Source: Candidatus Faecicola pullistercoris
Lineage (GTDB): Bacteria; Bacillota; Clostridia; Christensenellales; CAG-917
Length of the DNA stretch: 64,000 nt
Assembly: GCA_018714105.1 (NCBI GenBank)
Contig: DVNW01000024.1
Location: 92,828 to 156,827, forward strand
Direction of reading: 5' to 3'
Position numbers and translations under genes: made by a program. Of the stretch, positions 1-64,000 are shown in pieces. The notes below the pieces were generated by a model. It was not told the origin of the DNA, searched no databases, and worked only from the letters and a program-made list of their open reading frames with translations. Positions within the stretch are counted from its first letter, which is position 1; each line of letters begins with the position of its first letter.

Positions 1-2
1 CG

Positions 3-1739
3 CTTATAGCCAAAAGCGAAAAATGGATTTCGGCCGTTCTGGCGTCCGAAAGAGATGACGGAGATTTCGGGCCGACGCGTACGCGCGACTGGTGGCCGAA
101 AGCTCCCGCGACAAAAGCACTGGTAGGTTATTACGAGGCGACCGAGGACCCGCGTATACCCGTGTTTTTAAGGAAGTTTTTTAAGTTTATGTACAATACC
201 ATAGACGAAAATCCGCCTAAACTGTGGGCGGCGGCCAGAATGTACGAGTTTCTGTTTCCCATAAAGTTTCTTAAAAATCTGACCGGCGATTTCTTTTTGG
301 ACGAACTGGTAGAAAAAATCAAGTTTTACGCCATGGATTGGTTTAAATTTTTCGACAACCTTAAATTCCGCCGTCCGGCCAAGACTTATCTCAACAGGAC
401 GCTTTTGAGGATAGGCGTAGGGCTTATGGCTAAAAGAGACTATAAAAACAAACACGGGGTTAAACCTCTCAAAACCCAGCCTGCCGGCAAGATACTAAGA
501 TTCAACCGCAGAAGAATTGTCAAAAAACATATGTATTCGCACGGAGTGAACGTGGCCATGGCTTTAAAATATCCCGTGCTGATGGCAGAGTATTTTGACG
601 ATAACACACTTTTAAACTATACAAAAAAGGGTTTAAACTCGCTGCTTAAATATCACGGCACCGCTTTGGGCATATTCACGTGCGACGAACACCTGGACGG
701 AACGAGTCCTTCCAAAGGTATCGAACTTTGCGCTGTGGCCGAATATATGCTGTCGCTCGAAACGGCCATGCGCATTACGGGTGACGGCGGCTATGCCGAC
801 CTTCTCGAACTTTCGGCTTTTAACGCGTACCCTGCCATGATGACGCCCGATATGTGCTGTCATCAGTACGTACAGCAGGTGAATCAGATTTCGTCCACCG
901 AAGACAAAAGGGATTTCTTCGACGTCGGCAGAGAGGGCAACGTGTTCGCGCTCAGTCCGAATTACAGTTGCTGCACGGCCAATTTGGGGCAGGCTATGCC
1001 CAAATTCACTCAGAATCTGTGTTATACCGCTTCGGACGACGAACTGGTTTTCATGACTTACGCGCCTTGCTCGGTCAGCGCAAAAATCGGAAATTCAGAA
1101 ATTACCGTTAAGGAATCCACCTCCTATCCTTTCGACAACGTTATCGATTTCGATTTTGCTTTCAGGGGCAACGGGCCCGAAATAAAACTCGTTTTCCGCG
1201 TGCCCGAAAAAAGCGCGCTGACCGTTTTTCTTAACGGCAAGAAAATCGCGTCGGAATCCAAAGGTTTTATCCGTATTCAGCGTACGTTGAAACAGGGCGA
1301 TAACGTCAGACTGGTCATCGATAACGAACCCGTTGCCGTTATCAACCCCGACAAAACGGTCAGCATAAGAAAAGGCCCCTTGCTTATGGCTTATAAACTT
1401 AAAGAAAAAGTTTCCGTTACGGGAGGCAAAGCCCCGTTTAATTCGTACAATATTCTGACTCAGACGCAGTGGCGCGTTATGCCCGAACTCGATTCCGGTA
1501 AACCGCAGATATTGGAAACCGTCACCAGAGAAATTCCCGAAAAGCCTTTCGATACCGCATTACCGCCTTTGGAAATACACGTCAAGGGAAGGCTGGTCAC
1601 CAACTGGAACGAAGTCAAGTCGTCGGCCGACGTCCCGCCAGTCAAGCCCGTCGTGGGGGACGCGGTGGTAAGGCTCGTGCTGGTGCCTTACGGATGTACG
1701 AATATAAGAATGGCACAGTTTCCCGTCAAACATAAATAA
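3..1739 (+). CDS. GH127-like (DUF1680) beta-L-arabinofuranosidase family protein, 5' truncated by window edge
   Basis: Frame stays open to the window start upstream of the GTG at 162 (...LIAKSEKWISAVLASERDDGDFGPTRTRDWWPKAPATKALVGYYEATEDPRIP...); GH127-like motifs HGVNVAMALKYP, GTFTCDEHL-like GIFTCDEHLDG, SKGIELCAVAEYM, SCCTANLGQAMPKF. Confidence 0.8.
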   Translation, partial: LIAKSEKWISAVLASERDDGDFGPTRTRDWWPKAPATKALVGYYEATEDPRIPVFLRKFFKFMYNTIDENPPKLWAAARMYEFLFPIKFLKNLTGDFFLDELVEKIKFYAMDWFKFFDNLKFRRPAKTYLNRTLLRIGVGLMAKRDYKNKHGVKPLKTQPAGKILRFNRRRIVKKHMYSHGVNVAMALKYPVLMAEYFDDNTLLNYTKKGLNSLLKYHGTALGIFTCDEHLDGTSPSKGIELCAVAEYMLSLETAMRITGDGGYADLLELSAFNAYPAMMTPDMCCHQYVQQVNQISSTEDKRDFFDVGREGNVFALSPNYSCCTANLGQAMPKFTQNLCYTASDDELVFMTYAPCSVSAKIGNSEITVKESTSYPFDNVIDFDFAFRGNGPEIKLVFRVPEKSALTVFLNGKKIASESKGFIRIQRTLKQGDNVRLVIDNEPVAVINPDKTVSIRKGPLLMAYKLKEKVSVTGGKAPFNSYNILTQTQWRVMPELDSGKPQILETVTREIPEKPFDTALPPLEIHVKGRLVTNWNEVKSSADVPPVKPVVGDAVVRLVLVPYGCTNIRMAQFPVKHK

Positions 1740-1754
1740 TTTAAGGAGGAAATT

Positions 1755-3485
1755 ATGAAACTTTATACCGTTTGGGGCGAAAAGCTCGATAAGAACAATC
1801 CTCTTTCCGAATATCCGCGTCCGCAACTCGTACGGGACAGTTATTTCAATCTTAACGGACAATGGAATTACAGGATTTCGCAAACCGCGCAAGGAGAGGG
1901 ATACGACGGAACCATTACCGTTCCTTTCAGCCCCGAATGCCTGCTTTCGGGCGTGGGACGCGTGCTTATGCCCGAAGAAACGCTGGTTTATAACAGGACT
2001 TTTAATCTGCCCGAGGGATTTATCAAAGACAAAACTTTTCTGCACTTCGGCGCAGTGGACTATATCTGTAAAGTTACCCTGAACGGCGTGGACGTGGGAG
2101 GACACCGCGGCGGTTATACGCCATTTTCGCTGGACGTTTCTTCGGCGGTCAGAGAGGGCGAAAACACTGTTACCGTTTCCGTTACCGACCCGTCGGACAC
2201 GGGAGTTCAGAGCAGGGGAAAGCAGAAACTGAATGCCGGTACGGGAATATGGTATACCCCGCAGAGCGGAATCTGGCAGACCGTGTGGCTTGAGAGCGTA
2301 AACGCCGATTACGTACATAAAGTGCGTTTCACGCCCGATATAGACAACGGCAGGGTTTGTATCGAGATTTTTGCCGGTAATTATTCGGAAAAGGCTTTTA
2401 CCGTTATAAAACTCAAAGATAAAACCGTGTTTGAGTCCGAAACGCCCGTAAACGAACCCTTCTTTGCCGATATACCCGACCAGCAGCTGTGGTCCCCTGA
2501 AAACCCCGTGCTGTACGACGTTTTCGTGACGATCGGAGAGGATACCGTTATGAGTTACTTCGGTATGCGCAAGTTTTCGCAGGGGCGAGACAAGGACGGT
2601 AATTTCAGGCTTATGCTCAATAACGAGCCCTATTTTTACAACGGTTTGCTCGATCAGGGATACTGGAGCGACGGTATGTATACCCCGCCTTCGGACGAGG
2701 CTATGATTTACGATATCGAGCTTGCCAAAAAACTGGGCTTCAACATGCTCAGAAAACATATCAAAATAGAGCCGCTGAGATGGTATTATCACTGCGACAG
2801 GCTGGGTATGATCTGCTGGCAGGACATGATTAACGGGGGCGGTCAGTATAAATTCTCGCGCATTGCCACTCTGCCTTTCCTGGGGTTAGGGTGCGACGAC
2901 TCGCAATACGCGAAATTCGCGCGGGAGGATAAAGCGGGCAGGGACGAATATTATCGGGACCTTGCCGATATGATCGATACCCTTTACAATTCGGTATGTA
3001 TTTCGCTATGGACGATTTTCAACGAGGCATGGGGTCAGTTTGACAGCAAAAAAGTTTACGAGTTCGTAAGAAGTCTGGATTGCACCCGCACCGTCGACCC
3101 CGCCAGCGGCTGGTACGATCAGAAAGGCATGGATATTAAAAGCGTGCATAAGTATTTCGTAAAATACCGCTATAAAAAAGACAGTTTCAGGCCGCTTGCG
3201 CTGTCCGAATTCGGCGGATACAGCATTCAGGTCAAGGACCACGTCTTTACCGATAAAATTTTCGGGTATAAGGTTTTCAGAGATAAGGACAAGTTCATGA
3301 AAGCCTTCGGAAAACTGTATCTCGGACAGATCGTACCCGCCATGAAAAAAGGTCTGGCCGCCTGCGTTTACACTCAGCTGTCGGACGTCGAATCCGAAAT
3401 AAACGGGCTGGTTACATACGACAGAAAGGTGGTTAAAGTCGATCCCGTCAAGACGGCGGAAATCTGCAAACTGTTGAAACTGTGA
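1755..3485 (+). CDS. Glycoside hydrolase family 2 protein (beta-galactosidase/glucuronidase-like)
   Basis: LNGQWNYRIS, sugar-binding jelly-roll region, SLWTIFNEAWGQF (acid/base NE) and PLALSEFGGY (nucleophile E) motifs; SD aaggagg upstream. Confidence 0.87.
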   Translation: MKLYTVWGEKLDKNNPLSEYPRPQLVRDSYFNLNGQWNYRISQTAQGEGYDGTITVPFSPECLLSGVGRVLMPEETLVYNRTFNLPEGFIKDKTFLHFGAVDYICKVTLNGVDVGGHRGGYTPFSLDVSSAVREGENTVTVSVTDPSDTGVQSRGKQKLNAGTGIWYTPQSGIWQTVWLESVNADYVHKVRFTPDIDNGRVCIEIFAGNYSEKAFTVIKLKDKTVFESETPVNEPFFADIPDQQLWSPENPVLYDVFVTIGEDTVMSYFGMRKFSQGRDKDGNFRLMLNNEPYFYNGLLDQGYWSDGMYTPPSDEAMIYDIELAKKLGFNMLRKHIKIEPLRWYYHCDRLGMICWQDMINGGGQYKFSRIATLPFLGLGCDDSQYAKFAREDKAGRDEYYRDLADMIDTLYNSVCISLWTIFNEAWGQFDSKKVYEFVRSLDCTRTVDPASGWYDQKGMDIKSVHKYFVKYRYKKDSFRPLALSEFGGYSIQVKDHVFTDKIFGYKVFRDKDKFMKAFGKLYLGQIVPAMKKGLAACVYTQLSDVESEINGLVTYDRKVVKVDPVKTAEICKLLKL

Positions 3486-3492
3486 ATTTTTT

Positions 3493-3521
3493 GCCGTAAA
3501 CGCCTTCGCTTACGGCTATTT
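3493..3521 (+). terminator. Predicted intrinsic terminator after GH2 gene
   Basis: gccgtaa ... ttacggc stem followed by tattttt. Confidence 0.5.
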
Positions 3522-3526
3522 TTGGT

Positions 3527-3556
3527 TTGACATTTTACACTTTTGTATGATAATAT
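3527..3556 (+). promoter_or_regulatory. Sigma-A-like promoter for PH-domain gene
   Basis: TTGACA (3527-3532), 18 nt, TAATAT (3551-3556). Confidence 0.5.
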
Positions 3557-3590
3557 TATTTTATCGTATACGGATACGGAGGTTATTTAT

Positions 3591-4265
3591 ATGAGTTATC
3601 TCGACAGACACCTCAACAGCAACGAAAAATCTTTGGCCAAAGCAAATAAAACCGCTTGGATTTTTGCACGTGAGCTTTTCTTTGCTCTGATTACGGCCGC
3701 GGCTTATTTCCTGTTGCAAAGATTTTTACCCGATTATCCCGCCGTGGCTACCTACGTTACCATAGGCCTCGCCGCCGTTACCGTATTGCTGCTTATCCAC
3801 CATATTTTCGAATTCGTATCCACTTCCATTATGCTGACCAACAAAAAACTCTGCAGTACGCAGGGCGTTATAAGCATTTCCACCATGGACGTTATGCTTA
3901 AAAATATCGACTGTCTGCAGGTTAAATTCAGTGTTCTGGGAAGGTTGCTGGGCTACGGCACCCTTATTGTGGTCACCGACAGCAAGGAATTCGTTTACAA
4001 GAAAATTTCCAAACCTCAGAAGTTTACCAAAAAAATAAACAGACAGATCGTCAGAGCTACGAAAATACGCAACCCACAACCTCAGATTATAGAGACGCAA
4101 CCCAAGAAAATGACTATTACTTTCGGCGTTACTCCCTCGCAGCAGAAGCTTGCCGCACTCTATCTCGACAGACAGAAGAACGCGCCTAAGCCCGTTGCGG
4201 TTAAAGCAGCGCCCCGTAAACAGTCAACCGTATCCGCTTCTTCGGAAACGGCGGTACAGCAGTAA
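3591..4265 (+). CDS. PH domain-containing (YdbS/bPH2-like) membrane protein
   Basis: Two TM segments followed by LTNKKLCSTQGVISISTMDVMLKNIDCLQVKFSVLGRLLGYGTLIV; SD ggaggttattt before ATG 3591 (ORF track start 3543 is upstream of likely start). Confidence 0.75.
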   Translation: MSYLDRHLNSNEKSLAKANKTAWIFARELFFALITAAAYFLLQRFLPDYPAVATYVTIGLAAVTVLLLIHHIFEFVSTSIMLTNKKLCSTQGVISISTMDVMLKNIDCLQVKFSVLGRLLGYGTLIVVTDSKEFVYKKISKPQKFTKKINRQIVRATKIRNPQPQIIETQPKKMTITFGVTPSQQKLAALYLDRQKNAPKPVAVKAAPRKQSTVSASSETAVQQ

Positions 4266-4305
4266 TTTCCGCCCTCGGCAACGAGGGTGTTTTTTCGGTC
4301 GAAAA

Positions 4306-4809
4306 ATGATTGTAAACAGAAAACAGCCCAACAGCAAAAAATGCATAATCTGCGGAGTGGACAATCCTTACGGACTGGCCGCTCCTTTTTACGAGCTTTC
4401 AGACGGCAGCGTGGTTACGCGTTTCCGGTACAGAGAGCTGCATCAGAGTTACCCCGGGCGCGCCCACGGGGGCATGATTACGTGCATGCTCGACGAACTC
4501 GCGGGCAGAGCAATATGGGTTTCCGAGCCCGACGCGCTTGCGGTTACCACGACTATTTCGGTAAAATTCAGAAAGCCCGTGCCTTACGACGCGGAACTGT
4601 TCGGGAGAGGAATTATTGTTTCAAACTCCCGCAGAGGATTTCAGGCGATAGCCAGAATTTTCGACAGAGAAGGCCATGTGCTGGCCGAAGCCGACGTGAC
4701 TTATCTGAAACTGCCTTCCGCCACGATTACGGACGCGGATATGCACGAAGAACTTGACGTAAATATTCCCGACGGCGTTCGGGAATGGCCGGACGAACTC
4801 GTGATCTGA
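4306..4809 (+). CDS. PaaI-family hotdog-fold thioesterase
   Basis: NPYGLAAPFYELSDG...YPGRAHGGMITCMLDELAGRA (HGG motif); start taken at ATG 4306. Confidence 0.8.
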   Translation: MIVNRKQPNSKKCIICGVDNPYGLAAPFYELSDGSVVTRFRYRELHQSYPGRAHGGMITCMLDELAGRAIWVSEPDALAVTTTISVKFRKPVPYDAELFGRGIIVSNSRRGFQAIARIFDREGHVLAEADVTYLKLPSATITDADMHEELDVNIPDGVREWPDELVI

Positions 4810-4818
4810 CAAATATTT

Positions 4819-4847
4819 AAAAAAACACGCCGACGGCGTGTTTTTTG
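4819..4847. terminator. Bidirectional intrinsic terminator
   Basis: aaaaaaacacgcc gac ggcgtgtttttt between convergent genes. Confidence 0.85.
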
Positions 4848-4860
4848 TATGAAACCGTTT

Positions 4861-5355
4861 TTATCTGCGGCGTCGGCCGCCTTTTTTTGATTCGCGCCGC
4901 AAAAAGGTCAAAGCTCCGTAACGCTCGCGGTAGACGTCGTAATGAGTGGAGTATTCGTAAATTATCAAATCGGGATTGCTTCGACTGCGGTATACTTCGG
5001 GCTGCTCGGGTTTGTACGATTTGCCGCGCCAGGAATAGGCGCGCGCGGTAAAAAATTCCTTTATCTTGTGCGAGGGAGTGATTATTAAATTGCGTACGAA
5101 TATCAGCAAAGTGCAAAGTATGCATACGCACAGGCCGAGTATATAAAGCATGGAATCGGTGCTTAAATCAAAAGGATTAAACCCCGCTATCCACCATAAC
5201 AATCCGCCGTATAACAGGTAAAATACCGGCACGTAAAGCCCCGTAAACACAAGCAGGGAGGCCAGGGTTTTAAGTATGCCATTTACGAAAAATGCGGCCG
5301 CCTTGACCGCAAACCCGGATATTACCCCTATTGCCGAAAACAGACAGCCTTTCAT
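4861..5355 (-). CDS. Small membrane protein, unknown function (basic C-terminus)
   Basis: 164-aa ORF with about 3 hydrophobic segments; overlaps the stop of the TetR gene by 4 nt. Confidence 0.6.
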   Translation of the reverse strand: MKGCLFSAIGVISGFAVKAAAFFVNGILKTLASLLVFTGLYVPVFYLLYGGLLWWIAGFNPFDLSTDSMLYILGLCVCILCTLLIFVRNLIITPSHKIKEFFTARAYSWRGKSYKPEQPEVYRSRSNPDLIIYEYSTHYDVYRERYGALTFLRRESKKGGRRRR

Positions 5356-5924
5356 TTTTCTTTGAGAGGATTAAGGTAGGGTACGATGTCTTTGGTTTCT
5401 ATACCGCTTATCCCTACCAGATCCTGTATTATGAGTCCGTCGACGACTATCAGAAACAGCTCGGCCAGTATGTCTGCTTCGCGCGAGTCTTCCTCGGGTA
5501 AACGCTCGGCTATTCTTGCGCGGATATTGTTTTTCCACTCGGCGTATTTGCTGCGGAATACCTCGATAAGGTGCTTGTCGCTGGATACGGCTTTGTTGAT
5601 GAGATATACGTGCAGTTTGCTGCGTTCGCTTCCTCTTGCACCGAAATCGATTATATATTTTGCCATTCTGTGATAGGACGTGTCCTTTTTGCTGTCCGTA
5701 ATCCACTCGTCGAAGCGCTCGTACAAATCGTTGAGATAGCGGTAGGTGATTTCCATGAATATCAGGTCTTTGCTGTTGTAATAGTAAAACAGCGTGCCCT
5801 TGGTTATTCCCGCGGCTTCCGCTATGTCGGACAGGGAAATTTCCTCGGCGTTTCTGTGTCCTATCAGCTTCATCGTGCTGTCGATAATCAGCTGTTTTGT
5901 ATTGGTTTTTAACGTTTTTGCCAC
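5352..5924 (-). CDS. TetR/AcrR family transcriptional regulator
   Basis: N-terminal HTH: TKQLIIDSTMKLIGHRNAEEISLSDIAEAAGITKGTLFYYYNSKDLIF. Confidence 0.92.
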   Translation of the reverse strand: MAKTLKTNTKQLIIDSTMKLIGHRNAEEISLSDIAEAAGITKGTLFYYYNSKDLIFMEITYRYLNDLYERFDEWITDSKKDTSYHRMAKYIIDFGARGSERSKLHVYLINKAVSSDKHLIEVFRSKYAEWKNNIRARIAERLPEEDSREADILAELFLIVVDGLIIQDLVGISGIETKDIVPYLNPLKEK

Positions 5925-6016
5925 GTGCGTACCTCGCTTTACTAATTTATTTTAACATAAATATCACGCTATGACAAACCTTTTTTTCCGACGCGTTTTT
6001 ATTTTGAGATTTGCCC

Positions 6017-6045
6017 TTGCTTTTGACTGCCCTGTATGTTATAAT
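6017..6045 (+). promoter_or_regulatory. Sigma-A-like promoter for GH20 gene
   Basis: TTGCTT, 17 nt, TATAAT. Confidence 0.55.
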
Positions 6046-6060
6046 TCTTTTTAGAATTAT
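6041..6060. promoter_or_regulatory. Perfect 8-bp inverted repeat (ATAATTCT-tttt-AGAATTAT) at the GH20 promoter
   Basis: Read directly; overlaps the -10 and sits just upstream of the SD. Confidence 0.5.
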
Positions 6061-6071
6061 CGGAGGATTTT

Positions 6072-7613
6072 ATGATTATTCCCACACCGCATTCCGTCAA
6101 ATACACCGGCGGCTGCCTGGACCTTTCGGGCGGGCTTTATACGTCTACGGGGATACCGTCGCTGTCCAAAGCCTTTCACAAATACTTTCCCGAACACGGC
6201 AGTAACGCGGTATGCGTGGAATTTTTACTTTATAACCCCTCAATCGGCGAAGAAGGTTACGTCATCGACGTCAATTCCGAAAAAATTACGGTTTCGGGCG
6301 ATACCGAAAAAGGTCTGTTTTACGGATTGCAGTCCGTAGTGCAGATGTTCGACTACGCCGCGAAAAGGAATTTCATGCTGGATTGTTGCTCGGTAAAGGA
6401 TTTTCCCGAATTCGGATACAGGGGATTTATGCTGGATTGCTCGCGCCATTTTTTCGATACGGACGTAATTAAAAAACTTCTGGACGCCTGCGCTCTTCTA
6501 AAAATAAACGTGTTTCATTGGCATCTTACCGACGACCAGGGGTGGCGGTTCGAGTCGGATAAATATCCTCTGCTTACCGAAAAAGGCTCGGAACGGGCCT
6601 GTACGAGAGGAGACGGCATACCCGTAAAAGGTTATTACACCAAGGCGCAGATGAAAGAAATAGTGGCTTATGCCGCGGATAATTTCATAGAGGTGATACC
6701 CGAATTCGATATGCCCGGGCATTCCGTTGCCGCAATAGCATGCTATCCCGAACTTTCCTGCACGGACGAACGGACCGAGGTCAAAACCCGCTTCGGCATA
6801 GACCCGCTTATCATGTGCGCGGGGAAAGAAAGCTCTTACGAGTTTGCGCGGGCCGTACTCGGCGAGGCTGCCGGGATTTTTACCTCGGATAAAGTACATA
6901 TAGGCGGAGACGAAGCCCCTAAGGCCAGATGGAAAGACTGCCCCCGTTGCGCCGAAGTAATGAAAAAAATGAACCTCGAAAACTTCGAGCAGTTACAGGC
7001 CGTTTTTACAAATAAGATAATTGATATGCTTAAAGAGTTAGGTAAAACCGCGATTGTGTGGAATGACAGTATGCAATACGCAGATATAGACAAATCCGCG
7101 GTGATGCAGTACTGGCGCGCGAAAGAGGGCGAAAAGAAGATTGCCCAAATGATAAACGGCGGCAGGAAAACAATAGTTTCCAAATTTACGCCGTGCTATC
7201 TGGACTATCCTTACGGCATGCATCCGATGAAAGCTCTTTACTCGTTCAGCCCCGTTCTGAAAGGAGTAACCGATAGCGGCAAAGCCAACGTGCTGGGAAT
7301 GGAAGTCCCGTTATGGACGGAATACGTGGCGGACGAAAAAAAACTGCATTTCATGGCTTTCCCCAGGCTTGTTGCGGCCGCCGACGTCGCCTGGGCGCAC
7401 GGCCGAAACAGAAAATACCGCGCTTTTTTACGCAATCTTGAAAATCTGTACGACAGGCTCGGATCGCTCGGTATCGAACCCGCTCCGATGCACGAGGCTA
7501 AAAAAGGAAGGCTGACGGGCTGGCCCGACGTGATTAAGTTTTTCGCGAACGCTTACGACAAACAGTCCGCAGCGGAATTCGTGGCGGCGCAGAAGGAAAG
7601 CAAAACCAAATGA
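6072..7613 (+). CDS. Glycoside hydrolase family 20 beta-N-acetylhexosaminidase
   Basis: YRGFMLDCSRHFFDTDVIKKLLDACALLKINVFHWHLTDDQGWRFE and HIGGDEAPK (catalytic DE). Confidence 0.95.
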   Translation: MIIPTPHSVKYTGGCLDLSGGLYTSTGIPSLSKAFHKYFPEHGSNAVCVEFLLYNPSIGEEGYVIDVNSEKITVSGDTEKGLFYGLQSVVQMFDYAAKRNFMLDCCSVKDFPEFGYRGFMLDCSRHFFDTDVIKKLLDACALLKINVFHWHLTDDQGWRFESDKYPLLTEKGSERACTRGDGIPVKGYYTKAQMKEIVAYAADNFIEVIPEFDMPGHSVAAIACYPELSCTDERTEVKTRFGIDPLIMCAGKESSYEFARAVLGEAAGIFTSDKVHIGGDEAPKARWKDCPRCAEVMKKMNLENFEQLQAVFTNKIIDMLKELGKTAIVWNDSMQYADIDKSAVMQYWRAKEGEKKIAQMINGGRKTIVSKFTPCYLDYPYGMHPMKALYSFSPVLKGVTDSGKANVLGMEVPLWTEYVADEKKLHFMAFPRLVAAADVAWAHGRNRKYRAFLRNLENLYDRLGSLGIEPAPMHEAKKGRLTGWPDVIKFFANAYDKQSAAEFVAAQKESKTK

Positions 7614-7642
7614 TAACCGACTTGAAATAAGGAGGCTGCTTT

Positions 7643-8563
7643 ATGATAAGTAAACGATACAAAAAGTACAAGAATTTCGGCAAGTGTCTTGAAATTTCCA
7701 ACGGCACCGTAAAGGCGCTGGTTACCGTCGACGTCGGCCCGAGAATAATATTTTACGGATTCAAAGGCTTTAACTTCATGTTCGAGGACACGGAAAGACA
7801 GATTTTTCAGGAGGGCGAATTTTTCGACCGTAATTACAGGCCCGGCGAAAAATGGTTTATTTACGGCGGCCATCGGTTATGGAAAGCGCCCGAAGACTGG
7901 GCCAGCTATACTCCCGACAACTATCCCGTAAAAGTAGTCAGACTGGAAAACGGCGCCGAGTTTTATTCAAGAACCAACGAGGTTACGGGCCTTATAGCCG
8001 GGATGAAAGTACTGATGGACGAGGACGGTTCGCTTGAGATTACTCATTCCTTCAAAAACGTGGGAGAGGAGCCCGTCAGACTTTCGCTATGGGCCTTATC
8101 CGTTCTCAGGCCGGGAGGCACGGAGGTCATCCCCATGAATTGCGAGGATACGGGCTTTCTTCCCAATAAAAATCTGGTGATTTGGCCGTATAACGACCTT
8201 AAAGACAAGAGATTTTCTCTGCGGGAAAGGTTCTCCTTGCTTAAACAGAGTAAAAAAGCCGACAGACCTTTCAAAATCGGAATGAATAACCTTCACGGCT
8301 GGGCGGCTTATTTTGCAGGCGGAAACCTGTTTGTTAAAAAGTTCCCCGTGGAAGAAGGAATTTATCAGGATATGCACTGCAATTTCGAGACATACACGAG
8401 TAATCTGATGCTCGAAAGCGAAAGCCTTTCGGCAGAGAGAACGGTTTTGCCCGGAGAGCGCACGGAATATGTCGAAAACATGTACGTTTTCAAAGACGTT
8501 CAGACCGACCTGTCCGACGAAAGCGCCATTGCGGCTACTATGAAAAGTCTTAATTTGTTTTGA
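7643..8563 (+). CDS. DUF4380-like / aldose-epimerase (mutarotase)-fold protein
   Basis: GTVKALVTVDVGPRIIFYGFKGFNFMFED, YGGHRLWKAPE; superfamily recognised by pattern only. Confidence 0.6.
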   Translation: MISKRYKKYKNFGKCLEISNGTVKALVTVDVGPRIIFYGFKGFNFMFEDTERQIFQEGEFFDRNYRPGEKWFIYGGHRLWKAPEDWASYTPDNYPVKVVRLENGAEFYSRTNEVTGLIAGMKVLMDEDGSLEITHSFKNVGEEPVRLSLWALSVLRPGGTEVIPMNCEDTGFLPNKNLVIWPYNDLKDKRFSLRERFSLLKQSKKADRPFKIGMNNLHGWAAYFAGGNLFVKKFPVEEGIYQDMHCNFETYTSNLMLESESLSAERTVLPGERTEYVENMYVFKDVQTDLSDESAIAATMKSLNLF

Positions 8564-8570
8564 TTGAATT

Positions 8571-9902
8571 ATGTTGATAGATAAGAATTTTAAACCGATA
8601 TATTTGTTTTTCAGACAGTTCGAGGCCGACGTCAGATCTGCCCAAAACCTTCCTTTTAACGTTGCGGTTGAAAGAAACTGCGGCTATACCTACGTTTACC
8701 GTTCGTTTGTGTTTGCAGACCAAAATATGGCGGAAACAAGCTTTAAGTATGCGGAAAGGCTTGTTAAAACCTTAATTTGGCTTGTAGGCGGATATAAAAT
8801 CTATATTGACGCACCGTCGTGGCTGTTTGAAAGGCTCAAAGCCGAATTTTCCGAACACGGCAAAAGAGCTTTTGACGCCGCCACGATGAAACGGGTATAC
8901 GAACACGAGTTCGAGATAGCCGGAGTCGACGGCGGACGTTTCCCTGCCGAGAAAAAACAGTTAATTGCTTGCCGCACCGACCTCACCGGCGCAAAAATAG
9001 GCTTTGACGCCGGAGGAAGCGACAGAAAAATCGCGGCCGTGCTGGACGGGAAGGTGCTTTTCAGCGCCGAAACCGTATGGCATCCCAAACTTAACGACGA
9101 TCCCGATTATCATTACGCTCTTATAAAAAGCGATATGCTGAAAGCCGCGTCTTATCTTCCGCGCATCGATAAAATAGGCGTAAGTTCGGCGGGAATTTAC
9201 GTCGATAACAAAATCATGCTTGCGTCGCTGTTTATTAAAGTGCCCGACGACTTGTTCGAGAATAAGGTCAAAAATATGTATATCGATATTGCGCGCGAAC
9301 TCAACGCTCCCGTTACGGTTGCCAACGACGGCGACGTGGCCGCTCTGGCGGGTGCTATGGAGGCCGGTGAAGGAAATATTCTGGGTATTGCCATGGGCAC
9401 GAGCGAAGCCGCGGGCTTTATCGACGCCGACAATAATCTTTGGGGATGGCTTAACGAGCTGGCTTTCGTACCCGTGGATTTGAACGAAAGCGCCGCCGTA
9501 GACGAATGGAGCGGAGATATAGGCACGGGGGTTAAATACCTGTCGCAGGACGCCGTTATCAAACTCGCGGAAGCGGTCGGCCTTACATTGGACGGCGACT
9601 CGCCCGCTCAAAAACTTAAATCGGCTCAGGAATTTGTTAGGGAAGGCAACCCGAAGGCCGTTGCCGTTTTTACCGATATCGGCGAGTATCTCGCTTACGC
9701 CCTTTTGTATTACCGTGTTTTTTACGGCTTTAAAAACGTGCTGCTTATGGGGCGCGTGGCCAGCGGCAGAGGCGGCGAAATCATTTTGGATACGGCAAAA
9801 GCCGTTCTGCGGCAGTTCGAGGACGGCAGAGATATCGTTTTGAGTCTTCCGGACGAGGCAAAAAGAAGAGTCGGTCAGGCTGTAGCGGCCGCCGCATTGT
9901 AA
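8571..9902 (+). CDS. ROK family protein with N-terminal extension
   Basis: KIGFDAGGSDRKIAAVLDGKVLFSAETVW phosphate-1-like motif, VANDGDVAALAGAMEAGEGNILGIAMGTSEAAGFID; ROK cysteine motif absent. Confidence 0.8.
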   Translation: MLIDKNFKPIYLFFRQFEADVRSAQNLPFNVAVERNCGYTYVYRSFVFADQNMAETSFKYAERLVKTLIWLVGGYKIYIDAPSWLFERLKAEFSEHGKRAFDAATMKRVYEHEFEIAGVDGGRFPAEKKQLIACRTDLTGAKIGFDAGGSDRKIAAVLDGKVLFSAETVWHPKLNDDPDYHYALIKSDMLKAASYLPRIDKIGVSSAGIYVDNKIMLASLFIKVPDDLFENKVKNMYIDIARELNAPVTVANDGDVAALAGAMEAGEGNILGIAMGTSEAAGFIDADNNLWGWLNELAFVPVDLNESAAVDEWSGDIGTGVKYLSQDAVIKLAEAVGLTLDGDSPAQKLKSAQEFVREGNPKAVAVFTDIGEYLAYALLYYRVFYGFKNVLLMGRVASGRGGEIILDTAKAVLRQFEDGRDIVLSLPDEAKRRVGQAVAAAAL

Positions 9903-9934
9903 TTATATATTTTAAATTTAAAGAGGTGTATGTT

Positions 9935-10762
9935 ATGGTTTTCAAAAACAGTAAGGCTATTGTTTACAATCCTGCTTGCGCTAATCCCGCGCCCCCGAAG
10001 TTTATGGCGGTGTCGGCACATCACGACGATATCGAAATTATGGCTGCCGACGGTATAGGCAAAGGTTACGATAATCCCGAGGCAAGTTTTTACGCCGTTG
10101 TCACCACGGACGGCGGAGGCAGTGCAAGAAGCGGGCCTTACGCCGATTACACCGACGAACAGATGAAAGCCGTTCGGATCAAAGAGCAGCAACAGGCGGC
10201 CGAAATAGGCAGATATCACCGACTGGTCCTGCTCAATTATACCAGTGCGGACGTCAAGAATAAGGCAGATACCGATATAACGGACGATTACGTACAAATT
10301 CTGAAAGAAGTAAGGCCGGAAATAGTTTATACTCATAACATTTGCGACAAACACCCTACCCACGTAGGCGTGGTACTTAAAATGATCGAGGCTTGCAGAA
10401 GGCTTCCCGCAGAGCTGCGCCCTGCAAAGCTGTACGGCTGCGAAGTCTGGCGCGATTTGGATTGGCTTGACGACGGCGATAAAGTTTTGTTCGATCTGAG
10501 CGGCCAGGTAGAACTGACCGACAAACTTCTTACCGTATTCGACAGCCAGGTCGCAGGGGGAAAAAGATATGACCTTGCCACGGCAGGACGAAGACGCGCC
10601 AACGCCACTTACGCCCAAAGTCATGCCGTTGATACGGTTACGGCTATGGGATACGCCATGGATCTTACTCCCCTGATAAAAGATCCCGACGCGGATATTG
10701 CCGAGTTTGCCGCGGCGCATATCGATAAATTTAAAGCCGACGTAATGAAAAATCTGAAATAA
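9935..10762 (+). CDS. PIG-L family deacetylase (LmbE-like)
   Basis: MAVSAHHDDIEIMAADGI (AHHDD zinc motif), YTHNICDKHPTHVGV (HPTH). Confidence 0.88.
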   Translation: MVFKNSKAIVYNPACANPAPPKFMAVSAHHDDIEIMAADGIGKGYDNPEASFYAVVTTDGGGSARSGPYADYTDEQMKAVRIKEQQQAAEIGRYHRLVLLNYTSADVKNKADTDITDDYVQILKEVRPEIVYTHNICDKHPTHVGVVLKMIEACRRLPAELRPAKLYGCEVWRDLDWLDDGDKVLFDLSGQVELTDKLLTVFDSQVAGGKRYDLATAGRRRANATYAQSHAVDTVTAMGYAMDLTPLIKDPDADIAEFAAAHIDKFKADVMKNLK

Positions 10763-10768
10763 GAAACC

Positions 10769-10799
10769 GCAAAAGCGCCGTTAGGCGCTTTTGTTTTAT
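10769..10799 (+). terminator. Intrinsic terminator
   Basis: aaaagcgcc gtta ggcgctttt gtttta. Confidence 0.85.
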
Positions 10800-10891
10800 C
10801 CGCCTGCTGTCAAAATGTATGTAAACGCTGTCAAATGTAATAATTCAAAAACAAAAAAGTATATGCTAAAACAGTCTTCAAGACGTATTAT

Positions 10892-11020
10892 ATGACAGCT
10901 TTAAATCATGCAAAGAGGCCGAAACATTACGAGACGCACAAAGCAAGAGACGAGAGTGTGCTTCTTGCGGCTAACAGACGCATGAGGAGAGCAATTAAAA
11001 CAACCGAGGTAAGTCGTTAA
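10892..11020 (+). CDS. Possible short basic peptide (42 aa), uncertain
   Basis: ATG...TAA: MTALNHAKRPKHYETHKARDESVLLAANRRMRRAIKTTEVSR; no convincing SD. Confidence 0.2.
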   Translation: MTALNHAKRPKHYETHKARDESVLLAANRRMRRAIKTTEVSR

Positions 11021-12022
11021 TTTTGACACAACATTGCGGAGTGAAGATAGAAAATATCGATAACAAGAAAATTGTAATTTAGAAAAAATTTGAGAAAAAT
11101 TTGCGGAAAAATTGCGAAATAACAACTGAAAAAAGGCAAGAAAAGCAAAATTTAGCCGAATTAAAGCAGATACGCAGTGAAAATAAAAGAATAACGGCAA
11201 AAGTCCGAAAAGCATAGCGACAGCGATAAAAATTCCTAATCAAGGTAAGTTATCGAAAAGCATATAAGGCAAAGGGACGGGGAATACGACACGGCAAGAC
11301 GGGCTGTCTGAATCGAGCGGAAAAGCGAAGTCCGGGCGGCGGGGGCGCGGCGCCGGCATCGACGGATTATCAGTAACGACGGCGGGCAAAAGCAGTGCCG
11401 CCGTATATATATTCCGGGAAGTCGGCAAAAACGAATCGGAGGTTTTGTTTAAGGCGAGGAATGTATTGAACGGTTGTTTGCAGACTGCTGCGGCGCGGGC
11501 TTGATCGGAGTGCGTGCAGAGGGTGCGGGCGGGTTGAAACAGGCTTTTTAAAGAGGGAACGGGTTAAACGGTTTCTTTCGGTCTGTTGTCAATACGGCTT
11601 AAAACGTAACGTCTGTTCGGGGCGATACGGGTTAAAAATGCGTTACGCTAAAACTTTCGCGGCGATAAACGCGTCCTGAGGCAAGTTAGCTGTGCGCCGC
11701 AAGGCAGACGGCGCACACCGGAAAGCGGAATTGAAAGGCCGAGGCAAAAAATTCTTACACCGATATTAAAAATGCGGGAATTTTGATGATAAGACAGAGG
11801 GCGGACAGAGGGAGCTGCGCCTGCGCTTGCCGGCCGAAGTAATAATACGGTGCATGAGGGGCATAATAAAGATCTTTTTAGGCATAGAAAAGCACGTCCT
11901 TTTACCGTCGGACTATTTTGTAAATTATTGATTGTTTTTATTTGCGGTAGCCAATTTTTTCCTATAAACAGCTTGTCCGGACCTTTTTTTAGGTTTTTTT
12001 AACTTTTTTTATGCCGTTTTTA
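11021..12022 (+). other. Gene-free purine-rich intergenic region; possible long leader RNA or ncRNA of the giant gene
   Basis: No credible ORF; visible A/G bias on + strand for most of the region; perfect hairpin TGTGCGCCG-9nt-CGGCGCACA (11691-11717) and 7-bp complement CGTAACG (11605-11611)/CGTTACG (11641-11647). Confidence 0.35.
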
Positions 12023-12051
12023 TTGACGGCAAAGTGCCGCGTAGGTTAAAA
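12023..12051 (+). promoter_or_regulatory. Candidate promoter for giant lipoprotein gene
   Basis: TTGACG, 17 nt, TTAAAA; weak -10. Confidence 0.35.
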
Positions 12052-12139
12052 TTGAATAGAATTATAGTAATATGAGTGGGCGTCCACTCGTACGGGCGTA
12101 TGCGTAAGAGCATCTGAGCCCGGTTAAGGAGGCTAAACT

Positions 12140-15100
12140 ATGAAATCTAAAAGGGTTGACTTGAAAAAGTTGTTGCTGGTAGCGGTTATGGCCGTACTGG
12201 TACTCGTACTCTTTGCGGCGTGCGGCGATAAGGCAGGCACGGGCTCCGTAAGCGGCGGTACCAACAATGCCGGCGGCGACAGTTCGGGAGCGGGTTCCAC
12301 CTCCGTCGTCATGCGAAACGGCGACGCGTTGGAAATGCTTTTCGACGCCATGATTGAGTCTAAAAACAGCGGGTATCTGGACGAAAAGTTTATGAATTTC
12401 GAGTTCAGCACCTTCTTCATTCTCGAAAGAGAAATGGTGTACAAGACTTATTACGTGGACTTCAAAGGCGCTCTCGACATTCAGAACGGTAAGGACAGTA
12501 AATTGTCCATCGTTATCAGAGAGGACGATAACGGCACCGATAAAGTCATTATGGGTATCTACGGCGAGGGCGGCAATATTTACATAGACACTCGCAACGT
12601 TTCCGATACCGGCGTGCAGGTGCTTAAGATAGACGACTTCGACCTCGAATGGTTCGTGGAAGTGCTTGACAGCCTGTTTACCGAACTCGACCTCGGCGGT
12701 TTTATGGAAGGGCTTAACCCCTCCGAACTTATAGGCGGACTGCTGGGCGATCTCGGTTCGATAGGCGGCATGATAGAAGGCCTTCTGGGTACTTCGCTGA
12801 GCGCTACGTTAGTTACTTTGGCCGGCGACGGTCAGGAAACAGTGGTTACCACCGACGCGTCGGGCGTTACCACTATGAGTATTCCGCTGAGCACGCTTAA
12901 CGGCCTGTTGCCGATAGCTCTCGGTATGATTCCCACGCTGGCGGGCGACATAATGGGCGATATTTACGATATCGCCGAAATTGCTTTCGGCTGGGATCTT
13001 AATACCATTCTCGGATCTATAGGCAAGGACATAGGCGCGGGCCTCGTCATTAACGGCGAGCTCATCGACGGACGCTTTAACGGCATGGATTTCGAAGTCA
13101 GGATTTCCGACAACAGACCGGAAGGCTCCATGGGAGAAGATTCCGCTCCGTTCGATCCGCTGTCTCTGCGCCTCGGGGCAAACAACTTCTCGATAGGCAG
13201 TACGCCTTCGTTCGAAATTCCCGATTTCTCTAATATGTTGGTAGAAGATTTCAGCCTCACTACTATCAACGCCGACGTCGAAATAGAAATCAACGCGAAA
13301 GAACACACTTATACCCTTAACGGCCTCGATACCGCTATGGGTAATATCATTTCTTCCCTTTTGGATTTGGATAAATATACCGAGCTCGCAAACATGCCCA
13401 TAGCCGTGGACGACACCGTTTTCAGACTGTGGGTTAAAATAAGAGCCGAAATAGACCTTAAAGACAACAGAAACACTCAGGGCCTTGTCGAAATTTACGG
13501 AGGAGAGAACAACTCGCTTCGCGCCGGGCTTTATTACAGCGGCGCCAACGAGGCCGTTTACGTGGATTTGTCGGGCATGGGCGGCGGACGTTACAAGATA
13601 GGTTCGTACGTCAAGACTACGGAACAGACGGTTACCACAAAGAACACGTCCGGTCAGTACATACTCATGCAGGACGGATATTTCGAGGTTTACGATCCGT
13701 CTAATTCCGCGCATGTCAAGAGGGGTAACGAATACCGTTACGATCTGACCAACGTTACGACTTCGTCCAACGAGTCCATTAACCTTAACAATATCATAAA
13801 GGATTCTCTGCTCGACCTTATTAAGGCAGAAGTTCCTTCGCTTATGAGGCTTATAGGAAGCCTTACCGGCGATAATTCGCCCATAATCAAGGGCGAGGGA
13901 GCGGCCTCGGCAGACGATATAGCGGCGGCCGCAGCCATTGCGGAAGCCGTAAACGAAGGTCGCATCGTTATTCCCAGATATTACGGCAGCGACGCGTTCG
14001 CTCAGGCTACCGTGGAAACCTCGGTCGACACCATGGCTCTTATTAAACAGATTCTGGCAAATATCGAGATTATCAGGGGCGAAGAAAGACTCGAATTCGA
14101 CAAAATCATGCTCGATTTGTCCGGCTCCGTTCTGGATACCATTCTTTCCATGGTTCAGCCCGGACTGGTTCTGCCCGTCACCAGGGCCGACGTGGTTATC
14201 GATTCCGAGGACATGTTCGGCATAAACGGCATATTCATCGACCTGGCTCTCGGCACGGCGGAAGAACCCGATCTGTTTACGCTCAGCCTGCCCATTACTT
14301 TGAGCTACGGCACGCATATCGACGATTGGCAGATGCCCAACTTCAACGATTCGTCCAAACCTTTTATAGACATTTCGCTCAATACCGACGAAAACGGCAA
14401 TATGGAAAGTTTTTCCACAATCGCGCTTTCGCTGTCGGGCGAAATCAAGCTGTCCGCTGCGCAGACCAACTGGGAGCTTACCCAGCTCGAAAGTCTGCTG
14501 TACGGACTGCTGCTTACTCTTAATATCGAAAACGACATAGAACTGCACTACGGCTTTACCGTTGACGTTAACCTCGATATTACCAAAATTTCGACGGATA
14601 CCATTAACGCCATTTCCGCCAAAGTGCAGCTTATCAAGAATCCCGATATCAATTCCGAGGCGACCATTTCCATCTACTTTGTAGAAGGAAAACTGTACCT
14701 CGACGCGCAGAAAGCGGGCATTCCTCCCGTCATGATAGACGTTTCGAGTCTGATGAACGGCGTGGACTTTGCGGGGCTGCTGTTCTCCAAAGATCCCACG
14801 GCGGGCGGACAGGCGACGGCTACTGCCGATCCCGCGGACAATACGGGAGATACTACGGGAGATACTTCGGGCGGCGAGGGATCTTCCATAGACGCTCTTG
14901 CCCTTATCGGCGCGCTTATCAAAGGAGTGAATATCAACTCCGGCGGACTTGAAGTGCTGATTGCCACCAACTTTATACAGAAACTTATTGAAGTTATAGG
15001 AGCGGAGAGCCTGGACCAGAACCTGATTGACTTTATGGAAAGTTTCCAGATTACCGAAGGTTCGGGTATTGCCATTCAGTTCGAAGGTCTTAACCTCAGT

Positions 15101-18100
15101 CAGCTCTGGATTGCCGCGAATATAGGAGTTTCCTCGGGCGACGATTTTGCGCTCGACCTCGGACTCGGACTCGGACATATTCTGGTCGGCCTCGAACCCA
15201 TTAACGTAACTCCCGTCAACGCGGGCGATTTTGCCGATATTATGAGCACGCTCAAATTCGGGCTCAACATGTCCGCTCAGGTAGATATATCGGCTTCCAA
15301 AAACGATATAGAGCTTGCCGAAATGCTGGGAGCACTGTTCGGCAGTATCGCGCTTAACCTTAATATAGAGGAAGATATTAATCCCGGTATAGAAGTTAAT
15401 CTCAGCGCGAATCTGGACCTCGGCACCGTGCCCGAATACAACGAGACTCAGCTTAAACTGGAAATCTACGGAGTTTCCAGCGGTAAACTGCTTGCGGGTA
15501 TTTATTATTCGGAAGGAATGCTCTACGCCGATATAGGACTGCTCGGCGTCGAGAAATTCTATATGCCGCTCGATATAATCACGCTTATTCAGGGCGCTAT
15601 TGCCGATGCGGGCACCGATAATCCCGATTCCGCGGGCGCTTCCGTCGACATTGCTGCGGCTCTCGACGGACTCGACGTTCTGGTTATGCTGTCAAATCAG
15701 CATCTGCAGGTCGAAGTTGCGGGAGGAATTACGGCCGCTCTGCTGTCCATAGTTGTAGACGCCATAGAGGGCGACGGGACGTCTTCCTCGATTACGCCCG
15801 AAATGCTCGACCTCATCAACAGGCAGATAGCTTACCTTAAAGGCGAGGGCGAACCCGTTGACGGTTTCGACATTCCCGATATAGGACTTTCGGCGGAAAT
15901 TACCTGGAAAGACGACAACAACTCACCGCTTCTTAATGCGCTCGGTCTTGACGTTAACCTTTACATACTCGACGACGCCGGCGCAAAAGCGGCGAATATC
16001 GCGATAGGCGTGCACGATATAGGCATTTCCTTCAAGTGCGTCGATCTGCTCGCGGGGATAGATCTCGGTCAGTTTACATACGCTCCTCTCATAACCATAG
16101 GCGATAACAACGAAATAGGCGTAAATCTCGAAAACGTATACTTCCAGACCATAGGTTATATCTATCTCGCGGCTTTCGAGACCGGCGCGGAGGATAACAG
16201 CGTACGCCTGGGCGATTATCTCACTCAGTTCTTTGAAACCGACGGCGACGGCAATATCGTTAACAACGAAAACGCCGATATTTTCAATGCAATAGTCGAT
16301 TTGTGCCTGAGATTCAGAGTTTACAACAGTATCGACGCTTATGCCGGATTCAGGATTGCCGCAAACCTCAATCTCGATCCCTTGATTAACAAGGGCGAGA
16401 ACGACGCGGTAGACGTCGCGGCCATACTTTCCGGGTCCGAACTCGCCCTTGAAATCTTCAACGGTAAGTATTCGGAAGAAAACGATCCGCTTATCAGCCT
16501 GTATTTGCAGAACGGTATTGCTTATCTGCGTCTTGCCGGCGACGCCGCTAACGACGTAAGACTAAAAGTCAATCTGTTCAATACGGGTCTTCTCGACCTT
16601 ATTTCGGGGGCTTCGGCCGCTGCCGACGGGGAGGGTACTCAAGGCGGAACAACTACCGAACCCGCGGAAGAACCCATGGATATTCAGTCGATTATGAAGA
16701 TTATCGACGGCGTTCTCAGCAGTATCTCGGTTAACAGAACGGAAATATCCGTAAACCTTGCCGCAAACCTTCTCGGCACGGTAATCGATCTTATACTCGA
16801 AAAAGAGGGCACCGTTCTGCCCGAACTCAACGAGGAGAACAGCAAACTCTGGTTTGCACTCGACGATAACGGCAATATCGCGCTTAACCTTATGCTGGGT
16901 ATCGACCCCATAGCGATAGGACTGTCTCTCGGCAATCTCTCGATAGGCTTCTCCGAAGGCACCGTTGTGCCCGTAAGCGAGGAAATGCGTTTTGAAAGCG
17001 ACTACAAGTCTCTTGCGGACCTGTCGCAGCTTTCGCTTTCGGCTCAGGCCGGTATAAACGTTAACTTCTATCAGAGCGAACTGCCCGTGGGCGATATAAT
17101 CAGTTCGTTCGTTTCCGACCTGGCGTTTGCGCTCGACCTCGATATCGAGGAGGACGTCGAACTCGCTCTGTATGCGAATCTGTCGGCTAATCTCGATTTT
17201 GCAAGCGTGGACAATACTCAGATAGCGCTTGAAATTTATCTCGAAAGGGAAACGAGCGATATTATGGTTCTCGGCGCCTATATCGACGGCGCGGATATTT
17301 ACCTCAATTTCCCCGCACTGAATATTTCCGCGGTCAAGATTACCAATATTTCGGCTCTTGAAGAGGTTATGTCGGATATTTATAACTCCATTTCCGGCCT
17401 GCTCGGTCAGATCGAGGGAGGCGGCGCCGCCATGGCTACCGCCGACGGCGACGTGCAGGACGCCATGGACGCTATATTTATATTGTCCGATAACTATATT
17501 AAAATACAAATTACTAACCAACTTATTGTAGGCGTGCTTCGCATGCTGCCTACTTTCGGCGTTTCCATGGAAAGCTCGCTTGTGGATTCGCTGGTAGGTT
17601 TGATTGAAATGCTCGGCCTCGAAGTCAACCTCGGTTACGATACCGACGATTTCGTACTCGACGTGGCCATAGAAACCGCATACCTCGGCCTCGGCATCTG
17701 GCTGGGCAATCCGGTTATCTCGGTAGAGAGGTTCGACGATCTGCTCGCGCCCGTTGAGGCAAACCCCGGCATTTATACCGAATTCTCGACCGAAGGTAAC
17801 GTGTACGTCGAACTCGAATTCGCCATAAGGTACGCTCTCGCTCAGGGAGAAACCGATCTGTCGCCTTTGCTCGACAGTATTCTGAGCACGGTTAATATCG
17901 AAGGATTCGATCTTAAAGGCTTACTTAACGGCCTGCTTATCAGACTTGCCACTACCAGCGACGCGAAAGGACAGCTCGGCGTCAAGGTTATGGCGAACGC
18001 CAACGTCATGAACATGATTAACAACGCCGACAGCGGCGACATTGCTTCGCTGATACTCGATAATATCGAAGCGGGTATAGAAATTTCGGTAGGCTCCAAA

Positions 18101-21100
18101 AAGGCTTACGTGATGCTGACTCAGTTCGATCCTGCCGGCGGCGACAATACCAGCGCTTATCTCTTCTTTAAACTCGACGAGATAGGCGCACCCAACTTCA
18201 AACTCAATCTTACCGAACTTATCGGTTCGGCAGGTAACCTCGATGCGGGCGACGGAGCTTCTTCTACCGAAGCCGCGGCGGCGGGCGACACTGTTTCCGA
18301 CCCCGAAACCGAAGATACCACCTTGCAGATGATTAGCAAACTGCTTAATCTCGAAGGCAACGGTATCGCACTGGGCGGAAGAGGTCTCGAAATTACCCTT
18401 GCGCGCGAAATCATCGCCGTTCTGCTCAGCCAGTTCATCGACGGCTTCGTCGTATACGATGAAAACGGCGAACTCACGGACGCTGCGCTTGCTTTGACCT
18501 TTGTAGACGAAACTAAGGACGACAGCGCGTTCAAAACCGTTGAAACCGCAGAGGATTCCGAAATAGCCGACAACCGTCCTTACGTCAAAATCGACGGCAC
18601 TTACGTGCTTTTCGAATCCGATAACCCCGCTCACGCAGGTCTGCAGCAGTACTATAAGGTAAGAAGCACCGGCATTACCTTCAAAACCGACGATCCCAGA
18701 AACGGCGGTAAGGCTTCCTTCAATATCGACCTTGCGCTTAACCTCGGCCTCGATATCGGTATAAGTATTTACGGTTATGCCGTAGGTTTCGGCAGCGATA
18801 ACCTGTATATCCCGCTCGGAGACAAGAACAGTTATGCCGACATCAACAATATAATGCAGGATAAACTGTACGTTTCCATAGACGGATACTTCGATTTGTC
18901 CGCCGTAAGAGACGAGGATTACAATCTTTCGCCTTTAATAGGCGGTCTGCTGGGCGATAACGAGATGGTTTCCGGCCTGGCAGATTTGCTGACCGTGCTC
19001 TCGCTTAAAGAGTTCCAGAACCTCGTTCAGTTCCGCATTTCGGCTTCCCTCACGCTGGGCGACCTCATAGGCGGCGAAACCGATCTCAGCAGAATGGAAG
19101 CTTCCATAGTTATTTTCAGGACGCTCGAAACGCTGGAAGAAGAAATATTAATAGGTTTATATTTAAGAGACAATAATCTTTATATAGATGCAAGAGGCTT
19201 CAAACAGGATCCCGATTATCCCGTTCTCAGGGTTGCCGACTTCACGGACGGCCTCATGAACATTATCGGTTCTCTCTCTACGGGCACCGATGAAGCAAGC
19301 ACTCTTTCCACCGAAGACGACGGTGCGCAAGGTTCGGCCGACGGAGACGAACTCGGACTTGCTCTTGACATCGTTCTCGGCAGTGCGGGTCTCGGAGTAG
19401 TGGTTTACGAAGACCTCGTATACGCCCTTATAGCCATGCTGGCGCCTTCGCTCGACCTCGACCTCAGCGTATTCGGCGACATCAATCTTTCGGTTATGCT
19501 TAACTTCAACGAAGCCGAATCTCTGCGCGATATAAGCCTCGACATAGGTTTGGGTATCGGAGCGCTTAACCTCGGCCTCGGTATAGGCAACGTGGTTATT
19601 GACATCAACTCCGAAAACGTTATAGTTCCCGACGAAGTCGTGGAAAACAGCAGAAACATCGTTGAAATGCCTCTGTCGCTCGGACTCGTGCTTCAGGTTG
19701 AACTGTCGGCCGATCAGGGTGTTCTCGACGTCGGAACCTTGCTTTCCGATTTCATACCCGGACTTAATCTCGAAGTAAACGTGCCCGACAACGGCGGTAC
19801 CGCGATGCTTTTAGAGATAGCTATCGACGTTACCGTCAACCTCGGCGACTTCAATACTCTCGAGGCGGCGGTTACCGTTACCAACAAGAGCACGCACAAT
19901 AACGACGTATTGCTTAAAGTAATTTACTCCGGCGGCGTGATTTACGTCGACGGCAGCGGCCTCGGTATATCCAAAGTCAGCATTACCGGCCTCGATCTCG
20001 GCGGCTTGCTCGAAGACAAACTGGGCGGCATGCTCGGCCACGAGACGGCAGACGGAGCGGCCATCGCTTCCGCCGAAGCTTTCGATCCTTCCGCGGCGGC
20101 CATTCTCGTATTGCTTGACGGCCATAAGATAGGTATCGAAATAGGTATGGACCTCATCAGGTGGGTACTGGATATCCCCGCAATAAAAGAACAGGTAGAT
20201 ATCAATAAGTATCTGCCCGACGGATTGGATATTTCGGCTTTCTTCGATATCAATTACTTAAACGACGACGGCTTGCTCGATCTGTCCATATTCCTTAAAG
20301 CGCAGATAGCAAATCTGCTGGGAATAGGTTTCGGCCTGTCCGATATTCTGATTGACTTCGAGCCCAAAACCCTCAACGATATTCAGGATACCTCGGAATA
20401 CGTCGAGATAATGTCGCTTACTCTTACAGAGGACGCAGAAGGCAATATCGCAATCGAGCCCGAAATAAAACTCGAATACGTAGGTCTCGGACTCGAACTC
20501 AGCGTAGAATCGGTAATGTCGGGCGGCAACGGCGGCGCGGACGATCCCGACGGACAGGGCGGAGTACTGGATATGTCCACTTTGTTCTCGCCTCTCTTCC
20601 CGGCGGTCGAAAACCTTATGACGCAGATTAAACTGCCCGAAGACGTACTTAACCACATTATAGTGTCCATAGACGCTAACGTGAGATTGCTCGACCTTAT
20701 CGACCTGCTCTCCGGCGACGAGGAAATAAGTATCGAAACCCTCGACTTCGGCGCGCTTCTCGAAATGGTGGAACTTTCCATTGAAATCTATAACGAAATA
20801 GAACAGGAAATACTCGTAGGACTTTACCTCAAGGGCGGTAACGTTTATATCTATCTCCAGGGTATAGGCTTGCAGAACATAGTAATAGAAAAATCCTTTA
20901 TTATAAATATTATCGACGCCGTTATGCCCGCTTCGGGCGCGGCCGGCAGCTCTATGGCCGCTATGGCTTCGGACGGAACCGATGATACGTCGGCAATTCT
21001 CGGTACCGTAGCCACTATCGTCAATACTTTCATTACGGGCCTCGATATTACGGGACAGACGCTTGTTCTCGTTATAGAGAATTCCTACCTTGTAGATCTT

Positions 21101-24100
21101 ATCCATCTTGTATTCCCCGATATGAACATGGGACAGATTCCCGAACTCGATATCGGTAAGAATTCCATTTCGATCAATATGCACAGAGGACACTTCGTCA
21201 AGTACGCCGAAGCGAGCGAATACGAACTCTTCTATGCAAAAGACATGACGGGTAAATACGTGTTCGTGAACGGCGCTCCCGCGGTTTACGACGAGAACGA
21301 GCCCGATCACAGGGGCCTTGCAAGATACAATCTGTACGTATTGCAGGGCGAGGAATATATCGAATACGATATTAACAACGCCGAACATCAGGGGCTTGAT
21401 ATTTATATCTTCCCGCAGAGAAACGGCCTCCTCGAAGTCGACCTCAGCTTCTACACGAGCACGTTGGGAATTTATCTGCCCGCGCCCGAGATATCGCTGA
21501 CGGGTATCGAAATTGAATTGCCCGTCGGTACATGGGTAAGCGCGACCGACGTAAGAGGCGTTTCGCTCGAACTGCGCGGCACTATGGGTGTAGATACCGC
21601 AGACACTACGGGTAAAGAAGGCTTCACCGCCGGAAATATCCTGGGAGGCATTCTCGGAGATCTCGAAGCCCCCTTGCTGCTTGACGGATTCAGCGCAAGC
21701 GTTGAGTACGAAATCTGCGCGTATATCGGTTTCGATTATTCGCTGGCTCCCACTAAGTCGTTCAGTCTTACCGATCTCGACCTGTCCATAAGGCTCGGCA
21801 AGACCGCTTACGACGAGAGCGGCAATATCATAAGCCAGTCGCCTCAGATTACCATTGTTTACAGCAGCGCTACGCAGACGGCTTATCTTGACCTTGCTTT
21901 CTTCGGTCTGCCTAAACTGTCCCTCGGCGGTATCAGCCTTACCACGCTTCTCAACGACGTTCTGGGCGACGCAATGAAAGGCGACGCGGACGGCAGTGCG
22001 GTAACTACCGACGGCATAGAGGGCGAGGCTACCGAAAATATCTTCACCAAATATCCTTCCGTGATTGCGATAATGCAGCCCAATATGCTGGCTGCGGGTA
22101 TTTCGGCTAAGTTTATCATAGCTCTTGTCGAAGTTATCGCGGGCGAAAAGGCGGACGATATAGTTAAGTATTTCCCCAACGTAGGCCTGGAAATAGACGC
22201 TACTTCTTATCCGCTTTCGCTGGGACTCATACTTCAATTGCAGAATGCAGACTGCCAGAAGGTGGTTGATCTGTTCCTGACTTTCAACGGATTCGATTAC
22301 GACGAATTCGGTATGGCAAACGGTTCGGATATACGCTTCTATACTCAGGGCGAGTATAACGGGGAATATATTATCGTCGACCCCAACGAGTTTACCTCGG
22401 TAGGCAATATCAATATCGACGCGGATACCAGTATCGGCGAGGAAGTATTCGATTTCAACCTTGAAAAACTTGCTCTCGAACTGCAAATCAGCCTCGATTT
22501 CATAGCGCCTGAAGAAATAAAAGACTGGTCTGAATACTTTACTGCCATATTCGGTATGTCCGACGAGGAGTTCGATATGCTGATAGCCGTTCTCGAAAAG
22601 GACAGCAACAGCAGCATAACTCTGACTTTGCAGGCCAACGTCAATCTGGCCGGTCTTATCAACGGCTTCGATCTCAACGGTACGGAAATACTGCTTGCGC
22701 TCGACATCAAGTCGGATATTTCGTCTCAGGCCAATATGCGCTTCGCCATTACCGTGGCAGGTAAAGAAAACGGAGTTGCTTCCGTATACATCGACCTTTC
22801 GGGCTGGCGCAACAAAGGGCAGTATAAGTTAGACCTCAACATAGGTTCGCTCCTCAGCGGCGCCATCGGCGGAGCTTCGGCTCAGAATATCGCGGGGGCC
22901 ACGGCAGAGCCCAATTACGGCTTGCTGCCCGAGAACATATTCAGCATCATTAACGGTATATTCGGCTATCTGCAATTCAGCGACAGCACGATTACCGTAG
23001 GATTTAACAATCAGATTATTTCGGCGATATTCGACTTGCTGCTCGCCAATAACCCCAACTTCGAACAGGGTATGGAAATGCCCACGGTAGAAGGCGGACT
23101 CAGCATAGATACCACCAACTGGACCGTTTCGCTTAACATGAAGTTCGACAGCAACATGGATATCAAGCTGGGCATCAAGAACATCAAAGTGGGCACTTCT
23201 CCCAGTGAGGCGGTACCCGGTTCGGGCAGCCTGCTTCCCGAAAACGCCGACAGCTTTACCGATATTATGGATATGAGACTGCTTGTGGAACTTATCGGCT
23301 CCATGAGCTACCAGGCTACGCAGTCCAGCGAAACCAACCCTGCCGTAGACCTCAGCGGTATTCTCTCGCTCATAACGAACGAAAGCGGACTCCCGCTTAT
23401 TCAGAACCCGCAGCTTCAGATCCGTATCGGCGAAGATATAAGCATGGAACATGCCATCAATACCCGTCTGTACGTGGATACGGCCGACTTCATGAATTTG
23501 AAGGTTGCTATCGAAATATTCAAGAATAAGGCCGACGCTCAGGTTCCCGGAGCTACCCCGCAGATAGGCATTTACCTTGACGGCAGCGATATTTTCGTTG
23601 ACCTCGGAGGCCTCGGCATACCCAAACTCCATATAGCAAACGTAAACCTCGGTAAGATTATCAACGACGCTATAGACAGCGTGGATATTCTCGCCGAACT
23701 CGGTATTGTGAGAGGAGGCGCGTCCGCAAGTTCGGATGCTACCGCAAGCGTGGACAGCTGGTGGGGCGAAACGGCTATCGAAAACGCCGCCAGCGCTTAT
23801 CTCGCGCTCATCTTCGCGCCCGAGAAATTTGCCATAGGCGTTAACGTTGCGATGATCGACGCCATTGTTCAGATCGTAATGAGAAGCCGCGGCGAAGTCG
23901 TTGAGGAGGGAACTCAGCTTCTGCCCAACTTCGGCGAACTCGGCCTCGAAATAGATTCCACTTCCGGTAAGCCTCTGCCCGCAATGAGACTTAAACTGCT
24001 TAACGCGGCGGGCGGCACCAGCCTCGAAGGCGTATTCAAACTCGACGATATCGTGCTTAACGCAAGCGACTTCTCGGCGGGATATACCTACGGCAGCTGG

Positions 24101-27100
24101 GCCAATACCTCTACCGGACAGTACGGCTTTGTAGGAGATACTTCCAGAACAACCACGTATAACGGATTTATGGAGCACGTTTACTCGGCTATGGAAGCAG
24201 GAGAATACTCGACCGTATACGACCTCGAATCCGGCAAGATTCTGCTGGATAAGATTGCTATCGGCGCCGATCTGACTTTCTCGCTCAATACCAAAGAGGG
24301 CGTTAACGATATCAATTCCGGCAATTACAAGAGCAGTTTGCAGTATTATCTGTCTAAACTTATCAATTCCTTCCTCGGCGACGCTGACGACCCCGACTTC
24401 CTTAGCAAGTTTGCCGTTGTCGCCGGCGAGAATAAGGAAATGATTTATACCGTTTCTATAAGAATCGTAGTCAACGTCGGCTCTCTGATTACCGACTCCG
24501 GCTTTGATATTATGGGTATCCTCGACAGCGAAATGTCAATCGAGGCCTATATCGGCGGTCAGTACAATAAGAAGATTCTCGGACTGTATAAGCTCGAAAA
24601 CGACTCCACGATTTACGCCGATCTGTCCGGCCTCGGACTGCCCAAGATTCAGCTGTTCGGCCTTGACGCCATTATGGGTATGCTGCCGGCCTTGGGCGCG
24701 GCTTCGGATAACGCTATGAGCACGGCGGTATTTGCCGCCGCCGATACGGACGCAGAGGTCGCCTTTGCCGAACTCGTACTGCAGGACGGCCTTATCGGTA
24801 TTAACATCGAGCCCGAGTTTATCTATCAGATACTCGAATACGCGGGATATGAGGTCGGATCTTCTTCCGACGGCTACAAGACGATGGAATACGTTACCGA
24901 AGACAATAAGGTTATGCAGGTTCCTCTGCCCAACGCGCAGTCGGTAAGCATTACGCTTAATATTCTCGACAAGCTCGAGTCGCTTGACCTTACCGTGTTT
25001 GCCGACCAGCTCGGTACAACCCTGTCGTTCGGACTCAGCAATCTGCAACTTACTACGGATACCGACGGCTTTATCCCCGATTCCATGAAACCCGTTACCG
25101 ACGAGTACGGCGCTTTGCAACTCGCGAGCGGCGGCGAACTCAGCCTTACCAATATTCTGTCTTCCGTACTCGAAGCGCACGACCTCAACCTCGGTATTAC
25201 TTATGCTAAGAATAATACTACTTCACAGGGCAGTAACCGTAAGTCGCAGACCGTTATTACCATCAGAACCACCAAAAACGGCGACACCAGTCAGTCCGGC
25301 GGTATAAATCACGGTAACAACAAGCTGAACGCGGCGCTTAATATCAATACGCCCGCGAATACGAATAACAAGATCGATATTTACCTGTATAACAACAAGA
25401 TAAGCGGCGATATTTCGGGCGCGTTCACTAAGGGTATTGTCGGCGGCGTGCTGAACCTCAATACCTTTAAAGATATGGAATTTGCCGACCTCAACATAAT
25501 CGAGCTTATCGGCAATCTGGGCAGCGCTTCGGCAAGCGCTAACGTCGCTACCTCTTCCGCCGACGGCACCGAAGGCGATACCTCGGGCGGACTTCTGGGC
25601 GATATGACCATCAACGACATACTCAAAGGTATTAAAGTCAACTGGTGGTACGGTAACGTTCATAACAACCTCACGCCCAACGAAAGGTATTCGACCATAC
25701 GTATCGAGCTCGGTACTCAGCTTATCAACACTCTGATGATTCTGGTAAATAACCTTATTTACGGGTTTGCCACCGACCAGACAGATGAGCAGAAAGCCGC
25801 GTTCGACGCCCTTAGTTACGAGGAAAAACTTGCGGTTGTAAGAGGTTACGTGAACAATCTTGACGAATTGCTGTATAACTTTGTCGTAGACATGCTCTCA
25901 GACCTTGCGGGTATCAACATCGGTACGGTTTTGGGTATAGTTCCTCAGACCCGGCAGGAAATCAAAAACCTTATCGAAAGCCTGCTGCCGTTGCCTATAC
26001 TCAACGACGGGCAGAAGGCCTATATAGATATTACCCTCGATAAGGGCACGATAGGCTCCGGCGACATGGCGCTCGTACACGAAATAGGCATTTACCTCGG
26101 CTGTGAAAAGGGTACAGCTTACGGCAGTCTGCCCTCGAACTCTGCGTTTATAGTTATCAACAACAACGGCATCAACATCAAGAACGCAGTAAGCGCACAG
26201 TGGGCTAATTCGAACGAGGCAGCTACTCTTATGAATAATACCTACTCGGTAACCAACCCCTTCGACCCGTGGGAACTTTCGGCAAGCGCGCTTACCGACG
26301 CTTCCAGACTCCCGCAGAGAGCTTACCTCTTCTTCGGCGACGGCACGAATAACATGAATACTCAGGCCAGCGGCGGAAATACCACTGAATTTACCGGCCT
26401 TTCCGGTAGCGCGGTTGTTTGGGATTCGTCTTCCGTTAACCTCGTGCCCGGCACAACAAGTACCATGTACGGCTATGCGGGTAATCAGAGACTGGGCAGC
26501 ATTACCGTTCAGGTTTCCAATACCTACGGTATGAAGTCGCTGTACGGCTATCTCGATGCCGATAACAACTTTATCAGGAGTACTTCGCTGGTTATCGACG
26601 CGACGGGAACAACGCCTAACAGCCTTGCTTCCATGCCTAAGACCATTGTAATTGTTCTTAACAACGGTTACTATCAGGTTCTTACCATGCAGGAGAGCAT
26701 CCTCGACAATACCGAGCAGACCAAACCCGTTATCCCGGGTATCACCGATAAGGCAACCACGCTTTACGGTAACTTCGGTCTGTTGTCGGATATTCCCGAC
26801 AGCCTCGACGACGAGAGCGGAAACTACGAAATCGAATTCTGGTATCAGTATCTCCGCTCGGGTACTATCCAAAGCAAGTTCAACCTTACTCTGGTAAACC
26901 GTAAGGTAAGCGAAATAGTATTGCCGGTTTCGGCTAAACTTGCCGACGGCAGCGTGGTTACGGATAAATACAACTTTGTGGGCGATTCGTCTACGTTCGA
27001 CGTATTTAACCTTAAACCTTATAACTACGACATAGGCGCAAGCCTTGCCGAACTTACCACCGTAGACGTTGTGTTTGCGGACGGTTCTACCGGCAGAATT

Positions 27101-30100
27101 AGCGCCGATTGGAGTGCGGCGGTCGCAAAACTCAACCGTTACTACAACAAAGACGCGGCCTATAAGGGAGTTGACGTTACTCTTGACGTGTCTGTCGGCG
27201 GCGCCGAAGGTATAGCCCAGACCGTTCCTCTGCGCGTTTACGTAGAGTCCAAAGTCGTAAAGGGCCTTACCAAGACGGACGGCGCGTCCAGAACATTTAA
27301 CTATAATCCTTACGAAGAATACAATATCCAGAGTATTCTCAAAGGAAGCAACGTTTACTTCGATATAGAAGTCGGAGGCGCCGATGCGGTATCCACGGCT
27401 ATTTCCAACCTCCACGTAAATCTGCCCGAACTGTCGGCGGAAGATAAGTCGTTTGACGGTAAAGGTTCATTCATCATAACCTTCCTTATCGGCGGCGTGG
27501 AAGTTACCGATTCCGAAGGAAACGTTACCGTTGTCGGAGCGCAGGAGGCCAAAGCAAGGGTTTACGTAAACGCTAAGATTCTGTCTTCCGCAACCGTTCA
27601 GGTAGACGATATTGCAAATGCTCTTAACCTGATAGGAAATAACAATAACGGCACCTCGGGATTTGACGTTCTGCCTTATATTTCAAATACGGTTAACGCC
27701 AAATTCGCCGACGGTACGTCGACATTGCTTAAGGTTAAATCCGCAAATATGGCAAGCGAGGTTAAGGTTACTAACGCCGGCGGCGTATTTACCGCAGATA
27801 TAGTTGTGGGAAGTCTCTACGATCAGGACAACGTCAACGATCAGAGCATAAGGGCTAACCTGATTGTTCCCAGAATCAATATTATGGAAGTCAGAGCCGT
27901 TCAGAGCGGATTTACGTCCGATTCTCCCGTTTACGTAACTTACAACAAGGGCGGACAGACGGTTACTACCATAGAATATACGGATTTCTGGGCAAGTGTA
28001 GGCAACGTCTCCGCACTCGTTAACGGCGTGGCTTCTGCCGCGATAGGCGAGGTGGCCGGCTCGGTTAAAATCGGTTCCGAGCAGTTTGACGTAGTCGTTA
28101 CCGATACAAAACCCGAACTCGGAAGTTCGTATACGAGAGGTGCGTTAGGCAGTGCGCTCACGGTTTCGGCCATGAGCGCGGCCGATGACCTCGCTGTGGC
28201 TTCTGCAGACGGATTTCTGGACGGTTTCGTGGAAATTACCGACGTTGAATGGCGCAGCATCACTTTCGACCCCATGACCGATAAGCAGGTGTATTACCCC
28301 GAGCAGATTGAGGTTACGCTCTCCGACGGTTCTACCAAAATAGTAGGAGCGGAGTTCTATTCCTTTACCGAGGGAGCCAAGAACGGGCTTGAAATACTCA
28401 GATATAGGACCCTTAATTTGCAGGACGGCTACGGTAACCTTATCGAAAACAGAATGTACGAGGCCGCTTATTACGCTACCGCTCAAGTCAGACTGTATGA
28501 AGGCGTGGACGAAAAGTTCGTTACGGTACCCGTTACCGTACCCGGCAGAGTGGTTGTGGGCGATACGGTAAGCACTCAGGTTACCATTGTCAATCCATAT
28601 TCTTATACATACGATCCCGCTTCCGCATTTTTCAGTCTGCAAAAGACGGCTACCGTTACTTTTGACGGCGGCGATTACCGTAACTTTACTTTGCACTGGA
28701 ATCAGAGCGATATAGCGATACCCGTTATCGCGGAGAACGGCGCTACTTTCTCCGCCAGGGTTACTTACGGCGAAGGATTGCAGACCTTTACTCAGGCAGT
28801 CAGCATTGTGGTAAGGCCTTATATTCTCACTCCCGAAAAACTTTCGGCAGTGCAGGACGCGCTTGACGCCAAAACTTTCTATGCTTACGACCTCAGCGGT
28901 ACGGGTGATAACAATCCGTACAACATAGCAAATTATCCCTCGGAAGTTACTTTTGCCATAGGTCTTACGGGCAGCGAAACGCTCAGCCTCAGATGGGATT
29001 TGTCCGCTTTGAAATTCAATTACGAGGGCGGCGTCCGCGATATTACGGTCTTGGCGGGCAACGATATGTACGGTTATCAGGACGTCGTGCTTAAAATCGA
29101 CATCAAACCGTGTATAATCGAAAGCATAAACATAGCGGAAATGCTTCCCGCTCAGTTTGTCAATTACGCGACAGGGCTGGATATTCTTACAGTCGGAAGA
29201 AAAACGCCGGCCGAGGTAAGCGCTTCGGCGGCAACCGCAAACGTCAAATTCCGTGGCATTGACGGAGTTTACTCCGAAAGCGTTCTCTGGACGATAGAAG
29301 GCCTCGACACGCTTGATTTTTCGGGCGGCAGCAAAAACGCGGTTATTACTATCCGCGACAGGGATATTGCCGGCGCGCAGAAGTATAATATGACTTTCGT
29401 TTATACTCCTCTAGGTATTACCGAAGTGCGTAACGTAGGCGGAGGCAATATCTTCAACAATCTGACCATTAACCCCTACGAATCCTCCGTTCTGAATACG
29501 CCGGATTCGGTTGAGGCCGTATTTACCGATAACAGGACGATAGTTTTCAATACAGCGGGAACAAACGGCTATAAACTTATCTGGGACAGGTCCGGTTACA
29601 ATACTTCCTACAACAGTACCGAATGCTACGTAAACGCCAAGCTAAACTTTGACGGTATCACTTATTCGCAGAAGTTTGAATTTAACGTAATCAATTACAG
29701 GGCGAACAAAATATCCTGGGGCGGCACCGAGTATAACGTTGTTGACGGAAAGGTTACCGGGTATACTTATCAGCTCGATCCGTTTGATCCGAACAATCAG
29801 GCCGTAAACAAAAACGTAACCGTCAGATTTACAGCGGATACGGGCGAGAGTATGACAAAATCCTTTACTGCAAACGTTTCCATGCTGGACGGATTCAAGC
29901 TTACTACCGCGGGCGGCAATTACAGGGCTGCGCTTAAAGTAGGCAATAACGAAACCATTTACGTTGACGTCTACGTCGTCAACAGGACCATTACTATCGG
30001 CGGAAAGGACGTCGCCGCAGCGTCAAACGATGAACTTAAAGCAATTGCCAGCATAGCAGGAAGCTATTCGTTGGGCGCAGGACTTACGTTGCCTTCGAGC

Positions 30101-30748
30101 ACGAGCGAACTCAGCCTGAGCGGAAGTATGCCTGCGGGCGTTACCGCTTACAACAACATTTACTGGAAGGTTGAGAAGTACAATTACTCGACTCTTACCA
30201 CCAACGTAAACGTCATGACTTTCAGCGGCAACGACTTTACCGGTAATTACACCGGCACGAAGAACGTGGTTTACAATAAAGACAGCGTGGTTTACAGCCT
30301 GTCGCAGATAAATAACACGTCGGCTGCACCCACGAGAACGCTGGATACCTCCGAGCCCTGTAAATACGTGCTTACCGCTTATATCGGAAGAGTTTATCAG
30401 AACGGCGGCAACATAGTCGTATGGGGCGAACAGGCCTCCGTTCAGTACACTGTTCTCGTGGGCGGCTATCAGGAAACTTCGATTACCGAATCCTTTATGG
30501 GAGCATGGAGATCGGACGATAATCAGTATAACTATATCGTCTTCGACGCCAACACGGCGAGAACGGGCAGGTTTATTACGTCAAGCAGTCAGGCCTTTAC
30601 GTATACTTACACCAAAGACGAGACTACCGGCCTTGCCACTATTACCACGAGTACCGGCCTGACCATCACTCAGACGGCTAACGGTCAGTTGAAGTGCAGT
30701 AACGGCATTACTTTTGTGCCTTACGATTTGCAGACAGCCGTTGTATGA
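12140..30748 (+). CDS. Giant (6202 aa) multi-modular predicted surface lipoprotein
   Basis: Single uninterrupted ORF; SD aaggagg before ATG; signal peptide MKSKRVDLKKLLLVAVMAVLVLVLFAAC with lipobox Cys28 (codon at 12221); repetitive beta-rich modules, then Ig-like repeats. Confidence 0.95.
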   Translation: MKSKRVDLKKLLLVAVMAVLVLVLFAACGDKAGTGSVSGGTNNAGGDSSGAGSTSVVMRNGDALEMLFDAMIESKNSGYLDEKFMNFEFSTFFILEREMVYKTYYVDFKGALDIQNGKDSKLSIVIREDDNGTDKVIMGIYGEGGNIYIDTRNVSDTGVQVLKIDDFDLEWFVEVLDSLFTELDLGGFMEGLNPSELIGGLLGDLGSIGGMIEGLLGTSLSATLVTLAGDGQETVVTTDASGVTTMSIPLSTLNGLLPIALGMIPTLAGDIMGDIYDIAEIAFGWDLNTILGSIGKDIGAGLVINGELIDGRFNGMDFEVRISDNRPEGSMGEDSAPFDPLSLRLGANNFSIGSTPSFEIPDFSNMLVEDFSLTTINADVEIEINAKEHTYTLNGLDTAMGNIISSLLDLDKYTELANMPIAVDDTVFRLWVKIRAEIDLKDNRNTQGLVEIYGGENNSLRAGLYYSGANEAVYVDLSGMGGGRYKIGSYVKTTEQTVTTKNTSGQYILMQDGYFEVYDPSNSAHVKRGNEYRYDLTNVTTSSNESINLNNIIKDSLLDLIKAEVPSLMRLIGSLTGDNSPIIKGEGAASADDIAAAAAIAEAVNEGRIVIPRYYGSDAFAQATVETSVDTMALIKQILANIEIIRGEERLEFDKIMLDLSGSVLDTILSMVQPGLVLPVTRADVVIDSEDMFGINGIFIDLALGTAEEPDLFTLSLPITLSYGTHIDDWQMPNFNDSSKPFIDISLNTDENGNMESFSTIALSLSGEIKLSAAQTNWELTQLESLLYGLLLTLNIENDIELHYGFTVDVNLDITKISTDTINAISAKVQLIKNPDINSEATISIYFVEGKLYLDAQKAGIPPVMIDVSSLMNGVDFAGLLFSKDPTAGGQATATADPADNTGDTTGDTSGGEGSSIDALALIGALIKGVNINSGGLEVLIATNFIQKLIEVIGAESLDQNLIDFMESFQITEGSGIAIQFEGLNLSQLWIAANIGVSSGDDFALDLGLGLGHILVGLEPINVTPVNAGDFADIMSTLKFGLNMSAQVDISASKNDIELAEMLGALFGSIALNLNIEEDINPGIEVNLSANLDLGTVPEYNETQLKLEIYGVSSGKLLAGIYYSEGMLYADIGLLGVEKFYMPLDIITLIQGAIADAGTDNPDSAGASVDIAAALDGLDVLVMLSNQHLQVEVAGGITAALLSIVVDAIEGDGTSSSITPEMLDLINRQIAYLKGEGEPVDGFDIPDIGLSAEITWKDDNNSPLLNALGLDVNLYILDDAGAKAANIAIGVHDIGISFKCVDLLAGIDLGQFTYAPLITIGDNNEIGVNLENVYFQTIGYIYLAAFETGAEDNSVRLGDYLTQFFETDGDGNIVNNENADIFNAIVDLCLRFRVYNSIDAYAGFRIAANLNLDPLINKGENDAVDVAAILSGSELALEIFNGKYSEENDPLISLYLQNGIAYLRLAGDAANDVRLKVNLFNTGLLDLISGASAAADGEGTQGGTTTEPAEEPMDIQSIMKIIDGVLSSISVNRTEISVNLAANLLGTVIDLILEKEGTVLPELNEENSKLWFALDDNGNIALNLMLGIDPIAIGLSLGNLSIGFSEGTVVPVSEEMRFESDYKSLADLSQLSLSAQAGINVNFYQSELPVGDIISSFVSDLAFALDLDIEEDVELALYANLSANLDFASVDNTQIALEIYLERETSDIMVLGAYIDGADIYLNFPALNISAVKITNISALEEVMSDIYNSISGLLGQIEGGGAAMATADGDVQDAMDAIFILSDNYIKIQITNQLIVGVLRMLPTFGVSMESSLVDSLVGLIEMLGLEVNLGYDTDDFVLDVAIETAYLGLGIWLGNPVISVERFDDLLAPVEANPGIYTEFSTEGNVYVELEFAIRYALAQGETDLSPLLDSILSTVNIEGFDLKGLLNGLLIRLATTSDAKGQLGVKVMANANVMNMINNADSGDIASLILDNIEAGIEISVGSKKAYVMLTQFDPAGGDNTSAYLFFKLDEIGAPNFKLNLTELIGSAGNLDAGDGASSTEAAAAGDTVSDPETEDTTLQMISKLLNLEGNGIALGGRGLEITLAREIIAVLLSQFIDGFVVYDENGELTDAALALTFVDETKDDSAFKTVETAEDSEIADNRPYVKIDGTYVLFESDNPAHAGLQQYYKVRSTGITFKTDDPRNGGKASFNIDLALNLGLDIGISIYGYAVGFGSDNLYIPLGDKNSYADINNIMQDKLYVSIDGYFDLSAVRDEDYNLSPLIGGLLGDNEMVSGLADLLTVLSLKEFQNLVQFRISASLTLGDLIGGETDLSRMEASIVIFRTLETLEEEILIGLYLRDNNLYIDARGFKQDPDYPVLRVADFTDGLMNIIGSLSTGTDEASTLSTEDDGAQGSADGDELGLALDIVLGSAGLGVVVYEDLVYALIAMLAPSLDLDLSVFGDINLSVMLNFNEAESLRDISLDIGLGIGALNLGLGIGNVVIDINSENVIVPDEVVENSRNIVEMPLSLGLVLQVELSADQGVLDVGTLLSDFIPGLNLEVNVPDNGGTAMLLEIAIDVTVNLGDFNTLEAAVTVTNKSTHNNDVLLKVIYSGGVIYVDGSGLGISKVSITGLDLGGLLEDKLGGMLGHETADGAAIASAEAFDPSAAAILVLLDGHKIGIEIGMDLIRWVLDIPAIKEQVDINKYLPDGLDISAFFDINYLNDDGLLDLSIFLKAQIANLLGIGFGLSDILIDFEPKTLNDIQDTSEYVEIMSLTLTEDAEGNIAIEPEIKLEYVGLGLELSVESVMSGGNGGADDPDGQGGVLDMSTLFSPLFPAVENLMTQIKLPEDVLNHIIVSIDANVRLLDLIDLLSGDEEISIETLDFGALLEMVELSIEIYNEIEQEILVGLYLKGGNVYIYLQGIGLQNIVIEKSFIINIIDAVMPASGAAGSSMAAMASDGTDDTSAILGTVATIVNTFITGLDITGQTLVLVIENSYLVDLIHLVFPDMNMGQIPELDIGKNSISINMHRGHFVKYAEASEYELFYAKDMTGKYVFVNGAPAVYDENEPDHRGLARYNLYVLQGEEYIEYDINNAEHQGLDIYIFPQRNGLLEVDLSFYTSTLGIYLPAPEISLTGIEIELPVGTWVSATDVRGVSLELRGTMGVDTADTTGKEGFTAGNILGGILGDLEAPLLLDGFSASVEYEICAYIGFDYSLAPTKSFSLTDLDLSIRLGKTAYDESGNIISQSPQITIVYSSATQTAYLDLAFFGLPKLSLGGISLTTLLNDVLGDAMKGDADGSAVTTDGIEGEATENIFTKYPSVIAIMQPNMLAAGISAKFIIALVEVIAGEKADDIVKYFPNVGLEIDATSYPLSLGLILQLQNADCQKVVDLFLTFNGFDYDEFGMANGSDIRFYTQGEYNGEYIIVDPNEFTSVGNINIDADTSIGEEVFDFNLEKLALELQISLDFIAPEEIKDWSEYFTAIFGMSDEEFDMLIAVLEKDSNSSITLTLQANVNLAGLINGFDLNGTEILLALDIKSDISSQANMRFAITVAGKENGVASVYIDLSGWRNKGQYKLDLNIGSLLSGAIGGASAQNIAGATAEPNYGLLPENIFSIINGIFGYLQFSDSTITVGFNNQIISAIFDLLLANNPNFEQGMEMPTVEGGLSIDTTNWTVSLNMKFDSNMDIKLGIKNIKVGTSPSEAVPGSGSLLPENADSFTDIMDMRLLVELIGSMSYQATQSSETNPAVDLSGILSLITNESGLPLIQNPQLQIRIGEDISMEHAINTRLYVDTADFMNLKVAIEIFKNKADAQVPGATPQIGIYLDGSDIFVDLGGLGIPKLHIANVNLGKIINDAIDSVDILAELGIVRGGASASSDATASVDSWWGETAIENAASAYLALIFAPEKFAIGVNVAMIDAIVQIVMRSRGEVVEEGTQLLPNFGELGLEIDSTSGKPLPAMRLKLLNAAGGTSLEGVFKLDDIVLNASDFSAGYTYGSWANTSTGQYGFVGDTSRTTTYNGFMEHVYSAMEAGEYSTVYDLESGKILLDKIAIGADLTFSLNTKEGVNDINSGNYKSSLQYYLSKLINSFLGDADDPDFLSKFAVVAGENKEMIYTVSIRIVVNVGSLITDSGFDIMGILDSEMSIEAYIGGQYNKKILGLYKLENDSTIYADLSGLGLPKIQLFGLDAIMGMLPALGAASDNAMSTAVFAAADTDAEVAFAELVLQDGLIGINIEPEFIYQILEYAGYEVGSSSDGYKTMEYVTEDNKVMQVPLPNAQSVSITLNILDKLESLDLTVFADQLGTTLSFGLSNLQLTTDTDGFIPDSMKPVTDEYGALQLASGGELSLTNILSSVLEAHDLNLGITYAKNNTTSQGSNRKSQTVITIRTTKNGDTSQSGGINHGNNKLNAALNINTPANTNNKIDIYLYNNKISGDISGAFTKGIVGGVLNLNTFKDMEFADLNIIELIGNLGSASASANVATSSADGTEGDTSGGLLGDMTINDILKGIKVNWWYGNVHNNLTPNERYSTIRIELGTQLINTLMILVNNLIYGFATDQTDEQKAAFDALSYEEKLAVVRGYVNNLDELLYNFVVDMLSDLAGINIGTVLGIVPQTRQEIKNLIESLLPLPILNDGQKAYIDITLDKGTIGSGDMALVHEIGIYLGCEKGTAYGSLPSNSAFIVINNNGINIKNAVSAQWANSNEAATLMNNTYSVTNPFDPWELSASALTDASRLPQRAYLFFGDGTNNMNTQASGGNTTEFTGLSGSAVVWDSSSVNLVPGTTSTMYGYAGNQRLGSITVQVSNTYGMKSLYGYLDADNNFIRSTSLVIDATGTTPNSLASMPKTIVIVLNNGYYQVLTMQESILDNTEQTKPVIPGITDKATTLYGNFGLLSDIPDSLDDESGNYEIEFWYQYLRSGTIQSKFNLTLVNRKVSEIVLPVSAKLADGSVVTDKYNFVGDSSTFDVFNLKPYNYDIGASLAELTTVDVVFADGSTGRISADWSAAVAKLNRYYNKDAAYKGVDVTLDVSVGGAEGIAQTVPLRVYVESKVVKGLTKTDGASRTFNYNPYEEYNIQSILKGSNVYFDIEVGGADAVSTAISNLHVNLPELSAEDKSFDGKGSFIITFLIGGVEVTDSEGNVTVVGAQEAKARVYVNAKILSSATVQVDDIANALNLIGNNNNGTSGFDVLPYISNTVNAKFADGTSTLLKVKSANMASEVKVTNAGGVFTADIVVGSLYDQDNVNDQSIRANLIVPRINIMEVRAVQSGFTSDSPVYVTYNKGGQTVTTIEYTDFWASVGNVSALVNGVASAAIGEVAGSVKIGSEQFDVVVTDTKPELGSSYTRGALGSALTVSAMSAADDLAVASADGFLDGFVEITDVEWRSITFDPMTDKQVYYPEQIEVTLSDGSTKIVGAEFYSFTEGAKNGLEILRYRTLNLQDGYGNLIENRMYEAAYYATAQVRLYEGVDEKFVTVPVTVPGRVVVGDTVSTQVTIVNPYSYTYDPASAFFSLQKTATVTFDGGDYRNFTLHWNQSDIAIPVIAENGATFSARVTYGEGLQTFTQAVSIVVRPYILTPEKLSAVQDALDAKTFYAYDLSGTGDNNPYNIANYPSEVTFAIGLTGSETLSLRWDLSALKFNYEGGVRDITVLAGNDMYGYQDVVLKIDIKPCIIESINIAEMLPAQFVNYATGLDILTVGRKTPAEVSASAATANVKFRGIDGVYSESVLWTIEGLDTLDFSGGSKNAVITIRDRDIAGAQKYNMTFVYTPLGITEVRNVGGGNIFNNLTINPYESSVLNTPDSVEAVFTDNRTIVFNTAGTNGYKLIWDRSGYNTSYNSTECYVNAKLNFDGITYSQKFEFNVINYRANKISWGGTEYNVVDGKVTGYTYQLDPFDPNNQAVNKNVTVRFTADTGESMTKSFTANVSMLDGFKLTTAGGNYRAALKVGNNETIYVDVYVVNRTITIGGKDVAAASNDELKAIASIAGSYSLGAGLTLPSSTSELSLSGSMPAGVTAYNNIYWKVEKYNYSTLTTNVNVMTFSGNDFTGNYTGTKNVVYNKDSVVYSLSQINNTSAAPTRTLDTSEPCKYVLTAYIGRVYQNGGNIVVWGEQASVQYTVLVGGYQETSITESFMGAWRSDDNQYNYIVFDANTARTGRFITSSSQAFTYTYTKDETTGLATITTSTGLTITQTANGQLKCSNGITFVPYDLQTAVV
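13500..25450 (+). repeat. About 14 diverged protein-level tandem modules (mean spacing ~910 nt / ~304 aa)
   Basis: Recurrent signature '(I/L)GLY-x-(D/N)-G-x-x-Y-(V/L/A)-D-(L)-x-G-(L/I)-G-(I/L)-x-K' near 13540, 14690, 15530, 16511, 17290, 18151, 19175, 19936, 20840, 21876, 22781, 23588, 24608, 25390, each followed by an amphipathic segment, an Ala/Asp/Thr-rich linker and a second helix-like segment. Confidence 0.8.
26990..30000 (+). repeat. About 9 Ig-like/bacterial surface repeats (~115 aa) in the C-terminal part
   Basis: Recurring 'NPY...(S/T)VxVxFxDG(S/T)...xxxW' blocks: LKPYNYDIGASLAELTTVDVVFADGS; NYNPYEEYNIQSILKGSNVYFDI; DVLPYISNTVNAKFADGTS; VNPYSYTYDPASAFFSLQKTATVTFDGGDYRNFTLHW; NNPYNIANYPSEVTFAIGLTGSETLSLRW; INPYESSVLNTPDSVEAVFTDNRT; LDPFDPNNQAVNKNVTVRFTADTG. 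Confidence 0.65.
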
Positions 30749-30761
30749 CGATAAAACAAAA

Positions 30762-30787
30762 GGCCGCCTTCGGGCGGTCTTTTTTAT
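30762..30787 (+). terminator. Intrinsic terminator after the giant gene
   Basis: ggccgcc ttcg ggcggtc tttttta. Confidence 0.85.
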
Positions 30788-30815
30788 ACCTTTCAGTACG
30801 TTGTTTTAAAATCTA

Positions 30816-30844
30816 TTGTAAATATTTTTCTGCTGTGATATAAT
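30816..30844 (+). promoter_or_regulatory. Sigma-A-like promoter for SPFH gene
   Basis: TTGTAA, 17 nt, TATAAT. Confidence 0.65.
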
Positions 30845-30881
30845 ATGGTATATATGCGACGACAACAAAAAGGAGATCGTT

Positions 30882-31931
30882 ATGGGTTTTATTAAAAGAC
30901 AACTTCTTAAAGTTATAGAATGGCTTGACGAAAGCAGCGATACCATCGTTTACAGGTACGACGTACCCGACAGATACGCGATTATGAAGGGTTCTCAGCT
31001 TACGGTAAGAGAATCGCAGGTCGCCGTGTTTGTGGTGGAAGGCAAAATCGCGGACGTATTTACGCCCGGAAGATACAGGCTGTCTACCGAAAACCTGCCT
31101 ATACTTACCTGGCTCTGTTCCTGGAAATACGCCTTTGAAACCCCGTTTACCGGAGAGGTTTATTTTGTAAATACAAAACAGTTTATCGACCAGAAATGGG
31201 GGACGGCTAACCCCGTTATGATGCGCGACGCCGATTTCGGAGTTATCAGGCTGAGGGGCTACGGCATTTATTCGTTCAGAGTGCAGGACGCAGGAAAGCT
31301 GATGAAAGAACTTTCCAGCACCAACAAGGTGTTCAAAACCGAGGACGTTTCCGACCAGCTCAGGAAAATGATAGTTTCCAACATCACCGACGTTATAGCC
31401 GAGGCTAAAATCCCCGCGCTCGATCTGGCCATGCACTATACCGAACTTTCCGAAATGACAATGAAGGAACTCGGAGGAAAGTTCGAGGAGTACGGTATCG
31501 AACTGACGGGCTTTTACATAGAAAATCTTTCGCTCCCGCCCGAAGTGGAGAAAATGCTGGACGAAAGGACTTCTATGGGCGTTATCGGGGACAAAATAGG
31601 TACTTATACGCAGTTTCAGGCGGCTCAGGCCATGCGTGAGGCCGCGAACAATCCTTCGGGAGGACTGGCCGGCGCGGGCGTAGGTCTGGGCGCGGGACTG
31701 GGTATGGCGGGTATTTTTACAGAAGCCATTAAAAACGCGAAGGACGCACCTTCCAAACCTGCCGCAAACGCCGCCGCAAGCTGTCCTAAATGCGGAGCCG
31801 CCGTGAGCGCGAAGGCAAAATTCTGCCCCGAATGCGGAGAAAAACTAGCGGCTAAAAAGTTCTGTCCCGAATGCGGACACGAGTGCAAGGCTTCGGCTAA
31901 ATTCTGTCCCGAATGCGGAACTAAATTCTGA
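30882..31931 (+). CDS. SPFH-domain protein with C-terminal zinc ribbons (YdjI-like)
   Basis: VFVVEGKIADVFTPGRYRLSTENLPIL, SPFH body, C-terminal SCPKCGAAV...FCPECGEKL...FCPECGHECK...FCPECGTKF. Confidence 0.85.
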   Translation: MGFIKRQLLKVIEWLDESSDTIVYRYDVPDRYAIMKGSQLTVRESQVAVFVVEGKIADVFTPGRYRLSTENLPILTWLCSWKYAFETPFTGEVYFVNTKQFIDQKWGTANPVMMRDADFGVIRLRGYGIYSFRVQDAGKLMKELSSTNKVFKTEDVSDQLRKMIVSNITDVIAEAKIPALDLAMHYTELSEMTMKELGGKFEEYGIELTGFYIENLSLPPEVEKMLDERTSMGVIGDKIGTYTQFQAAQAMREAANNPSGGLAGAGVGLGAGLGMAGIFTEAIKNAKDAPSKPAANAAASCPKCGAAVSAKAKFCPECGEKLAAKKFCPECGHECKASAKFCPECGTKF

Positions 31932-31939
31932 TTATTGAT

Positions 31940-33016
31940 ATGGCAGAAGATGTAGTCAACGGCCAAATCAGCCGTACAGACGTAGTTAAATGTTCCGCTT
32001 GCGGCGCCGATATGATTTTCGACGTCGAGTCGGGCAAGCTCAAATGCCCCTATTGCGGCACCTCGGACGACGTAGAAGCTAACGCTTTCGAAAACGAAAG
32101 GGATTTTAACTCTTTCGACGAGTCCCTGATAAGCAAGGAAGAGGGAACGGTTACTTACAGATGCCCGAACTGCCATGCCGAAACCGTTATGCGGGAGTTC
32201 GGCGCGTCGGCAAAATGTCCTTTCTGCGGGGCTACCAATATTATTGCGCTGGAGGATATGCCCGGGCTTAAACCGGACGCCATTCTGCCTTTCAAAGTTA
32301 CAAAGGATGAGGCCTCGGCACGAAGCAAAAAATGGGTAAGAGGTAAGCTGTTCGCTCCCTCTTCGCTTAAAAAAATATTCGCGCCCGATAAGATGGAACC
32401 CGTCTATCAGCCCGCTTTTTCTTTCGATTCGGACACTGTGTCGAGATACGACGGCAGGCTTGGCGAGGACTATACCGTTACCGTGGGCACGGGTAAAAAC
32501 AGGCGTACGGAAACCCGTACCAGATGGTACTACGTTCACGGAAACCATCTTAAAAATTTCACGAACTTGGTTATAGAGGCCAGCCCGCATCTCGATCAGA
32601 AACAGATGGACAAAATAGGCCCGTTCGATATCTTTAATTCGGTGGAATACAACAAGGAATTCCTCGCGGGGTTCATGGCCGAACGCCACGATATTTCGGT
32701 AAACGACGGCTTCGCCGTGGCAAAAAACAAAATGGACGCCGAAATAAGAAGCGAAATTATCGCACAGTACAACGCGGACAGGGTAGACTATCTGAACGTG
32801 GATACCAAGCATACGCGTACAGCATTCAAGAATATGCTTCTTCCCGTGTATTGCTGCACTTTTAAATTCAAAAGCAAGGTGTATAACTATTTCGTCAACG
32901 GCCGTACGGGCAGGGTCAACGGGAAAACGCCCCTTTCGCCCTGGAAAGTCGGTATCGCCGTCGTTATCGGAATCGCTTTGCTGTTCGGAATTTATAAAAT
33001 ACTTACCGGTAACTAA
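31940..33016 (+). CDS. TFIIB-type zinc-ribbon protein with C-terminal TM helix (YdjG-like)
   Basis: KCSACGADMIFDVESGKLKCPYCGTSD, YRCPNCHAETV...KCPFCGATN; hydrophobic tail VGIAVVIGIALLFGIYKIL. Confidence 0.78.
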   Translation: MAEDVVNGQISRTDVVKCSACGADMIFDVESGKLKCPYCGTSDDVEANAFENERDFNSFDESLISKEEGTVTYRCPNCHAETVMREFGASAKCPFCGATNIIALEDMPGLKPDAILPFKVTKDEASARSKKWVRGKLFAPSSLKKIFAPDKMEPVYQPAFSFDSDTVSRYDGRLGEDYTVTVGTGKNRRTETRTRWYYVHGNHLKNFTNLVIEASPHLDQKQMDKIGPFDIFNSVEYNKEFLAGFMAERHDISVNDGFAVAKNKMDAEIRSEIIAQYNADRVDYLNVDTKHTRTAFKNMLLPVYCCTFKFKSKVYNYFVNGRTGRVNGKTPLSPWKVGIAVVIGIALLFGIYKILTGN

Positions 33017-33042
33017 AATTTCATATAAAGGAGACTTTTATT

Positions 33043-33255
33043 ATGGCTAAAATTTCAAAAGAAATGCTCATCGCAGACGCTTTGAAGGCCGCTAAAAACC
33101 CCGAAGCTCTCGCTGACGTTCTGTTTTCTTACGGTATGCATTGTCTGGGTTGCGCGCTCGCTCACGGAGAAACCATAGAGCAAGCGGCAGAAGTTCACGG
33201 CGTGAACGTAGATGAGATGGTTGACGCTCTCAATAAGGCCGCCGAAGCCGAATAA
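33043..33255 (+). CDS. DUF1858 domain-containing protein (redox-disulfide type)
   Basis: ADVLFSYGMHCLGCALAHGETIEQAAEVHGVNVDEMVDALN. Confidence 0.85.
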   Translation: MAKISKEMLIADALKAAKNPEALADVLFSYGMHCLGCALAHGETIEQAAEVHGVNVDEMVDALNKAAEAE

Positions 33256-33256
33256 T

Positions 33257-33805
33257 ATGGATAGGGATAATTTGTCGATTGCAAAAAGATTGGCCGAACT
33301 GAGGACGTTTAACGACCTCTCCGTCGAGGATACGGCCGAAAAACTCGGCATCACCGCCAAGGAATACGCTTCGTTTGAAAACGGCGAGGACGAAATACCC
33401 ATATGGCTGATTTATAAATTTGCCGCAATGGTGGATATCGAGCCTGCCTATATTACCACGGGCAAGGTTCCGACTAAGAAAAATGCCAACGTGATTTATG
33501 CCGGGAAAGGGGATAAAATCCAAAGATATCCCGGTTATTCCTTTACGGCGCTGGCTTCGGAATTCGAAAACAAAATCATGAAGCCCATGCTGGTAAACAT
33601 AGCCCCGAGCGACAGCCCCGAGCTGGTTTGCCACGGCGGACAGGAGTTTAACTACGTACTGGAAGGCATGCTAAGAGTCATAGTCGGGCAGGAAGAGTTC
33701 TATTTACGGGCGGGCGACAGCCTTTATTTCGATCCTTCGCTTCCGCATGCTCAGCTGGCTATGGGGGATAAAGAGGCAAAATTCCTGACCATTATTACCG
33801 AATAA
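33257..33805 (+). CDS. XRE-family regulator with C-terminal cupin
   Basis: HTH LAELRTFNDLSVEDTAEKLGITAKEYASFENGEDEIP; cupin EFNYVLEGMLRVIVGQEEFYLRAGDSLYFDPSLPHA; start at ATG 33257. Confidence 0.88.
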   Translation: MDRDNLSIAKRLAELRTFNDLSVEDTAEKLGITAKEYASFENGEDEIPIWLIYKFAAMVDIEPAYITTGKVPTKKNANVIYAGKGDKIQRYPGYSFTALASEFENKIMKPMLVNIAPSDSPELVCHGGQEFNYVLEGMLRVIVGQEEFYLRAGDSLYFDPSLPHAQLAMGDKEAKFLTIITE

Positions 33806-33822
33806 CGGTATTACCGCTGCAA

Positions 33823-33859
33823 AAAAGCCCCGCGCAATCGGTTGCGCGGGGCTTTTGTA
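33823..33859 (+). terminator. Intrinsic terminator
   Basis: aaaagccccgcgcaa tcgg ttgcgcggggctttt. Confidence 0.9.
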
Positions 33860-33891
33860 ATAAAAAACGCCTTTTTATTTATAATATCTTT

Positions 33892-35028
33892 ATGAGTAAG
33901 AAGATTTTTAGAGCGGGTCTGATTTGTGCGCTCGGGTTGCTGGCCGTACTCAATTTCGGCAAAATAGCGGCTTTTGCGGGTGATGTCATGAAGGCTTTGG
34001 AACCCGTGCTGATAGGCGTTTTTATCGCCGTTATAATGGATATTCCCGTAAGATTCCTGTCAAAAAAAGTGTTCGGATTCAAGAGGAAAAAACCGAGACT
34101 TTCCTTTTTCGTGTCGCTTACGGTAAGCTACCTGACGTTGTTTGCCGTACTGGGAGGCATAGTATGGCTTCTCGTACCTCCGCTTGCCGACAGCCTGAGG
34201 GGGCTGAGCGAAAAACTGCCCGATTATGCCGAACAGGTCCGGCAGAGGACGGACGGATTCCTTACCGGAATAGGCCTTTCCCAGGAGCAGGCCGCCTCGA
34301 TTAAGAACAAGTTTACGGACTTTGCGGAAAATGCGATCGATCGGCTCGGAGACAACCTTCCCGCTTTCGCGGACAGGGCGACGCGAGCTTTTAATTTCAG
34401 CTTGAACGTGTTTTTCGCGCTTATTCTGTCTGTTTATATGCTGTGTGATAAAAAACGGCTTCTTAATCAGCTTCATAGGTTTACCGTTGCCGTTTTGCCT
34501 GCTAAAGTATCGAAATGGTTAATTGAAAAGGTAACTTTGTTTGTAAAAGTATTTGCCGCGTTTATCAGCGGGCAGGCGATAGAAGCGTTGTTGCTGGGGG
34601 TGCTTACCTTTATAGGAATGATGATTCTAAAACTGCCTTATACTCCGCTTGTGGCTACTGTTGTGGCTGCGGTAAACCTTATTCCCATGCTGGGAGCGTA
34701 TATAGGGGGAACTTTCGGATTCGTGCTGATTGGGCTTGTATCCTTTAAACAGGCGGTGATATTTCTGATATTCATGATTGTACTGCAACAGCTTGAAAAC
34801 AATATAACTTATCCCAAAGTGGTGGGAAACAGTCTGGGACTTTCGGGCTTCTGGATTATGGCGGCCGTTCTCGTAGGAGGCGCGCTGTTCGGTTTCTGGG
34901 GCATTATGCTGGGCGTTCCCGCAGTCGCGGCGGTTTATAAGATTCTGGGCAGGACGATTCCGGATCCGCCCGTTCCCGGGCAGCTCGTGCCTTTTTACGG
35001 TAAGGACAGGAAACAAGAGCCGCGTTAG
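33892..35028 (+). CDS. AI-2E family transporter (permease)
   Basis: Multiple TM helices, FISGQAIEALLLGVLTFIGM, LIPMLGAYIGG, QQLENNITYPKVVGNSLGLSGFWIM. Confidence 0.87.
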   Translation: MSKKIFRAGLICALGLLAVLNFGKIAAFAGDVMKALEPVLIGVFIAVIMDIPVRFLSKKVFGFKRKKPRLSFFVSLTVSYLTLFAVLGGIVWLLVPPLADSLRGLSEKLPDYAEQVRQRTDGFLTGIGLSQEQAASIKNKFTDFAENAIDRLGDNLPAFADRATRAFNFSLNVFFALILSVYMLCDKKRLLNQLHRFTVAVLPAKVSKWLIEKVTLFVKVFAAFISGQAIEALLLGVLTFIGMMILKLPYTPLVATVVAAVNLIPMLGAYIGGTFGFVLIGLVSFKQAVIFLIFMIVLQQLENNITYPKVVGNSLGLSGFWIMAAVLVGGALFGFWGIMLGVPAVAAVYKILGRTIPDPPVPGQLVPFYGKDRKQEPR

Positions 35029-35043
35029 AAAAATTTACCCGCT

Positions 35044-35550
35044 TTATAAAAACCGACAGAGAAAACAGGCCGCTATGCTGCCGAACAGAGTGGCTGCAAG
35101 AGAAATGGCTACCGCGCCTTTAAGCTTACGGATTTTGGTGGACGAGAAATACACCGCCGCTATGTAAAATATCGTTTCCGAACTGCCCATGATGACGGCC
35201 GCGCATCGCGACACGTAACTGTCGGGACCGTGTTCTTCAAACAGTTTTTCCAGTATGGCCAGAGTTCCGTTGCCCGATACGGGCCTCAGCAGCAGAAGCT
35301 CGGCAAGGGCGGGAGGTATGCCTAGAAAACTCAGGGGCTTTTCAAGCGCGCGCGTAAGAAAATCCGCCATTCCGCTTTCTCTGAAAAGTTCTATGAATAC
35401 GAATATCGCCAGTATGTACGGAAATATGGTGTACATCAGCCGCATGGCGTCGCCCGCGCCGCCCGCAAAACAATCGTATACGTTTATTCTTTTGGCCGCG
35501 CATATTATTATCAGAATCACGAATACCGCGGGTAATATGTATGCCGCCAT
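35044..35550 (-). CDS. spmB: Spore maturation protein B (nucleoside recognition domain)
   Basis: GAGDAMRLMYTIFPYILAIFVFIELFRESGMADFLTRALEKPLSFLGIPPALAELLLLRPVSGNGTLAIL. Confidence 0.85.
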   Translation of the reverse strand: MAAYILPAVFVILIIICAAKRINVYDCFAGGAGDAMRLMYTIFPYILAIFVFIELFRESGMADFLTRALEKPLSFLGIPPALAELLLLRPVSGNGTLAILEKLFEEHGPDSYVSRCAAVIMGSSETIFYIAAVYFSSTKIRKLKGAVAISLAATLFGSIAACFLCRFL

Positions 35551-35552
35551 AA

Positions 35553-36104
35553 TTATTTTTCCCTTTTAAGACTGACCATGAGTATTCCCAGCCCCGTGGA
35601 TATAGCCGTCGATATCAGTGAGGGAAGAATGATGCTCGAAGGCCTTTCTGAGCCGTGCGACGACATCATGGCCATAACCGTGGCGGGTAGCAATTGAAGC
35701 GAGGTGGCGTTGATTACTATCAGCATCACCATGTTTTTAGTTGCCGTCGTGCCGCCCTTGTCCATTGCCTTTATAGCGTTTATGCCGGCAGGCGTCGCCG
35801 CGCCGCCAAGGCCTAACATGTTGGAAGCGAGATTTACGCTTATATATCCTTTGGCCTTGTCGCTTTCGCCCTTGAACAGTCTGTCCGTTATCGGACGGAA
35901 CAGTCCGGTCAGACCTTTGCTTATGCCGCTTTTTTCAAGCATGTTCAAAACGGACATCCATACCGCGTATATGGCAAGCAGACGTATGCCCAGATCTATG
36001 GCGTTGGTCCCGCCCTCAAGCATTACGCCTATGACCGCGTCGGGATTGCGAATGCTGATCAGAATTATTCCGATTACCGTTACCACTATGAATATACCGT
36101 TCAT
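35553..36104 (-). CDS. spmA: Spore maturation protein A
   Basis: MLEKSGISKGLTGLFRPITDRLF, NLASNMLGLGGAATPAGINAIKAM. Confidence 0.85.
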   Translation of the reverse strand: MNGIFIVVTVIGIILISIRNPDAVIGVMLEGGTNAIDLGIRLLAIYAVWMSVLNMLEKSGISKGLTGLFRPITDRLFKGESDKAKGYISVNLASNMLGLGGAATPAGINAIKAMDKGGTTATKNMVMLIVINATSLQLLPATVMAMMSSHGSERPSSIILPSLISTAISTGLGILMVSLKREK

Positions 36105-36176
36105 ACATACCTCTCGGGATTATTATATTTTTATTGCATTTTTACCACTTTATGACTTCATTCGTCCCGCTTTTTG

Positions 36177-36205
36177 TTTACTTTTACTTTATTTGATAGT
36201 ATAAT
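36177..36205 (+). promoter_or_regulatory. Promoter for metG
   Basis: TTTACT, 17 nt, TATAAT. Confidence 0.5.
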
Positions 36206-36237
36206 AATGTAAATTTGTTGCTTTTAAGGAGGCTCAT

Positions 36238-38166
36238 ATGTCCCGTAAAGAGAAATTTTATATAACTACCGCCATTGCCTATACCTCGGGCAAACCCCAT
36301 ATAGGCAATACCTACGAAATCGTCCTTACAGACGCTCTCGCGCGTTTTAAAAGAAGGCAGGGGTACGACGTCTTTTTCCAGACGGGCACGGACGAACACG
36401 GCCAGAAAATAGAAGAAAAGGCCGCCGCCGCGGGTAAAACCCCCAAACAGTTTGTCGACGAAGTAGCGGATACGGTTAAAAATATATGGGACCTTATGAA
36501 TACCTCTTACGATAAATTCATAAGAACCACGGACGAGTATCACGTTGAGCAGGTTCAGAAAATATTCAGAAAACTGTACGAGCAGGGAGATATATATAAG
36601 GGAAGCTACAAAGGCCTTTACTGCACGCCCTGCGAGTCCTTCTGGACCGAAAGTCAGCTCGTGGACGGCAAATGTCCTGATTGCGGCAGGGAAGTAAAGC
36701 CCGCCGAGGAAGAGGCTTACTTCTTCAAAATGAGCAAGTATGCCGACAGGCTGATGCAATATATGCAGGACAACCCGGATTTTATCCTGCCCGTCAGCCG
36801 TAAAAACGAAATGATAAACAACTTTTTAAAGCCCGGTCTGCAGGATTTGTGCGTGTCCAGGTCCAGCTTCAAATGGGGAATTCCCGTGGATTTCGACAGC
36901 AGACACGTTGTTTACGTATGGCTGGACGCGCTGACAAACTACATTACGGGCATCGGCTACGACTGCGACGGCAATTCGGACGAGAAGTTCAGAAAATACT
37001 GGCCTGCCGACGTACACGTCATAGGCAAGGATATAGTGAGATTCCATACTCTTTACTGGCCTATATTCCTCATGGCGCTGGGACTGCCCCTTCCCAAACA
37101 GGTGTTCGGCCACCCCTGGCTGTTGCAGGACGGCGGCAAAATGAGTAAGTCCAAAGGCAATATCATGTATGCCGACGATATGGTGAAGCTGTTCGGCGTG
37201 GACCCCGTCAGGTACTATCTTTTAAGCGAAATGCCGTTCGATAACGACGGCTCGATAGGCTGGGATACCGTAGCGGAAAAGATTAACGCAGACCTTGCGA
37301 ACGTATTGGGTAATCTGGTAAGCAGAACGGTTGCCATGTCTAACAAATATTTCGGCGGCACGGTAGAAAACAAGAACGCGGAAGGCGAACCCGACGCTCA
37401 GCTCAAAGCCGTTGTTTCCGGAGCTTACGCAAAGGTCGCCGGGAACATGGATAGGTTTAAGGTAGCCGACGCTCTGGACGAATTGTTTGTTATTTTCAGA
37501 AGGGCGAACAAGTATATCGACGAAACGACGCCCTGGGTGCTTGCGAAAAATCCCGAAAACGCCGACAGACTGAAAACCGTGCTTTATAACCTGACCGAAA
37601 GTATTGCGGTAGGCGCGTCTCTGCTGGAACCCTTTATGCCCGAGCTTGCTGTTAAGATACTGGGGCAGCTGGGCGAAACCGTAAGGCCGTACGACAGCCT
37701 GTCTGCATTCGGCACACGGCCGAACGGCGTTAAAGTTACCGCCTCGCCCGAAATATGCGTGGCAAGGCTGGATATTGCCGAGGTTATGAAAAAGGTGGAA
37801 GATATGTTTGCTCCGCCCGAAATAAAAGTGCAGGAAAAAGAGCAGATTGATATAGACGAGTTCTTTAAATCTCAGCTTGTAGTAGGTAAGATTATTGCGT
37901 GCGAAAAAGTAGAAAAGGCAGATAAACTGCTTAAATCGACAGTTAAAATAGGTAATTTGCAAAAAACCATTGTCAGCGGTATAGCCAAATGGTACACCCC
38001 GGAACAGATGGTAGGGAAAAACGTGGTTGTGGTGCTTAACCTCAAACCCGCTAAGCTGAGAGGCATTGTTTCGGAAGGCATGCTGCTCTGCGCCGAGGAC
38101 GACAAGGGCAACGTGGTGCTTATCAGCCCCGAGAAAGAACTTGCCAGCGGCAGCGAGGTAAGGTAA
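36238..38166 (+). CDS. metG: Methionyl-tRNA synthetase
   Basis: YTSGKPHIGNTYE, KMSKSKGN, C-terminal tRNA-binding domain FFKSQLVVGKIIACEKVEKADKLLKSTVKIG. Confidence 0.96.
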   Translation: MSRKEKFYITTAIAYTSGKPHIGNTYEIVLTDALARFKRRQGYDVFFQTGTDEHGQKIEEKAAAAGKTPKQFVDEVADTVKNIWDLMNTSYDKFIRTTDEYHVEQVQKIFRKLYEQGDIYKGSYKGLYCTPCESFWTESQLVDGKCPDCGREVKPAEEEAYFFKMSKYADRLMQYMQDNPDFILPVSRKNEMINNFLKPGLQDLCVSRSSFKWGIPVDFDSRHVVYVWLDALTNYITGIGYDCDGNSDEKFRKYWPADVHVIGKDIVRFHTLYWPIFLMALGLPLPKQVFGHPWLLQDGGKMSKSKGNIMYADDMVKLFGVDPVRYYLLSEMPFDNDGSIGWDTVAEKINADLANVLGNLVSRTVAMSNKYFGGTVENKNAEGEPDAQLKAVVSGAYAKVAGNMDRFKVADALDELFVIFRRANKYIDETTPWVLAKNPENADRLKTVLYNLTESIAVGASLLEPFMPELAVKILGQLGETVRPYDSLSAFGTRPNGVKVTASPEICVARLDIAEVMKKVEDMFAPPEIKVQEKEQIDIDEFFKSQLVVGKIIACEKVEKADKLLKSTVKIGNLQKTIVSGIAKWYTPEQMVGKNVVVVLNLKPAKLRGIVSEGMLLCAEDDKGNVVLISPEKELASGSEVR

Positions 38167-38942
38167 TGCTTACCGATTCGCATTGTCATCTGGACGACGA
38201 AAGACTCGCGCCTTCGGTTGAGGAAATCGTCGGCGGCATGCGGGAGGACGGTTTAAAAAGAGTTGTTACGGTAGGCTGTAACGCCGAAAGCAGCGCAAAA
38301 TGCCTGGAACTTGCCACTGCTTACGAGGGAGTATACGCCACGGTGGGTATTCATCCGCACGACGCGGATACGCTTACGGAGGACTTTCTGTCGGAGGCCG
38401 AAAGGGCCGCGCGCAATCCCAAAGTACTGGCGATAGGCGAAATAGGACTGGATTACTTTTACGACCTTTCGCCCAGAGAGGTGCAGAAAAGCGCCTTTTT
38501 AAGACAGGCCGAACTGGCCGACGCTTTGGGACTCCCTGTTGCAGTGCATCTGAGAGACGCCTACGAGGACTTTTACAAGGCGGTTAAAGACAATCTGCGG
38601 CTGTTTAAAAACGGATTGCTTCTTCACTGTTACAGCGGGAGCCCCGAGTTTGCCGCGCAGATGCTGAGACTTACGGATACTTTTTTCGCTTTCGGCGGCG
38701 CGCTGACCTTCAAGAACGCCCGCGTTCCCTGCGAAAGCCTCAGACATATCCCCGACGACAGGTTCTTTCTGGAAACCGATTCGCCTTATATGACGCCCGT
38801 GCCTTTCAGAGGCAAGACGAACCTGCCTAAATACGTCGCTCTTGTGGCGGATAAGGCCGCCGAAATTAAAAATACCGACAGGCGGCGGATAGAATCAATT
38901 ACAGAAAATAATTTAAAATCGTTTTTTAAAAGGCTTATATGA
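38166..38942 (+). CDS. tatD: TatD family metal-dependent hydrolase
   Basis: MLTDSHCHLDDE, VGIHPHDAD, IGEIGLDYFYD, FLETDSPYMTPVPFRGKTN. Confidence 0.94.
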   Translation: MLTDSHCHLDDERLAPSVEEIVGGMREDGLKRVVTVGCNAESSAKCLELATAYEGVYATVGIHPHDADTLTEDFLSEAERAARNPKVLAIGEIGLDYFYDLSPREVQKSAFLRQAELADALGLPVAVHLRDAYEDFYKAVKDNLRLFKNGLLLHCYSGSPEFAAQMLRLTDTFFAFGGALTFKNARVPCESLRHIPDDRFFLETDSPYMTPVPFRGKTNLPKYVALVADKAAEIKNTDRRRIESITENNLKSFFKRLI

Positions 38943-39529
38943 ATACGTTTGTTTACGAATACGAGGGTAAAACTTATATCAATCTTACTAACAGGTGCAG
39001 CAATAACTGCGATTTCTGCATACGCAATAACCACGACGGCGTGGCCGATAATTATCTGTGGCTGGACCGCGAGCCTGCCGCGAAGGAAGTTATAGACTGC
39101 CTCGAAAAAAGAAATATTTCGGGAGAGGCCGTATTCTGCGGCTTCGGCGAACCTCTTTTCGCCCTTGACGTTATGCTGGAAGTAGCCGCTTACCTGAAAA
39201 GCAGAAACATTAAAACAAGACTCAATACCAACGGGCAGGCGGACCTTATCTGCGGTAAGGGTACGGCGCAGCGCATGAAAGGGCTTATCGATAAAGTAAA
39301 TATAAGCCTTAACGCCTCAAACGCGCGCAAATATAACGAAATTTGCAAGTGCGCTTACGGCGAAAAGGCCTTTAACGCAATGCTCGATTTCGTAAGGGAA
39401 TGTAAAATTTATATCCCCGAAGTCGTGCTTTCGGTAGTGGATACCGTAGGACAGGCGGAAATCGACGCCTGCCGCGCCCTTGCCGACAGCCTGGGCGTTA
39501 AACTCAGAATAAGAAATTATATATCCTAA
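38939..39529 (+). CDS. TatD family-associated radical SAM protein
   Basis: NLTNRCSNNCDFCIRN (CxxxCxxC), FCGFGEPLF; overlaps tatD by 4 nt. Confidence 0.88.
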   Translation: MNTFVYEYEGKTYINLTNRCSNNCDFCIRNNHDGVADNYLWLDREPAAKEVIDCLEKRNISGEAVFCGFGEPLFALDVMLEVAAYLKSRNIKTRLNTNGQADLICGKGTAQRMKGLIDKVNISLNASNARKYNEICKCAYGEKAFNAMLDFVRECKIYIPEVVLSVVDTVGQAEIDACRALADSLGVKLRIRNYIS

Positions 39530-40359
39530 TGAACGTCAGGGAAGTTTTAAAACTGAACAATTTCAGGTTCAATAAAAACCTGGGACAGAATTTTCTGACC
39601 GACCTCAATCTGTTGCAGGCGATTGTCGCCGACAGCGGTATAGGCCCCGACGATACCGTAGTAGAGGTGGGGACGGGGGCGGGTACGCTTACGGCCGCCA
39701 TCGCAGCCAAAGCCAAAAAAGTAATTTCGTTCGAGGTGGATAAAAATCTCGCGCCCGTGCTGGAAACAACGCTCGCCGGTATCGATAACGTTACCGTGGT
39801 GTTTAAGGATATACTTAAAATGTCCGACTGCGATATCGAAAAGATTTGCGGCGGCAGGTTCAAAGTGGTGGCCAATATTCCTTACTATATAACTACCACG
39901 CTTATCATGAAATTCGTGGAAAGCTCGCTCGATATCGGTTCGGTAACCGTAATGATTCAGAAAGAAGTGGCAAACCGGCTTACCGCAGACCACAATACGG
40001 GCGATTACGGAGCCATTACCATGTCGGTTAACCTCAGAGGAAAGGCTTCGGTCACGCGGACGGTGTCCCGCAATATGTTTTATCCCGTGCCTAACGTGGA
40101 CAGCGCAGTGGTCCATATCGAAATTCTGCCCGACAAGTTTCCCGGCGTGGATAAGGAGTTTACGGCAAAGGTGATAAGAAGCTGCTTCAATATGCGCCGC
40201 AAAACCTTGCAGAACAATCTGATAAGTTCGTTCGGCATTACAAAGGAAAGGGCGGCGGAAGTCCTGCGTATATGCGGGTTCAGCCCCATGATAAGAGGCG
40301 AGGCGCTGTCGGTAGAAGACGTAATCAGGCTTGCCGAAGAACTTAAAAAATTAATTTAA
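39529..40359 (+). CDS. rsmA: 16S rRNA (adenine1518/1519-N6) dimethyltransferase
   Basis: NKNLGQNFLTDLNLLQAIV, VVEVGTGAGTLT, VVANIPYYITT. Confidence 0.95.
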   Translation: MNVREVLKLNNFRFNKNLGQNFLTDLNLLQAIVADSGIGPDDTVVEVGTGAGTLTAAIAAKAKKVISFEVDKNLAPVLETTLAGIDNVTVVFKDILKMSDCDIEKICGGRFKVVANIPYYITTTLIMKFVESSLDIGSVTVMIQKEVANRLTADHNTGDYGAITMSVNLRGKASVTRTVSRNMFYPVPNVDSAVVHIEILPDKFPGVDKEFTAKVIRSCFNMRRKTLQNNLISSFGITKERAAEVLRICGFSPMIRGEALSVEDVIRLAEELKKLI

Positions 40360-40386
40360 AACGCCTTTAAGGGCGTTTTGTTTTTT
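40358..40386 (+). terminator. Intrinsic terminator
   Basis: aaaacgcc tttaag ggcgtttt gtttttt. Confidence 0.8.
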
Positions 40387-40417
40387 CCTCTTCGGCGCCT
40401 TATGCGGCAAGCGCGCA

Positions 40418-41251
40418 TCAAGCCCCGTTTTGCGGACGGCGTACCGTTTTGCCCGTCTTTGCGTCCTGATAAATAACCCAGTATCCGTCGCCGAATTTGT
40501 TGTTTAAATCGAGAGGCAACCAGTCGCATACGGCGCCCAGTTCCTCGGGCGGACGTAAGGTATATACGCCTTTTATTCCGTAGCATATATAGATAGGCTC
40601 TTCAAGATTGTAAAGTATTCCTACGACGTAAAAGCCCTCTTCACAATTTACCCGTATCCATCTGGAATTGGGAATTACGTCGTTTAATACCTTTTCCTCG
40701 GGATAGCAGACAAACATTTCGTCAAGCTGCGGCTTCACGGCCGAATAAAAGTTTTCACCCTCGTAAATCAGTCCTCCGTCAAGCTCGAAAGTGGCTTTTT
40801 CGCCAGCGGGCGCGGAAGATGCCGAGGAAGAAGACTCGCGCGAAGCGGCGGAAATCTTGTGCTCTTCAGCCCTGTCCCCGACAGGCGGCGAGGACGGGCG
40901 CGCGGCCCGGTCGCCGGGTTTTTCCGCCCGCTTTTTGTATTCCTCGAACAGAGCGAAAGAGCCCACGGTATTACCCTCGGACGAACCGTAATACAACAGA
41001 GTACGCCCCGAACGGTCGGTTATCGCGCAGTCGGCGGGTCCGCCGTCATAGCCGCTTAAATCTATGGTTTGCTTCCTGTCTGTGAGCGTAGAGGTGTATT
41101 TTTTGCCCGCTTTCAGCAAAAAAAGACAGGGCGACGAAAGCTGTTCGACGGAAACGTACGCCTTAGCTCCTTTTTCGTCGCCTACGATTTTTACTATTCC
41201 CGCAGCCGCTTTTTCTCCCGATTTGTGCAAAATTACGATTTTTTTTGACAT
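40418..41251 (-). CDS. Hypothetical two-domain protein with low-complexity Ser/Ala linker
   Basis: 277-aa ORF; central AASRESSSSASSAPAGEK linker; no recognised motif. Confidence 0.65.
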   Translation of the reverse strand: MSKKIVILHKSGEKAAAGIVKIVGDEKGAKAYVSVEQLSSPCLFLLKAGKKYTSTLTDRKQTIDLSGYDGGPADCAITDRSGRTLLYYGSSEGNTVGSFALFEEYKKRAEKPGDRAARPSSPPVGDRAEEHKISAASRESSSSASSAPAGEKATFELDGGLIYEGENFYSAVKPQLDEMFVCYPEEKVLNDVIPNSRWIRVNCEEGFYVVGILYNLEEPIYICYGIKGVYTLRPPEELGAVCDWLPLDLNNKFGDGYWVIYQDAKTGKTVRRPQNGA

Positions 41252-41317
41252 AATATCCTCCGATATAAAAAAATATGCCGCCGCGAGGCGACATATACCT
41301 GTATCGGATAAAAGGTA

Positions 41318-42409
41318 TTATGCGTTAACGAGCGTCACGGCTGCCCATGCGGCTATGGCTTCACCCTTGCCTATAAGTCCGGTCTGCTCGTTCGTGGTTG
41401 CGCTTATACCGATATGTCCCGGTTCTATATTCAACGTATCGGACAGTTTATTTATCATTTTATCCATATAAACGGCGAGTTTGGGCTTTTCGGCAATTAT
41501 CGAGATGCTTGCCTGAGCGATTTTTAAGCCGCGTTCTTTTAAAATGTCGCATACTCGCGAAAGCAATAAAACCGAATCCGCGTTTTTATAAGAATCGTCC
41601 GTATCGGGAAAATAAAAGCCTATGTCCCTGAGTCCCGCAGCGGAAAGAGCGGCGTCCATTACGGCATGCACGGCGCAGTCGGCGTCGCTGTGCCCCGCGA
41701 GGCCTTTTTCAAAGGGTATCTCAACTCCGCAAAGCACAAGCCTGCGTCCCGTTTCGAGGCGGTGAATATCGTAGCCTATGCCCGTGCGCGGTATTAAATC
41801 CTCGGGGTAAGTGATTTTGCGGTTAGAGGTTTCGCCCGGGACGTAATTTACGTTTTGTGCATATTTATAATAGACCGTGGCGTCGTCGGTGGCTTCGCCT
41901 CGATACGCCGAGTAAGCCTTTATGATTTGTTCGGTTTTGAAGCACTGGGGCGTCTGAACGGCCAAAAAGGCCTTTCTGTCGGCGGGTACGAATTCGGACG
42001 TTATTATTGTGTCCGTTAGCGGAAGGCAGGGTACGGCGCTTCCTTTTTCAGCCGTTTCGTCCATAAGTTTTTCAAGTAGTTTTCTGCCGGGATAGGGCCT
42101 GGCTCCGTCGTGTATCATGACGTATGGCGCGGTACACAGCGCGAGACAGTTTTTAACCGTCAGGTAGCGGGTATCTCCGCCCGGCGCGCGTTTTATTTCG
42201 AGCCTGTCCGAAAAAGAGGGCAGCGCTTTACCCTCGGGCAGACCTATTATTACGCTGTTTATGCCTTGCAGATCCGCAAATGCGTTTACCGCTTTCTGCA
42301 GCACGGTCTGTCTTCCGTCGATTACGGCGTCGAGTTTGTCGCAACCCGCGCGTTCGGATTTTCCTCCCGCAACGATTATCACGTCGAAAAGTCTTTTACA
42401 GCAGTTCAT
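41318..42409 (-). CDS. ispDF: Bifunctional IspD/IspF isoprenoid biosynthesis enzyme
   Basis: IspD: DVIIVAGGKSERAGCDKL, YVMIHDGARP; IspF: RTGIGYDIHRLETGRRLVLCGVEIPFEKGLAGHSDADCAVHAVMDAAL. Confidence 0.93.
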   Translation of the reverse strand: MNCCKRLFDVIIVAGGKSERAGCDKLDAVIDGRQTVLQKAVNAFADLQGINSVIIGLPEGKALPSFSDRLEIKRAPGGDTRYLTVKNCLALCTAPYVMIHDGARPYPGRKLLEKLMDETAEKGSAVPCLPLTDTIITSEFVPADRKAFLAVQTPQCFKTEQIIKAYSAYRGEATDDATVYYKYAQNVNYVPGETSNRKITYPEDLIPRTGIGYDIHRLETGRRLVLCGVEIPFEKGLAGHSDADCAVHAVMDAALSAAGLRDIGFYFPDTDDSYKNADSVLLLSRVCDILKERGLKIAQASISIIAEKPKLAVYMDKMINKLSDTLNIEPGHIGISATTNEQTGLIGKGEAIAAWAAVTLVNA

Positions 42410-42632
42410 ACATCTCGTTCCCTTGCTTGCCTTTGGGCGGCTCGACCGAAGTTACGCGGAAGGTTATGCCGCCTTCGCCGAACGCTACCGTTACCACGTC
42501 GCCTTCCCTGACTTCCTTGGAAGGCTTTACCGCCTTGCCGTTTATCGTTATGCGCCCGCCCGTGCACGCTTCCTGCGCCACGGTGCGTCTTTTTATGACG
42601 CGGCTTACTTTGAGAAATTTGTCTATCCGCAT
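42396..42632 (-). CDS. S4-domain RNA-binding protein (RqcP/YlmH-like small S4)
   Basis: MRIDKFLKVSRVIKRRTVAQEACTGGRITINGKAVKPSKEVREGDVV. Confidence 0.85.
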   Translation of the reverse strand: MRIDKFLKVSRVIKRRTVAQEACTGGRITINGKAVKPSKEVREGDVVTVAFGEGGITFRVTSVEPPKGKQGNEMYELL

Positions 42633-42704
42633 TGTTTCACCCGACTTCTGCGCTCCCGCGCGAAAAATTATTTATAAAATTTTTATTTTTTATATTAAAT
42701 ACAG

Positions 42705-42733
42705 TTGACAGCTTGCCGTTTTTACTGTAAAAT
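42705..42733 (+). promoter_or_regulatory. Strong sigma-A-like promoter for rpoB
   Basis: TTGACA, 17 nt, TAAAAT. Confidence 0.7.
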
Positions 42734-42897
42734 TGTAAAATGCGTTTATTATAATGAGTAGTTTGCCCTTTTTTTGATTGGGTGGGGGGATTTTCCGCCC
42801 CGAAGGCTCCTTCTTATTATATAGCAGCGCCCGACAAAACACAACAATAAATCATTTTTTTCGAAACAGATTTTTATTTTTTTAAGGAGCGTGAAAT

Positions 42898-45800
42898 ATG
42901 TCTCAAAGAATTCACATGGAAAAGTACGGCAACACCGAAAGACACACTTTTTCCAAGATTAAGGAAGTTCTGGATATCCCTTACCTTATCGAAGTCCAGA
43001 AAGATTCCTACAAGAATTTCCTGGAAAACGGTATCAGAGAAGTGTTCAACGACTATTCGCCCATCAGGGACAACGCCGGCAGGCTGGAACTCGCTTTCCT
43101 CGATTACTCCGTCGACGGAACGCCCAAATATTCCGTAAAGGAATGTAAAAACCGCGATACCACTTACGCCGTTCCTCTGAAAGTCAAGACAAGGCTTACA
43201 AATCACGAAACCGGCGAAATAAAGGACCACGAGGTTTTCATGGGAGATCTGCCTCTTATGACCGACAGCGGCTCTTTTATCATTAACGGCGCGGAGAGGG
43301 TTATCGTCAGCCAGCTCGTCAGAAGCCCGGGCGTTTACTGTCAGGTCGCTCCCGATAAAAACGGCGTTCCCAGATACAACACCATGGTTATCCCCAACAG
43401 GGGCGCATGGCTCGAATTTGAACAGGACGCAAACAACGTGCTCTGGGTGCACGTAGACAAAACCCGTAAAATTACGGCTACCACTTTGCTGAGGGCGCTC
43501 GGCTGGGGTACGGACGAAAAAATCGAACAGCTTTTCGGCGCGGACGAAATTATGCTTGCTACCTGCAACAAGGATCCTCAGAGCGCAAGATCCGAAGAAG
43601 CGGGCAAGCTGGATTTGTTCAGAAGGCTGAGAAACGGCGAAGTTCCCACCATAGAAGGCGCGAACAGCCTTATCGAAAAAATCTTTTTCAGCCCCCGTCA
43701 TTACGACCTCGCGAGAGTGGGCAGATATAAATTCAACAAAAAGCTCGGCATAGCCGGACGTATCGAAGGATATACCGCCGCCGCCGACATCGTAAGCCCC
43801 GTAACCGGCGAAATTCTGGTGGAAAAAGGGCAGGTCATTACCGAGGAACAGGCTAAAACCGTTCAGAACAACGCCGTCAACGAGGTACTGCTCAAAAAGG
43901 TTATGCACGACGACGGTAAGCCGTTCAAAGTTATAGGCAACGCCACCGTGGATCTTGCCGCGTTCGTGGACTGCAATCCCAGAGAGCTGGGCATCACCGA
44001 ATACGTTTACTATCCCGCTCTCAAAACCATACTCGACACGCTCGCCGACAAGGACGCCGTAATTTCGGCAATCAAGGCTAACGCAGAGGAACTCGTACTT
44101 AAACACATAACGCGCGAAGACATAGCGGCCACGGTAAGCTACAACGTGGGCCTTAACTACGGTATAGGCGATATAGACAACATCGACCACCTCGCCAACA
44201 GAAGGGTGCGCTCGGTGGGCGAACTGCTGCAAAATCAGTTCCGCATAGGTATCTCCCGTCTGGACAGGGTTATCAAGGAAAGAATGAGTATCGCTCAGGA
44301 CGATAAGGAAATTACCCCGACGTCGCTTATCAATATACGCCCCGTTACAAGCGCGATTAAAGAATTTTTCGGCTCTTCGCAGCTTTCGCAGTTTATGGAT
44401 CAGCCCAACCCGATTGCCGAACTTACGCATAAACGTAAACTTTCCGCGCTCGGCCCCGGCGGCCTCAACAGGGAAAGAGCAAGTTTCGAAGTCCGCGACG
44501 TTCACCATACTCACTACGGCAGAATGTGCCCCATTGAGACGCCCGAAGGTCAGAACATAGGTCTTATTACTTCGCTGTCTTCGTACGCACGCGTTAATGA
44601 ATATGGTTTTATAGAAGCTCCTTACAGAAAAGTAGATAAGAAGACGGGCATAGTTACCGACCACGTCGATTACCTCACCGCGGATATCGAAGACAAATAC
44701 GTTGTCGCTCAGGCTAACGAACCCCTTGACGGGAACGGAAGATTCATCAACAGCCGCGTTACCTGCCGCCTTATCGAAAACGAATACAAGAAGGGCTGGA
44801 AAGAGCCTATGGATAAGATTAAGGAAGTCGAGGCCGAAAGGATAGACTATATGGACGTTTCGCCCAAACAGCTCGTTTCCATAGCCACCGCGCTTATCCC
44901 CTTCCTTGAAAACGACGATATCAACCGCGCTCTGATGGGCTCCAACATGCAGAGACAGGCCGTTCCGCTTCTCCGTCCCACGGCGCCCCGTATCGCTACG
45001 GGCGTGGAACACAAAATAGCTTACGACAGCGGAGTCATGATTATCGCCAGAAACGACGGCGTGGTAAAATACATCGACGCCGACAAGATTATAGTTAAAA
45101 CGGATTCGGGCGACGAGGACCTCTATTATATTCAGAAGTTCAACCGCAGCAACCAGAGTACCTGTATTACTCAGACACCTATAGTTTACAAAGGTCAGAG
45201 AGTCGTTAAGGGAATGGTGCTTGCAGACGGCCCCTCCACCGATAACGGCGAACTCGCGCTCGGCAGAAACATCCTTATCGGATTTATGAGCTGGGAAGGC
45301 TATAACTACGAGGACGCCATACTTATTTCGGAAGAACTCGTTAGAGACGACGTGTTCACTTCCATTCACATCGAGGAATACGAGTCCGAAGCCAGAGATA
45401 CCAAACTGGGCGAGGAAATCATCACCAGGGATATTCCCAACCTCAGCGACGATATGCTTAAAAACCTCGACGAGGACGGCATAGTCATGATAGGCGCCGA
45501 AGTGCACAGCGGAGATATTCTCGTAGGTAAGGTTACTCCTAAGGGCGAAACCGAACTTACCCCCGAAGAAAGGCTGCTTCGCGCAATATTCGGCGATAAG
45601 GCCAGGGAAGTCAGGGATACCTCGCTCCGCGTGCCTCACGGCGAGGGCGGTATCGTTGTGGACGTCAAGGTATTTACGAGGAAGAACAAGGACGAACTCG
45701 CGCCCGGCGTAAACAAACAGGTTAGAGTTTATATCGCTCAGAAGAGAAAAATCTCCGTGGGCGACAAGATGGCGGGGCGCCACGGCAACAAGGGCGTTAT

Positions 45801-46734
45801 CTCCAGAGTTCTGCCCAAAGAGGACATGCCTTTCCTTGCGGACGGCACTCCTTTGCAGATTGTGCTTAACCCCCTAGGCGTTCCTTCACGTATGAATATA
45901 GGTCAGGTTCTCGAAGTGCACCTCGGCCTTGTGGCAAGTCTGCTCGACTGGAAAGTGGCTACACCCGTCTTCGACGGAGCCAACGAGAAGGATATCAAGC
46001 AGCTCTTCCGCGAAAACGGCCTGCCCGAGGACGGCAAGATTCAGCTTTACGACGGAAGAACGGGCGAACCCTTCGAAAACAGAGTAACCGTGGGCTATAT
46101 GTATATGCTTAAACTCGCCCACCTCGTAGACGACAAGATACACGCGCGCTCTACCGGTCCGTACTCGCTCATCACTCAGCAGCCTCTGGGCGGCAAGGCG
46201 CAGTTCGGCGGTCAGCGTTTCGGCGAAATGGAAGTCTGGGCTCTCGAAGCCTACGGCGCGGCCAACATATTGCAGGAAATCCTTACCGTCAAGTCGGACG
46301 ACGTTGTCGGCAGGGTTAAGAATTACGAATCCATCGTCAAGGGCAACAACATAAGCGAACCCGGTATTCCCGAGTCCTTCAAGGTTCTCATTAAGGAATT
46401 GCAGAGCCTTGCGCTGGACGTTAAAGTGCTTACCGAAGAACACGACGAAGTGTCCATCAGAGATTTCGTCGAAGACGAACCCGACGCCGACGTTCCCGTT
46501 ATCAAGCACGAAGAGGAACAGCAGGAAATCAACCTCGAAGACTTCTTCAGCACGGATACTTCGTCCGAAGATCTGTTCAAAGAGGATACTTTCGCTTCGG
46601 ACAGCGACCTGTTCGACGACAGCGACGCCGATTTCGACGCCGACATCTTCTCGGGTATGCCCGATATGTTATCAAACAAAGACTCTGACGCCGATTCCGG
46701 CGACCTGTTCGACGACGATAAGTTGTCCGATTAG
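42898..46734 (+). CDS. rpoB: DNA-directed RNA polymerase subunit beta
   Basis: Canonical RpoB motifs ([59 protein letters not shown]). Confidence 0.98.
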
Positions 46735-46749
46735 TGGGAGGTTTACTTT

Positions 46750-50320
<3,571 letters not shown>

Positions 50321-50328
<8 letters not shown>

Positions 50329-51499
50329 AAAACTCTTTACGTCCGAGAGCGTTACCGAAGGGCATCCCGATAAGGTGTGCGATAAAATCGCCGACGCTAT
50401 CCTGGACGACATACTCTCAAAAGACAAATATGCCCGTGTGGCGTGCGAAGTGTGCGCCACTACCGGCCTCGTTATGGTCATGGGCGAAATAAGCTCGTCG
50501 TGTTCGTGCGATTTTACCTCCGTCGTCAGAGAAACGGTCAGGGACATAGGCTATAACGACAGCGCCCTCGGCTTCGACGGCAATACCTGCGCCGTTATCG
50601 TAGCAATTGACAAGCAGTCGGACGATATAGCTATGGGCGTGGATTCCGCAGCGGAAGCCGACAGCGGCGATATTGCCGACCGCATAGGGGCGGGCGATCA
50701 GGGCATGATGTTCGGATACGCCACTAACGAAACCGAACAGCTTATGCCTTTGCCTATCGTGCTTGCCCACGCACTTACAAGAAGGCTTACCGAGGTCAGA
50801 AAACAGGGCGTTCTGAAATACCTGCGTCCGGACGGAAAGGCTCAGGTTACCGTCGAGTATACCGACGGCAAGCCTACCGCAATCGATACCGTAGTGGTTT
50901 CGGCTCAGCACGACGACGGCATAGACGCGGCTACCATTTTCGACGATATAAAAAGGGAAGTCGTTTTCAAGGCTTTGCCCGGGGAACTGCTTTCTCCCGA
51001 TACCAAAATCTACATAAACCCCACGGGCAGGTTCGTCAAGGGCGGCCCTCAGGGCGACAGCGGACTCACGGGCAGAAAGATTATCGTGGATACCTACGGC
51101 GGTTACTGCGCCCACGGCGGCGGCGCGCTGTCGGGTAAAGATCCTACCAAAGTGGACAGAAGCGCACTTTATATGGCCAGATACGTCGCTAAAAACCTTG
51201 TTGCGGCTAAAATCGCCGATAAGTGCGAAATCGAAGTCGCTTACGCGATAGGCCGCGCGAAACCCGTTTCGCTGTCGGTGAACACCTACGGGACGGGCAT
51301 TATAGCCGACGATAAAATAGTAGAAGTCATTAACAAGGTTTTCGATATGAGGCCTTATTCCATTATCGAGAACCTCGGCCTCAGAAAACCCATTTATAAG
51401 AATACCTCAAATTACGGGCATTTCGGCAGAAAGGAATTCCCGTGGGAAAAAACGGATAAAATCAACCAAATCTTAAAGGCGGTCAAGGAGCTGAACTGA
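50321..51499 (+). CDS. metK: S-adenosylmethionine synthetase
   Basis: [56 protein letters not shown]; start ATG 50321. Confidence 0.97.
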
Positions 51500-51500
51500 A

Positions 51501-53714
51501 TTGCAGGTAAGCGGCGAAATTCAAAACATAATATTCAATAACGCCGAAACAGGTTATACGGTTATCGATGTTAAGCTGGACAGCGGTGAGTTTATCACCG
51601 CTGTCGGTATATTTCCGCCCGTTACCGAAAGCGAACAGGTCGTTATGCGCGGTTCGTTCAAGTTTCATTCCCGCCACGGCAGGCAGTTTGCGGCCGACGA
51701 AATAGAGATTTATCCCCCGAAACAGGCCGAAAGCATAGTTAAATATCTTTCGAGCGGACTTTTTAAGGGCGTGGGCGAGGCTACCGCGCGCGCAATAGTT
51801 ACCAAATTCGGAAACCAGACTCTCGAAATTATAGAAAAATCTCCCACTCAGCTTTTCAAAGTCAAGGGCGTGAGCCTTAAAAAAGCCATGGAAATAGGGC
51901 TGGCGTTCAACTCCATGCGCCGCATGCAGGACGCTATTTTGTTTTTGCAGAAGTTTTCCATTTCCATAAATATGGCCATTAAAATCTACCGCATTTACGG
52001 CGACGATACCAAAAAAACGGTGGAGGCTAATCCTTACAGGCTTATCGACGACGTTGACAGACTGGGCTTTGCGACGGCGGACAGAATGGCGGCCGAAATG
52101 GGTATAGAGAAGGACAGCGATTTCCGCATCAAGGCGGGCATTACCTATACGCTTAAAGATTTTGCCGCAAAAAACGGGCATACATTCCTTCCGCGCACTC
52201 TGCTTACCGACGAAGTGCTTAAACTGCTGGGCTTTGACGAAAGTATGACGGACAGAATAGCTTACAATATCGAGGATATGGTTTTTCTGAAACAACTGTA
52301 TCTGTACGATCTGGACGACGATAAGGCCGTTATGACCTATCCCGCCTACCTTTTGGAGCGCTCCCTGGCCAGGCGTCTTGCCGCCATCGAGGAGGAGCAC
52401 GCAGCCGTAATAACCGCGCGCGACGGATATATCGAAAAATACGAAGCTAAGAACGGCATAACCTTGCATCAATCTCAGAAAGAGGCCGTAACCGCGGCAT
52501 TCGAAAGGGGCGTGGAAATTATCACGGGCGGTCCCGGTACGGGTAAGACTACCATTATAAAATGTATTGCCGAAATTTTCGAGCAGCAGGGACGCAAGGC
52601 GGTCCTGTGCGCGCCTACGGGCAGGGCGGCAAAACGCCTTTCGGAAGCCACGGGACGCGAAGCAAAAACCATACACCGTTTGCTTGATCTTGATTTCAAG
52701 GACGGCAAAGGATATTTTACGTATAACGAAAACACCCGTCTGCCCGCCGACGTGGTTATTGTGGACGAGGTCAGCATGGTGGACGAATACGTATTCGGTG
52801 CGCTGGTCAAGGCCGTGGACCGCGGCGCGGGACTTATTCTGGTGGGCGACAAGGATCAGCTTCCTTCGGTGGGGGCGGGCAACGTGCTTGCCGACCTGAT
52901 AGCTTCGGGAAAATTTGCGGTAACCTGTCTGACTCATATTTACCGGCAGGCCGAACAGAGCCTTATAGTTACCAACGCGCACAGAATCAATAACGGCCGA
53001 ATGCCCGTTCTGGACGTAAAGGACAACGACTTTTTCTTCGAGGAAAAGGACAGCCCGGCGGAAGCGAGAAACGCCGTTGTGGAACTGGTTACAAAACGCA
53101 TTCCCGATTATTTTAAGGTGAACGCGGACGACATTCAGGTGCTTTGCCCGATGAAGAAAGGTATCGCGGGCGTGGAAAGCCTGAATGCCGAAATAAGGCA
53201 GAAACTCAACCCGCCCAAATACAAATCACCCGAAATGAAATCGGGCGAAACGTCGTACAGGGTGGGCGATAAAGTTATGCAGATAGTCAACGACTATCAG
53301 CAGGAATGGACGCTGAAAACCGAAGAAGGAGTGGAAAGCGGCAGCGGTATTTTTAACGGCGAACTGGGCTATATAGAAGAAATCAATATGCTTAATCAAA
53401 AGTTTAAAGTGCGTTTTACCGATGATAAAGTGGCGATTTATTCTTTCAGTGACCTCGAGCACCTGGTACTTGCATATGCCGTTTCGATACACAAAAGTCA
53501 GGGGTCCGAGTTCGATACCGTGGTTATTTCGGTTACGGGAAACAACTTCATGCTTATGACGCGCAACCTTCTGTACACCGCGGTTACCAGGGCCAAAAAG
53601 AGAGTGGTGCTTGTAGGAAGCAGGGAAGCCGTGGCAAAGATGGTAAAAAACAATTACACGGCTAAAAGATTTACTCTGCTTAAAGAATTTCTGGATGAAG
53701 AAAGAAGCCTTTAA
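51501..53714 (+). CDS. recD2: ATP-dependent RecD2-like SF1B helicase
   Basis: Walker A ITGGPGTGKTTIIK, VIVDEVSMVDE, AYAVSIHKSQGSEFDTV; TTG start. Confidence 0.92.
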   Translation: MQVSGEIQNIIFNNAETGYTVIDVKLDSGEFITAVGIFPPVTESEQVVMRGSFKFHSRHGRQFAADEIEIYPPKQAESIVKYLSSGLFKGVGEATARAIVTKFGNQTLEIIEKSPTQLFKVKGVSLKKAMEIGLAFNSMRRMQDAILFLQKFSISINMAIKIYRIYGDDTKKTVEANPYRLIDDVDRLGFATADRMAAEMGIEKDSDFRIKAGITYTLKDFAAKNGHTFLPRTLLTDEVLKLLGFDESMTDRIAYNIEDMVFLKQLYLYDLDDDKAVMTYPAYLLERSLARRLAAIEEEHAAVITARDGYIEKYEAKNGITLHQSQKEAVTAAFERGVEIITGGPGTGKTTIIKCIAEIFEQQGRKAVLCAPTGRAAKRLSEATGREAKTIHRLLDLDFKDGKGYFTYNENTRLPADVVIVDEVSMVDEYVFGALVKAVDRGAGLILVGDKDQLPSVGAGNVLADLIASGKFAVTCLTHIYRQAEQSLIVTNAHRINNGRMPVLDVKDNDFFFEEKDSPAEARNAVVELVTKRIPDYFKVNADDIQVLCPMKKGIAGVESLNAEIRQKLNPPKYKSPEMKSGETSYRVGDKVMQIVNDYQQEWTLKTEEGVESGSGIFNGELGYIEEINMLNQKFKVRFTDDKVAIYSFSDLEHLVLAYAVSIHKSQGSEFDTVVISVTGNNFMLMTRNLLYTAVTRAKKRVVLVGSREAVAKMVKNNYTAKRFTLLKEFLDEERSL

Positions 53715-54456
53715 AAAATTTTACCGTTATCTCGGAAAACTGTTTTTCCCCGAAAACCTGACCTGCGACTGCTGCGGGGCGGAGCTTGTCTTCCCCACGC
53801 GTTACAACCTTTGCTCGAAGTGTATGGCGGACACCGTTTTTGCAGAAGGGAAAGTGTGCAAAAGCTGCGGCGTACCCCTCGATAACGAGGCCGATTACTG
53901 CTTAAACTGCTCAGGTAAGGGAAGAGGTCTGGTTTTCAACCGCTCGGCAGTGGTTTATAAGGGGACGGCGGTGAAACTTATAGGTGCGCTCAAATTCGGC
54001 GGTAAAAGATATATCGCCCGACTCATGGGAGCAATGCTCGCCGACAGGTTTCTGGATGCGGGTACGGCTGCCGACGCGCTGTGTTTCGTACCCATGACGG
54101 CCAAAGAGAAGAAAGCGAGAGGGTTCAATCAGGCAGAACTTATTGCGAAAAATCTTGCCGAGAGGCTAAATATTCCGCTTTGCGACTGCCTGGTGAAAAT
54201 CAGGGAAACGGCTTTTCAGAAAGAACTGTCGGGGAAGGAAAGAAGGGAAAATCTTAACGGGGCGTTCGCCGTAAAACCCGGAGTTTCGTTAAGCGGCAAA
54301 AAGATCGTGCTGGTTGACGACGTGTTCACTACGGGCGCGACCGCAGACGCCTGCGCCTCCGCGCTGAAAAAGGCGAGAGCCGCCGAAATCTCCTCGCTCA
54401 CCTTTGCCGTTACCGCTTATCAAAGCTACGGAGAGACCGAAGAGAAACCGCAGTAA
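53695..54456 (+). CDS. ComF family phosphoribosyltransferase-like protein
   Basis: CDCCGAELVF...CSKCM zinc ribbon, RGFNQAELIAKNLAERL, KKIVLVDDVFTTGATADACASALKKA. Confidence 0.92.
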   Translation: MKKEAFKKFYRYLGKLFFPENLTCDCCGAELVFPTRYNLCSKCMADTVFAEGKVCKSCGVPLDNEADYCLNCSGKGRGLVFNRSAVVYKGTAVKLIGALKFGGKRYIARLMGAMLADRFLDAGTAADALCFVPMTAKEKKARGFNQAELIAKNLAERLNIPLCDCLVKIRETAFQKELSGKERRENLNGAFAVKPGVSLSGKKIVLVDDVFTTGATADACASALKKARAAEISSLTFAVTAYQSYGETEEKPQ

Positions 54457-54524
54457 AGCCCGCGTTTTCGATATTATAGGGCAGAATATAACTTTTTTTT
54501 GTGCGAACCCGACACTTTTTTTGG

Positions 54525-54553
54525 TTTACATACTTCCCTTTATAGTGTAAAAT
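54525..54553 (+). promoter_or_regulatory. Promoter for secA
   Basis: TTTACA, 17 nt, TAAAAT. Confidence 0.6.
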
Positions 54554-54604
54554 ATATTTATTATACGTTATTCGGCCATGCCGATAAAATCAAGGAGCTT
54601 TCAG

Positions 54605-57274
54605 ATGGGTATTTTTTCGATATTCGCTTCGGATAACGAACGTCAGATTAAAAAACTTAAAAAAACAGCCGACAAAATAGAGGCGCTTTCAGATAAATAC
54701 AGGAATATGTCCGACGAAAGCCTTAAAGGCTGCACCGAGGAATTTAAAAACCTGCTTGCTTCGGGAAGTACTCTCGACGATATTCTCCCGGACGCCTTCG
54801 CGGCAGTGAGAGAGGCCGCGGAAAGAGTTTTGGGACTGAGGCCTTATTACGTTCAGCTTCTGGGAGGCATCGCTCTCCATCAGGGCAGAATAGCCGAAAT
54901 GAAAACGGGCGAAGGCAAAACGCTTACCGAGGCTTTGCCCGCCTACCTTAACGCTCTTACGGGGAAAGGCGTTCATATCGTTACCGTAAACGACTACCTC
55001 GCAGGCCGCGACCAGGAGTGGATAGGCAAGATTTTCAGGTTTATGAATCTGTCTGTCGGCGTTATCGCGCCCGAGATGCCTTTTGCCAAAAAGAAAGAGG
55101 CTTACGCCGCCGATATAACTTACGGAACGAATAACGAGTTCGGTTTCGATTACCTCAGGGACAATATGGTGGTGTCGAAAGACAAAATGGTGCAGAGAGG
55201 CCATAATTTCGCGATTGTGGACGAGGTGGACAGCATTCTCATAGACGAGGCACGCACCCCGCTTATTATTTCCGGCAAGGGCGGCAAATCCTCCGAAAAC
55301 TACATTATCGCCAACAGATTCGCGCGTTCTTTGCACGAGGGGCTGGATTTCGTTATCGAGGAAAAGGAAAAATCCGTAAGCCTGACCGAGGACGGCATCG
55401 CCAAAGCGGAGAAGTACTATAAGGTGGACAACCTCTCCGACGTAGACAATACCGAGCTTAACCACTATATCAGGCAGGCCCTTAAAGCCAACTATATTAT
55501 GAAAAAGGACGCCGACTACATCGTCAGCGACGGCGAAGTGCTTATTGTAGACGAGTTCACCGGACGTATCATGATAGGCCGCAGATACAACGAGGGACTG
55601 CATCAGGCCATAGAGGCAAAGGAAAACGTCAGAATCCGCGACGAGAACAAAACCCTGGCTACAATTACCTTCCAGAACTATTTCAGACTTTACAAAAAAC
55701 TTTCGGGCATGACGGGTACCGCCAAGACCGAAGAACAGGAATTTACAGGAATTTACGACCTCGACGTAGTAGTTATCCCTACCAATCTTCCCATGATAAG
55801 ACGGGACGAGAACGACCAGATTTACACTACCGTTCAGGGCAAGAACAAGGCCATATTGCAGGATATAGAGGAGTGCCATAAGACGGGTCAGCCCGTGCTT
55901 GTGGGTACGGTTACCGTGGAAAAATCCGAGGAACTGAGCAAACTTCTGGGCAGAAAGGGCATTCCTCATAACGTGCTTAACGCCAAAAACCATAAAAAAG
56001 AAGCCGAAATTATCGCTCAGGCAGGCAGAAAAGGCGCGGTTACCATTGCTACCAACATGGCGGGCAGAGGTACGGATATCATGCTGGGCGGCAATCCCGA
56101 ATACATGGCCAAAAGCAAAATGGAAAAGGACGGGTATCCTTCGGATATAATCGAGGCCGCCACTTCTTTTGCCAAAACCGAGGACGAGGAAGTTTTGCGC
56201 GCAAAGGCCGAATACGACAGGCATTACAAAGCTTTTAAGGAAATCACCGACAAGGAAAAAGAAGAGGTTGTCGCTCTGGGCGGACTCAGAATCATTGGCA
56301 CCGAAAGACACGAAAGCAGACGTATCGACAATCAGCTGCGCGGCCGTTCCGGCCGTCAGGGAGATCCCGGTTCGTCGGTATTTTATATTTCGCTCGAAGA
56401 CGATATCGCGCGTATCTTCGGCGGCGATAAGCTCAAATCGGTTACCGAATGGCTCAAAGTCGAAGAGGATATGCCCATTTCCAACAAGATTATCAGCAAT
56501 CAGATCGAAAAAGCGCAGAAAATGGTGGAAAGCCGTAACTACTCCGTCAGAAAACACGTGCTCAGTTACGATAACGTAATGAACAAACAGCGCGAAATTA
56601 TTTACGGCGAGAGAAACAAGGTGCTTACAGGCGTGGACGTGCACGATCAGATCCTTAAAATGATCGATCCGCTCGCCGAGGAAATTATAGGTTATTACGC
56701 CGATTACAAGGAAGATTACAACGCATGGGATTACGAGGACTTCAACAAGTCCCTCGAACAGCGGCTTCTGCCCGCGGGAAGTAATCTTATGACGCCCGAA
56801 CTTGCAGGCTGTTTCGACGTTTACAAGCTCAAGGAAGCCGTAGTCAAGCTGGCAACGGAGAGCTATGAACAGAAAATCGCCAAGGCTAAAGAGGACGGCT
56901 TCGATTTCTCGGAATGCGAAAGGGTTTTCCTGTTGAAAAACGTGGACAAACAGTGGATGGACCATATCGACGCCATGGATCAGCTTCGTAAGGGTATAGG
57001 CCTCAGAGCCTACGGCCAGCGCGATCCCGTTATAGCCTATCAGCAGGAAGGCTTCGAGATGTTCGACGAAATGGTCAAGCGGATTCAGAGGGATACCGTC
57101 GTTCAGCTTATGAAAGTGGAAGTCGTTAAGCAGGACGAAGGCGCTTCCAAAATGAAGATAGGCCAGCAGGCCGCCGCCAAAAAAGCGCCCGCGGTTTCGG
57201 GAAAAGGCGTGGGCCGCAACGACCCGTGCCCTTGCGGAAGCGGCAAAAAATATAAAAACTGTTGCGGCAGATAG
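54605..57274 (+). CDS. secA: Preprotein translocase ATPase SecA
   Basis: MKTGEGKTL, VDSILIDEARTPLIISG, C-terminal RNDPCPCGSGKKYKNCCGR; SD aaggag upstream of ATG 54605. Confidence 0.97.
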   Translation: MGIFSIFASDNERQIKKLKKTADKIEALSDKYRNMSDESLKGCTEEFKNLLASGSTLDDILPDAFAAVREAAERVLGLRPYYVQLLGGIALHQGRIAEMKTGEGKTLTEALPAYLNALTGKGVHIVTVNDYLAGRDQEWIGKIFRFMNLSVGVIAPEMPFAKKKEAYAADITYGTNNEFGFDYLRDNMVVSKDKMVQRGHNFAIVDEVDSILIDEARTPLIISGKGGKSSENYIIANRFARSLHEGLDFVIEEKEKSVSLTEDGIAKAEKYYKVDNLSDVDNTELNHYIRQALKANYIMKKDADYIVSDGEVLIVDEFTGRIMIGRRYNEGLHQAIEAKENVRIRDENKTLATITFQNYFRLYKKLSGMTGTAKTEEQEFTGIYDLDVVVIPTNLPMIRRDENDQIYTTVQGKNKAILQDIEECHKTGQPVLVGTVTVEKSEELSKLLGRKGIPHNVLNAKNHKKEAEIIAQAGRKGAVTIATNMAGRGTDIMLGGNPEYMAKSKMEKDGYPSDIIEAATSFAKTEDEEVLRAKAEYDRHYKAFKEITDKEKEEVVALGGLRIIGTERHESRRIDNQLRGRSGRQGDPGSSVFYISLEDDIARIFGGDKLKSVTEWLKVEEDMPISNKIISNQIEKAQKMVESRNYSVRKHVLSYDNVMNKQREIIYGERNKVLTGVDVHDQILKMIDPLAEEIIGYYADYKEDYNAWDYEDFNKSLEQRLLPAGSNLMTPELAGCFDVYKLKEAVVKLATESYEQKIAKAKEDGFDFSECERVFLLKNVDKQWMDHIDAMDQLRKGIGLRAYGQRDPVIAYQQEGFEMFDEMVKRIQRDTVVQLMKVEVVKQDEGASKMKIGQQAAAKKAPAVSGKGVGRNDPCPCGSGKKYKNCCGR

Positions 57275-57305
57275 CGCTTTGCGCGGCCGGTTTTAAGGTG
57301 AACGT

Positions 57306-57893
57306 ATGAAAAAAATCGCGGTGGATCTCGACGGAGTCGTTTTCGACTCGGAAAATCTTTACAGGGTATATACAGAAATCTTCGACGCCGACATTAAAAA
57401 GGCCGACAACGTTGTGGACAATTCCCGAAGGATTTTTCAGCAGAGGTATGACTGGTCGAGCGAAGAGTTTGAAGATTTTTACCGCCTTAATTCGCGCGAA
57501 ATTCTTACGGAATCGACCTTTATGCCGGGCGCGGTACTCGTGCTGGGCAAACTCAAAGAAAGGTTCGAGACAGTCGTGCTGACTTCGCGCAGCGGTTCCG
57601 AGGCGGAAATAGCCAAAGCGCGCATGGAAAAAGCCGGATTAGGGGATATTGCCTTTTTCTGCGATCAAAAGGATAAGACGGCAATGCTTCTCGACCTGAA
57701 AGCCGATTTTATTATCGACGACGACGAGCAGACCTGCCTGGACGCAGCCGAAAACGGAATTACGGCACTGTTTTTCAAAAACAACGCGGCACACAGGATA
57801 GACGGGAAGCCAAAACTCGTTACCGTGAATAACTGGGGCGAAATTTACAAGTTTCTTACGCTGGGAACGTGCGGCGGAAAAATTAACGGTTAA
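57306..57893 (+). CDS. HAD-superfamily / 5' nucleotidase-like hydrolase
   Basis: KKIAVDLDGVVFDSE, VVLTSRSGSEAEIAKARMEKAG, DFIIDDDEQTCLDAAENGI. Confidence 0.75.
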   Translation: MKKIAVDLDGVVFDSENLYRVYTEIFDADIKKADNVVDNSRRIFQQRYDWSSEEFEDFYRLNSREILTESTFMPGAVLVLGKLKERFETVVLTSRSGSEAEIAKARMEKAGLGDIAFFCDQKDKTAMLLDLKADFIIDDDEQTCLDAAENGITALFFKNNAAHRIDGKPKLVTVNNWGEIYKFLTLGTCGGKING

Positions 57894-57952
57894 AGGCGGC
57901 CTTACGGCCGAATTTATAAATTTTACTGAATTTTCAGAAAGAGGTGATAGGG

Positions 57953-59054
57953 TTGACGGATTTTACCGAGCATAAAGCAAAACTCAAAAAACTCAGCGAT
58001 ACCCTGGCATTGGCAGGCGATTCACTTTGACCTCGTCAAGGTGAACGATCGCATAGAAGAACTTGAAAAAACTCAGCACGAAGAAGGGTTCTGGGAAGAC
58101 CTGGACAGAGCGCAGAAAGTAAATAAGGAGCTCAAAAGTCTTCAAACCAAAACGGGCGTGTTTAAAAAATTGCAGGCGCGTATCGATGACGCAGCCGTTC
58201 TTATCGAATTGTGCGAAGATATGGGCGACGATAGCGAAGCGCAGGGTTTAAACGACGAAATCGCATCTTTAACCGAAGATATCGATAAATTGTGGCTTGA
58301 AACCCTGTTCAAAGGCAAGTATGACGGCAGTAACGCCATACTGACTTTGCACGCAGGCGCGGGCGGTACGGAGGCTCAGGACTGGGTAAGCATGCTTTAC
58401 CGCATGTATACGAGATATTTGGAGCGCAACGGTTTCAAGGTAAAAGTGCTGGATATGCTAGACGGCGACGAGGCGGGCATCAAAAGCGTTACCTTCCTCG
58501 CCGAGGGCGACAACGCTTACGGCTATCTCAAAGCCGAAAAGGGCGTGCACAGACTGGTGAGAATTTCGCCTTTCGACAGCAACAGCAGACGGCATACTTC
58601 CTTCGCTTCTCTCGAAGTCATGCCCGAAATAGAGGACGACGCGGAAATCAAAATCTCCCCGGACGAACTTAAAGTGGATACTTACCGCAGCAGCGGCGCG
58701 GGCGGTCAGCACGTCAATAAGACCGAAAGCGCAATCCGAATTACCCATATTCCCACGGGTATCGTGGTAAGCTGTCAGAACGAACGCAGCCAGATTCAGA
58801 ACCGCGAGGTCGCCATGCGCATGCTGATGGGTAAGCTGATAGAAAAACGCGAGCGCGAACAGATGGAAGAGGTAAGCCAGATTAAAGGCGACCTCAAAAA
58901 AATAGAATGGGGCAGTCAGATAAGAAGTTACGTTTTCTGCCCGTATACCATGGTCAAGGATCACCGTACAGGCTACGAAACGGGTAACGTACAGGCCGTT
59001 ATGGACGGATATATCGACGAGTTCATAACCACCTATCTGAAAATGTCGTTGTAA
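57953..59054 (+). CDS. prfB: Peptide chain release factor 2 with programmed +1 frameshift at CTT TGA C
   Basis: 25 codons from TTG 57953 to in-frame TGA 58028-58030; +1 shift joins LTDFTEHKAKLKKLSDTLALAGDSL to DLVKVNDRIEELEKTQHEEGFWEDLD...; GGQHVNKTESAIR. Confidence 0.93.
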
Positions 59055-59056
59055 TT

Positions 59057-60133
59057 ATGGGTTATTACGAAAGCGTAAAAGCGAAATTCGACGCGCTTAA
59101 AGAAAAAAAGGATATTACCGTGCTCGCCATAGAGAGCAGCTGCGACGAGACTGCCGCGGCAGTGGTGAAAAACGGCAGACAGATTCTGTCTAACGTAATC
59201 GCTTCGCAGATTGAAATTCACCGTCGCTTCGGAGGGGTAGTGCCCGAAGTGGCAAGCCGTAACCATACCGCCGCCGTCGGAAAGGTTACCGACGACGCCC
59301 TTAAGCAGGCGGGACTCCGGCTTTCCGACATTGACCTTATAGCCGTCACGTACGGCGCGGGGCTTCTGGGCGCGCTTCTGGTGGGCGTGAGTTACGCCAA
59401 AGGCCTTTCTTACGCCGCGGAAATTCCGCTTATTCCCGTCAGTCATATAAAGGGGCATATAGCGGCTAATTACATAGCCTGCCCGCAACTCGAACCGCCT
59501 TACGTCTGTCTGCTGGCCAGCGGAGGGCATACTGCTCTGCTCAAAGTCGAGGATTACGACAGTTTTACCTTGCTGGGAAGCACGCAGGACGACGCCGCAG
59601 GCGAGGCCTTCGACAAGGTAGCGAGGACTTTGGGGCTGAAATATCCCGGCGGGCCCGAGATAGAAAAGCTGGCATTACAGGGCCGTCCCGTAATAAAATT
59701 TACAAGGCCCCTGGCAAAAGAGGATACTCTGGATTTTTCGTACAGCGGGCTGAAAACGGCCGTTATAAATTACGTGCATAACCGCGCGGCGAAGGGCGAG
59801 GAGATAAACGCGGCAGACGTAGCCGCCAGTTTTCAGAAAACGGCGGTGGACGTGCTTGTGGACAACGCGGCGGCCGCCGTCAGACGGACGAAGACGGATA
59901 CGCTGGTTATCGCGGGCGGAGTAAGCGCGAATACCTATCTCAGAGAGCAGGCCGACAGAGCCGCCGCAAAATACGGGTTCAGGGCGGTATATCCTCCTCT
60001 CGGACTTTGCACGGACAATGCGGCGATGATTGCTTCGGCGGCCTATTTTCTGTTAAGGTCAGGCGAATCCTTTGCAGGGCTCGACCTCGACGCAAAGGCT
60101 ACCGTTCCGCTCGGACAGGCGGATATTACTTAG
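59057..60133 (+). CDS. tsaD: tRNA N6-adenosine threonylcarbamoyltransferase
   Basis: LAIESSCDETAAAVV, VPEVASRNH, VSHIKGHIAAN, LASGGHT. Confidence 0.97.
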   Translation: MGYYESVKAKFDALKEKKDITVLAIESSCDETAAAVVKNGRQILSNVIASQIEIHRRFGGVVPEVASRNHTAAVGKVTDDALKQAGLRLSDIDLIAVTYGAGLLGALLVGVSYAKGLSYAAEIPLIPVSHIKGHIAANYIACPQLEPPYVCLLASGGHTALLKVEDYDSFTLLGSTQDDAAGEAFDKVARTLGLKYPGGPEIEKLALQGRPVIKFTRPLAKEDTLDFSYSGLKTAVINYVHNRAAKGEEINAADVAASFQKTAVDVLVDNAAAAVRRTKTDTLVIAGGVSANTYLREQADRAAAKYGFRAVYPPLGLCTDNAAMIASAAYFLLRSGESFAGLDLDAKATVPLGQADIT

Positions 60134-60167
60134 TATTATCTAGTAAGGATTATACCTTTATTATTTA

Positions 60168-60200
60168 TTCGGGGCGGTTCGGCCCCGAAACCTTTAATTT
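60168..60200 (+). terminator. Possible terminator hairpin between tsaD and str operon
   Basis: TTCGGGGC ggttcg GCCCCGAA, downstream only moderately T-rich. Confidence 0.4.
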
Positions 60201-60252
60201 GAGTTTTATTGCCCGCAGCGAAAAGTTTTTTGCATTTTCTGCCGTTTTTTCG

Positions 60253-60281
60253 TTGACATATTGACCATTTATTGATAAGAT
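60253..60281 (+). promoter_or_regulatory. Promoter for str operon
   Basis: TTGACA, 17 nt, TAAGAT. Confidence 0.65.
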
Positions 60282-60340
60282 ATTATGGCTTGTATTATAC
60301 GTACGAGTGTTTTGTCCTTTACGGCAAAACGGTAATTGCC

Positions 60341-60595
60341 ATGAATACTGAAATTGCGCAAATGATTGCTTCCAACGATAAAATCGTGGGAACGAAACAA
60401 GTTATCAAGGGCATCGCCGAGCATACGGTTGGGTGTGTTATCGTAGCCGACGACGCCGACAGGTTTATTCTTGACCGCATCTGCGACGCCGCCGTGCGAC
60501 AGAATATCCGGGTGCTGCACTGTCCGTCCATGGACGAACTGGGCAAAGCCTGCGGTATCGAAGTGGCCGCCGCCGCTTGTGCGATTAAAGCGTAA
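60341..60595 (+). CDS. L7Ae/L30e-family ribosomal-like protein (YbxF-like)
   Basis: KIVGTKQVIKGIAEHTVGCVIVADDAD...IRVLHCPSMDELGKACGIEVAAAACAI; canonical position before rpsL. Confidence 0.85.
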   Translation: MNTEIAQMIASNDKIVGTKQVIKGIAEHTVGCVIVADDADRFILDRICDAAVRQNIRVLHCPSMDELGKACGIEVAAAACAIKA

Positions 60596-60667
60596 ACGAT
60601 ATATTAGTGAGTTTATCCCTCGGGTTGCCGGACAAGCTCATCCGATAAATCTTCAAGGAGGTTTGAA

Positions 60668-61039
60668 ATGCCAACTATCAATCAATTAATCAGGCAGGGT
60701 CGTGAAAGACAGACCAAAAAATCCGCTACTCCTATCATGGAACAATGTCCCCAGAAAAGAGGCGTTTGTTTGTCTGTTACCACCACCACCCCTAAAAAGC
60801 CTAACTCTGCTTTGCGTAAGATTGCAAGGGTTCGCCTTGTAAACGGTATGGAAGGTACGGTTTATATTCCCGGTATCGGTCATAACCTGCAAGAGCACAG
60901 CGTAGTTTTGATTCGTGGCGGCAGGGTTAAAGACCTGCCCGGTGTGAGATATCACATCGTTCGCGGCGCGCTCGATACCGCAGGCGTGGCAAAGCGCATG
61001 CAGGCTCGTTCCAAGTACGGCGCCAAGAGGCCTAAATAA
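60668..61039 (+). CDS. rpsL: 30S ribosomal protein S12
   Basis: [12 protein letters not shown]...[19 protein letters not shown]...[13 protein letters not shown]. Confidence 0.98.
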
Positions 61040-61082
61040 TTTTCGGATGATAACCCAACTATTTTAAAGGAGGTAAACTTTT

Positions 61083-61553
61083 ATGCCAAGAAGAAGCGGC
61101 GTTCCTAAACGTGACGTTCTGCCCGACCCTATATATAACAGCAAAGTCGTTACCAAACTCGTTAATCAGATTATGTACGACGGCAAAAGGGGTACCGCGC
61201 AGAATATCGTTTACAGCGCGTTCGATATCGTTGAAAAGAAATTGTCCCTCGGCGCTATGGAAGTTTTCACCAAAGCGCTGGAAAATATTATGCCCGCTCT
61301 CGAAGTCAAGGCCAGAAGGGTAGGCGGTTCCACTTATCAGGTTCCCCTCGAAATCAGGCCCGACAGAAGACAGACGCTGGGTATCCGCTGGCTCGTTCTG
61401 TTCTCCCGCAAGAGAGGCGAAAAAACCATGGCGGAGAAACTCGCGGGCGAAATTATGGACGCTTACAACAACGCAGGCGCATCGGTGAAGAAGAAAGAAG
61501 ACACGCACCGCATGGCCGAAGCCAACAAGGCGTTTGCGCATTTCCGCTGGTAG
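61083..61553 (+). CDS. rpsG: 30S ribosomal protein S7
   Basis: [31 protein letters not shown]. Confidence 0.98.
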
Positions 61554-61588
61554 CATCGTGATAGGGGGTCATGAAGCAGGAGGTATAA

Positions 61589-63658
61589 ATGGCCAGAACA
61601 TTTACGCTTGACAAAATCAGAAATATCGGCATTATGGCCCACATCGACGCCGGCAAAACCACTACGTCGGAAAGGATTCTGTTCTATACGGGCAGGATTC
61701 ACCGTACGGGCGAAACCCACGAGGGTGCCGCCGTTATGGACTGGATGGTTCAGGAGCAGGAAAGAGGTATTACCATTACTTCTGCCGCTACCACCACTCA
61801 GTGGAAGGGACACAGAATCAATCTGATAGACACCCCCGGACACGTGGATTTTACCGTCGAAGTAGAAAGAAGTCTGCGCATTCTCGACGGCGCCGTAGCG
61901 CTTTTCTGCGCAAAGGGCGGAGTCGAGCCTCAGTCCGAAACCGTTTGGCGGCAGGCTGACAAATACCACGTTCCGAGACTCGCGTTCGTAAACAAAATGG
62001 ATATTCTGGGCGCGAATTTCCATAACGCGGTGAACATGATGCGCGAAAGACTCAAAACCAACGCCGTGCCCATAGAATTGCCTATCGGTAAAGAAAGCGA
62101 TTTTATCGGCGTTATCGACCTTGTTACAAACAAGGCCGTCATATACAAGGACGAACAGGGCATTCAGTTCGACGTCGTCGACATTCCCGAGAACATGAAG
62201 GCCGAAGCCGAGCAGGCCAGATACGAACTTATCGAAGCCGTTGCCGATTTCGACGATACCATTCTCGAAAAGTGCCTCGAAGGTCAGGAAGTTACCGCCG
62301 AAGAACTTCGTCCCGCAATAAGAAAGGCTACCATCAGCCTGAAAATGACTCCCGTTCTTTGCGGCAGCGCTTACCGTAACAAGGGCGTTCAGAGTCTGCT
62401 TGACGCAATTATCGAGTATCTGCCTTCCCCCCTCGATATACCCAGTATTACGGGTACCAACCCGAGGACGGGCAAGGTCGAAGCCCGTCACAGCGACGAC
62501 AAAGAACCTTTTGCGGCTTTGCTGTTCAAGGTCATGGCCGACCCCTTTGTGGGAAAACTGGCCTTTACGCGCATTTACAGCGGCGTATTGAAGAGCGGTT
62601 CGTACATTTACAACGCAAATAAGGACAAAAAGGAAAGAGTAGGTCGCATTCTCAGAATGCACGCCAACAACAGGGAGGACCTCGAAGAGGCTTACGCAGG
62701 AGACATAATCGCCATAGTCGGCCTTAAAGAAAGCGGCACGGGCGATACGCTGTGCGATCAGGCTCATCCCGTTTCGCTCGAAAGCATGGAATTTCCCGAG
62801 CCCGTTATCAGGGTTGCAATCGAGCCCAAGACCAAAGCCGGTCAGGAAAAAATGGGTATAGCTCTTCAGAAACTCTCCGAGGAAGATCCCACCTTCAAGG
62901 CTTATACCGACAAGGAAACGGGGCAGACCATCATCGCGGGTATGGGCGAGCTTCACCTCGAAATCATAGTCGACAGGCTGCTCAGAGAGTTCAAGGTCGA
63001 GGCCAACGTCGGTCAGCCGCAGGTCGCTTACCGCGAAACCATCAGAAAATCGGTTAAGAAGCAGGGTAAATTCGTGCGTCAGTCCGGCGGTAAAGGTCAA
63101 TACGGCGACTGTACGATTATTCTCGAACCTCAGGAACCCGGCAAGGGTTACGAATTCGTCGACGAGACTGTCGGCGGCTGCATCCCCAAAGAGTATATCC
63201 CCGCAATCAGCGCGGGTATCAAGGAGGCCGCTCTGTCGGGCGTTCTGGCGGGATACGAGGTCGTGGACTTCAAGGTAAGGCTTATCGAAGGCAGCTACCA
63301 CGAGGTGGACTCTTCCGAAATGGCTTACAAAATCGCGGGTTCGATAGCCTTCAAAGAGGCTGCGAAAGAGGCGGCTCCCGTATTGCTCGAACCTATTATG
63401 TCCGTAGAAGTTATCCTGCCCGAAGAATATCTCGGCGCGGGCATGGGAAGTATTACCGGCAGAAGAGGTCAGCTTAAAGGTACCGAAATCAGAAACGGCT
63501 CTCAGGTCATCGACGCAGAGGTTCCGCTTTCCGAAATGTTCGGTTACGCCACCGCTCTCAGAAGCCTTACTCAGGGACGTGCGAACTTCACTATGCAGTT
63601 CAGCCACTACGCCGAAGTGCCGAAGTCGGTGTCCGAAAAAATCATCGGCAAAAAATAA
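61589..63658 (+). CDS. fusA: Elongation factor G
   Basis: [35 protein letters not shown]. Confidence 0.98.
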
Positions 63659-63737
63659 CCCGAATTCATTCACCTTTTTAAGGTGTCTAAATTAAATAAA
63701 ACCAAAAGTTACTAGAATTTGTAGGAGGAACTTTAAA

Positions 63738-64000
63738 ATGGCAAAATCTAAATTCGAAAGAACCAAACCCCACGTCAACATTGGTACTATCGGCCACGTT
63801 GACCACGGCAAAACCACTCTTACCGCCGCTATCACCATGTACAGCGCTTCGGTAGGTAATGCCAAAGTTATGAAGTACGACGAAATCGACAAGGCTCCCG
63901 AAGAGAAAGCCAGAGGTATAACAATCAACACCGCTCACGTCGAGTACGAAACCGCTACCCGTCACTACGCGCACGTTGACTGCCCCGGCCACGCCGACTA
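63738..64000 (+). CDS. tuf: Elongation factor Tu, 3' truncated by window end
   Basis: [33 protein letters not shown]...[14 protein letters not shown]...[10 protein letters not shown]. Confidence 0.97.

Follow-up and report, generated by a model that had tools for sequence, protein, structure and literature searches.

The window, that is the whole stretch of 64,000 nucleotides analysed here, forms the end of a 157-kb contig in a MAG of 1.62 Mb that is 98% complete. It contains an 18.6-kb ORF predicted to encode a giant lipoprotein (Table 1). The initial annotation had described this ORF as single and uninterrupted, preceded by a good Shine-Dalgarno sequence, encoding a signal peptide with the lipobox LFAAC (Cys28) and followed by a terminator of its own. 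All of these features were recovered: translation runs from an ATG start without internal stop, and a hairpin with a TTCG loop and a T-run lies 3′ of the gene, an automatic scan calling this hairpin on the opposite strand only. The GC content of the gene is about 0.50, like that of its surroundings.

The flanking genes are, as had been noted, of ordinary metabolic and housekeeping types. Those upstream (6072-10762) encode a GH20 hexosaminidase, a mutarotase-like protein, a ROK-like protein and a PIG-L protein, and likely constitute a cluster for GlcNAc use; of these, all but the ROK-like gene are also found with the giant in many genera. The order that recurs across genera is GH20, mutarotase-like, PIG-L, giant and then, often, an AEC transporter, SPFH, Zn-ribbon and cupin. 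The 1.4-kb gap separating the upstream genes from the giant (10763-12125) is unusually long for this genome. Having neither an Rfam match nor a convincing gene, it is possibly a long regulatory leader.

Table 1. Features of the giant gene, in positions of the window
Feature	Start	End	Strand	Basis or remark
Shine-Dalgarno AAGGAGG	12126	12132	+	sequence
Giant lipoprotein ORF	12140	30748	+	6202 aa, pI about 4.1, about 661 kDa
Signal peptide and lipobox LFAAC, Cys28	12140	12223	+	sequence; lipobox in 18/18 orthologues
Array of 15 diverged tandem repeats, about 290 aa each	12317	25639	+	residues about 60-4500; self-BLAST, 280-position HMM
Repeat 1	12440	12679	+	HMM; C-terminal half of model, strands start directly behind lipid anchor
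Repeat 2	12998	13603	+	HMM
Repeat 3	14009	14851	+	HMM
Repeat 4	14870	15661	+	HMM
Repeat 5	15650	16642	+	HMM
Repeat 6	16664	17482	+	HMM; model with overall pLDDT 67.8 (about 80-95 in residues 161-250 of the model)
Repeat 7	17465	18328	+	HMM
Repeat 8	18305	19372	+	HMM
Repeat 9	19364	20095	+	HMM
Repeat 10	20108	20992	+	HMM
Repeat 11	20984	22036	+	HMM
Repeat 12	22073	22912	+	HMM
Repeat 13	22937	23797	+	HMM
Repeat 14	23807	24766	+	HMM
Repeat 15	24764	25585	+	HMM; weak match, E=0.0017
Junction segment after repeats, consensus WDASSVDL...RLAGYVYGYALN...IPVYVT	26402	26539	+	consensus of family
Distal C-terminal region, Ig-like (Big_4 type)	26690	30469	+	below Big_4 cut-off here; stretch that matches best about 28298-28345
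Terminator-like hairpin (7-bp stem, TTCG loop) and T-run	30762	30785	+	sequence

Seventeen orthologues were collected from independent MAGs. All are open reading frames of 7.3-10.4 kaa with a lipobox, full or near-full in extent, G011 (9,583 aa in the family search) and G022 (contig end) running off the stretch read. With the window copy included, both the Shine-Dalgarno sequence and the lipobox are present in 18 of 18 proteins (6.2-10.4 kaa). Divergence by codon position in the two closest pairs (0.28/0.22/0.44 and 0.30/0.25/0.43) follows the pattern expected of a coding sequence under purifying selection. Misassembly, which the initial annotation had raised as an objection to its own reading, is spoken against by the independence of the orthologous MAGs; that so many independent copies are open and lipobox-bearing shows that the ORF is a genuine gene, the product of neither chance nor misassembly.

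LspA is encoded in the host's own genome (E=1.4e-32) and was found in 20 of the 21 relatives searched, while Omp85 was found in none of 21 genomes searched, a combination indicating that lipoproteins are processed and giving no sign of an outer membrane. Attachment of the giant to the cell membrane is thus probably by lipid at Cys28. Motif and hydrophobicity scans of the protein revealed no LPxTG, no NPxT[NDG] and no C-terminal membrane helix; strong hydrophobicity is confined to the signal peptide, with marginal windows near residues 2405 and 3316. The C-terminal LPxTG and membrane helix that characterise sortase-anchored MSCRAMMs are therefore both missing. Neither SLH nor choline-binding domains are matched in Pfam, and Pfam and NCBIfam detect no A, C, KS or ACP domain of the NRPS/PKS type, in agreement with the initial annotation, which had seen no LPxTG, SLH, choline-binding or synthase motif.

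Self-comparison of the protein uncovered diverged repeats at 20-28% identity, separated by linkers rich in A, S, T, G and D. The repeat architecture proposed initially was borne out by a 280-position HMM, which tiles residues 101-4482 with 15 units; mean identity between repeats within the window protein is 18.6%. In the consensus, hydrophobic residues alternate strictly in several long strands. The most frequent motif is LGiYY..G.LYiDLSgLLG, whose tyrosine and aspartate are nearly invariant. The initial annotation had left room for the repeat belonging to a well-described family, yet no relative emerged from Pfam, NCBIfam or PDB sequences, whether the single protein or a profile was used. As for AsmA, TamB and Chorein-type domains, the repeat region has no Pfam match at E<=1 save a sub-threshold DUF4112. 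As far as such comparisons reach, the repeat unit is a previously undescribed domain. Short look-alike inserts (YVLFESDNPAHAGLQQYY, YFEVYDPSNSAHVKRGNEYRY) occur inside repeats at residues about 490-540, 2145-2175 and 3038-3090, and the orthologues hold tyrosine-rich inserts of a similar kind, which looks as though a small module had spread between units.

Structure prediction with AlphaFold2 was poor for a two-repeat stretch aligned over 18 orthologues (pLDDT 48.9) and partly confident for a single repeat with 72 aligned paralogous and orthologous repeats (pLDDT 67.8). In the latter model, residues 161-250 reach block means of 80-95 and form strands of 14, 9, 10, 6 and 6 residues plus a long helix. 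The mature N-terminus begins with precisely this confident second half of the model, repeat 1 matching that half only. The true unit of folding is therefore likely to be permuted, joining the second half of one HMM repeat to the first half of the next, a register that puts the linker between two helices. The single repeat was probably modelled in the wrong register, as the linkers appear to break up the fold. Foldseek searches of the repeat models against PDB and BFVD returned nothing at E<=0.001; 4eg9, the top PDB match of the two-repeat model, was disregarded, the model being poor. Profile comparison with DUF6612 (hhalign) gave E-values of 0.18-0.27, against 0.18 for a reversed control, and no LolA/LppX Pfam match was obtained in the repeats. 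Membership in the LolA/LppX/DUF6612 group is unsupported, since the DUF6612 match does not rise above its control and Foldseek is silent; the LolA/LppX-type order of helices and strands in the permuted unit is a resemblance that may serve as a lead.

The array is followed by a junction segment with the ten-residue stretch that is best conserved in the giant family (YGYALN), and then by the distal region. Here the Pfam family Big_4 (PF07532) exceeds its curated cut-off in two relatives, L067 (score 36.4, E=3.8e-9) and L072 (23.1, 5.4e-5), whereas the window copy stays below it (19.6 versus 22.1, E=6.7e-4), and Big_4 accounts for no more than a part of the distal 1.3 kaa. The initial annotation was silent on this Ig-like region, on the fixed number of repeats in the family and on the window copy being the shortest of 18.

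At 6.2 kaa that copy shares 22-27% identity with the other orthologues. The repeat count is 14-15 units in 13 of the 17 orthologues and 12-13 in the remaining four, in which some units fall under detection or carry large insertions. Between species, repeats match by position: in 1571 of 1878 comparisons (84%) the best match of an n-th repeat was again the n-th, same-ordinal repeats being 36% identical versus 19% otherwise; this positional matching is weaker for the divergent window copy. The divergence of the giant parallels that of the neighbouring GH20 gene (Spearman 0.89, Mantel p 0.0005). Together with the recurring neighbourhood, positional orthology and GH20-correlated divergence show that the array arose a single time, ahead of the family's radiation, and was inherited vertically thereafter. 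Differences in length stem from the distal region and from sequence inserted into repeats; gain of repeats does not contribute.

Among 396 genomes of the order, 82 matched a three-repeat profile: 26 of the 33 from the host's family and 56 spread over five further families, where many matches lie inside ORFs of 7-13.6 kaa. The same profile matched none of 398 other genomes in a sample of the phylum, and a weaker, single-repeat profile none of 340 in a sample of the class. The six giants of other families that were read begin in the manner of lipoproteins and hold 12-21 repeats; the longest measures 13,589 aa. Carriers are MAGs of uncultured Clostridia, with water-buffalo reticulum among the sources; two are named 'Christensenella sp.' (Christensenellales in NCBI). 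In another family of the order, ORFs of 13,589 aa (G268, L091-L094) and 12,531 aa (G165, L095-L097) with the same repeat continue for about 5 kaa beyond the last detected repeat. The giant of G158 (family f5, L103-L105) carries an extra domain directly after the lipobox, VVLDANGGTF...LTAQWS, which by eye is InlB-B-repeat-like.

Seven of the 33 same-family genomes have no match to the giant. Three of them (G028, G033, G035; L142-L147), congeners of G024, retain both genes that flank the giant in G024, on its left and on its right, 1.4-6 kb apart; the 27.7-kb giant gene is gone, and between the two lie different, short genes or hardly any DNA. The other four are uninformative (G031 ends at a contig edge, G034 lacks a comparable site, and two more). 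Given the distribution of the giant in the order, loss is the simpler reading of its absence. With three congeners lacking it at an otherwise intact site, the gene is dispensable. The initial proposal that the giant is presumably worth its cost is supported by order-wide vertical conservation and tempered by these clean absences in close relatives.

We consider it reasonably probable that the giant is a single-copy, membrane-tethered rod that crosses the wall of a monoderm and presents Ig-like domains for surface contact or adhesion. The protein would be exported by its signal peptide, cut at Cys28 by signal peptidase II and held in the cytoplasmic membrane by its lipid, as lipobox and LspA suggest. 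The fifteen domains of about 290 aa and their low-complexity linkers would make up an elongated array, acidic in charge (pI about 4), across the wall; at a few nanometres per domain, this would be longer than a monoderm wall is thick. The distal Big_4-type domains would lie outside and, in the least certain step, touch host glycans or other cells. The lipobox in 18 of 18 proteins and in giants from other families, the LspA and Omp85 results, the 15 repeats and their positional orthology, the divergence shared with GH20, the conserved neighbourhood, the acidity, the lack of a C-terminal anchor and the Big_4 matches in relatives all point this way. Against it count the poor two-repeat model and the partly confident single-repeat one, neither of which shows a rod, the spread in length (6.2-10.4 kaa) within one family despite a stable repeat number, the lack of any recognised adhesin or lectin domain in the window protein and its sub-threshold Big_4 score. 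The membrane-tethered extracellular rod of the initial annotation stands as the best reading, although an inferred one.

Some of the same observations would also fit a tandem carrier of hydrophobic ligands, in which membrane-anchored, LolA/LppX/LprG-like half-barrels (a helix, five antiparallel strands, helices and further strands) relay or store hydrophobic molecules, such as lipids or glycolipids, across the wall. Indeed, the mature N-terminus runs helix, five strands, helix, the permuted register leaves the linkers between helices, the strands alternate strictly in hydrophobicity, and the best local DUF6612 match falls on the segment that would be structurally equivalent. The proteins of the LolA/LppX/LprG and DUF6612 groups share with the giant their lipoprotein nature and a similar sequence of helices and amphipathic strands, but no sequence, profile or fold match is significant, and the giant has about 15 units per chain. 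The absence of Omp85 gives no sign of an outer-membrane acceptor; a carrier seems unlikely. The constancy of 14-15 positionally orthologous repeats in most family members would suit an envelope scaffold or molecular ruler, the fixed unit number of which sets cell-wall spacing with no binding role. This too is improbable, as the gene is cleanly absent from three congeners, other families differ in repeat number (12-21) and large, variable insertions lie inside repeats. Such insertions, the differences in length between species and the loss of the gene in some lineages might instead be expected of a decoy or variable surface antigen whose size variation evades phages or host immunity. Yet the repeats neither duplicate nor homogenise, as their low within-protein identity and positional orthology attest, and the closest pairs are under purifying selection, making a decoy highly improbable. 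A bolder form of the carrier, in which the repeat founds a new domain superfamily of 12-21 tandem lipid- or glycolipid-binding units in one membrane-anchored chain along which hydrophobic cargo crosses the monoderm wall, is given little chance. If true, the giant would be the bacterial counterpart of bridge-like lipid transfer proteins, made as a string of beads and not as a single groove.

Giant repetitive surface proteins are already known. Giant1-5 of Apilactobacillus kunkeei are extracellular proteins of 3-8 kaa in a monoderm with a 1.5 Mb genome (PMC12863079), and bacterial huge proteins of over 5000 aa include a surface-protein class with Ig-like (Big) domains (PMC11573180), which the present giant resembles in size class, probable surface type and, judging by its relatives, such domains. 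With Giant1-5 it shares the small monoderm genome and, on the preferred reading, a repetitive rod with terminal binding-type domains. Those proteins, however, combine an N-terminal beta-solenoid, alpha-helical repeats and a C-terminal DUF5776, are encoded in a five-gene cluster, and occur in few species only, with exchange between genera (PMC12863079). The giant described here is a single gene with a probable N-terminal lipid anchor, order-wide and vertically inherited; its repeat is predicted to be alpha/beta and is unrelated to any Pfam family, and Pfam finds no DUF5776 in it. The literature searched (preprints and most subscription papers fell outside its scope) contains no report of the family. 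New are the repeat domain itself, a giant that is probably lipid-anchored at its N-terminus, vertical descent throughout the order with repeats orthologous by position, and the natural deletions.

Earlier work, as cited in PMC11573180, portrays giant genes as strain-specific and deviating in tetranucleotide usage. The present gene is their opposite: ancient, syntenic, single-copy, order-wide and normal in GC. Its family, which belongs to uncultured Clostridia of gut type whose genomes are small, brings to light giants of up to 13,589 aa built from a domain not described before, and the existence of close relatives in which the gene is naturally deleted makes the function of the giant directly testable by comparison.
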